From: a virus
IMG/VR virus record: IMGVR_UViG_3300010883_000274
Location: 1 to 30,063 of that record
Reading direction: 5' to 3' (one strand)
Length of the DNA: 30,063 bases
Shown: piece by piece, positions 1 to 30,063 of the stretch
Layout of the letters: each line of letters begins with the position of its first letter
Position numbering within the stretch: the first letter of the stretch is position 1
Notes under the pieces: generated by a model
What the model saw: the letters and a program-made list of their open reading frames with translations, nothing else
What the model was told of the DNA's origin: nothing
Databases searched by the model: none
Translations under genes and position numbers: made by a program

Positions 1-3
1 CAT

Positions 4-20
4 ACTATTCCCCGAATAGT
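4..20. repeat. Short inverted repeat at the left edge
   Basis: Perfect 7-bp stem ACTATTC / GAATAGT with a CCC loop, followed on the + strand by a T-rich stretch. It could be the end of a terminator for a gene to the left, or a structural element of the AT-rich block next to it. There is no clean uridine tract right after the stem, so a terminator call is weak. Confidence 0.35.
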
Positions 21-23
21 TAG

Positions 24-330
24 CTTGTTTTTATTTAGATAATTGTGTAATTCTTTTTCCCCTTTTTGCTCTGATGTACTAGGGGTGTATCATCATATAT
101 TTCCAGCATTGATCCACGACCCCCCGCCCCTTCACGGTTTTAATGGGATAGTGGGGCATCTCAGGAGTTATCCACATTTCATCCACAGAGTTATCCACAG
201 GCTAGCATAGACTGGTCAATAATTAACCAGTTGTCAAGTTGTGCATAGTTATCCACAAGTAACCTGTAGCAATCACCGGGCGGATCACATCTGGCAGATC
301 GTAACGGATCATATTCGTAACGGATTCAGG
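24..330. other. Candidate replication origin / DnaA-binding region
   Basis: An AT-rich stretch at 24-80 is followed by four DnaA-box sequences: TTATCCACA at 168-176, 191-199 and 249-257, and the one-mismatch TCATCCACA at 179-187. The first three start 11 and 12 bp apart, that is one helical turn. An imperfect dyad (CTGGT...ACCAG, 212-230) lies between boxes 3 and 4. Three CGGAT-type repeats follow: CGGATCACAT 281-290, CGGATCATAT 305-314, CGGATTCAGG 321-330; CGTAACGGAT is repeated exactly at 300-309 and 316-325. AT-rich DNA, phased DnaA boxes and iteron-like repeats are the usual parts of a DnaA-dependent origin. A host-DnaA regulatory site or titration site is the alternative. The remaining non-coding DNA up to the promoter at 562 shows no gene I can support. 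Confidence 0.55.
212..230. repeat. Imperfect dyad between DnaA boxes
   Basis: 19-bp inverted repeat with arms CTGGTCAAT and ATTAACCAG, matching at 8 of 9 positions around a central A. It is a candidate protein-binding site inside the DnaA-box cluster. Confidence 0.4.
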
Positions 331-561
331 AGTCAGGAAAGGAAAGTGCGGGTAGGTACTACGTCATACCCCCGTCAGAATGCCCAGATCAAAGCTTTCA
401 AAATTTAGACCTCCCAAAACGGCATCGAAAAACAGGATGCAGAAATGGGACACGTGATCGGTTTTGGCATCGTTTAAACCGACCTTACAGCAGTGCATGT
501 CCCGCTAAAACGCACTGTTAAAAGCGGCGATATACGCGGTCATGAGAAATGCTATAAACCT

Positions 562-590
562 TTGACACGATATATATACTGCTGTATAAC
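562..590 (+). promoter_or_regulatory. Early sigma-70 promoter
   Basis: A perfect -35 TTGACA (562-567), a 17-bp spacer and a -10 TATAAC (585-590, 5 of 6). The predicted start near 597 leaves a leader of about 36 nt before the gene at 633. It is the first recognisable promoter on the + strand and probably starts the early transcript using host RNA polymerase. Confidence 0.75.
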
Positions 591-632
591 GAAAATCTCC
601 CTAATTGATAACGATAAAACGAGGATCACAAT

Positions 633-821
633 ATGACTACACCAACATATTACGACTACGATAATCAATGCTACATCGTCGACGGCAAAGTTGACCCATG
701 TAATCACCCGGCCACGATGAACTGTGGTTGCTACGGCAGACTGCACGCTGGCGAACCGGCCACGGCAGAACAAGCGAAGCACTGGGACGATCGTCTATCC
801 GCACAACGTGCCACTTGGTGA
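633..821 (+). CDS. Small cysteine-containing early protein, unknown function
   Basis: 62 aa. The start is supported by a GAGG-type ribosome binding site about 9 nt upstream and by the strong promoter at 562-590. The protein is polar, with Asp/Tyr-rich residues 6-12 (YYDYDNQ) and four cysteines, including a C-x-C-G-C-Y cluster around residues 23-34, which might bind a metal. No family recognised. It is the first gene of the early operon; its stop is followed at once by the ribosome binding site of the next gene, so the two are probably translated together. Early position suggests a role in host takeover, but nothing in the sequence shows it. Confidence 0.7.
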   Translation: MTTPTYYDYDNQCYIVDGKVDPCNHPATMNCGCYGRLHAGEPATAEQAKHWDDRLSAQRATW

Positions 822-833
822 GGAGCACATAGA

Positions 834-1043
834 ATGAACATCATTGATAAACCTAAAGGTTACGCGACCCGCAAGAATGCAGTCGCTAGATTGTCGAAAG
901 TTCTCGGCGAGACTCTAGACGATCACCGGTGGTTCATTATCGCGCTATCTAGTGGGCGGTTCCAACCCGCGGTTACGGTAGGCTCAACGCATGGCAACTG
1001 TGGCGCATACGCGCAAGCTGGGATAGCTGTGATCGGTAGCTAA
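834..1043 (+). CDS. Small conserved-type phage protein, unknown function
   Basis: 69 aa. A GAGGAG ribosome binding site (820-825) overlaps the previous stop and lies 8 nt before the ATG. The sequence has the form of a small phage protein seen in many podo- and siphoviruses: a basic N-terminus (KPKGYATRKNAV), a helix, then HRWFIIALSSGRFQPAV and a C-terminal GIAVIG strand, consistent with a small alpha/beta fold. Function unknown. Two hairpins without uridine tracts follow the stop (1050-1083). Confidence 0.7.
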   Translation: MNIIDKPKGYATRKNAVARLSKVLGETLDDHRWFIIALSSGRFQPAVTVGSTHGNCGAYAQAGIAVIGS

Positions 1044-1049
1044 GTCGAA

Positions 1050-1083
1050 ACGCGCCGTGTGGCGCGTCTGCGGGTATTGCCCG
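1050..1083 (+). other. Two tandem hairpins in an intergenic leader
   Basis: Hairpin 1 is ACGCGCC-gtgt-GGCGCGT (1050-1067), a perfect 7-bp stem. Hairpin 2 is CGGG-tattg-CCCG (1071-1083). Neither is followed by a U tract, so they are not intrinsic terminators. They may protect or process the mRNA between the 69-aa gene and the GP88 unit. Confidence 0.45.
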
Positions 1084-1121
1084 TACTGATGAGACTAAAC
1101 GAACACAAGGGACCACATACC

Positions 1122-1190
1122 ATGCATATTGAGCACGCTATATTAATCGCACTCTACGTCCTATCGTGGGCGTATGTTTTAACCTATTGA
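1122..1190 (+). CDS. 22-aa single-pass membrane micropeptide
   Basis: ATG 1122 is preceded by AAGGGA about 9 nt upstream. The product is almost only a membrane segment: MHIEHAI, then LIALYVLSWAYVLTY. The stop TGA (1188-1190) sits just before the AAAGGA ribosome binding site of the GP88 gene at 1205, so translation of the two may be coupled and it could equally act as a leader peptide. Hydrophobic micropeptides are common in early phage regions. With only 22 codons there is no statistical support beyond the ribosome binding site and composition. Confidence 0.4.
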   Translation: MHIEHAILIALYVLSWAYVLTY

Positions 1191-1204
1191 AAGGATACGT
1201 AATT

Positions 1205-1894
1205 ATGTCAAAATTTGAATTTGTATCTAATGCCGCCGCTGTTAGGGCAACGCTCGGCCGGTCGATATCAATTAAGAATAGCAAAATGCCCGGGTCATCG
1301 TTTGCTACTGACCCGTTCGCGTGTGCGGTAGGTGCCAAGCTTGCGGTAGTGCCGGGAAGTACGTGTTCCCAGTGCTACGCACGACGCATCGCTAAAATGC
1401 GCCCTAGTGTTGCACTAGGCTACGAACGCAACGAACAAGCGTTGATCGAAGCTTCACTGCTTAAGGGGGCGGATCGGGAAGCCTTCATTCTAGGGATGCG
1501 CGACCAAATACTACGCGCAGTTGAGAAGACCGGCGAACCGTATCATCGTTGGTTCGATGCGGGAGACCTAGCGAGCTTGGAAGTGTTGATCCTGATTAAT
1601 GACATTGCACTAGCCACGCCTAGTGTCCGGTTTTGGTTACCTACTCGTGAGGTTAAAGTGGCACGAGGTTTCGGTAAACGGTTTGGTCAACTCGCCGATA
1701 ATCTGGTAATACGTGCCAGCGCTGCTATGGTTGACGGCAACCCGCCACGAGGTTTTGAGAACACGAGCACAGTGCACAAGGTTAACGCTCCACTAGGGCA
1801 CGCCTGCCCCGCACAATCCCAAGGTAATCAATGTGGCGCGTGTCGCGCATGTTGGTCTAAGGACGTTGCTAACGTGTCGTACCACAAGCACTAG
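1205..1894 (+). CDS. GP88-family phage protein
   Basis: 229 aa from ATG 1205, chosen because AAAGGA lies 8-9 nt upstream and the first residues match a normal N-terminus; an upstream in-frame start at 1166 would overlap a micropeptide. Recognisable family features: S-T-C-S-Q-C-Y-A-R near residues 53-61, H-R-W-F-D-A-G-D-L near 114-122, a WLPTREV segment, and a cysteine-rich end with CPAQ...QCGACRACW and a terminal VSYHKH. This is the pattern of the phage Gene product 88 family (PF17338), whose function is unknown. The conserved CxxC groups suggest metal or Fe-S binding (inference). It is the last gene of the first early unit and is followed by an intrinsic terminator. Confidence 0.8.
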   Translation: MSKFEFVSNAAAVRATLGRSISIKNSKMPGSSFATDPFACAVGAKLAVVPGSTCSQCYARRIAKMRPSVALGYERNEQALIEASLLKGADREAFILGMRDQILRAVEKTGEPYHRWFDAGDLASLEVLILINDIALATPSVRFWLPTREVKVARGFGKRFGQLADNLVIRASAAMVDGNPPRGFENTSTVHKVNAPLGHACPAQSQGNQCGACRACWSKDVANVSYHKH

Positions 1895-1920
1895 ATAACC
1901 TTCCAACACCTTCCAAACTA

Positions 1921-1944
1921 GGGCGCTGTAGCGCCCTTTTTTTT
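1921..1944 (+). terminator. Intrinsic terminator of the first early unit
   Basis: GGGCGCT-gt-AGCGCCC (effectively 6 bp with a 4-nt loop) followed by eight T residues (1937-1944), 26 nt after the GP88 stop. Textbook rho-independent terminator on the + strand. Confidence 0.9.
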
Positions 1945-2017
1945 CTGCCCCTGCTATACCTTACCCTTAGATCGTCGTATACAGCGCATTCTGCGCGGTC
2001 TCTCTTGAATTTTAGGC

Positions 2018-2041
2018 AAAGAAAAGCACCCCGAAGGGTGC
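2018..2041 (-). terminator. Intrinsic terminator of the DUF932 gene
   Basis: On the - strand GCACCC-ttcg-GGGTGC with a stable UUCG-type loop is followed by TTTTCTTT (2025 down to 2018). It lies just past the stop at 2064. Together with the terminator at 1921-1944 it insulates two convergent units. Confidence 0.88.
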
Positions 2042-2063
2042 CGAAAGGTGGTGCTTGTGTTCT

Positions 2064-2858
2064 CTACGCTGCTATAGCTGTCTTGATACTGTTATATACA
2101 ATCTTGGAGCGGTACTCGGTATCAATGTGAGACACGTTGGATCCTGTGGGTTTCAGGGCTTCCGTTGCCGCGTTCAACAGCCACCAAGCATTGCGACCGC
2201 CTGCGGTGTGCTCGCCTACGCTAGACGTTCCCCATTCATCAAGTGCGCGACCTAATTGCGACGCAGACAACCCTTTGTTGCGGTACACGTTTGCCAGTAT
2301 TTTATCACCGTGAGAACGGTCCAGGGGTGTCTCATTCAAGCGCATAAAGGACTCGCCCAAAGTTTTGCGAGCGTTATTTAACCCGGTAACCGCCTGACCT
2401 ATTAACGCGGGTAGCCGGTCAGCGATGTTGGTAGTTTGCTTAGACTTCCAGTTGCCTAGGTCACCGTGGAAGCATAGGTTACTACAGACAAGTACTTTAC
2501 TGCCGATTAGCAGCCCGCGACTAATGCGTTGATCATGTGCGCCGCGCAAGCCAACTAGCATGTCATGTTTTAAGTGCTCCGCTAGAGCAAATGGTGGGGC
2601 GTTGTGCAGCGTCTTGAAATTCGGCACCACCTTGAGTAGGCCGAAAAGCCGGTTGCCGTCCTTCGTAACAACAAAATGTTCGTCATCTACCAAGTAACCC
2701 GCGTCTTTTATCGCCGCTACCGTGTCATCTGCAAATGAAGCAAAGGGGTAAGGCGCGTGCCGAGCACCTAGTGGATCCGGTGTCCGCAAAGTGCTGAGGT
2801 CTGAACGGGTCATGGGTACGTCGGTTGCTGAGTTGTACAGTAAATTGCCTGAATACAT
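2064..2858 (-). CDS. DUF932-family protein
   Basis: 264 aa, transcribed against the neighbouring early genes. A CGGAG ribosome binding site lies 8 nt before the ATG. The central part has the DUF932/TIGR03299-like pattern: LRGAHDQRISRGLLIGSKVLVCSNLCF (residues about 102-129), followed by a helical half with repeated leucine/arginine positions and a C-terminal helix region ending TAIAA. Family members occur in plasmids and phages and have no agreed biochemical role. The gene has its own terminator (2018-2041) and shares a divergent promoter region with the gene at 3023. This self-contained layout is typical of a gene acquired as a cassette. Confidence 0.8.
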   Translation of the reverse strand: MYSGNLLYNSATDVPMTRSDLSTLRTPDPLGARHAPYPFASFADDTVAAIKDAGYLVDDEHFVVTKDGNRLFGLLKVVPNFKTLHNAPPFALAEHLKHDMLVGLRGAHDQRISRGLLIGSKVLVCSNLCFHGDLGNWKSKQTTNIADRLPALIGQAVTGLNNARKTLGESFMRLNETPLDRSHGDKILANVYRNKGLSASQLGRALDEWGTSSVGEHTAGGRNAWWLLNAATEALKPTGSNVSHIDTEYRSKIVYNSIKTAIAA

Positions 2859-2893
2859 GACTTAATCTCCGGTAATAGTTAAAGTGAAAACGA

Positions 2894-2944
2894 ACTGTAT
2901 TACACTTTTATATGGGTTGCAACCCCCTATATGTGATAAATAAT
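2894..2944. promoter_or_regulatory. Divergent promoter pair around a perfect palindrome
   Basis: GGGTTGCAACCC (2914-2925) is a perfect 12-bp palindrome; flanking ATAT/TATAT extends it imperfectly. Its centre TTGCAA can serve as a -35 element in both directions: leftward with a 17-bp spacer to TACAGT (2899-2894 on the - strand), rightward with a 16-bp spacer to AATAAT (2939-2944). Both elements are only 4-5 of 6 matches. The palindrome could be an operator. Confidence 0.45.
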
Positions 2945-3022
2945 AAATATCTGTCATTACTTAATTCTAAGTAGTACGGTGACCGCACAATCTACTAGTT
3001 ACTACCTACAGCGGAGTATAAA

Positions 3023-3220
3023 ATGAGAACTAAACCAGCACACCTTGAGAACACCCATTTCTGGCAGTTACCAGATGATTCCTTGCGGTATATTATTGCC
3101 GATTGTAATGCCGCCGTTCAAGCAAATCCAAGCAACCCAAAATGTTACACTGGGCGGGGAAATTATGCCGACCAAATCAACGATGCTGCCACAATTTTAG
3201 GGTGGCGAGCGGAGACCTGA
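3023..3220 (+). CDS. Small phage protein with a YADQ-type helix motif
   Basis: 65 aa, with a GCGGAG ribosome binding site 7 nt before the ATG. The sequence reads FWQLPDDSLRYIIADCNAAVQANP and then NYADQINDAATILGWR, the pattern of a small helical protein found in many marine and T7-like phages (conserved L-R-Y-I-I-x-D-A, N-P-x-N/S-P-K and Y-A-D-x-x-x-D-A). Function unknown. It lies alone after the divergent promoter region; the next + strand gene has its own promoter at 3345-3374. Confidence 0.72.
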   Translation: MRTKPAHLENTHFWQLPDDSLRYIIADCNAAVQANPSNPKCYTGRGNYADQINDAATILGWRAET

Positions 3221-3344
3221 CCCAGGCGGTTTTAATAAAAGGCCCAGTAATTGGTTTGAGTTGGAAGGGGGTAACTAGCACGTATTCCATAAGCTCATTA
3301 TACCGAAAAGTTATAAAAACCCCATAATTTAGACTAAAAAGTCA

Positions 3345-3374
3345 TTAGACAGTCTCATCACAATTTGTTATAAT
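3345..3374 (+). promoter_or_regulatory. Extended -10 sigma-70 promoter
   Basis: Perfect -10 TATAAT (3369-3374) preceded by TGT, giving an extended -10. The -35 is TTAGAC (18-bp spacer) or TAGACA (17-bp spacer). Predicted start near 3381 leaves a leader of about 50 nt before the gene at 3431. The stretch 3221-3344 contains no gene I can support. Confidence 0.7.
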
Positions 3375-3430
3375 GACCCTACCCTGGGAAAATACTGGGG
3401 ATTTTAATCACTCAGATAAAGGTAGAGGCT

Positions 3431-3634
3431 ATGCAAGATTTACGACCGCAAGATCTAGTAGTGTGCAACCGCCGCGCTGATGCCGCAGTGTTTCGCGTGT
3501 TAGCAGTTGACGGGTTCAACGTTAAGATGGTCGATGCGGCGGTGCCTGATGTTCAGCCGCAGCACATTGACCGAAGTCTACTGTCGCGGCTAAACCGCCT
3601 GCAACGCGCCAGCTTTGCCCGTTACAGTCAATAA
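3431..3634 (+). CDS. Small basic protein, unknown function
   Basis: 67 aa, ATG preceded by AAAGGTAGAGG. The first 40 residues look like a small beta-barrel (LVVCNRRADAAVFRVLAVDG, then FNVKMVDAA), the last 25 are a basic helix (RSLLSRLNRLQRASFARY). This layout would suit nucleic-acid binding, but no family is recognised. It sits directly behind a strong promoter and ends with a weak hairpin, so it may be expressed as a single-gene unit. Confidence 0.65.
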   Translation: MQDLRPQDLVVCNRRADAAVFRVLAVDGFNVKMVDAAVPDVQPQHIDRSLLSRLNRLQRASFARYSQ

Positions 3635-3644
3635 CCACTCAACC

Positions 3645-3662
3645 GGGCCAAGGACGGCCCTT
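3645..3662 (+). terminator. Weak hairpin after the 67-aa gene
   Basis: GGGCC-aaggac-GGCCC (3645-3660) followed by only TT and then AAAATT. It lies between two convergent genes (stops at 3634 and 3667). The short U tract makes termination uncertain. Confidence 0.35.
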
Positions 3663-3666
3663 AAAA

Positions 3667-3864
3667 TTAACGATAGGTTTCCATTAGGTCCACTGCCTCC
3701 CGGTACTTGTCGCGCTCACCTTTGAGCTTTTCGACTTCAGCTTCAGACCTCTTAATCTGACTCAACAAGAAATCTATATCCATCCTGACGTGCTCGTAAA
3801 GGTATCCACCATCGCGTTGGTGCCCTTTTATGATGGACACCCTATCTGATTGTTCCTTAGTCAT
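3667..3864 (-). CDS. Small coiled-coil protein, unknown function
   Basis: 65 aa on the - strand. The ATG at 3864 has a strong AGGGGAG ribosome binding site 7 nt upstream, which makes a real gene likely. Residues 30-62 form a heptad-type coiled coil (FLLSQIKRSEAEVEKLKGERDKYREAVDLME). The N-terminal part is polar (HQRDGGYLYEHV). It is the second - strand gene among + strand early genes, convergent with the 67-aa gene and divergent from the zinc-ribbon gene at 3975. Function unknown; an oligomeric regulator or inhibitor would fit. Confidence 0.6.
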   Translation of the reverse strand: MTKEQSDRVSIIKGHQRDGGYLYEHVRMDIDFLLSQIKRSEAEVEKLKGERDKYREAVDLMETYR

Positions 3865-3937
3865 AACATATCTCCCCTCTGAAAGTCAGCAACAGACCAC
3901 AGGTTTTCATTTTTTTGTACAACTGTCAAGTGTTTTG

Positions 3938-3946
3938 TGATACACT
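3938..3946 (+). promoter_or_regulatory. Possible extended -10 element
   Basis: TGATACACT (TGn plus TACACT, 4 of 6) lies 29 nt before the ATG at 3975. TTGTAC at 3915-3920 is a -35 candidate but the 20-bp spacer is too long. Weak call, supported mainly by its place in the divergent gap. Confidence 0.35.
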
Positions 3947-3974
3947 TAACCTCTTTACTTTTGGAGTTAACGAC

Positions 3975-4226
3975 ATGGCAACACCTACACAAAAGGCGGA
4001 CTCTTTAGAAGCTTTTCTGACCGCAGCTACCGGTCTCGACCGACGTTCAAGCATTGTTAGTGATACGTGTGTCTTTTGCAGTGTCACGGTATCTAATAAA
4101 GCGGAGTTGTTTGCCCCCGGCGAAGTGGATACTTTTCGGGATGAGATCAGCCGTCGCGAGTACACCATCTCAGGTTTGTGCCAAAACTGCCAGGATAAGG
4201 TTTTCGGCATATGCTCGGTGAACTAA
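3975..4226 (+). CDS. Small zinc-ribbon protein
   Basis: 83 aa from ATG 3975, which has TTGGAG 8 nt upstream. Two CxxC pairs, C-V-F-C near residue 34 and C-Q-N-C near residue 71, plus a C-terminal GIC, suggest a zinc ribbon. The linker between them is acidic (EVDTFRDEISRREY). No family recognised; early position and a small zinc fold suggest a regulator or adaptor. The 3' end overlaps a possible 28-aa membrane peptide (4211) by 16 nt. Confidence 0.65.
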   Translation: MATPTQKADSLEAFLTAATGLDRRSSIVSDTCVFCSVTVSNKAELFAPGEVDTFRDEISRREYTISGLCQNCQDKVFGICSVN

Positions 4227-4297
4227 TTATTAGTGTTCCAACCATTTTGGTAATCTGTTGGATTGTCAAAGTGAGCCACGATTTCTTTAACTCATAA
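4211..4297 (+). CDS. 28-aa membrane micropeptide
   Basis: ATG 4211 has AAGG about 10 nt upstream. The peptide has one hydrophobic segment (LIISVPTILVICWIV) after a short MLGE start and ends with a polar KVSHDFFNS tail. It starts inside the end of the zinc-ribbon gene in another frame and ends 13 nt before the DUF3310 gene. Support is the ribosome binding site, the tight fit between genes and the composition only. Confidence 0.4.
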   Translation: MLGELIISVPTILVICWIVKVSHDFFNS

Positions 4298-4310
4298 AAG
4301 AGGTATTAGA

Positions 4311-4532
4311 ATGAATATGAAAGCAGACCACTACGGACCTAAGCATTACCGAGCCAAGTGCTCAGCTATACAACCCTGGACTTATATCACCTCACATAAT
4401 ATGCAGTTTTGTGAGGGTAACGTCATTAAGTATATAACGCGATGGCGGGAACCGTCCGGAGGTGGCGTTGAAGACCTCCGAAAAGCACGACACTATCTCC
4501 AAAAGTTAATCGATATAGAGTCGGAAGTGTGA
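4311..4532 (+). CDS. DUF3310 protein (T7 gp1.7-like)
   Basis: 73 aa, ribosome binding site AAGAGG 7 nt before ATG. The C-terminal two thirds match the DUF3310 pattern: FCEGNVIKYITRW, then EDLRKARHYLQKLID. In T7 the DUF3310 protein gp1.7 has been reported as a nucleotide kinase; whether this short form has activity cannot be read from sequence. The stop TGA overlaps a GTG start at 4529 (GTGTGA), which suggests coupling to a 52-aa gene. Confidence 0.85.
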   Translation: MNMKADHYGPKHYRAKCSAIQPWTYITSHNMQFCEGNVIKYITRWREPSGGGVEDLRKARHYLQKLIDIESEV

Positions 4533-4687
4533 GTGCCGCTAGGCGGGATTGGGAACGGGCACTATTGCAGGATGACCCCGACTACCAAGCTTGGCTTGAT
4601 GCTCGCAATCAAGAGGCGCAAGAGTATCAAGAGCGGGAGTATAACGGCTATGAACAGACGCGCAAAGCCAATAACAGTGGTGATTAA
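4529..4687 (+). CDS. 52-aa acidic protein, unknown function
   Basis: GTG 4529 overlaps the DUF3310 stop by 3 nt, a common coupling arrangement. The peptide is rich in W, Y, D, E, Q and R (RRDWERALLQDDPDYQAWLD..., then QEYQEREYNGYEQ) and likely helical. It overlaps the next gene (start 4650) by 38 nt in another frame. No clear ribosome binding site of its own. No family recognised. Confidence 0.5.
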   Translation: MSAARRDWERALLQDDPDYQAWLDARNQEAQEYQEREYNGYEQTRKANNSGD

Positions 4688-4883
4688 AACAGACCTGGAA
4701 AATTATTCAGAGTGTCTTGAGTGCCTAGAGGAGGAGTTAATTCGTACTGCAGTACTGGGAGAGGATCATCAGCGGTATTCTGGTCCGGAGGACTTGGTGC
4801 ATATGCACCGCATTCACGAGGCTTTAAGCACGTTGCGTTCACTTTGTAGCTGGGCTGATAGCTACGAAGGGACAATGCAATGA
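4650..4883 (+). CDS. 77-aa protein, unknown function
   Basis: ATG 4650 has GGGAG 10 nt upstream; a more 5' GTG at 4533 in the same frame would give a Gly/Pro-rich extension read from the neighbouring gene and is less likely. The protein is helical and acidic, with ECLECLEEELIRTAV near residues 21-35 and HMHRIHEALSTLRSLC near 53-68. Its stop overlaps the start of the next gene (ATGA, 4880-4883). Function unknown. Confidence 0.6.
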   Translation: MNRRAKPITVVIKTDLENYSECLECLEEELIRTAVLGEDHQRYSGPEDLVHMHRIHEALSTLRSLCSWADSYEGTMQ

Positions 4884-5059
4884 GGTGCAAAGCTTGTGAC
4901 ATAAAAATCGAGCGTGTCGGGTGGAATAAGGCGGGTAAGCGGCTGGAAGATTTGTGCAGAGTTTGTAGGGAGTTGGTATATTTGCCGCCAACCACCGATG
5001 AGCTAGTTTTTGACGATGGTTACCTTTTGGGAGCAGGTCAAGATGACAACTTGGATTAA
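4880..5059 (+). CDS. 59-aa zinc-finger protein
   Basis: ATG 4880 overlaps the previous stop (ATGA). Two CxxC pairs, C3-K-A-C6 and C26-R-V-C29, 19 residues apart, form a small zinc ribbon; the rest is a short acidic tail (TTDELVFDDGYLLG). The end overlaps the primase start at 5043 by 17 nt. Small zinc-ribbon proteins often precede the primase in T7-like phages. Function not known. Confidence 0.65.
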   Translation: MRCKACDIKIERVGWNKAGKRLEDLCRVCRELVYLPPTTDELVFDDGYLLGAGQDDNLD

Positions 5060-5903
5060 TCTTGAACAGTATGCGGATGACTTCCCAGGTGAAGGGACGG
5101 TTAAATTACACCACTGCAAAGACGGGCGGCATAATGACAGGCTTTATTTAACACGTACAGAAGATGGCAAGGTTGTGGGCTACTGTTTCCACTGTGGTGG
5201 ACGTGGTGTTTACACTCCACAGGCGTGTGACCGGCGAGCACTCAAACTTAAACCAAAACAGCAAGTAACAGACCCATTTAAAGCTTGGGATGTACCGGTA
5301 CTTGATGAGTGGTACACATCAAACAGGTGGCACACACCTGACTTTGGTAAAATACCACTTGACATTCGGAAGTGGTGGTTTTTAGCAGGACTTAACATCA
5401 GTGAATACAAGGACTTAGGAGTTAAATTACTAGACGGTAAGATGCCCGTTATACCGTTGCGTAATGACAACACAACGCGGTCTGCGTTCCCGTCTGAAAT
5501 TACTGGACTAGCTTTACGGACGTTTGACGAGAAGCTACCTAAGTGGATTCTGCTTGGTTCTAAAAGTCAAGCTCCATTTACAATTAAAACGAACCCGCAG
5601 ATTTTAATTCTCACAGAAGATTATTTGAGTGCAGTGCGCTGCAGCAGACTCGGCTCTGCATTGCCCTTGATGGGCACAAATTTATCTACAGAAAACTTTA
5701 AGCAAGTTACAAACTGGTATAAAGAAACGGGCGGGAAGGTTGTTGTTTGGCTGGACAACGATTCTGAGGTAGTTGTTCGTAAAGCTAAACAGCTATATGA
5801 TCGGTTAGCACCGCTTGTAACTTGTGATATAGTTTTGCTGAAAGTTGAGCCAAAGCACTTAACGAACGATTCTGAAATTAAGGAGATCATCAGTGGAGAC
5901 TGA
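5043..5903 (+). CDS. DNA primase (T7 gp4 N-terminal type)
   Basis: 286 aa. ATG 5043 is chosen because GGGAG lies 9 nt upstream; an in-frame TTG at 5010 is less likely. An N-terminal zinc-finger region (HHCKDG, then GYCFHCGGRG, residues about 24-55) is the template-recognition domain of phage primases. A TOPRIM domain follows: LTEDYLSA supplies the catalytic Glu (residue about 186) and VVWLDNDSE the D-x-D metal site (about 235). T7 makes primase and helicase as one polypeptide; here the primase stops and the helicase starts 11 nt earlier in another frame, with AAGGAG inside the primase end. The two probably assemble at the fork as separate chains. Confidence 0.88.
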   Translation: MTTWINLEQYADDFPGEGTVKLHHCKDGRHNDRLYLTRTEDGKVVGYCFHCGGRGVYTPQACDRRALKLKPKQQVTDPFKAWDVPVLDEWYTSNRWHTPDFGKIPLDIRKWWFLAGLNISEYKDLGVKLLDGKMPVIPLRNDNTTRSAFPSEITGLALRTFDEKLPKWILLGSKSQAPFTIKTNPQILILTEDYLSAVRCSRLGSALPLMGTNLSTENFKQVTNWYKETGGKVVVWLDNDSEVVVRKAKQLYDRLAPLVTCDIVLLKVEPKHLTNDSEIKEIISGD

Positions 5904-7146
5904 TATACTACTACTACTATCTAATCTATCTAGATATAAAAGATACTCTTCTCTTATAAGAGAAGAGAGATTAAGTGAAGATATAAGATTTATCTACAAA
6001 GACTTAAACAACTACTTCAACGAGCTTGGTAAAGAGGACGTGGATTGGATTGAATTTAAAGCTTGGGTTATCACCTTGAAGCACCCTTCAATGAACGAAG
6101 ACAGAGTAGCTTTGGTTGATGCGCTTTGCGACAAGCTTCACGCTTCAGGCGCTGTAACGGAAGGTGCCGTCATGCAGAATCTGTCAACCCGTTATTGGGC
6201 TAACCAGATTTCAGAAACAGCTTACAACGTTGTTTTAGGCAAAGCAGACATGCAGGACGTTAAGGAACAAATCAAAGAGTACAATCTTGAAGTTAATGGC
6301 GTTGCTTGGGACTTGGAGAACTTATCACTATCAAATTCAGAACTACTTGAGCAACTTAAAGATTTACGCGACGCGCCCAAATACAACTGGTCAATATCAG
6401 AACTTCAACTCATTCTTGGTCCGATATCCAAAGGTGATTTAATTATCGTGGCCGCACGGCCTGACGGTGGTAAAACTACTTTCCTTGCGACACAAGCAGT
6501 GCATTTTGCTAGTCAACTACCAGAAGGGGAGTGTGTGCTGTGGTGCAACAACGAAGAGGCAGGTTCAAGGATCAGACTTAGGCAAACTCAAGCAGCGTTA
6601 AATTGGACCCGTGAAGAGGTGATGAACGACTTAAACAAAAGTGTTGAGGAGTTCGAGAAGAAAGTTGGGGTTGGTAAGATACAAGTTATGGACAACACCA
6701 GTATGACGGTTCACGACATTGAAGCTGCGATTGAAGCGTGCAGCCCCAAGATTATTATTATTGATCAAATTTGGAAAGTTGGGGGGTTTGAGAAACAGTA
6801 CGGGACGGGGATAGACCGTTACGCTAAACTTGCACAGTACGTGCGTGACCTTGCTAAAAGATTTGGTCCGATCATAGGTGCTTCTCAACTTGACGGTACG
6901 GCGGACGACACAAAATACCCGCTAATGGGGAGCCTGTATGGCAGCAAAACTTCTGTCCAAGGTGAGGCGGACGCTATCCTAACAATAGGACAAAGTAGTG
7001 ATGAGGGTGCTGAGATGCGCTTCCTACGAGCACCAAAGAATAAGTTAAGCTACGCGCACAACGACTTCCGAAGTGCCGGTTGTGCTATCAAAATAGATAA
7101 GGAGCGAGCGCAACTAATATCACTGCTCGGGAACAATCATGCTTAA
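5893..7146 (+). CDS. Replicative DNA helicase (T7 gp4/DnaB type)
   Basis: 417 aa, GTG start with AAGGAG 7 nt upstream, overlapping the primase by 11 nt. Residues 1-150 are a helical N-terminal domain. The RecA-like core starts near 170: Walker A A-R-P-D-G-G-K-T-T (188-196), Walker B I-I-I-I-D (287-291), then GASQLDG and a GSLYGSKTSVQGEADAIL segment typical of gp4-type ring helicases. It would unwind the fork ahead of the polymerase and act with the separate primase. The first 30 codons are unusual: four CTA Leu codons in a row, several ATA and AGA codons, and a 22-bp perfect palindrome at 5946-5967. Confidence 0.9.
   Translation: METDILLLLSNLSRYKRYSSLIREERLSEDIRFIYKDLNNYFNELGKEDVDWIEFKAWVITLKHPSMNEDRVALVDALCDKLHASGAVTEGAVMQNLSTRYWANQISETAYNVVLGKADMQDVKEQIKEYNLEVNGVAWDLENLSLSNSELLEQLKDLRDAPKYNWSISELQLILGPISKGDLIIVAARPDGGKTTFLATQAVHFASQLPEGECVLWCNNEEAGSRIRLRQTQAALNWTREEVMNDLNKSVEEFEKKVGVGKIQVMDNTSMTVHDIEAAIEACSPKIIIIDQIWKVGGFEKQYGTGIDRYAKLAQYVRDLAKRFGPIIGASQLDGTADDTKYPLMGSLYGSKTSVQGEADAILTIGQSSDEGAEMRFLRAPKNKLSYAHNDFRSAGCAIKIDKERAQLISLLGNNHA
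5946..5967. repeat. 22-bp perfect palindrome in the helicase gene
   Basis: CTCTTCTCTT followed by ATAAGAGAAGAG reads the same on both strands over 22 bp. It is inside the helicase coding sequence, about 55 nt after its start, and follows an ACT microsatellite and ATCTAGAT. In RNA it can fold to a hairpin near the start of the helicase message; in DNA it may be a binding site. Confidence 0.7.
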
Positions 7147-8326
7147 CCAACACAATGCTATCATTCTTGATTTGGAAACAACTATCAACGCACCTGCCCC
7201 GCACTTTGGGGCAACTCCAACTTGGCCCACCAACAGGGCAGTGGCTTACGGCTTTCAAGTAGCGGGAGACCCACACGTATACCTACAATCGTCCGTAACA
7301 AGGTTGTTTGAATTGTTTGAGGAACTACCAGACGCTGTGCTTGTAGGGCATAATTTAAGTTTTGACCTGATGTACTTGCTTAAAACAAGTGACCGTGAAG
7401 CCTTCAAACCCCGTCCTTTGTGGGACACTATGAAATTCCACCACATACAAACAGGTAAAGCGGACCCAAACCCCTCGTTAGTCCGCGTAGCACAGTTTTG
7501 GGGTATACCTTTCAAGAAGGACGACGAGATTAAGGAGAGGTTCAAGCTTGGTATAGGAGCAGACCAAATAGATAAGCAACTGCTTTACGAGTATCTTGAA
7601 GCTGATGTGCGCGTAACCGCAGAAATCTTCTACAACCAACACCTGTATGCAAAGGAGCAAGGGGAGCTATGGACTCGGTATGTTTTAGAACTGATGCGAG
7701 GGATCAAGGCAACCTCCGAGATGTCTACCGTTGGGATAAGTTTCAATGTGCTTGGAGCAGCAAGCGAGAAGGCCAAACTAGAGGCTGAGCTACAGGTGCT
7801 TGAGAGTGCCTTCAAAACTAATTGGGAACATTGCTGGCCTCAAGGAGCAGGAACAGACTTCAACCCAAACAGCCCAACGCAGATTGAGACTTTGTTGTGG
7901 GGCGGGGAAGTTAAAATCCCTTATGACCAGGAAGTTTTGAACGAAGATGGTGAGGCTGTGCGATTCAAATCAGGCGCAAAAGTGGGGCAAGTGAAGACTA
8001 AGAAGACAACGAAAGTAGGGATAGTAAACCCTATGGTAACCAACTTGGCACAAGAGCTTTTCAAAAGAAAAGGCTGGGATATGAAGTCCAGCGCACAGAC
8101 GCTACAAAATCTTGTTAAATACGACAAAGCTATCGCCGGAGCTTTCGCCGCGGACATCTTAGAATTGCGGAACAAAGCAAAGACGATCACAACTTACTAT
8201 AAACCATATATAAACTTTGCAAACGAAGGGACGATCCACCCAGCGTACAACCACTGCGTCACGCAAACAGGTAGACTCAGTTCCTCCAAGCCCAACATGC
8301 AAAACATCACAAGTAAGGACAAATGA
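7139..8326 (+). CDS. DNA polymerase family A, N-terminal half (3'-5' exonuclease and thumb)
   Basis: 395 aa; ATG 7139 overlaps the helicase stop by 8 nt. The 3'-5' exonuclease domain is intact: Exo I D11-L-E13-T, Exo II LVGHNLSFDL, Exo III YLEAD. The thumb and start of the palm follow, ending with TQTGRLSSSKPNMQNI, the motif that precedes motif A in every family A polymerase. The frame then stops at TGA 8324-8326 after TSKDK. The palm/fingers are in the next gene, one nucleotide further on in the +1 frame. This half alone has proofreading residues but no polymerase active site. Confidence 0.92.
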   Translation: MLNQHNAIILDLETTINAPAPHFGATPTWPTNRAVAYGFQVAGDPHVYLQSSVTRLFELFEELPDAVLVGHNLSFDLMYLLKTSDREAFKPRPLWDTMKFHHIQTGKADPNPSLVRVAQFWGIPFKKDDEIKERFKLGIGADQIDKQLLYEYLEADVRVTAEIFYNQHLYAKEQGELWTRYVLELMRGIKATSEMSTVGISFNVLGAASEKAKLEAELQVLESAFKTNWEHCWPQGAGTDFNPNSPTQIETLLWGGEVKIPYDQEVLNEDGEAVRFKSGAKVGQVKTKKTTKVGIVNPMVTNLAQELFKRKGWDMKSSAQTLQNLVKYDKAIAGAFAADILELRNKAKTITTYYKPYINFANEGTIHPAYNHCVTQTGRLSSSKPNMQNITSKDK

Positions 8327-8327
8327 G

Positions 8328-9158
8328 ATGATTTTAGAGTACTTCACAGCCCGACCAGAGCATGTTTTAGCGGAGTTTGACTACAAGCAGCTAGAGGTGA
8401 GGGTATTAGCCCTCGCCAGCAAAGACAAGCAACTCATCAACGATATTAACGCTGGTATTGATATGCACACCTATTTTGCCAGCCAGATATTCAACAAACC
8501 TGAAGGTGATATAACGCCGAAAGAACGCCGAATGGCAAAAGGCTTTTCTTTCCAACTACAGTATGGGGCTGGAGCCAACGGAATATCACGCTTCTGGGAC
8601 GTTTCTAAGGCTCTAGCAGAGGACTTCATAGAAAACTACTACCAGCGATACCCTCAGATACGTTCGTGGCAGGAGGGGGTCCGTGATGAGGCTCACAGCA
8701 CATTAGAATATGCTGGAGATATGCGAGATGGGTGCTCGGTCATGCGGGGTAACATCCCTACGATTTGGAGGAAGCCCGGTGGGCAGACTTTAAGCCATTA
8801 CACAACCCTTACTGAGGAGGATAATAAACCCTCTTGGAAAGATAGCACTCCGCGTTTATCTTATACGAAAATTAAAAACTATCCGATCCAAGGCGCGGCA
8901 TCCGACATCTTAATGCTGATGTTGAACAGGTTGTCTGACTACTTGTGGCAAACCCCAGTTAAATTAATCAACACGGTTCACGATTCTGTCTTGGTTGAGA
9001 TACCAGAAACCGAAATGAGTTACTCGGGGCAAATACTGGAGCTTTTAGAGAGCGTACCTACGGTTTTACAACAAGTGTTTGGTGTGTGCTCCCCGATAGC
9101 CTTCCCTGTGGATTGCGCCTCGGGAAAAACTTTAGCTGAAATCAAAGGAAACAGTTGA
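8328..9158 (+). CDS. DNA polymerase family A, C-terminal half (palm and fingers)
   Basis: 276 aa. ATG 8328 lies 1 nt after the stop of the first half and has its own AAGGA (8315-8319), 8 nt upstream. Motif A is E-F-D18-Y-K-Q-L-E-V-R, motif B R67-x3-K71-x3-F75-x3-Y79-G, motif C T-V-H-D-S. All catalytic residues of a family A polymerase are present. The residue equivalent to E. coli Pol I 762 is Phe (F75). Removing one base at the junction (AAA-T-GAG) joins the halves into a normal 671-aa protein, so the split is clean with nothing inserted. Two subunits made separately, or a recent frameshift, are both possible. Confidence 0.92.
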   Translation: MILEYFTARPEHVLAEFDYKQLEVRVLALASKDKQLINDINAGIDMHTYFASQIFNKPEGDITPKERRMAKGFSFQLQYGAGANGISRFWDVSKALAEDFIENYYQRYPQIRSWQEGVRDEAHSTLEYAGDMRDGCSVMRGNIPTIWRKPGGQTLSHYTTLTEEDNKPSWKDSTPRLSYTKIKNYPIQGAASDILMLMLNRLSDYLWQTPVKLINTVHDSVLVEIPETEMSYSGQILELLESVPTVLQQVFGVCSPIAFPVDCASGKTLAEIKGNS

Positions 9159-9182
9159 CAGGCTTTTGCAGACTGCTATACT
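9155..9182 (+). promoter_or_regulatory. Strong internal sigma-70 promoter
   Basis: Perfect TTGACA (9155-9160), 16-bp spacer, TATACT (9177-9182) with a TGC extended -10. It overlaps the polymerase stop codon. Predicted start near 9189, about 35 nt before the 168-aa gene. Confidence 0.8.
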
Positions 9183-9223
9183 GTAATAGGTAACTTAATT
9201 TAATCTTAACGAGGGCAAATGTT

Positions 9224-9730
9224 ATGAAAGAAGCACTTAGTGGCAGCATAGTAAGAGTGGGAGCCAACCAGAAATCCTTTATATTAGCTGAACGGGATGA
9301 AATGTGGTTTGGAGCCTACGCGACGGACCAACTTCAAGGAGCAGGTTTGGGTGACACAGTACAGTTCTCTTATGACAGTGTAGAGAAGAACGGTAGGGTG
9401 TTTAATAACATTAAAGGCAATGTCGTGGTTCTTGGTAAAACAGCCGCTGCGTCTGCCAGTTCTGGTACACCAGCACCTAGCTTGTCAAGAGAGTGGTTGA
9501 TCCTCCGTCAAAACTCACTGACTAACGCTGTTAATTTTACGGCGAACAATCCCAACAGTGACTGTACGGTAGAGGCTGTACTTGCCACCGCTACAGCGTT
9601 TGTGGCTTGGACTTCAGGAGAAGCAGACGCGGAGCTTGAGGCAGCACCCGCACTAGAGAAGGGAGAACCAACAGTCGCGGATTGGAAAGAGGCGGCTGTC
9701 GGTCTTGTTAAAGAAACCGCGCTCGGCTAA
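9224..9730 (+). CDS. Putative ssDNA-binding protein (OB-fold-like)
   Basis: 168 aa. Residues 1-70 look like a small beta-barrel (alternating strands around SGSIVRVGANQKSFILAE, WFGAYATDQL, DTVQFSYDSV, FNNIKGNVVVLG). After a flexible Ala/Ser/Pro linker comes a conserved-looking helix REWLILRQNSLTNAVNF, and an acidic tail rich in E/A (residues 135-160). Beta-barrel plus acidic tail, placed between polymerase and exonuclease, is what a phage single-strand binding protein would look like; that function is inferred, not recognised from a signature. It has its own strong promoter, and a terminator 106 nt after its stop, so it can be made at a higher level than its neighbours. Confidence 0.6.
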   Translation: MKEALSGSIVRVGANQKSFILAERDEMWFGAYATDQLQGAGLGDTVQFSYDSVEKNGRVFNNIKGNVVVLGKTAAASASSGTPAPSLSREWLILRQNSLTNAVNFTANNPNSDCTVEAVLATATAFVAWTSGEADAELEAAPALEKGEPTVADWKEAAVGLVKETALG

Positions 9731-9745
9731 GAGAGGTAAAGACCT

Positions 9746-10609
9746 GTGGCAAACACAATAGCCTTGTTTGACGGTGACATTATAGCCTACCGCGCAGGCT
9801 TCGCTGCAGAGAAGCGGGTTTACTTTGATATACGTAACCCCCCAAAGGAGGGGGGTTCTTTTTTTGGGACAAAGAAAGAGGCTTTGCAAGAGGTAGACAA
9901 AGCGTATGTAGACTACCAACGAAACCTTGAACCGCTTGAGCATGCATTACAAAACGCTAAGTCCCTTATTGACGGGTCTTTAGAATATTTAAGGGAGGCG
10001 CGGGGTGTTCCTGTTAGTGATTATGTGACGTTCCTGTCAGGTAACGACCAAAAGCCTAACTTCAGATATAAAGTTGACCCTGAGTATAAAGCTAACCGAG
10101 ACCCAAAACATAAACCTAGTCACCTCCAAGGGTTAATAGACTATCTGGTGAAGAACCACGAGGGTTACCTCTCGCAAGGGTGCGAGGCGGATGACTTCTT
10201 TGGTCACGCCCAAACAGACGCTATTCGTAAAGGTTTGGTGCCGGTGATAGTGTCTGTTGACAAAGACCTAGCGCAGCTACCGGGGTTGCACTACAATCTT
10301 GTTAAACAAGAGTTAATAGAGATTTCTAAAGAGGAGGCTACCTTAGTCTTTTGGCGACAAATGCTGGAGGGAGACTCCGTTGACAACATAAAAGGTATTG
10401 CTGGTGTGGGAAAGGTCAAGTCTCGACAGTATATACCTGCTAAAACACCCGACGAGAAAGCAAAAAAGATTGTCACAAAATACTATCAAAGGGACCACGG
10501 TGATGGCTGGGAAAAGGAATACAACAAAAACTGCGACCTCTTATGGATATGGCGTAAAATCCCAGACAAATGCCCACACAAAGTCGAGCATACAGCCTTA
10601 CAGGTCTAG
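9746..10609 (+). CDS. 5'-3' exonuclease (FEN/T7 gp6-like)
   Basis: 287 aa, GTG start with GAGAGG 9 nt upstream. N-terminal IALFDGDIIAYRAGF carries the first metal-binding Asp; C146-E-A-D149-D150 and SVDKDLAQLPG are the central acidic motifs; GDSVDNIKGIAGVGKVKS is the helix-hairpin-helix region of FEN-type nucleases. In T7-like phages the enzyme removes RNA primers and degrades host DNA. An intrinsic-terminator hairpin lies inside the gene (9836-9865), coding for RNPPKEGGSFF. The last 107 nt overlap the endonuclease gene in another frame, yet the C-terminal DLLWIWRKIPDKCPH still looks like conserved protein. Confidence 0.88.
   Translation: MANTIALFDGDIIAYRAGFAAEKRVYFDIRNPPKEGGSFFGTKKEALQEVDKAYVDYQRNLEPLEHALQNAKSLIDGSLEYLREARGVPVSDYVTFLSGNDQKPNFRYKVDPEYKANRDPKHKPSHLQGLIDYLVKNHEGYLSQGCEADDFFGHAQTDAIRKGLVPVIVSVDKDLAQLPGLHYNLVKQELIEISKEEATLVFWRQMLEGDSVDNIKGIAGVGKVKSRQYIPAKTPDEKAKKIVTKYYQRDHGDGWEKEYNKNCDLLWIWRKIPDKCPHKVEHTALQV
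9836..9865 (+). terminator. Intrinsic terminator inside the exonuclease gene
   Basis: AACCCCCC (9836-9843), loop AAAGGA, GGGGGGTT (9850-9857): a perfect 8-bp stem with six G-C pairs, followed by C and seven T (9859-9865). It begins 90 nt into the exonuclease coding sequence. By the usual rules it is the strongest + strand terminator in the window. It would stop most transcripts from the promoter at 9155-9182 just after the 168-aa gene unless ribosomes translating the exonuclease keep the hairpin open. Confidence 0.8.
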
Positions 10610-11006
10610 ATTTGAGTTTAATATAGCTGCTTGGTTGGAGAAATCTGGTGTTGCTTTTGAGTACGAACCAAAGAAAATTAAGTATCTGCACCCTGTCCAC
10701 CAAGGCACTTGCTTCTCTTGTGCTTCCTCTTATGTCGGTAGACGCGCAGTGTACCTTCCCGACTTTTGGCTCCCTGAGCAAAGGCTTTGGGTGGAGGCTA
10801 AGGGGAGATGGCCGGGGTCAGGTAGGACCAAGACGTTAGCTGTGTTGAGCAGCGATAATGAACTTACGTTGGAAAATTTTAGGATGCTTTTCATGTATGA
10901 CAATTGGCTTACGAAGAAACACCGCCAAACGTATACCGGATGGTGCCAGACTCAAGGAATAACGTGTGCAACAGGTGTTGAGCTTCCAAAGGAGTGGTTA
11001 CGGTGA
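10503..11006 (+). CDS. Endonuclease I, Holliday-junction resolvase (T7 gp3-like)
   Basis: 167 aa from ATG 10503, chosen for AAAGGGA 8-9 nt upstream and a normal basic N-terminus. The T7 endonuclease I active-site set is present: E38 (YRSRFEF), D87 (YLPDF), E98 and K100 (VEAKG). The enzyme cuts branched DNA and takes part in host DNA breakdown. Between the first Glu and the Asp there is a C70-F-S-C73 pair and a small loop that may bind zinc. The start lies 107 nt inside the exonuclease gene, a long overlap for this operon. Confidence 0.88.
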   Translation: MAGKRNTTKTATSYGYGVKSQTNAHTKSSIQPYRSRFEFNIAAWLEKSGVAFEYEPKKIKYLHPVHQGTCFSCASSYVGRRAVYLPDFWLPEQRLWVEAKGRWPGSGRTKTLAVLSSDNELTLENFRMLFMYDNWLTKKHRQTYTGWCQTQGITCATGVELPKEWLR

Positions 11007-11009
11007 GTT

Positions 11010-11297
11010 ATGGTTGCTAAGTGGAAAAGGGTTCCCTTTGGTAACTGCTTGAGTGGTCTGACTAAGGTATTAAATAACCACAACGTAGAGTACGAAATAC
11101 ACTGGGGATATAACAGGGTTTTAATTTATCAATATTCTGTTCCTAGTTGGCTGTATTTTCCAAGCGCACAAAGGTATACAGAGTGGTATGAAGGTTATAA
11201 AGAACGCCTCCACGCGGGGATAGAAGCCTCCCCCTACCAATTCTTAAAACAAACACAGTTAACAAAGAAAGATACGGCTACAGAGCTTAATATATGA
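11010..11297 (+). CDS. 95-aa aromatic-rich protein, unknown function
   Basis: ATG 11010, 3 nt after the endonuclease stop; AGGAG at 10989-10993 is rather far away, so translation may be coupled. The protein is rich in Tyr and Trp (EIHWGYNRVLIYQYSVPSW, then RYTEWYEGYKERL) and basic. Its stop overlaps the next ATG (ATGA, 11294-11297). No family recognised. The position between a resolvase and a phosphoesterase suggests a role in DNA metabolism. Confidence 0.65.
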   Translation: MVAKWKRVPFGNCLSGLTKVLNNHNVEYEIHWGYNRVLIYQYSVPSWLYFPSAQRYTEWYEGYKERLHAGIEASPYQFLKQTQLTKKDTATELNI

Positions 11298-12055
11298 AAC
11301 ACGCGATGATTCCAGACACACAAATTTATCCTGGTAGTAAGACAGGACACTTGATTGCTGCAGGCAAGTACCTTAGAAAACACAAACCGGATAAAATCAT
11401 TATCATAGGTGATTGGTGGGACATGCCATCTTTGTCTAGTTATGATAGGCCGGGAGATAAAGGGTGGGAGACAAAGGACGTACACGCAGACCTAACTGTG
11501 GGTTGGGACGCTATGAAAACATTCCTTACCGCTGTACGCACTAGAAGCTATGACCCAGAGATACACTACTGTGTTGGGAATCACGAGGACCGCATTACCA
11601 GAGCAGCAGATACTGCTGCGACGAGGATGCTAGGGAAGTATCTTTCTCTTGAGGAGTTAATTCTTTCCCCCCTTGATGCGCTTGAGGTAAAGACACACCC
11701 ATTTTTGAACGTCATCCAACTAAACGGAATATGTTACAGCCATTACTTTGTTAACCCAAGTAGTTTGATGTCTAACCCGATTGGAGGCACAATAGAGAGC
11801 AAGTTAAAGAGTTTAGGGCACAGCTTTACAATGGGCCACCAACAACAAAAGCAAACAGGGGAAATTTATACATGCAATGGGCAAAGACGGCGTGGACTAG
11901 TGTGTGGACGGTTTTATCAAGATTACCACCCCTACCTTGGGCCGCAGAAAAACTTGCAATCTTGGAGTGGCATACTTATGAAGCACGAAGTCAAGCAGGG
12001 AGATTACGACTTGATGGAGGTGAGTATGTCCTATCTTCTGAAGGAGTATGGGTGA
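11294..12055 (+). CDS. Metallophosphoesterase
   Basis: 253 aa; the ATG overlaps the previous stop. Calcineurin-type metal-binding motifs are in order: I-P-D8-T-Q (in place of D-x-H), G-D40-W-W-D43, G-N96-H97-E98, then SHYF and GHQQQ supplying later histidines. The family hydrolyses phosphodiesters or phosphomonoesters with two metals. Substrate unknown; candidates are host or phage DNA ends, nucleotides or signal molecules. The first motif has Gln where most relatives have His, so one metal site may be altered. It ends with a GTGA overlap into the next gene. Confidence 0.82.
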   Translation: MKHAMIPDTQIYPGSKTGHLIAAGKYLRKHKPDKIIIIGDWWDMPSLSSYDRPGDKGWETKDVHADLTVGWDAMKTFLTAVRTRSYDPEIHYCVGNHEDRITRAADTAATRMLGKYLSLEELILSPLDALEVKTHPFLNVIQLNGICYSHYFVNPSSLMSNPIGGTIESKLKSLGHSFTMGHQQQKQTGEIYTCNGQRRRGLVCGRFYQDYHPYLGPQKNLQSWSGILMKHEVKQGDYDLMEVSMSYLLKEYG

Positions 12056-12240
12056 CTTTAACCGTTGAAGAGCTTGTAGAACGTATCGCGGACAGGTACG
12101 ATCCAGACTTTATCGTGGAGATTCTAGACATAACTTCCGAGAGCCTGCTGTATGCTTTCTTGGAGGAGGTAGTAGAGAAACAAGCCAGATTTGACTTGTG
12201 GGAGAACGGAAATGAAAGCGGAGAGGAGGAAGCGACGTGA
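12052..12240 (+). CDS. 62-aa acidic phage protein
   Basis: GTG 12052 overlaps the phosphoesterase stop (GTGA) and has AAGGAG 5 nt upstream. The sequence VEELVERIADRYDPDFIVEILDITSESLLYAF resembles a small conserved acidic protein of T7-like and marine podoviruses (pattern: D-P-D-x-I/L-V-E-x-L-x-I-x-S-E-x-L-L-x-A-F). Its acidic end EESGEEEA-type tail overlaps the start of a small basic gene. Function unknown. Confidence 0.72.
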   Translation: MTLTVEELVERIADRYDPDFIVEILDITSESLLYAFLEEVVEKQARFDLWENGNESGEEEAT

Positions 12241-12373
12241 CCCTTACGCGAAAGAAGTCAGAACCCCGAAGTACCGGCAAAGAGTCGTCCCGGACATCAA
12301 GAAATACGACAGAGAAAAAGAAAAAAGACAACGTTTCCGCGACCAAGAAGAACACCCTGTTCCTAGCGACTAG
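12212..12373 (+). CDS. 53-aa basic phage protein (RDPYAKE...PKYRQRVVP type)
   Basis: ATG 12212 has GGGAG 7 nt upstream. Residues 9-28 carry the pattern R-D-P-Y-A-K-x-x-R-T-P-K-Y-R-Q-R-V-V-P, which I recognise from small basic proteins of unknown function in many phages; the rest is Lys/Arg/Glu-rich. It overlaps the acidic gene before it by 29 nt and the gene at 12237 by 137 nt in another frame. A nucleic-acid binding role would fit its charge but is not shown. Confidence 0.65.
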   Translation: MKAERRKRRDPYAKEVRTPKYRQRVVPDIKKYDREKEKRQRFRDQEEHPVPSD

Positions 12374-12485
12374 CGTTATCGAGGGTTCCCACTACGTGGT
12401 CACACGTTTGGGCAGAGACATAGACACAAAAAACTTTAAGATTACTTACAACCTCTTAAAGAAACTTTACGAGGAACTTGAATGA
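12237..12485 (+). CDS. 82-aa protein overlapping the basic gene
   Basis: GTG 12237 overlaps the stop of the 62-aa gene (GTGA) and has GGAGGA 6 nt upstream, one of the best ribosome binding sites here. Residues 1-45 are low-complexity K/S/T/R-rich and are read across the same DNA as the 53-aa protein. Residues 45-82 (SVIEGSHYVVTRLGRDIDT..., then ITYNLLKKLYEELE) look like an independent folded end. Its stop overlaps the reductase ATG. The N-terminal half may exist only as a consequence of the overlap. Confidence 0.5.
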   Translation: MTLTRKKSEPRSTGKESSRTSRNTTEKKKKDNVSATKKNTLFLATSVIEGSHYVVTRLGRDIDTKNFKITYNLLKKLYEELE

Positions 12486-14413
12486 ACTTGTATCAAGAGT
12501 ATATTCACAAATCCAGATACGCCAGATATCGAGAAGACTTAGGGCGTAGAGAGACTTGGGACGAGACTGTAGACAGAGTAGGGGCGTTTTGGGATAAGCG
12601 TATCTCAAACTCGGCGTCCGAAGTAGCGCAACCTGAGCTAAAGAATCAACTTAAACTCTCTTTAGAGGCTATACGCAGAATGGATGTGATGCCCTCTATG
12701 AGGGTTATGATGTCTGCAGGTAAAGCGTTAGAGGACCACAATGTGGCAGGGTACAACTGTGCCTACGTACCTATTGATGATCCGAAAGTCTTCTCTGAAA
12801 TTGTTTATGTCTTAATGTGTGGTACAGGGGTTGGCTTTTCAGTAGAGCGGGCTTACGTTAACAAGCTCCCAAAGCTCCCTAGCGAGTTTGTAGACACTGC
12901 TATAGTTATCACAGTAAGCGACAGTAAACTAGGGTGGGCGGCTGCATACAAGGAGCTAGTAGCCCTTTTGTATGGGGGTTTGGTCCCCTCTTGGGATTTA
13001 AGTAAAATTAGACCCGCGGGGAGTAGACTCAAAACCTTTGGTGGCAGAGCTTCTGGACCCGCCCCGTTGAATGAGTTGTTCCAGTATACCGTCGAGACTT
13101 TCAAGAATGCTGCGGACAGACAACTCACAACGTTAGAGGTACATGATGTTGTGTGCAAGATTGCTGACATCGTTGTTGTTGGAGGCGTGCGGCGCAGCGC
13201 GCTCATCTCACTTAGTAATTTAACTGATGACCGCCTTCGAGGTGCAAAATCAGGGCAGTGGTGGAATGCTATAGAGGACGGTGGGACACCACATCGAAGA
13301 CTGGCAAATAATTCTGTTGCCTATACCTGCAAGCCTGATGTAGATAGTTTTATGTCAGAAATGGTTTCACTTTACAGAGACCACAGTGGAGAGCGTGGGA
13401 TCTTCAATCGAGAAGCAGCTAGGGCAAAATATGCAAACCACCGACGCGACGAGGACCACGAGTGGGGGTGCAACCCCTGCTCTGAAATCCTCTTGAGACC
13501 AGCGCAGTTCTGCAATCTCACTGAAGTTATTGTTAGACCAAAAGACACTTGGGAGGACTTAGTAGAGAAGATTAAATATGCTACCTTTATCGGCACCCTC
13601 CAAGCCTCCCTCACAGACTTCAAATTTATCTCTAAGCGGTGGAAGACTAACTGCGAAGAGGAGGCACTCCTTGGAGTATCGTTGACAGGGTGTTGCGACC
13701 ACCCCTTGCTTAGTGGACATAAGCTATCAATCGTTAGAAAAGATGAACTTGTTAAAGGGCTAGAGCTATTGAAGGAAACTTCAGTCCAGTATAATGCGGT
13801 GTACTCTGAAGCTTTGGGTATAAACCAAGCAGCCGCTATCACTTGTGTTAAACCAAGCGGCACAGTGTCCCAACTTTGTGATACTGCATCAGGTATCCAC
13901 CCACGCTACGCTCCCTACTATGTGCGTAGAGTACGAAGCGACACAAAAGACCCTTTGACAGCATTTTTACAAGACGCTGGTGTTCCTTGGGAGGCGGACC
14001 AGTTAAATAACGAGAACGTGGTGTTTTCTTTCCCTACTAAAGCACCTGATAAAGGTCTTTTTGTCGGTGATGTTGGGGCGGTAAGCCAACTTGAGACTTG
14101 GCAGCTATACAATGACCACTACACTGAGCATAAACCTTCTGTCACTATCTACTACGGAGAGGATGAGTTTTTGAACGTGTGTAACTACGTGTGGGATAAC
14201 TTCGACAGTATGAGTGGGATAGCCTTCTTACCCAAGAGTGGGCACACGTACCAGCAAGCGCCTTATGAAGAGATCAGTAAGGAGATGTATCTCTCGTTAA
14301 CCCAAACGATGCCAGTAGCGCTTGATTGGGATAGGTTAGCTGACTACGAGGATGCGGACAACACCTCTGTACAGCCAGAACTAGCCTGCAGTGCTGATAA
14401 CTGCGAGTTGTAA
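12482..14413 (+). CDS. Adenosylcobalamin-dependent ribonucleoside-triphosphate reductase (class II, monomeric)
   Basis: 643 aa; the ATG overlaps the previous stop (ATGA). It reduces ribonucleotides to deoxyribonucleotides using coenzyme B12. Key residues match Lactobacillus-type RTPR: redox Cys93 (G-Y-N-C-A-Y) and Cys344 (Q-F-C-N-L), thiyl Cys333 within N331-P-C-S-E335, and a C-terminal C636-x4-C641 pair that is re-reduced by thioredoxin. The Cys333-Cys344 spacing (11) equals that of Cys408-Cys419. The enzyme needs no second subunit and no oxygen but depends on host B12. It ends the + strand operon, which makes dNTP supply part of the replication transcript. Confidence 0.93.
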   Translation: MNLYQEYIHKSRYARYREDLGRRETWDETVDRVGAFWDKRISNSASEVAQPELKNQLKLSLEAIRRMDVMPSMRVMMSAGKALEDHNVAGYNCAYVPIDDPKVFSEIVYVLMCGTGVGFSVERAYVNKLPKLPSEFVDTAIVITVSDSKLGWAAAYKELVALLYGGLVPSWDLSKIRPAGSRLKTFGGRASGPAPLNELFQYTVETFKNAADRQLTTLEVHDVVCKIADIVVVGGVRRSALISLSNLTDDRLRGAKSGQWWNAIEDGGTPHRRLANNSVAYTCKPDVDSFMSEMVSLYRDHSGERGIFNREAARAKYANHRRDEDHEWGCNPCSEILLRPAQFCNLTEVIVRPKDTWEDLVEKIKYATFIGTLQASLTDFKFISKRWKTNCEEEALLGVSLTGCCDHPLLSGHKLSIVRKDELVKGLELLKETSVQYNAVYSEALGINQAAAITCVKPSGTVSQLCDTASGIHPRYAPYYVRRVRSDTKDPLTAFLQDAGVPWEADQLNNENVVFSFPTKAPDKGLFVGDVGAVSQLETWQLYNDHYTEHKPSVTIYYGEDEFLNVCNYVWDNFDSMSGIAFLPKSGHTYQQAPYEEISKEMYLSLTQTMPVALDWDRLADYEDADNTSVQPELACSADNCEL

Positions 14414-14426
14414 GGGTAGTGAGTAT

Positions 14427-14450
14427 AAAAAGCACCCGCCGAAGCGGGTG
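14427..14450 (-). terminator. Terminator at the convergence of early and late regions
   Basis: CACCCGC-cgaa-GCGGGTG, a perfect 7-bp stem. On the - strand it is followed by GCTTTTT, making a rho-independent terminator for the late transcript. On the + strand there is no U tract, so it would end the reductase transcript only weakly. Confidence 0.85.
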
Positions 14451-14486
14451 AATGAGAGGTGGGTACTTACTTACTTATGACTTTAA

Positions 14487-14753
14487 CTAGTCTGCTTCGC
14501 CGCAAACAGCGGCTACCGTTTTGTTATGCTGCACTATTTTCCGTTTATCTTCTACAGTAATGTTTGAGATGCTTTCCTCTGTGAGGTATATAGCTTTAGA
14601 GAATTCACAATCTTTAGTAAGTACTTGGACTTTGTCAGCAGACGCAGCACGGTAGGACCAAAAGGCAGAGGCGGCATTAACGCCTCCCAGTGCGAGTTCT
14701 GGTAGGATCGCGCAGCCCGTCGTTAAGCTCAGTAGCATCGTACTCAGCGACAT
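14487..14753 (-). CDS. Outer-membrane spanin lipoprotein (Rz1-like)
   Basis: 88 aa from ATG 14753 (an in-frame TTG at 14774 gives 7 more residues). The N-terminus is a short lipoprotein signal: MSLSTMLLSLTTGC with the acceptor Cys14. The rest is periplasmic and ends with DCEFSKAIYLTEES, then RKIVQHNKTVAAVCG, a pattern seen at the end of spanin-type proteins of marine podoviruses. It starts inside the Rz-like gene in another frame, the classic Rz/Rz1 layout. It would join the inner-membrane spanin to fuse the envelopes in the last lysis step. Confidence 0.72.
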   Translation of the reverse strand: MSLSTMLLSLTTGCAILPELALGGVNAASAFWSYRAASADKVQVLTKDCEFSKAIYLTEESISNITVEDKRKIVQHNKTVAAVCGEAD

Positions 14754-14889
14754 CCTTACGCACTTGCTCAACAATTTGTTGAATACTCCGTCTTTGACGA
14801 TCGGTCTCTGCTTGAGTGGCTGTACGTTCCCACCGACGCCCTACCCAAACTGCGCCCACCACTGCCGCTAGGACAGTAGCTACAACCAA
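14677..14889 (-). CDS. Inner-membrane spanin (Rz-like)
   Basis: 70 aa with a TTG start 2 nt after the holin stop. An N-terminal membrane segment (VVATVLAAVVGAVWVG) is followed by a charged helix (RRWERTATQAETDRQRRSIQQIVEQVRKDVAEYD) able to form a coiled coil, then an Arg/Thr-rich end read across the Rz1-like gene. Order holin, i-spanin, o-spanin is the usual lysis cassette. No own ribosome binding site, so translation is probably coupled to the holin. Confidence 0.65.
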   Translation of the reverse strand: MVVATVLAAVVGAVWVGRRWERTATQAETDRQRRSIQQIVEQVRKDVAEYDATELNDGLRDPTRTRTGRR

Positions 14890-14891
14890 AG

Positions 14892-15077
14892 TTAGATTGA
14901 TACAGGCTCGTTCGTGACAAACCTTAGTACTAGGTTTACGATACCCATGACCGCCACGAGCGCCTCCGCTTGTACTTCTGGAGTCAGCATATTAGTAACG
15001 CCAGCACCTTCAAGGATCACTGCGAGGACGGCTAAACCGTTTCCCCAGACTGTTTTACTTTTGTACCATTTCTTCAT
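14892..15077 (-). CDS. Holin
   Basis: 61 aa with a strong AAAGGAG ribosome binding site. The start KKWYKSKTVWGNGLAVLAVI and the end GIVNLVLRFVTNEP are typical of small phage holins of this type: a basic, aromatic N-terminus, two hydrophobic segments (about 12-30 and 39-54) and a charged tail. It would form lesions in the inner membrane at the end of infection. It is followed directly by the spanin pair. Confidence 0.8.
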   Translation of the reverse strand: MKKWYKSKTVWGNGLAVLAVILEGAGVTNMLTPEVQAEALVAVMGIVNLVLRFVTNEPVSI

Positions 15078-15093
15078 AGTTTACTCCTTTCCT

Positions 15094-15435
15094 TTAGACT
15101 GCAAACGAACTGCCGCAACCACATGTTGAGGTTACGTTTGGATTTCTAATTTCAAAGTGGCTCGATTCAAAGCTTTCGATATAATCAATTTTAGCCCCAT
15201 CGAGATACATAGCACTGATAGGGTCTACTACAAGTTTAACACCTTGATTTTCCACTACCACATCGTCATCCTCTTTCTTTTCATCCAAAGAGAAACCATA
15301 TTTAAACCCAGAGCATCCTCCGCCCGAGATTAGAACACGTAGATTTAAATTAGTGTCCATCTCACTATTATAATCTGGATCTAGTTCTAAAATTTCTTTC
15401 ACTTTTAAAGCTGCAGCATCTGCGAAGATAATCAT
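15094..15435 (-). CDS. A-type Fe-S cluster carrier (IscA/ErpA/SufA family)
   Basis: 113 aa, full family length. The three cluster-binding cysteines are present: C41 in SGGGCSGFKYGF and C105/C107 in the C-terminal CGCGSSF. The start is 1 nt after the previous stop; no strong ribosome binding site, so it is coupled. Cellular members hand [2Fe-2S]/[4Fe-4S] clusters to target proteins. A phage copy just upstream of holin and spanins could support host Fe-S enzymes late in infection or serve virion assembly; the target is unknown. One acidic loop (DEKKEDDDVVVE) differs from the typical host proteins I know. Confidence 0.9.
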   Translation of the reverse strand: MIIFADAAALKVKEILELDPDYNSEMDTNLNLRVLISGGGCSGFKYGFSLDEKKEDDDVVVENQGVKLVVDPISAMYLDGAKIDYIESFESSHFEIRNPNVTSTCGCGSSFAV

Positions 15436-15436
15436 G

Positions 15437-15613
15437 TCAAAAAGCGTCTTCCGCAGCTTCGTTTACGTCAATAGCGCCCAAGATGAACGCCTGCTGCTCT
15501 TCAAAAAGTCCCCTAAAATCCTCTAACCTCATAAAGCCTAACCCAGCTTTACTTTGGTGCTTGGCATAAATACCAAACAACACTTGAAGTTGCTCTTCAG
15601 TATAAAGAATCAT
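15437..15613 (-). CDS. 58-aa acidic protein, unknown function
   Basis: Two ATGs are possible; ATG 15613 is preferred because CGGAG lies 6 nt upstream, while it touches the ATG at 15619. The protein is helical (EEQLQVLFGIYAKHQSKAG, then LEDFRGLFEEQQAFILGAI) and acidic at its end (NEAAEDAF). It sits between the secreted protein and the Fe-S carrier, separated by 1 nt from the latter. No family recognised; a partner of the carrier is a guess based only on position. Confidence 0.6.
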   Translation of the reverse strand: MILYTEEQLQVLFGIYAKHQSKAGLGFMRLEDFRGLFEEQQAFILGAIDVNEAAEDAF

Positions 15614-15625
15614 CAGCATCTCCGT

Positions 15626-15958
15626 TTAAATAGAGCAGTGTAAATTCGCTAAACCTACCACAACGTCGCCTTTGTGGCCCTTGGCCTCTAGGCGCATAAC
15701 AAGTTCCCTAGCCTTCAATATCTCTGCTTTAAGAGCCTTGTATTGTGCGTGTGTTATTACACCATTTTTTAAGAGACCGCCTAAGAGCATTCTCCACCGT
15801 TCTATTACACTATCTCTGTCCTTTTCAGGAACCAAAACCTCTACAAACTCTACTACACGAGCACAGACTGTAGGCACAGGAAGCTCAAAAGCAGCGGCCT
15901 TTACGAAAAGCAACAACAACAGCATTAACAAAACCCCCTCACGTAGAAGGGACCGCAT
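15626..15958 (-). CDS. Secreted or periplasmic protein, unknown function
   Basis: 110 aa from ATG 15958, which gives a clean signal peptide: MRSLLREGV, a leucine-rich core (LLMLLLLLFV) and a KAAA-FELP cleavage site. The mature part is about 80 aa, helical and charged (VVEFVEVLVPEKDRDSVIERW..., then QYKALKAEILKARELVM) with two cysteines. Its start overlaps the end of the 2OG oxygenase by 20 nt. Export together with its place above the lysis genes suggests a role in the envelope, perhaps superinfection exclusion or lysis. No lytic-enzyme motif visible. Confidence 0.6.
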   Translation of the reverse strand: MRSLLREGVLLMLLLLLFVKAAAFELPVPTVCARVVEFVEVLVPEKDRDSVIERWRMLLGGLLKNGVITHAQYKALKAEILKARELVMRLEAKGHKGDVVVGLANLHCSI

Positions 15959-16496
15959 ACCACCACCCCGTGCAGATATACTTAACCCCTTGTAGCGGTG
16001 GATTACCACGGTGTTGCCACGGCCAAGCTGCCGGCCAGATAGCCAACCTACCGGCTTCCGGCTGTATACGCATAGCTTGGTTCAAGAACTCCGTTTCTCC
16101 CCCTTCCGTTATGTCATTCATGTACAAAGACCAAACTAACCGTCTAGCTGACCCGTGCTCCGCTTGAAGCTGCTCACTGTGCCAAACGTGATAGCCGCCT
16201 CCGGGTTCTGTTCTTTGCATCTTAACGTTATAACCTTGGAGTTTAAGCTCCTTCCCGCCGGGAAACAAAGACAAGTAGTCATCAAGGTATGGTTGAATAG
16301 TGCCGTGGAGTTCACCCGCTAGCTCTGGTGAGTGGTCTTCAATCATTATCGACTTGTCTTTTCTTCCAAGAGAGGTTTTAAACTGGGTCTCTCCACTAAA
16401 GGAGGACACCTCACTGATCTCGTCAAACCTTTTTATTATTTTTTGTAGCGTTTCCTCATCTATAATATTATCGTAAGCTCTTATAAAAGAGTCCAT
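15939..16496 (-). CDS. 2OG-Fe(II) oxygenase (prolyl hydroxylase-like)
   Basis: 185 aa, AGAGG 10 nt before ATG 16496. The iron ligands are H106-x-E108 (GGGYHVWHSEQ) and H162 (WPWQHRGNPP); K172 in GVKYICTGWW is placed to bind 2-oxoglutarate. The sequence between (LVWSLYMNDITEGGETEFL) is typical of the phage 2OG-Fe(II) oxygenases common in marine viruses, close to P4Hc domains. They hydroxylate proteins or nucleic acids; the substrate here is unknown. It follows the large virion protein genes and lies 24 nt downstream of them, so a virion or host protein is possible. Confidence 0.87.
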   Translation of the reverse strand: MDSFIRAYDNIIDEETLQKIIKRFDEISEVSSFSGETQFKTSLGRKDKSIMIEDHSPELAGELHGTIQPYLDDYLSLFPGGKELKLQGYNVKMQRTEPGGGYHVWHSEQLQAEHGSARRLVWSLYMNDITEGGETEFLNQAMRIQPEAGRLAIWPAAWPWQHRGNPPLQGVKYICTGWWYAVPST

Positions 16497-16520
16497 CGTT
16501 AGAACACCTCTCTTTATTTA

Positions 16521-19500
16521 TTATTCTATAGGGTCTTCAAAAACATTTTTACGATCATATTTATTCTCAACTCTTTCAAGCTCTTTTCTCCAAGCGTTGA
16601 TATTGGGTTTCCCCGGCGAGCGTTGCACCCTTTTCCAAAAATCTTTGTTACGAGACAAACGTTTTAAACTAGTTCGGGGTTGGTCCGAAGTCAAAGAATA
16701 CAAAGCCTTCTTTGAAGGCGTCACCCCTCTTAAATCTCTGTTAAAGAAGATCTTCCTAGCAGCACCTTTCCCAAGGATATTCGTTAAGTCTATATAAAGT
16801 TTTGTCACCCCTTGCTGAGCAGCGTATTGTACTCGCAGTGCTTCCTCATAATCTTGAAGTAGACTTTGTGGGTCAAGCTTTATGTTCGGGTCTGACAAGC
16901 TTTCCCTTAATGTATTGGAGAAGCTATTCCAATATACGTTTGCGTTCCTGTTCAAATGGTGTAGTGCATAACCAGAAGACGTTTTCAAGTTGATTTTGTG
17001 TGTCTTTAACGCCCCGGCATTATAACCTTGTTCTTCTAAGATAGACGCTAGTTCCGATATATCTTTTGGAGGTTGTCTATGTTCCCCAAAAGCTTTAGGA
17101 TACAGGATCCTTTCCATAGCCTCGGGTATTCCCCCAGCCGCATGAACAGTGTCCACAGATTGTTTAACAAAACCGGGCAAAGCACTTCTGTAAAGTGTTC
17201 TTAAATCTTTAGCAGATTCGTATGTCTCGTCACTCATCCCCTCTGCTAGATTAATAAGCGCTTGAGCGCCTTGTAGCACTAAGCTAGAGTCAGTAAACGG
17301 TGACACAAAAGACTTCGCAGCCGTGAGGCCGTGTTCCTTGAGTAGATCCTCTGCTGATTCTCCAGCAGCGATACCTTGCATAACAGGCCCGACAATAGAA
17401 GTTAATGGTTGGTAAGGGTTGGAATAATCTAAAGTCCTGTACTCAACCGTGTATGCTTTAGGGTCGAAGTTCGTTATTATCAATGCTCCATATTTGTCCC
17501 ACTCTGGTACAAATTCTCGAAGACTTTCTACTCTTTGTTCGTCCCCTTGCAGAGCATTCATAGTATGTGACGCTACAAACGGAGCCGCCGCTAGTCCATA
17601 CACAGAAGCCATCCGCGTACCACCTTTGGCAATTAAAGACTTATTGCCCAAGGCGTAACCTTCTTCCATTTCTCTAGCGCCTAGCCGAAAAATATTCCAA
17701 GCGTTTCTATAAACCTCTGCTGGGTACGCAGAGAAGTTACCTACAACAGGGACTGCTGCCATTTTCTCTAAAATTAAAGGCACCCTACTATATACCGGCA
17801 TAATATCTAAGGTTTTCTGACTCGCGAGTTCTGCTATGGCCTGCGCTTCTGTAAAACTACCGGAACGCCCTTGGTTCCACTGATCTTGAAACCCCTCTTG
17901 TCGCAACGTTCTCCCTTGAGTCACTCGTGCTCCTGCACCTTCTCCCCGCTTGCCCCTTCCGAACCCGTGATTCAAAGCTTTAATCTTGATGAATTTCTGC
18001 TCGTCTGTCAGCGTTTTCCAAAGCGCTTTCTCTGCACCAAGCTCCGATAAATATGTAGCCATCTTAGCTACATTATCTGTTCCTTGGTACAACTTCATAG
18101 CGGCTTTACCTACCTTCGTTCCCGCCAAACCGAATGTGCCTACCTTCTCTATTATGCCAGGGTCTTCTGTTATATCCCTGCCCAGCCGAGTTAGTATTTG
18201 TTCCAACTCAACTGAGGTACTGGTAATACCAGTGCGTTGCATATCCTCAATAAGCTGTGCTCGTTCTGCTTTAGACATCTTAGACACAGCTAGTAGCTCT
18301 TCTCTGGTGCGTACCCAAGCGCCACTACCTACGAAAGCTTGCGCTGCTCCTAAAGCATTTCTCATATGTGCTAGAGGATTATAAACAGTCTTGCCAACCT
18401 TAAACGTACCCTGCAACTGTGCGAAGACTTTAGAGGTTTTGGTTCCCGCGAGATCCCACCTCTTTATATCTAAGAAAGGACTTACAGCAGGCTCTAGTCT
18501 TTGCGCTTCTGCTCGTGTCATCCAAACGTTCTCTCCTGCACTAGTCATCCTATTAGGCGAGACTTCAACTAAAGCATCATACTGCTCTGCTCCGCGTGCA
18601 GTTGTTGTGCTGCCGTCAGCATTTTTAGTCACAATAAGTGTGCCGCCGTCATTTCCCTTGCTGCCTACTACGCGGATCACATCTGATTCAAGTATACCCT
18701 CGCTTTTCCCTGCAGCCTGTGCTTCAGCATTCAACTTCGCATGAGCCTCTGCTCTTGTCTTAGCTTTGACTGCTTTATTCCGAGAAAGAAGACTATTAGC
18801 TAACTCAGCACCGAACTTTAAGCGGCCAACAGAATCTAAGATACCTGCCACTGACCAAATCACTCTTTGAGAAGGAGAGTAGTTTTTACCCCAGATTAAT
18901 TGTTGGAACTCTGGGATAGCTTTGCGAGCTTCGTCAACGTTCCCCTGTAATCTAAAACCCCGTCCTTGGGCGGGTTCGTACATCTTACGGGATAAACTGT
19001 CTGCCCACTTTATGCCGTCTGGCCCGTTTAAACCTTCTGTTAACGTTCGCTGATTAACTAAACGGTTTTTCCCGTTTATTTTCATTGTCGTAAGCTTTAA
19101 ATCTTCGACTATTCTACCTATCCACGCAGGGTTCGCTCTGGCGTGGATCAGAAGGTCTGCGGTAACGTCGGTGCCTTCTGCTAAAGTCTCCTTAATAAAA
19201 GCATTATAGGATTGAGACCTTTTAGAGACTGAGAATACTTCATAAATATCCCGTGCGTAGTTTTGTTCGGCGTTAAAGATATTAGCAAACTTTGTCTTGA
19301 GATAAGGGGTTGCTTGGGCGTGTTCTTGTACCTCTTTAATAAAATTCTGTGCGTACCCTAACGACTCTCTAAGCTCTGAGGAGATGGGAGCCTCTTTTAG
19401 TCTTTTTATGTTATACCACGGGGTAAAAGTATCTTGGCCTTCCCAAGCCTTAAAACCCGCTTTCTGCATTTCTTTTTTGTCTGGGACTAGAATTTTATTA

Positions 19501-20387
19501 GCGAAATTTCTAGCCTCTTTTATATTTGTAAACTCTCCGTTGTCTACTGACCTAATCAGCGCACGTTCAAGCTTGTCCCCAATCCCTTGGGCCTTCACAG
19601 TATATTGCTTAGCTACTGCTGCGTGCTGTTCCGCGATCCTCACCTCAAATAATTTTCCTACAGACCGAGGCAACATATTGTTGACAAGCCACTTTGCTGC
19701 AGCCGTGTCTCCTACAGTCTTGTCCAACGACCGGATACCTAGTCCAAGACTAGTGCTTAGCGCCCCACCAGCGAGAACTGAAGCTGGTCCTTCAATAAGC
19801 CCTACAAGTGCGGCTTCACTAACGTCTATGTTAGTCCTGTTGCCGATCTCTATCTCAGTGTGCTGTTTCTTTATATTGCGGAAAGAAGCACCAGCGCCCG
19901 TCACTGTAGACTCTAAAATAGCAGGGGCAATAGCTGCCCTCATCTTTGCTTTTAGATAGTTTTTTGTAGTTTGCTTAGCTGTTTCTTTTGCGCCAAGTAC
20001 TGCTGCACCCCCTACCCCAAAGCTCGCCATCCCTGCGAAAGCTCCAAGAAGATTAGTAGGGTCGGCAAGAGCGGAGACTAAGTGGTCTTTTACCGCATCA
20101 AACCCTGGAGCACCACCTTCCTCGTGGAAGTTTGGTATTTGCTCTACCATAGATAAAGCAGCACCAAACTCATTTTTTTGTTGGGGTGACATAGTTTTTA
20201 CACTGCCAGCTACTCCCAAAGTAGTGACAAGATTATTCTCAAAATACCGTTTTTTTGTTAAGAAATCATCTACAATTTCTTTAGGCTTTTTGCTAGGGGT
20301 CTCTCCTAAAGCTACTAAAGACCTGTAAGCAGATGCCACAAAGCGGTCATTGTGTACAAGATCATCATAAGTTATTTTAGAGGCCAC
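16521..20387 (-). CDS. Large internal virion protein (1288 aa)
   Basis: GTG start with AAGGGA 8 nt upstream. The length and position after the tail genes fit the large ejected core protein of podoviruses (T7 gp16 place). Residues 90-230 contain Gly/Ala-rich hydrophobic stretches (LLGAFAGMASFGVGGAAVLG; GLIEGPASVLAGG) that could insert into the host membrane on ejection. The middle (about 655-900) has a segment KTVYNPLAHMRNALGAAQAF and NVAKMATYLSELGAEKAL, and YSRVPLILEKMAAVPVVGNF, like large proteins of marine podoviruses. No transglycosylase Glu motif that I can recognise at the N-terminus, in contrast to T7 gp16. Confidence 0.75.
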   Translation of the reverse strand: MASKITYDDLVHNDRFVASAYRSLVALGETPSKKPKEIVDDFLTKKRYFENNLVTTLGVAGSVKTMSPQQKNEFGAALSMVEQIPNFHEEGGAPGFDAVKDHLVSALADPTNLLGAFAGMASFGVGGAAVLGAKETAKQTTKNYLKAKMRAAIAPAILESTVTGAGASFRNIKKQHTEIEIGNRTNIDVSEAALVGLIEGPASVLAGGALSTSLGLGIRSLDKTVGDTAAAKWLVNNMLPRSVGKLFEVRIAEQHAAVAKQYTVKAQGIGDKLERALIRSVDNGEFTNIKEARNFANKILVPDKKEMQKAGFKAWEGQDTFTPWYNIKRLKEAPISSELRESLGYAQNFIKEVQEHAQATPYLKTKFANIFNAEQNYARDIYEVFSVSKRSQSYNAFIKETLAEGTDVTADLLIHARANPAWIGRIVEDLKLTTMKINGKNRLVNQRTLTEGLNGPDGIKWADSLSRKMYEPAQGRGFRLQGNVDEARKAIPEFQQLIWGKNYSPSQRVIWSVAGILDSVGRLKFGAELANSLLSRNKAVKAKTRAEAHAKLNAEAQAAGKSEGILESDVIRVVGSKGNDGGTLIVTKNADGSTTTARGAEQYDALVEVSPNRMTSAGENVWMTRAEAQRLEPAVSPFLDIKRWDLAGTKTSKVFAQLQGTFKVGKTVYNPLAHMRNALGAAQAFVGSGAWVRTREELLAVSKMSKAERAQLIEDMQRTGITSTSVELEQILTRLGRDITEDPGIIEKVGTFGLAGTKVGKAAMKLYQGTDNVAKMATYLSELGAEKALWKTLTDEQKFIKIKALNHGFGRGKRGEGAGARVTQGRTLRQEGFQDQWNQGRSGSFTEAQAIAELASQKTLDIMPVYSRVPLILEKMAAVPVVGNFSAYPAEVYRNAWNIFRLGAREMEEGYALGNKSLIAKGGTRMASVYGLAAAPFVASHTMNALQGDEQRVESLREFVPEWDKYGALIITNFDPKAYTVEYRTLDYSNPYQPLTSIVGPVMQGIAAGESAEDLLKEHGLTAAKSFVSPFTDSSLVLQGAQALINLAEGMSDETYESAKDLRTLYRSALPGFVKQSVDTVHAAGGIPEAMERILYPKAFGEHRQPPKDISELASILEEQGYNAGALKTHKINLKTSSGYALHHLNRNANVYWNSFSNTLRESLSDPNIKLDPQSLLQDYEEALRVQYAAQQGVTKLYIDLTNILGKGAARKIFFNRDLRGVTPSKKALYSLTSDQPRTSLKRLSRNKDFWKRVQRSPGKPNINAWRKELERVENKYDRKNVFEDPIE

Positions 20388-20403
20388 GTTTATATCCCTT
20401 GGC

Positions 20404-21717
20404 TTAAACTGTGCGTTGCTGTTCTTCCATACGTGCTCTCATCATCTCTTGCCCTTGCGGAGAACTAAGTATCATTTGCGTGAACTGATCAATTAAATCT
20501 TCTCCACCAACACTCGACAGTAAGCCTTGACCGGTCGCTGGATCACGGCTCTGAAGTTGGTTCATAGTATTGTTTGCTGGGTTTGAGTTTTGTAAATCTT
20601 TTAGTAGGATAGGTTCAAATTCTTTCCTTAGTTTTTGTATGTTAACGTTTGCCCGTTCTAACTCTTTTAAGTGTCCTTCTTTGGTGTGTCCAGCGAACAC
20701 AGCTCCTGGCTTCCTATAATCGCCGAAACCTTCCATCATAGCTAGTACCTTTTCTATTCTTTTTTGTTCCTTCATCGCATCGTTTAGTTGGTCGTAGGGT
20801 TCGGACCAGTCCGTCCACGAATTACTTAAACTATTTAAATAATCCTCATCACCCAGAGCCTCTATTTTTGTCACACTATTCGCCTTCAACTGTACTTCTA
20901 TTGCTTGGCGAGATGGGCCTTTGTTGACTTCTTGCTCCTTTAGATACTGTTCAAACTCTGTAGGTGTCATTGTTTTCTTTACAAAGTTGTCAACGATGCT
21001 ACCACGTCGCTTCATAAGTGCATCCCCGTGCCGAGCATCGGCTTCGTCAGGGTAATCCTTAGCGTTAAGATTTAAGAGTTGTTGGTCTATACTATCTATC
21101 TGAGCATTGAAAGTTGCTAACGCAGCAGAGGCAACAGTAGTCAGTCTCGTCTTTTCAATAGCAGCATCCTGGGTGCTCTTCAGTGTGGTGGCAACGAGCC
21201 GGGCGGCGGTTAGTGTGTTGGCCGCGTCTGTATCTCGCTCTGCTATCCGCAGCGTCTCCAGTTGTACCTCTTTTATATCTTTAGCTGTTTTCGCTGCTAC
21301 TGTGGCCTCCGCTAACACTTCAGCGGCTTCCACCTTTGCATCCGCTTCGCGGCCCAACCTATTTGTTGTCTCATCTGTTTGGTAGATTTGGGCGTCTACC
21401 GCTGCTTGGTTTACACCTACTTTTCGCTTCTCTAATTCAAAAGCTTCGGCGTCCACAGCACTTTTGTGGGCTTTGTCTTGTAGCGCTATAATCGTTTGTG
21501 GGTCTGAGAACCAGGTTCCCATATTTTGACGTACAGACTCAATAGCTTCCGGTGAAGATAGCGAGCCGTATTGCGCTAAAGCTTTGTTTATAGCACCTCT
21601 GGTCTTCGCTCCTCGTATGAGGCCAGTGAGTTCCTTGCCCATAGCAATACCGTCTATTTCAGGAGACTGCCGCCGTTGCGGTATTTGTAAAGCGGGTAGT
21701 GTTGCTCTGCTAACCAT
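20404..21717 (-). CDS. Coiled-coil internal virion protein (437 aa)
   Basis: The ATG shares its A with the previous stop (TAATG). Residues 95-250 are nearly all alanine-, lysine- and glutamate-rich helix (AKVEAAEVLAEATVAAKTAK, then VQLETLRIAERDTDAANTL), a long coiled coil. The C-terminus is Gln/Met-rich (MILSSPQGQEMMRARMEEQQR). It lies between two other large virion proteins, in the place of T7 gp15-like core proteins. Function inferred from position and fold only. Confidence 0.7.
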   Translation of the reverse strand: MVSRATLPALQIPQRRQSPEIDGIAMGKELTGLIRGAKTRGAINKALAQYGSLSSPEAIESVRQNMGTWFSDPQTIIALQDKAHKSAVDAEAFELEKRKVGVNQAAVDAQIYQTDETTNRLGREADAKVEAAEVLAEATVAAKTAKDIKEVQLETLRIAERDTDAANTLTAARLVATTLKSTQDAAIEKTRLTTVASAALATFNAQIDSIDQQLLNLNAKDYPDEADARHGDALMKRRGSIVDNFVKKTMTPTEFEQYLKEQEVNKGPSRQAIEVQLKANSVTKIEALGDEDYLNSLSNSWTDWSEPYDQLNDAMKEQKRIEKVLAMMEGFGDYRKPGAVFAGHTKEGHLKELERANVNIQKLRKEFEPILLKDLQNSNPANNTMNQLQSRDPATGQGLLSSVGGEDLIDQFTQMILSSPQGQEMMRARMEEQQRTV

Positions 21718-22955
21718 TACATCCGCCCCATGCTATCAAATTCGAGTGGCATAGCTCTGCTTGCTTGAGTACCAAAATAGTCACCCCCGCCCCGGCTACT
21801 TTGGAAAAACGGGCTGCTGTTGGCTCCAGAACTCCCTTGTCCAAAGTTCTGAGAAGCGGGTTTTGACTGATAGTCCAGTTGTTTGGCACCGTAGCTACCT
21901 GCGCTTGACAGAGCGCCTCCCATATCAAACCCTTCACCTCCACTGAAGCCTCCAATAGCCATCATAGTCCCTACGTCTAAGAATGGTGCCCATTTCTCCC
22001 AACCACTTCTCTTAGCGGCGCGTCGTTCATCCAGCGCTCTAGCAGTCCCCATTTGGGCAGTAAGTTCTCCTTGCATCTTCTCCCAATCCAAGTCAGTTAA
22101 GCTATCAGACCATTTTGCTGCACTCTCTGTGCCTAGCCGCAACCTATCTAACATTTTACCTTGCTGGTCGCTATAACCGCCTATATCATTCTCAAAACCT
22201 CGTACACTACCTTGATAACCTTCTCGTAAGCCTAACCAATTATTAAAACGGTTTTGCTTCAAGTCTGCCATAGTTTTTTCTCGTCTGCGTTCCAAGTCTG
22301 CAAATTGACCGGTTGTTCCTGTACTCATGCCACCGGCATTAAACAGTTGGGACATTGCGTTCGTTGCTCCATAATCTACTTCTCGCATCCCTTGTTCCAT
22401 ACCTGTTTTAAGATAATCATCAATCTCCCCTTGAAACGGGCCTCCGCCAAAGAGTCTGTTCATCTCGTCCATGCGCGTCGTTCTAGCTGCATCTGCTTGG
22501 TTTCCGAACCTAGTCCACCTGTTGAATATATTCTGCTGGTCTGGAGCGAACTGAGCGCTTAGCCCACTACGGTCTGCAGTTGAAGACCCAAAGGGGTCGT
22601 TGTAATATCCAGGTGTTTGCTCGAACTCATTAAACGCACGCCTTGCTGTCTCGTTTTGTGCTCTTTGGTATGCGGTTGTATCTTTTCGTCCGTCAAAAGC
22701 TCCTTTGAACAACGTCCCAAGGAAAAACTCTGGTTGTCCCGTAACGGGGTTAATAGAGTTAGCATCAGAACCAACAGTATACCTGTCTGGGTCAATGCCC
22801 AACGCCTGCATACTTATGTTGATATCCCTGTCTAACTCTTCTGGCAAGACCCCTGCTGGGGGTAACACTCTTTCACCGTCACCTATGTGGGCAAGGTGAT
22901 TATCTCCAAACCTCCCAAAGCTTTTGAGCAACTCTGCCTCTGAATTAATTGTCAT
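21717..22955 (-). CDS. Virion-associated protein (412 aa)
   Basis: GGAG 7 nt before ATG 22955. The N-terminus DNHLAHIGDGERVLPPAGVLP, then INISMQALGIDPDRYTVG and INPVTGQPEFF is a motif seen at the start of many phage structural proteins. The middle is Arg/Gln-rich helix and the C-terminus is Gly/Ser/Phe-rich and likely disordered (GQGSSGANSSPFFQSSRGGG). Position suggests an internal core or tail protein ejected with DNA. Confidence 0.7.
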   Translation of the reverse strand: MTINSEAELLKSFGRFGDNHLAHIGDGERVLPPAGVLPEELDRDINISMQALGIDPDRYTVGSDANSINPVTGQPEFFLGTLFKGAFDGRKDTTAYQRAQNETARRAFNEFEQTPGYYNDPFGSSTADRSGLSAQFAPDQQNIFNRWTRFGNQADAARTTRMDEMNRLFGGGPFQGEIDDYLKTGMEQGMREVDYGATNAMSQLFNAGGMSTGTTGQFADLERRREKTMADLKQNRFNNWLGLREGYQGSVRGFENDIGGYSDQQGKMLDRLRLGTESAAKWSDSLTDLDWEKMQGELTAQMGTARALDERRAAKRSGWEKWAPFLDVGTMMAIGGFSGGEGFDMGGALSSAGSYGAKQLDYQSKPASQNFGQGSSGANSSPFFQSSRGGGDYFGTQASRAMPLEFDSMGRM

Positions 22956-22958
22956 CTC

Positions 22959-23192
22959 TTATCTCCACCAATATTTCTTTAAAAGCGTGATTTTGTCCAC
23001 ACACCCTTTAGGTATCATTGTATCAAAACTTAGCAGGCCGTCTTCTCCGTGCCAACCAACTGTTGATGCAACAAGTAAAAACTTTTCATTATTCTCCAGT
23101 ATTATCCCTGGAGTCTTGATTGTCGCCGTCATCATCCCATCCGTTGAATCGAACCACCCCGCGTGGGTTGAGGTTATGTCCTGCCAAGTCAC
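22959..23192 (-). CDS. 77-aa protein, start inside the preceding gene
   Basis: GTG 23192 is proposed because the conserved-looking part starts there (TWQDITSTHAGWFD, later SFDTMIPKGCVDKITLL), a pattern seen in small phage proteins of unknown function that begin with V-x-W-x-D-x-x-S. A TTG-type start at 23267 would add 25 unlikely residues. It overlaps the 139-aa gene by 104 nt in another frame, and no clear ribosome binding site precedes GTG 23192, so the exact start is uncertain. It ends 3 nt before the 412-aa gene. Confidence 0.55.
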   Translation of the reverse strand: MTWQDITSTHAGWFDSTDGMMTATIKTPGIILENNEKFLLVASTVGWHGEDGLLSFDTMIPKGCVDKITLLKKYWWR

Positions 23193-23508
23193 CAGTACTA
23201 AGGGCCGCTTCTTTAGCTCGTTGAAACTCCAAGACAGCAACTGTGGCTCTTTCAACCCCATCAACAACCTCTTTTTTCATCTGGCTAATCTCTGCTGCAG
23301 GTCTGTGGGCAGTCTGTATAAGCTCTACCATCAAAGCTTGTGACATCGCGAACCCACAGCCACTCTTTATTAGTTGATTCCCGGTTGCCTTATCTGTCCA
23401 TATTTGTTCCCACCAAGCAGGACAACCGTCCTCTTTACTACTTTGTGGACACTTTTTACAGTTGAAAGCGTTCTTGTAACGTGCGTGTGTAACAACCTCT
23501 GGCTCCAT
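23089..23508 (-). CDS. Cysteine-motif phage protein (139 aa)
   Basis: ATG 23508, 6 nt after the fibre stop; no strong ribosome binding site. The N-terminal half has CKKCPQ, then GCPAWWEQIW and KSGCGFAM, a likely zinc-binding motif shared by proteins next to tail genes in marine podoviruses. A helical middle (LIQTAHRPAAEISQMKKEV) is followed by a polar Asp/Asn-rich end read across the start of the 77-aa gene. Function unknown; position suggests a virion or assembly role. Confidence 0.65.
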   Translation of the reverse strand: MEPEVVTHARYKNAFNCKKCPQSSKEDGCPAWWEQIWTDKATGNQLIKSGCGFAMSQALMVELIQTAHRPAAEISQMKKEVVDGVERATVAVLEFQRAKEAALSTGDLAGHNLNPRGVVRFNGWDDDGDNQDSRDNTGE

Positions 23509-23514
23509 ACGTAT

Positions 23515-24135
23515 TTAATCTTTAGAGCAAGCTATTATTTCTACGTGGGCTGGTCGCCAATTACCGTTAACCATAGTACCGCTCGCTGGCGCAATATTAG
23601 AGCTAGTAACGGTAGTTGAAACGTTGGAAGAAGCTGAACTAGCCGTGGTTCCAGAGACAGCACCGTGGGTATGGGCTACATACGTTGACCCGCTATTAGA
23701 AGTGCTCACAAAAAGATTAACGCTGGTGTTACCTGTTCTTGCACCCGTAGTAAGATTGCCTACTGCATGCGTATGGGTAGGCACAGACCCCGAGAAAGCT
23801 GTAGAAGGAAAATTCATCTTTAATTCTGTAGCAGATACTGTCCAATTACCCGCCGTATCTGGTGCCCCATCGTTTGTAACACTAGACTTAATAATAGGTA
23901 CTACATTATTCCAAGTAGTAGAAAGCGTCCACCCACTAGGTGCTGCCGTCCTTACAAACAACATCATAGTACCTGAAGGTATATCAGAAGACGTTGAGTC
24001 TCGTTTGCTTGAAATCGCAGTAGCTATAGCGCCGAACTCCGTGTCAACATCGCTACCTTTAATAACCTTTGATGCGTTACCAGTAGCAAGACTATCTTTT
24101 GCAGAAAAGTCTGTGGTTTGTGAATAATTACTCAT
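23515..24135 (-). CDS. Short tail fibre with collar-type domain
   Basis: 206 aa. The N-terminus (FSAKDSLATGNASKVIKGS, then VDTEFGAIATAISSK) is the usual virion-anchoring start of short fibres in podoviruses. The middle IPSGTMMLFVRTAAPSGWTL and the H-T-H motifs (THTHAVG, AHTHGAV) are typical of the phage tail collar domain, where His residues bind metal in the trimer. The end NWRPAHVEIIACSKD fits. It is probably the receptor-binding part, although only 206 aa long, so another fibre may exist outside the window. Confidence 0.82.
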   Translation of the reverse strand: MSNYSQTTDFSAKDSLATGNASKVIKGSDVDTEFGAIATAISSKRDSTSSDIPSGTMMLFVRTAAPSGWTLSTTWNNVVPIIKSSVTNDGAPDTAGNWTVSATELKMNFPSTAFSGSVPTHTHAVGNLTTGARTGNTSVNLFVSTSNSGSTYVAHTHGAVSGTTASSASSNVSTTVTSSNIAPASGTMVNGNWRPAHVEIIACSKD

Positions 24136-24137
24136 AC

Positions 24138-26294
24138 TTACCTATCCTCACGACCTAATTTCATGAAAAGTGACAACTGTTCTACACAAATCTCGCTACC
24201 AGTTGATTCAATTTTAAATCCAATACTCCAAACTCTTCCTTCTTTTGAGGCAGAGGTTTTCAATCTTGATAAAGAAAGCCCGCCTCCCCACTCTGCAGTA
24301 TTCCATTCAGCAGTTCCCCACTCGGCTAACGTACCAGCGCCGGGAATAGTCATTTGTTTAGACCCTGTTTTTCCAGAAAAGTCAGTAGCCCATTTTAAAG
24401 TAAACTGCTGCCCACTTGCACCCTCTACTGCAACACCGACTTTCTTTAACATCTTCGTTCTTGAACTATCAAAGTCTGCGTATATACTTTCCCAATCGCA
24501 GATATAAGTAGTTGCTACTGCAGAATTAGGAAGTGTGTCTTGGAAGCCACTGTATGTGCCTATACCCCCTTTAGCACCAATATAAGTTTCTTGCTCGTCA
24601 TAAGCAAAGCTGTACCAATTAGTGTTGACATACTTTGTAATTCTGACAGGCGTCTTCTCATCTAAAGTGTGCATGTCTACAACCCAGATATTCCCCGAAG
24701 GGGCTTTGAGCCAGTACTGACCCTCTTCTAAGTCATAGTTTGATCTAATAGCAGAAACACTGCCAGAAGTCATGTCTGATACCAACTCTCTACGCACTAA
24801 CTTTGATATTTCTGCAAGTTCTACTTTGTCTGTAGAAAAGATGACTTGTTTTAAAGACCTTATCCCTGTAGCAGAGAGAAAGTACAAATCATTACCTATC
24901 CTTTGGATACTATCTCTAGCTATGCAGCCTACACCCTGTATAATTTGCTCTATACCTAGGCTACCGGGAGCGTCCGGGCTATTGTAAATTACTATACTAT
25001 CTCTAAGAAAAGCTACAAGAAACCTGTCAAAAGAAGAAATTGCTGTTAAATTATCATAGCCGTGGGCAACTGCTCCTGCAGTTCCTAGTACATTTATTTC
25101 TCCTGCACCTGTTGTCCAGTGTGTCTCGTCAAGTAACGCACAGTAAGCTATAATGTTTTGGCTTGTGCCTGTGTCTCCTTTCTGTGTCCAAAGTCTACCA
25201 AAGGCGCTATGTAATATATTACCGTCTGGGACTGAACCACTCGCTGCACTGATAGCCGCAAAGTTACCTGTTGTGGCGACAATCATAGTGTTAGCTGTTC
25301 TTGCACCAATAACTTTGTCGTTAAAATTCACAAATTGCCAATCATTCCCTCCAGCAACAGTGACACCTGTTATATCTTCAAAGTCAGTAAAAGGCGAATC
25401 TAATTTAAAAATCTTTTTAGTGGCTGATCCTCCCGAAGCTGTCCGAGCACCTGCGGTAGCTATTAAACTATTACCTCCAGAGTGGTTGTACATAAAGAGT
25501 TGTTCAATATCTGGGTAATCTAATAAACCTATAAACTTCTCTACTACAGAACTCCCCCCTCCAGCAGTGCTACCAGAAGAAACTGTATCTAAGGCTACTA
25601 TAGTATAAGTATCATCATTAGCTGCTACAGACGCTAAAGTGTGGGAAGCATTAATAACTCCGGCGTCTATTCCGTCAACTGCCGCAGAGCCACTGAACGT
25701 AACTACATCTCCTACCGCTCTACCACAATCTGTGTGTGCTACGGTCAACACCGTTGAAGCTTGTACACCAATTTCTACATTACCCGCAGGCATTGCAGAT
25801 ATAGTGACTGCTGTAACTGTTTTAAACAGCGTAGTGCCAGCTACAGTTTCCGCAGAACCTGTTAATGTTATTGTTTCTTCAAGAGCGTTAGTAAGTACGT
25901 CTGTCCCCGTAATGGTAACAATTTTACCACTATCTGAAGTTCCGGCAGTCGTGGTACTTACAAATCTTGGAGAAGAAAAGGTAACAGTTCCCCCACTAGC
26001 TAAAGCTCCAGTTATGCTGAACTGTGTATTAGGTTGTTGGGCTACTGACACAGCATTAGCATCTGCAGCGTCTGTTGCTGAGGCTGTTGTTATAGGATTA
26101 GCGCCAAGCGTAGTTGCTTCTTTAGCACTTGTAGGAGAAAACCCTTTTCTATTGCACAACCTACCCGAAGCGTCATAAGCTACGTTATCTGCGAGCTTCG
26201 CATACTCTGGCGTCTTCTGCACACCCTCGCCTTCAAAATTTAAACCATAAATTCCAGGCGCTCTAAGTACAACAGAATGTAGTTTACTCGCCAA
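24138..26294 (-). CDS. Tail tubular protein B / nozzle (T7 gp12-like)
   Basis: 718 aa with a TTG start directly after the previous stop and AGGGGA 8 nt upstream. The N-terminus (VVLRAPGIYGLNFEGEG, then EYAKLADNVAYDASGRL, CNRKGF) is the gp12-type start found in podovirus nozzle proteins. Residues 85-265 are Thr/Ser/Ala/Gly-rich and beta-like (an Ig-like insert), and the rest looks like a propeller (YWLKAPSGNIWVVDMHTL; WYSFAYDEQETYIGAKGG). A short repeat EWGTAEWNTAEWGGG lies near the end. It would form the tail tip below tail tube protein A. Confidence 0.75.
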   Translation of the reverse strand: MASKLHSVVLRAPGIYGLNFEGEGVQKTPEYAKLADNVAYDASGRLCNRKGFSPTSAKEATTLGANPITTASATDAADANAVSVAQQPNTQFSITGALASGGTVTFSSPRFVSTTTAGTSDSGKIVTITGTDVLTNALEETITLTGSAETVAGTTLFKTVTAVTISAMPAGNVEIGVQASTVLTVAHTDCGRAVGDVVTFSGSAAVDGIDAGVINASHTLASVAANDDTYTIVALDTVSSGSTAGGGSSVVEKFIGLLDYPDIEQLFMYNHSGGNSLIATAGARTASGGSATKKIFKLDSPFTDFEDITGVTVAGGNDWQFVNFNDKVIGARTANTMIVATTGNFAAISAASGSVPDGNILHSAFGRLWTQKGDTGTSQNIIAYCALLDETHWTTGAGEINVLGTAGAVAHGYDNLTAISSFDRFLVAFLRDSIVIYNSPDAPGSLGIEQIIQGVGCIARDSIQRIGNDLYFLSATGIRSLKQVIFSTDKVELAEISKLVRRELVSDMTSGSVSAIRSNYDLEEGQYWLKAPSGNIWVVDMHTLDEKTPVRITKYVNTNWYSFAYDEQETYIGAKGGIGTYSGFQDTLPNSAVATTYICDWESIYADFDSSRTKMLKKVGVAVEGASGQQFTLKWATDFSGKTGSKQMTIPGAGTLAEWGTAEWNTAEWGGGLSLSRLKTSASKEGRVWSIGFKIESTGSEICVEQLSLFMKLGREDR

Positions 26295-26993
26295 TTAATA
26301 GTCCCCTAACACAACCCAATCTCCACCGCCTTGAGCCTGCCACTTGTGCCGCTGTTCAAAAGCTACAGCATCCCCTAATGCTTGTTGGTATGCCATCTGT
26401 ATTTCTGAAGAAGCTTCGCCGTCGTCTTCGCCGCGCTCTCTAATGGCTAATGCTAAAGCTTTCAAATAAACAGGATACCAAGGAACTTTAGTGAAATCTG
26501 CTTCAGTTGTCATATCCTCTTCTGGTATAATTACCTCAACATCCATCGAATAAACTGCGTCAGGCACTAAGAAAAATCTAATCTTCATAGATTGGGTATT
26601 GTTATAGCCAGCATGTGCGTAAGCAAAAGGTTCTTGTTGGTCATCACTATTTGCTTGGGTTTGTATGCGTATCCACTCAAACGGGCGTGGGATTAACCTC
26701 ACGTTCGTTGTGGTATTATACACATCTAAAAGTCGAGACCGTTGGTTAGTAAAATCCCCTGCTCCAGCATTTTCTATAGCATACGTATGTGTGCCAGCTA
26801 CTGTGGGGACAGTGACTGTACTTTGTAAAGATATCCAATCAAAAGAATCTTCTACCTCTCTTTTGGCGTCGTTGAGCAGCCGAAGTAAGGTTGAGGAGTA
26901 GTCTGTTTCATCTACAGTACCTACTTCTGACTCGCGTAAGCGAACCAAAATTTTATTGATTAGCTGTAGTACTGTTGTTACTGTCTGCGACAT
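26295..26993 (-). CDS. Tail tubular protein A (T7 gp11-like adaptor)
   Basis: 232 aa, AAGGAG 6 nt before the ATG. The start TTVLQLINKILVRLRESEVG, then LLNDAKREVEDSFDWISLQ and a region LLDVYNTTTNVRLIPRPFEW fit tail tubular protein A. The end (VYLKALALAIRERGEDDGEA) is the conserved C-terminal helix. The protein forms the ring between portal and nozzle. It is the first gene after the terminator at 27006-27033. Confidence 0.82.
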   Translation of the reverse strand: MSQTVTTVLQLINKILVRLRESEVGTVDETDYSSTLLRLLNDAKREVEDSFDWISLQSTVTVPTVAGTHTYAIENAGAGDFTNQRSRLLDVYNTTTNVRLIPRPFEWIRIQTQANSDDQQEPFAYAHAGYNNTQSMKIRFFLVPDAVYSMDVEVIIPEEDMTTEADFTKVPWYPVYLKALALAIRERGEDDGEASSEIQMAYQQALGDAVAFEQRHKWQAQGGGDWVVLGDY

Positions 26994-27005
26994 TAACCAC
27001 TCCTT

Positions 27006-27033
27006 TTAAAATAGGGGGAGTTTTACCTCCCCC
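27006..27033 (-). terminator. Terminator between capsid and tail modules
   Basis: On the - strand GGGGGAG-gtaaaa-CTCCCCC, a perfect 7-bp stem, is followed by TATTTTAA. It follows the stop at 27041 and lies just before the ribosome binding site of tail tubular protein A. Termination there would reduce tail gene expression relative to capsid. Confidence 0.72.
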
Positions 27034-27040
27034 CGTGAAC

Positions 27041-27346
27041 TTAGATAACTTCGCGTGGGATAACCATCACATACAGCGTAGCAGACGCTAGATTGACTGT
27101 GCCCCCCGACTCGTTATTTATTGTGACAGTGACAGTATCGGCGGCGGTAACAGTACCATTAAGCAGTAGATCTGCAGTATCTATACTCATAGATACCATA
27201 ACAAAATCTCCAAGCTGTGCACCAGTTACTGTAATATCCTCAGCAGTTTCGGTAGCCGCATCAGCGAGGCTACCCCAATCTTTCGTTTCCGAGGCAATTG
27301 CAAACTTAGTCACAGACTGCCCATAATAAGTGCTTGATAAAGCCAT
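27041..27346 (-). CDS. Possible capsid decoration protein (101 aa)
   Basis: AAGGAG 8 nt before the ATG. The small protein is beta-rich with Thr/Val alternation (AEDITVTGAQLGDFVMVSMS, TAADTVTVTINNESGG, ASATLYVMVI). Such small proteins directly after the major capsid gene are often head decoration or fibre proteins; that role is inferred. It is the last gene before the terminator at 27006-27033 and would be made at the capsid level. Confidence 0.6.
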   Translation of the reverse strand: MALSSTYYGQSVTKFAIASETKDWGSLADAATETAEDITVTGAQLGDFVMVSMSIDTADLLLNGTVTAADTVTVTINNESGGTVNLASATLYVMVIPREVI

Positions 27347-27371
27347 TATATATCTCCTTAAATTAAATCAG

Positions 27372-28328
27372 TTAGGCAATAACAGCAATTTTAACAGCAG
27401 CATCATTACGAAGCTCGCCTGTACCATAAATGGTATCGGCAGTAAACAAGTCTCCTAAGAACTCTTGCTTGTACTGTGTTTGCGTGCGAACACCCATCTG
27501 TTCAATGTGTACCATTGCAGATTTGTGAGCCAAAAGACATAAACGGGCGTCTTGTGAGCCTTCCGTATCTGTTGGGCTGTTAGTGGAAACATAAATCGGA
27601 ATACCGTAAATATCTCCCATCAAGCCATTACGAATAGTATTAGAGCCACCAACTTCGCCAACATAAGCTTGTTCGGTGAACCTAGCAAGGCCCGTCAAGT
27701 TTTTCTTCTCAACTGGAGGCATCACTAAATACCGATCACTCAAAGGGACATCAACATCATCAAGCGTCTGAATAGCCTTCCGAATACCTAGGTCCGCTAA
27801 AGCGGCAGCGTTATCTGATCCAGCATTGAATGCCGTGGTCCCATCAGAGCCAATAACAGTACCCGCCGTACCAAAGTCTATAGTCGTACCAGAGCTTATT
27901 GCATTAACAGTACCGCCTTGTAGACCGTAGGACCGCAACCAAAGATCACTATCAACCTGCGAAGATAGCGCAAAACCAGCATCGTCAGTATAGAACTGTC
28001 GCATGCTTTGTAGAGCCTGCTTATCCAGCAAATCTTCAATCAAACGCGAGTACTCATAGTGTTTATCAATAGAAATTGAAATCTCTGAGTCCGTCGCTGC
28101 AATCAGGGTAACCTGTTGCCGCGTAGCTTTAGCACTTGCGGAACCACGGGTTGGGGTCGGTACGTGAATCGTATCTCCTTTTTTACCCGTGTGGTTCATC
28201 TTGGTAACTAAGTTAGCTAAAACCAAGTTACTTTTGTATGCAGCTACGACTTCGTTTGACCACAATTCAGGAATGAATTTATCCTGAGTGGTCGTATTCA
28301 TCGCAGATGCGGCTGAAAAATTAGCCAT
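27372..28328 (-). CDS. Major capsid protein
   Basis: 318 aa, AAAGGAG 7 nt before the ATG. Typical major capsid features for this phage group: N-terminal FIPELWSNEVVAAYKSNLVL, GDTIHVPTPTRG, then EISISIDKHYEYSRLIEDL, and DRYLVMPPVEKKNLT in the C-terminal half. Preceded by the scaffold and followed by a small beta-rich protein. The HK97 fold is expected for capsid proteins but cannot be shown from sequence alone. Confidence 0.88.
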   Translation of the reverse strand: MANFSAASAMNTTTQDKFIPELWSNEVVAAYKSNLVLANLVTKMNHTGKKGDTIHVPTPTRGSASAKATRQQVTLIAATDSEISISIDKHYEYSRLIEDLLDKQALQSMRQFYTDDAGFALSSQVDSDLWLRSYGLQGGTVNAISSGTTIDFGTAGTVIGSDGTTAFNAGSDNAAALADLGIRKAIQTLDDVDVPLSDRYLVMPPVEKKNLTGLARFTEQAYVGEVGGSNTIRNGLMGDIYGIPIYVSTNSPTDTEGSQDARLCLLAHKSAMVHIEQMGVRTQTQYKQEFLGDLFTADTIYGTGELRNDAAVKIAVIA

Positions 28329-28362
28329 TATAAATCTCCTTTAAAAGTTAAAACTTATAGAG

Positions 28363-29196
28363 TTATCTAACTCTACCTTGTTCGTATGCCTTATAAATTT
28401 CTGAGGCTAAGTCCGCGTATCTTTGTGGGTCTTGGATCTGTAAACGAATAAGCTCCGTTCTTTTGTAGATCGGTAAACCCGAAGAGCCAGCATCCGCTGA
28501 AGATCCTCCTGATACAGTCGTGGCGGCTTGTAGTTCACGCTCACGTTCTTTTTGGACATGTTCTGTTTGCTTGTCGTGGGTACTTTGATTCAGCTCTTTG
28601 TATTGTGAAAACAATTCATCAGCATACTCAAAGTCACCATTACTTGCTTTTAGCCACATATCTTGCCGGGGAGAACTAGTCATTACCCACTGTTGAAATT
28701 GTGCATCGTTCACAATTTTCTCAACATCTGGATGCTTTGTTTGCAAACGCTGCATCGTACTGTCAGCGTGAGTCTGGTTAATAGCACCCTTGATTGGTTG
28801 TAATGCCTCCTCAACTACCCGGCGTACAGCTCTTAGAGGATTTTCATGGAAGTCATCTTCCGTTAAGGCGTCCTCTTCCCTCTGTACTTGTTGTGATTGA
28901 GCCTCTTGTAGATTTTTCTGTATAAGTGTATCGGCTAGTTTTCTTAGCTCGCCTAACTCATTACCCTGTTTACCATACTGTTGTTCTAAGTTTTGGTAGG
29001 AACTCAAGACATCATCTACAGACTTCCCTTGAAACTTAGAGGGTACTTCTGCATCTTCATCGTCCAAGTTTTGCGTTCCAGGTTGTTGAGCCTCCTTACT
29101 AGTTGTCTCTTCACTTTCCAGCCGACTTGTCAAAGCAGAATAGTCAACAGCTTTCGTGTCATCTAAGTCGGTATCTACTATAGTATTATTAGCCAT
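28363..29196 (-). CDS. Capsid scaffolding protein
   Basis: 277 aa, GAGGAG before the ATG. Very acidic N-terminus (IVDTDLDDTKAVDY, then DDEDAEVPSKFQGKSVDDV), long helical middle (QGNELGELRKLADTLIQKN) and a basic C-terminal end (RLQIQDPQRYADLASEIYKA), with no hydrophobic core. Composition and position directly upstream of the capsid gene identify it as scaffold. FQGKSVDDVLSSYQNLEQ is common in podovirus scaffolds. Confidence 0.85.
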   Translation of the reverse strand: MANNTIVDTDLDDTKAVDYSALTSRLESEETTSKEAQQPGTQNLDDEDAEVPSKFQGKSVDDVLSSYQNLEQQYGKQGNELGELRKLADTLIQKNLQEAQSQQVQREEDALTEDDFHENPLRAVRRVVEEALQPIKGAINQTHADSTMQRLQTKHPDVEKIVNDAQFQQWVMTSSPRQDMWLKASNGDFEYADELFSQYKELNQSTHDKQTEHVQKERERELQAATTVSGGSSADAGSSGLPIYKRTELIRLQIQDPQRYADLASEIYKAYEQGRVR

Positions 29197-29231
29197 ACGG
29201 TACTCCTCGTTTTAACCCTTTTAAAGGGGAA

Positions 29232-29462
29232 CTAACATGGTATTCCTAACTTTTTCAAATTAGGTTTATTTGCTTCTCTATGTCTCCTTGCCCATTTATC
29301 GGCAGTAGTAGGGAAGCCTGTGTCCGTTCCAGGTAATGAGAAATACCCGCCTGAAACAATTCGTGTAGAAAGACCCCCGCAAAAAGTGCATTCATTTTCT
29401 TTTTTTGAGGACCACTGTTCTTCAATCTGCTCACAAACAGAGCATTTATAATCATTCAACAT
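29232..29462 (-). CDS. 76-aa FmdB-like zinc-ribbon protein
   Basis: ATG 29462 is preferred because the protein then starts directly with the zinc ribbon; an upstream start would add a Lys-rich segment read from the neighbour. C-S-V-C near residue 6 and C-T-F-C-G-G near 28 make a small zinc ribbon (FmdB-type), followed by a basic tail (ADKWARRHREANKPNLKKLG). It overlaps the end of the 84-aa gene by 11 nt. Function unknown. Confidence 0.68.
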   Translation of the reverse strand: MLNDYKCSVCEQIEEQWSSKKENECTFCGGLSTRIVSGGYFSLPGTDTGFPTTADKWARRHREANKPNLKKLGIPC

Positions 29463-29706
29463 TGCTGTCTTCTTCTTCTTCTTTGGCGCGTTCAAGTTCT
29501 CCCTCAAACACCGATTCCATCTCTATGATTAAATGGAGCATCCCTAAAGACCCTCTTTGCTGCCAAAAACCTTTTTCATCTGCTATAGACATTATGTTAT
29601 TTTGTTGCTCATACATCTCTACCAAACGTTCGCGAATTAATCCCCAACCCTCTGTAGCTAATGTTTCAAACATTTTGCCATAAACTTGGTGTTCCTCTTC
29701 TTTCAT
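29452..29706 (-). CDS. 84-aa acidic helical protein
   Basis: AGAGG 8 nt before the ATG. Helical protein with a strongly acidic end (LERAKEEEEDSNVE). Segments GKMFETLATEGWGLIRERL and MLHLIIEMESVFEGEL are recognisable only as helices. Between portal and scaffold positions in podoviruses such small proteins of unknown function are common. Confidence 0.65.
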   Translation of the reverse strand: MKEEEHQVYGKMFETLATEGWGLIRERLVEMYEQQNNIMSIADEKGFWQQRGSLGMLHLIIEMESVFEGELERAKEEEEDSNVE

Positions 29707-29707
29707 A

Positions 29708-29914
29708 TTAGCTGCCTCTCATTGTTGCTAACATAATCAGTGCGGTAATTTCCTCATCATCTTTTATTATTTGTATTAATTGTTGTTGCCTTCTTAATCT
29801 TTGCAGGATTCTTGGGTCTACTTCCGCTCCTACACCACCCGCAGCTATTGTTAATCCATACGGACCAGAGCCATACGTTCCTCTCCCATAGCTACTTCTA
29901 CCTACTACCGCCAT
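29708..29914 (-). CDS. 68-aa Gly/Tyr-rich protein
   Basis: The ATG overlaps the preceding stop (TAATG). N-terminal half is Gly/Ser/Tyr-rich (GRSSYGRGTYGSGPYGLT), the C-terminal half is a helix (PRILQRLRRQQQLIQIIKDD, then ITALIMLATM). No family recognised. Tight coupling to the partial gene at the right edge suggests one operon. Confidence 0.6.
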   Translation of the reverse strand: MAVVGRSSYGRGTYGSGPYGLTIAAGGVGAEVDPRILQRLRRQQQLIQIIKDDEEITALIMLATMRGS

Positions 29915-30063
29915 TAGAATGTATCTTTAGACACCCAAACAGCAACAGTAATTACGATTAATCCAACGGCCCAGAAAAACTTTTTTACCATAGATTTCCC
30001 TACTTCGGCGTATACTTTTTCTAACGCTTTATCTGCAGCGCGTTCTGCTATAAGCTCTATATC
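29914..30063 (-). CDS. Partial small membrane protein, start outside the window
   Basis: The last 49 codons and stop of a gene that begins to the right. It shows a helix (IELIAERAADKALEKVYAEVG) and then a C-terminal membrane segment (FFWAVGLIVITVAVWV) with a short SKDTF tail. Small tail-anchored proteins occur near the portal gene in this kind of phage. An in-frame ATG at 29991 would give a shorter version starting MVKKFFW. Confidence 0.6.
   Translation of the reverse strand, partial: DIELIAERAADKALEKVYAEVGKSMVKKFFWAVGLIVITVAVWVSKDTF

Follow-up and report, generated by a model that had tools for sequence, protein, structure and literature searches.

A probable two-chain family A DNA polymerase encoded by an adjacent, probably coupled gene pair with an old and conserved cut in a phage lineage

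Textbook family A DNA polymerases are single chains. In the window (the whole stretch of 30,063 nucleotides analysed here, positions 1 to 30,063 of the IMG/VR virus record IMGVR_UViG_3300010883_000274) this usual single-polypeptide state, which is not defining for the fold, is absent, and the polymerase is encoded by two open reading frames. The question raised by the locus is whether these frames specify two working chains, a single chain obtained by a programmed frameshift, or an ordinary gene broken by a one-base error, the three readings listed in an earlier note on this DNA. The best reading is an obligate two-chain polymerase made from a translationally coupled gene pair, with the assembly of the chains proposed from comparative sequence evidence and structural modelling. 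We assign a probability of about 0.9 to a two-chain family A replicase produced from such an adjacent, coupled pair, with an old cut that is likely of homing-endonuclease origin.

Gene 1 (7139-8326, plus strand, 395 aa) ends with TGRLSSSKPNMQNITSKDK and stops at TGA 8324-8326, and gene 2 (8328-9158, plus strand, 276 aa) starts at ATG 8328-8330 in the +1 frame relative to gene 1. The junction reads TGA-G-ATG, a single base separating stop and start, and an AAGGA at 8315-8319 is spaced 8 nt from the second ATG. Motifs A, B and C are all found intact within the second frame (DYKQLE at 8379, RRMAKGFSFQLQYG at 8526, HDS at 8979). This layout is as the earlier note described it; however, the joined frames give 672 residues and not the 671 stated there. 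The observed arrangement of stop, start and AAGGA, together with the comparative signal described below, suggests coupled translation of the two genes: ribosomes would terminate gene 1 at the TGA and restart at the ATG one base on, aided by the AAGGA in the last gene 1 codons. The end of the helicase gene and the start of gene 1 also overlap, by the 8 bases 7139-7146, so that helicase, gene 1 and gene 2 may form one coupled translation unit. The features of the region are as follows.

5893-7146, plus strand: DnaB-like replicative helicase with an 8-nt overlap with the gene 1 start (phrog_19, 8e-45)
7139-8326, plus strand: polymerase gene 1, with the 3'-5' exonuclease domain, the thumb and the start of the palm including TGRLSSSKPNMQNI (open reading frame; PF00476 positions 56-134; phrog_9556; N-terminal half conserved in about 50 relatives)
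7169-7177, plus strand: exonuclease motif I (D-L-E), from the sequence and conserved across 12 aligned N-terminal halves
7352-7366, plus strand: exonuclease motif II (N..FD), with N72, F75 and D76 invariant in the same 12 halves
7592-7606, plus strand: exonuclease motif III (Y...D), with Y152 and D156 invariant in the same 12 halves
8267-8284, plus strand: TGRLSS motif, corresponding by phmmer alignment to Klenow to the region of R668 in E. coli Pol I
8315-8319, plus strand: putative Shine-Dalgarno AAGGA for gene 2, within gene 1 codons (duplex energy -5.8 kcal/mol, mean of shuffles -2.4)
8324-8326, plus strand: gene 1 stop TGA, from the sequence
8328-8330, plus strand: gene 2 start ATG, from the sequence; M1 is invariant across 12 diverse aligned C-terminal halves
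8328-9158, plus strand: polymerase gene 2, with the remaining palm and the fingers (open reading frame; PF00476 positions 143-353; phrog_2573 from its start)
8379-8396, plus strand: motif A, DYKQLE, with the catalytic Asp, counterpart of D705 by Klenow alignment; D18 invariant
8526-8567, plus strand: motif B, RRMAKGFSFQLQYG, with R67 and K71 invariant in 12 C-terminal halves
8979-8987, plus strand: motif C, HDS, with the second catalytic Asp; H218 and D219 invariant in 12 C-terminal halves
9746-10609, plus strand: downstream exonuclease gene (phrog_107, 6e-51), in the same gene order as on the MEP401 map

Both halves exceed the Pfam gathering score for PF00476 in the profile segments given above, and in PHROGs they match separate families, that of gene 1 over its whole length, so stand-alone halves are already present in the databases. 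Motifs A, B and C, the TGR motif and the exonuclease motifs are intact in alignments of 12 diverse pairs. The AlphaFold2 structure, predicted for the joined chain only, reached a mean pLDDT of 93 and a pTM of 0.88 with 45 rows; the confidence dips near the cut (77 for block 391-400) and has its minimum at 562-567. By Foldseek, the model matches Bst and Klenow Pol I along the full length, and the joined chain is thus predicted to be a complete Pol I fold. The cut falls at approximately residues 684-690 of E. coli Pol I (phmmer alignment with our own numbering conversion), between R668 in gene 1 and D705 in gene 2, and therefore both chains would build the palm jointly and contact each other in a short helix near the active site. 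Gene 1 would supply the proofreading exonuclease, the thumb and the TGRLSS part of the palm, and gene 2 the catalytic motifs A and C of the palm as well as the fingers, which carry motif B. Since the joined-chain model is confident and both halves are conserved, we infer that the two chains come together in an ordinary Pol I fold.

The dN/dS ratios, 0.02-0.18 for both halves in close pairs and about 0.19-0.26 in the more diverged pair L053/L058, indicate that purifying selection acts on both halves. In principle, a split essential gene might be no more than a remnant in a phage that relies on the host enzyme, but given the strength of this selection, the preservation of all catalytic residues and the completeness of the surrounding set of replication genes, such decay has next to no probability.

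As megablast of the replication region against phage genomes gave no match, relatives were gathered by protein-level scans. The first of these yielded only eight loci, so that alignment-based scans were needed; viral contigs, scanned initially with the second half as query and afterwards with the first, yielded more than 100 loci, and a scan of bacterial and archaeal genomes returned one distant match. Among the viral contigs of the window's clade with a visible junction, 32 of 33 (our count from two scan tables) are split at the same residue, L020 being the exception, and the identical cut is present in deeper relatives (L003, L043, L044, L046, L053-L058, L107, L109, L113, L114, L120). Within the clade, gene 1 ends with KPNMQN-I/V-S/T-G/S-K and a few further residues, and gene 2 starts with M-I-L or similar, about 13-20 residues ahead of motif A. 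Gene 1 has one common short tail irrespective of the presence of an insert, and each split relative examined has retained the start codon of gene 2. Judged by these comparisons, the cut is old and all but fixed in the window's lineage. As a separate observation, in the L003-L051 group (L003:5890-5950; L043, L046, L050, L051) the motif reads TKR, with Lys at the position where TGR has an otherwise conserved Gly.

The forms of the junction include overlaps of four bases (ATGA) and of eight bases (L019), TAATG, TAA and ATG set one base apart, an in-frame stop followed by ATG (L053), and inserted genes. Accordingly varied is the frame of gene 2 relative to gene 1, which is -1 via the ATGA overlap, +1 in the window, L019, L040 and L046, and 0 with an intervening stop in L053 and L054; such variation, together with the intervening genes, excludes a conserved frameshift as well as a one-base error. 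A programmed +1 frameshift at AAA-TGA, yielding a single 672-residue chain as in prfB, draws some plausibility from the one-base separation of the frames and from the stop codon at the shift point with AAGGA just upstream, which resemble the prfB layout. However, close relatives would need a shift of -1, +1 or 0 at the same point, some have TAA instead of TGA or whole genes between the halves, the start codon is retained in each split one examined, and the slip from AAA to AAU would give a poor codon-anticodon match. In frameshifting of the prfB type the shift site and direction should be conserved in homologues, whereas here the direction varies, and we consider this mechanism very unlikely.

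A one-base error, made in sequencing or assembly of a gene that is in truth fused like any other, would agree with the fact that removal of one base joins the frames. A difference of exactly this size separates the polymerase of L020 (2280-2380), which is fused, from its split sister L019: L020 has one base fewer and retains a relic AAGGAGG and ATG. Either a natural re-fusion or an assembly error could have produced L020, and in both cases the difference shows that a single continuous chain is the equivalent of the two halves. Nevertheless, the same cut recurs, in other frames or with genes between and with the start codon kept, in dozens of independent contigs and several deposited phage genomes; the error, to which we give hardly any credence for the window, is already refuted for the lineage by these comparisons.

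The same cut and start codon in relatives, usually accompanied by a ribosome binding site, support instead the remaining reading of the earlier note, a true two-subunit polymerase whose chains meet in the palm. The check on relatives suggested there, for the same split point and ribosome binding site, found the cut in dozens of them and, across 37 loci, a Shine-Dalgarno signal before gene 2 that is stronger than in shuffled sequence (mean -5.4 kcal/mol; KS p ~1e-14, the loci not being independent), so that the pattern goes far past what chance would give. Matches at single loci are mostly modest, and in this comparison no match was found ahead of gene 2 in L021 and L109. The split is real and conserved, and its product is most likely a working two-chain polymerase.

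Nearly identical polymerases may have an empty junction or one occupied by an HNH endonuclease, an MT-A70 methyltransferase or a small unknown gene; four different junctions are found in L021, L022, L027 and L030 despite 95-99% identity of the halves in the pairs compared and very short tree branches. The HNH gene is present in the gap of L022 and six further contigs of that scan (HNH_3, E 3e-13), the methyltransferase in L030 (E 5e-33), an 89-aa gene in L021 and L029, and a 64-aa gene in L052; L002 has a remnant of the last of these at its contig edge. The small junction genes of L041, L042 and the L109-L131 group (L109, L113, L114, L120, L123, L131) have homologues elsewhere in the window, at 3682-3876 or 3667-3864 (minus strand) and at 4296-4511 or 4296-4532 (plus strand), and the halves of ctOsX528 are separated by a gene that carries the annotation R67 dihydrofolate reductase. 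In the complete genome of ct2os315 (L155, MW202796 3000-22000) seven genes, a cytosine methyltransferase and a stomatin-like gene among them, separate the halves over a distance of 3.6 kb, and both halves retain the conserved ends. To judge from such arrangements the halves are ordinary, separate genes, and the junction behaves as an ordinary intergenic site where homing endonucleases and small genes of other kinds come and go. In the window it reads AAGGACAAATGA-G-ATGATT, in L052, the carrier of the 64-aa gene, AAGGACAAATAA-G-ATGAAA, which is the start of the inserted gene, and in L012 AAATGATT with an overlap; the window junction looks like an insert-bearing allele after loss of the insert, that is, a scar.

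The earlier note had argued that, since nothing is inserted, this is not a homing-endonuclease split. The window indeed has no insert, but many close relatives carry junction genes, some of them HNH endonucleases, which makes such an origin likely rather than excluded. The split would have arisen by insertion of a homing endonuclease into the highly conserved DNA between TGRLSS and motif A, as in known split phage genes, and the junction was probably both created and reused by mobile genes.

Split polymerases also occur in isolated phages, namely ICP2, MEP401 and an Alcaligenes phage. The gap contains an HNH gene in ICP2 and MJW, a different small gene in VP41s3, and only nine bases, TAA-GGAATTACT-ATG, in ICP2_2013_A_Haiti and Saratov-12; in the Alcaligenes phage QDWS535 the halves overlap by one base. 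The protein pair is UCR75322 and UCR75321 in QDWS535, and YP_009056262 and YP_009056263 in ICP2_2013_A_Haiti. In RefSeq ICP2 (L068, NC_015158 40112-42680) the polymerase pieces are annotated as joined exons, an annotation that looks wrong, as the insert-free ICP2 isolates show two genes. A self-splicing intron, which this annotation implies and which was suggested for MEP401, is in line with the HNH genes in the gap of several relatives and with the possible true intron nearby in Providencia phage PSTRCR_114. On the other hand, the window, L012, L014 and ICP2_2013_A_Haiti have no room for it (from an overlap to 9 nt) and yet keep the stop and the start, the short tail of gene 1 is identical in type with or without an insert, and seven genes separate the halves in ct2os315. 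A group I intron has sequence between exons that joins them in frame, and the window offers no space for this; we regard the intron as highly improbable. No Rfam intron match was obtained in the window or the inserts, but this silence is weak evidence, as the scan also missed PSTRCR_114. In that phage (L075) the polymerase is interrupted inside PNL/QN, close to the same position, by 748 bases that include an open reading frame, and the flanks look like, and may be, true intron exons. Vibrio phage PhPV1.2 (L078, 919-3352) has an annotated two-frame polymerase with a different cut near the N-terminus (576-nt first frame).

In MEP401, MEP402, QDWS535, ct2os315, L122, L124 and L128 the cut is displaced by about 17 residues towards the C-terminus, to a point a few residues ahead of the catalytic Asp, and two distinct cut points suggest at least two fission events. 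The polymerase is fused in the deeper relatives L051, L134, L136 and L140, which together with L020 indicates that the cut is not obligatory in this enzyme family. A tree built without the junction columns from 39 split and 8 fused rows requires at least four split/fused changes, with two long-branch joins and the root unknown. It is possible, at somewhat less than even odds, that family A replicases were cut at least twice, at two points no more than about 20 residues apart in the segment from TGRLSS to motif A, and that the two-chain state then persisted over long periods because a preferred homing-endonuclease target in an essential gene thereby becomes a free intergenic slot; the halves, then independent, could drift apart, and their amounts could be tuned by translational coupling.

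If the two-chain reading is true, it reveals a natural and widespread Pol I fold whose two chains meet inside the active-site domain, offers an explanation for the split polymerase of OM43 phages, reported so far without one, and corrects the ICP2 exon annotation. It also provides a natural cut point for split-polymerase tools, along with alleles of almost the same enzyme that can be compared without an insert, with one and, in a single case, re-fused, and a caution for annotation pipelines in which such pieces are joined as exons or called frameshifts.

E. coli DNA polymerase I (Klenow), Bst and Taq share the fold and motifs over the whole joined chain and differ from the window enzyme in being single chains. 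The Vibrio phage ICP2 group (Icepovirus, Zobellviridae), about 29-30% identical, has its cut after PNLQNISN with the next start at MSDIK. In the Methylophilales (OM43) phages MEP401, MEP402 and relatives, the family A polymerase is likewise in two frames, with a 77-aa gene in the gap and the cut about 17 residues beyond that of the window, immediately ahead of the motif A strand; for MEP401-type phages the split was reported and an intron suspected, the position of the cut not being placed by the authors (PMC10580990). The order primase-helicase-polymerase-exonuclease-phosphoesterase-RNR of MEP401-type phages and Zobellviridae agrees with the window for the parts checked. Aeromonas phages 25 and 44RR have a replicative polymerase of two chains, the split gp43A/gp43B; in phage 25 the chains 43A and 43B purify together and show activity, and the split was linked to a homing endonuclease in that phage (PMC2988022). 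That enzyme is of family B and its split has been reported in few phages, whereas the window polymerase is of family A. In phage Aeh1 an essential gene of a different enzyme, the 'genes-in-pieces' ribonucleotide reductase nrdA, is cut by the homing endonuclease gene mobE, which is still present, and the halves form an active enzyme (PMC2988022). Searches of the open-licence literature turned up no experiments on a naturally split polymerase of family A. As in genes-in-pieces, one ancestral gene, represented by the fused outgroups L051, L134, L136 and L140, is found here as two frames with their own starts and stops, and a homing endonuclease stands at the cut in some relatives (L022 type, ICP2, MJW), with none in the window. 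Most likely, the window polymerase belongs to this known kind, and what is new is the Pol I fold, the large phage lineage, and the junction serving as a repeated gene slot.

Follow-up and report, generated by a model that had tools for sequence, protein, structure and literature searches.

Among the replication genes of a marine-type viral genome, one small gene lies between a promoter-like sequence at the stop codon of the DNA polymerase and a hairpin with a T run inside the coding sequence of the next gene, an exonuclease. This locus raises the question of whether the small gene, hereafter the OB gene, is transcribed as a unit of its own within a long operon, and what part the hairpin plays at the end of its mRNA. 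The window, that is, the whole 30,063-nt stretch of DNA analysed, comes from a linear 30-kb viral record.

Genome layout and the gene behind the polymerase

The + arm of the window carries genes for a primase, a DnaB-like helicase, a family A polymerase, the OB protein, a 5'-3' exonuclease, endonuclease I and a B12-type ribonucleotide reductase (RNR), and the structural genes lie on the - arm. Judged by gene content, this layout of opposed arms, with polymerase, exonuclease, endonuclease and RNR together on the replication arm, matches that of the cobaviruses (Zobellviridae). The sections of PMC6775973 considered here describe cobaviruses (Zobellviridae, Cobavirinae) with two genome arms parted by a bidirectional terminator and, as in the window, with polymerase, nucleases and a cobalamin-dependent RNR on one of the two opposed arms; the inter-arm terminator is the only terminator mentioned in those sections. 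Cultured cobaviruses differ from the window: the protein encoded behind their polymerase is another one, and the part of the exonuclease that carries the hairpin in the window group is missing from their enzymes. A nucleotide search of the region against cultured phages gave no match, and the closest cultured exonucleases, cobavirus ones among them, share about 30-35% identity (tblastn). The features of the locus are as follows.

8217 to 9158, + strand: family A DNA polymerase, C-terminal part (PF00476, E 1.8e-42; phrog_17), with its TGA stop at 9156-9158
9155 to 9182, + strand: sigma-70-type promoter, TTGACA-16-TATACT, with an extended -10; its position is kept in relatives
9224 to 9730, + strand: OB gene, encoding a 168-aa protein with a predicted N-terminal OB fold (about residues 1-75), a linker and C-terminal helices; SSB-like by position and fold, a relative of phrog_18140
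9746 to 10609, + strand: 5'-3' exonuclease with a GTG start (phrog_107), from profile and family matches
9836 to 9857, + strand: hairpin AACCCCCC-AAAGGA-GGGGGGTT in the exonuclease coding sequence, 8 pairs, 6 of them G-C
9858 to 9865, + strand: T tract CTTTTTTT, a C and then seven T, directly after the stem

The 168-aa product had been called OB-like in a preliminary description of this DNA, and an AlphaFold2 model (pLDDT 87.3, pTM 0.47) backs the OB fold. Residues 1-75 of the model align over about 70 residues to RecO (Z 9.1), Rim1 (Z 8.4), PriB (Z 8.0) and RPA (Z 7.9), values that are modest for a fold found also in aminoacyl-tRNA synthetases, and the best viral match of the model is a protein of Vibrio phage ICP2_2011_A. 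These structural matches make a function as single-stranded DNA-binding protein (SSB) plausible, and binding of ssDNA would be in keeping with both the predicted fold and the position of the gene beside replication genes. Searches of Pfam and of the sequences of solved structures for an SSB assignment returned no significant family. Among the relatives of the protein, 21 of 24 members share phrog_18140, a family without known function. The window protein itself found no match in cultured phages by tblastn, and homologues there were found by using its relatives as queries; in the metagenomic phage genome ctOsX528, the gene behind the polymerase encodes a protein with a match to the OB profile (hhalign probability 94.8). 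For the proteins in the same place in the cobaviruses CRP-5 and ICBM2, which are apparently unrelated to the OB protein, no family reached its cut-off. Their acidic tails, which end in Trp, presumably do no more than resemble SSB tails.

The promoter and the hairpin around the OB gene

The promoter sits on the end of the polymerase gene. Its -35 box, TTGACA at 9155-9160, includes the stop codon of the polymerase ORF and is followed by a 16-nt spacer and by TATACT at 9177-9182, with the TG of the extended -10 at 9174-9175. It is one of two sites with 11/12 matches in positions 1-20000 of the window, the other (at 3346) lying upstream of the operon, and its exact pattern occurs once in the record. 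Since near-consensus -35 and -10 boxes 16-18 nt apart are the mark of sigma-70 promoters, these matches, the spacing of 16 nt and the extended -10 place it in that class, and the host sigma-70 RNA polymerase would be expected to use it.

Viral contigs supplied relatives of the exonuclease (the best 80 of 182), and the 61 records obtained fell into 36 clusters at 85% identity; counts over 24 clusters leave out the last 12, which are distant exonucleases. The polymerase stop could be located in 20 clusters (best 80 of 182 relatives). In 16 of these the -35 box of the best promoter-like site falls on the stop codon, 14 have at least 10/12 matches, and in nine the site is equalled by no more than 5 of 500 shuffles of the region. 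The weight of this evidence lies on the -10 box and the spacing, because the stop codon supplies three of the 12 matches free; in L076 and L090, better matches lay a little upstream of the assumed stop, outside the scan window. ctOsX528 has a 12/12 promoter between its polymerase gene and the gene whose product matches the OB profile.

The hairpin begins exactly 90 nt past the GTG of the exonuclease and spans +106 to +127 nt from the OB stop. It is a stable G-C-rich stem, above the five pairs asked of a terminator, with the T run right behind it, and scores 23.2 by a hairpin-plus-T formula from the literature. The terminator scan returned 38 sites, against 19.0 ± 5.0 in shuffles, and within the window only two + strand sites score above 0, at 1921-1936 (48.0) and at 9838-9855 (23.2). 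Promoter and hairpin stand precisely where the preliminary description had put them (9155-9182 before the 168-aa gene and 9836-9865, an 8-bp stem and seven T 90 nt into the exonuclease), and the promoter recurs in relatives. Its further claim that this is the strongest terminator of the + strand holds inside the operon and fails for the whole window, because the site at 1921 scores higher. None of 300 synonymous recodings of the window segment reaches its hairpin-plus-T score. The stem energy alone is borderline against synonymous recodings (p = 0.0495), because the Pro-Pro and Gly-Gly codons favour pairing. The window and nine further loci gave nothing in Rfam at the gathering score.

How the OB mRNA may end

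A stable hairpin stands at the corresponding position of the exonuclease gene in 19 of the 24 clusters, but a stem with a terminator-like T run (score about 0 or more) is found in only six of them (the window with L005, L011, L013, L018, L014/L020 and L094), of which L014/L020 is borderline at -2.4 to 0.6; more than half of the hairpin clusters have no proper T run (all counts from the best 80 of 182 relatives). On the tree, the state of the T run needs at least four changes. The constant feature of these sequences therefore appears to be the stem and not the T run, and since the T tract is not kept with the stem, the element is not simply a conserved intrinsic terminator. On this point the terminator proposed in the preliminary description is not supported as it was put there, and a conserved T run was rejected as the main signal.

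The remaining five clusters (L008, L025, L026, L076 and L084; best 80 of 182 relatives) have no hairpin in the exonuclease gene. Relatives that keep the protein and lose the stem had been named beforehand as evidence against the proposal, and L008, a close relative with an exonuclease 73% identical, is in part such a case. In L026 a strong terminator (score 27.0) lies in the gap that separates the OB stop from the exonuclease start; there, its sister L025 carries a long-loop stem of 11 pairs with TTCTTTTT behind it. Near the locus in L008, L076 and L084, the search brought up no terminator with a good T run; the one site in L084 is sub-threshold (score -6.3) and lies 481-501 nt upstream.

Outside this group, the cultured Vibrio phages ICP2_2011_A and VP41s3 have an intergenic terminator directly after the homologous gene (scores 19.4 and 9.5), and in the cobaviruses CRP-5 and ICBM2 the gene behind the polymerase is directly followed by a strong hairpin that lacks a strong T run. 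CRP-6 and ctOsX528 have no hairpin after that gene, and in ctOsX528 no terminator was found after the homologous gene either. A gene after the polymerase followed by a putative transcript-end hairpin is therefore, on these genomes, a common but not a universal arrangement. In the marine clade, the hairpin behind the gene seems to have been absorbed into the exonuclease gene.

Because promoter and hairpin recur, because the sister clusters L025 and L026 have terminator-like hairpins before the exonuclease and the Vibrio phages a terminator behind the homologous gene, and because the product has a predicted OB fold, a separate transcription unit is well supported by sequence comparison as a conserved arrangement. 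This agrees with the preliminary description, in which promoter and 3'-end hairpin bracket the OB gene, and both prove to be conserved in position among relatives. The best explanation, to which we give a probability of about two in three, is that the OB gene is a nested transcription unit of the replication operon, that its mRNA ends at the hairpin in the exonuclease gene and that the stem is a conserved 3'-end element. Host sigma-70 RNA polymerase would start at the promoter overlapping the stop codon of the DNA polymerase, and the short OB mRNA would end at the hairpin, about 90 nt inside the exonuclease gene. With its good T run, the window hairpin would act as an intrinsic terminator, and only a partial one because the exonuclease and later genes need read-through transcripts. 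In relatives without the T run, the hairpin probably blocks 3'-to-5' exonucleases after termination further downstream. Termination, stabilisation and partial read-through at the hairpin are thus what we infer from its sequence and setting.

A different origin of the same mRNA end is possible, though we consider it unlikely for the window. According to the sections of PMC9239205 considered here, the hairpin of Escherichia coli galE has seven G-C pairs and one G-U pair, and the mRNA 3' end lies about 130 nt past the galE stop, inside galT, where it arises through Rho-dependent termination and trimming when translation of galT fails to start. If the window had an element of this type, Rho would stop a polymerase uncoupled by failed initiation at the exonuclease, and trimming back to the hairpin would leave a stable OB mRNA. 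The likeness is close: in both systems a hairpin of about 8 pairs early in the downstream gene ends, or would end, a short mRNA of the upstream gene, the two genes are only a few bases apart, and the window stem, which matches the galE hairpin in size, ends 127 nt past the OB stop (PMC9239205). The many hairpin clusters without a proper T run among the best 80 of 182 relatives, and the post-gene hairpins of CRP-5 and ICBM2, fit this reading as well. Against it, the stem of the window is followed by seven T, with a combined score unmatched among the 300 recodings, whereas the galE end described in PMC9239205 is Rho-dependent and trimmed, and strong T runs are present also in ICP2_2011_A, VP41s3, L026 and L094. 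A further contrast with galE as described there is that the OB gene has a promoter to itself and that many phages conserve the hairpin while its sequence changes.

More doubtful is a role of the hairpin as a translation-sensed attenuator that sets the ratio of the SSB-like protein to the exonuclease. The preliminary description had suggested that the unit would yield the OB protein in excess and little exonuclease, and that exonuclease translation could control it; such effects may follow from the arrangement. A prompt ribosome on the exonuclease message would then reach the hairpin before it folds and transcription would continue; with no prompt ribosome, transcription would end and give OB mRNA only. 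If the OB protein were to bind the start region of the exonuclease, exonuclease translation would be repressed and downstream transcription closed off, and such binding, if true, would tie the supply of exonuclease to free ssDNA.

The nested unit with its end at the hairpin, our preferred reading, resembles several known kinds of transcript end. A G-C-rich stem followed by a T run is the form of intrinsic (Rho-independent) terminators, and the window element scores as one; it differs from them in lying in coding sequence and in that the stem often persists in relatives when the T run does not. ORF-internal 3' ends exist in E. coli, some of them formed by intrinsic termination (PMC7815308), and the end proposed here would likewise lie inside a coding sequence. 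The E. coli ends are single sites in the sections of PMC7815308 considered here, whereas in the phages position and pairing are conserved across a clade. The open-access literature yielded no direct precedent for an embedded terminator in phages or in Zobellviridae.

Conservation of the stem and its meaning

The position of the stem is well kept. In 17 of the 24 clusters (best 80 of 182 relatives), no 36-nt segment of the whole exonuclease gene is more stable than the one 12-14 codons past a conserved YR, and in L090 and L094, where the tested segment was placed by hand after the hairpin had been seen, the most stable one is near, not at, this offset. Of the 12 clusters of distant exonucleases, nine were scanned, and in all nine the most stable segment lies elsewhere than at codon offset 12-14. 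When each segment was compared with 2000 synonymous recodings, the natural sequence was more stable at p ≤ 0.05 in 18 of the 24 clusters and at p ≤ 0.01 in 15 (best 80 of 182 relatives; 27 of the 33 records run at p ≤ 0.05). In 16 of 22 loci from the same relatives, no other 170-nt bin of the locus has an equally stable hairpin; this comparison covers the clusters with a usable OB gene, which L026 and L084 do not have.

What is kept is the hairpin and not its sequence, since pairing registers and loop lengths vary among clusters. In the 12 sequences that share one pairing register, others being in shifted registers, covariation is 0.178, compared with 0.081 ± 0.027 in shuffles, of which 0 of 500 are as high, and with at most 0.053 in slid controls. 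Between L019 and L020, four of the seven differences in the first 300 nt of the exonuclease fall in the hairpin, and all four keep or improve pairing; a G-C pair becomes T-A through Arg-to-Ser and Ala-to-Asp changes on opposite arms. In L094 the C-rich and G-rich arms are swapped, the amino acids are others and the T run is strong. The preliminary description had proposed compensatory stem changes, as opposed to plain protein conservation, as a check, and the paired changes and the covariation favour RNA structure.

These data bear on three further explanations. By the first, which we regard as very unlikely, plain protein constraint would produce the hairpin by chance and without RNA function, a Pro-Pro-x-x-Gly-Gly turn calling for CCC and GGG codons. 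PPxxGG is indeed present in many members, and the mean for recodings of the window segment is already -11.0 kcal/mol; but stems persist over other peptides (RLPERGAS, SLPERGDS, RLPRNEGES, RDPEGVS, HPPSSPGRV and VGRGGPTF) and exceed synonymous recodings in most clusters of the best 80 of 182 relatives, the paired changes are nonsynonymous, and terminators after the homologous gene are found outside coding DNA too. Still less probable is a translational element of the exonuclease itself, in which the hairpin would slow early elongation or tune translation of the enzyme and have no role in OB mRNA: it would account for the fixed spacing, about 90 nt, that most members keep between exonuclease start and hairpin, but leaves the intergenic terminators of L026, ICP2_2011_A and VP41s3, and the T runs, unexplained. 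The least credible is a DNA-level element, an inverted repeat beside the replication genes acting as single-stranded DNA or as a cruciform in replication or packaging, because pairing and not sequence is conserved, + strand stems contain G-U pairs, and a stability difference of over 1 kcal/mol between the + strand hairpin and its complement favours the + strand in 11 of 19 hairpin clusters and the complement in two (best 80 of 182 relatives).

Two other candidates were rejected. An internal Shine-Dalgarno sequence and start in the loop would depend on AAGGAGG, which is not kept in relatives, and against a main function as minus-strand terminator, T runs on that strand are weak and confined to L010, L050, L063, L066, L068 and L090.

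The proposed nested OB unit is built of parts of known kinds; what is unusual is that a putative transcript-end hairpin is kept within a downstream enzyme gene across a phage clade while amino acids change in a coordinated way. The same phage DNA seems to encode part of a nuclease and to signal the 3' end for the gene before it, and RNA structure appears to influence the sequence of the enzyme, since in relatives the amino acids of the two stem arms change together. This suggests that hairpins behind genes in compact operons can be real RNA ends even when they have no T run, ends that would escape terminator predictors requiring one. The 24 clusters also provide a comparative set for translation-coupled termination at gene junctions.

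A structured element in two of the relatives' loci

L025, which lacks the intragenic hairpin, and L068 share a conserved structured element some 80 nt long, and its position relative to the OB gene is as follows.

L025, 679-754: structured element, between the OB gene and the exonuclease gene
L068, from 384: structured element, in the OB-gene leader

In the element, GTTCTTCGCCG pairs with CGGCGGAGAAC as the outer stem, and a T-rich tail follows. The element had no match in Rfam, and a pattern search, with the patterns tried, detected it in only two viral contigs and in none of the genome contigs.

Other terminators and hairpins

The top-scoring plus-strand terminator of the window (score 48.0) lies at 1921-1936, upstream of the replication operon. 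In the related locus L144, the exonuclease of which is differently built and belongs to another subgroup, a 7-pair hairpin (score -11.5) is located close to the exonuclease start, 43-63 nt past the OB stop codon; no such hairpin was found near the exonuclease start in L148, a locus related to L144.

Additional genes and the split DNA polymerase

Three coding features of the window and one tRNA gene of phage ctOsX528 (L036) were also recorded.

Window, 15939-16496, minus strand: 185-aa protein, with matches to the end of a 2OG-Fe(II) oxygenase family (phrog_61) and to DNA endonuclease families
L036, 1124-1207: tRNA-Leu (UAA) gene, flanked by the perfect (12 of 12) promoter and the OB gene
Window, 7139-8326: family A DNA polymerase, first ORF
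Window, 8217-9158: family A DNA polymerase, second ORF

The last two ORFs, which overlap in different frames, together encode the family A DNA polymerase of the window, and a two-gene polymerase annotation is also present in the cultured Vibrio phages ICP2_2011_A and VP41s3 and in ctOsX528.
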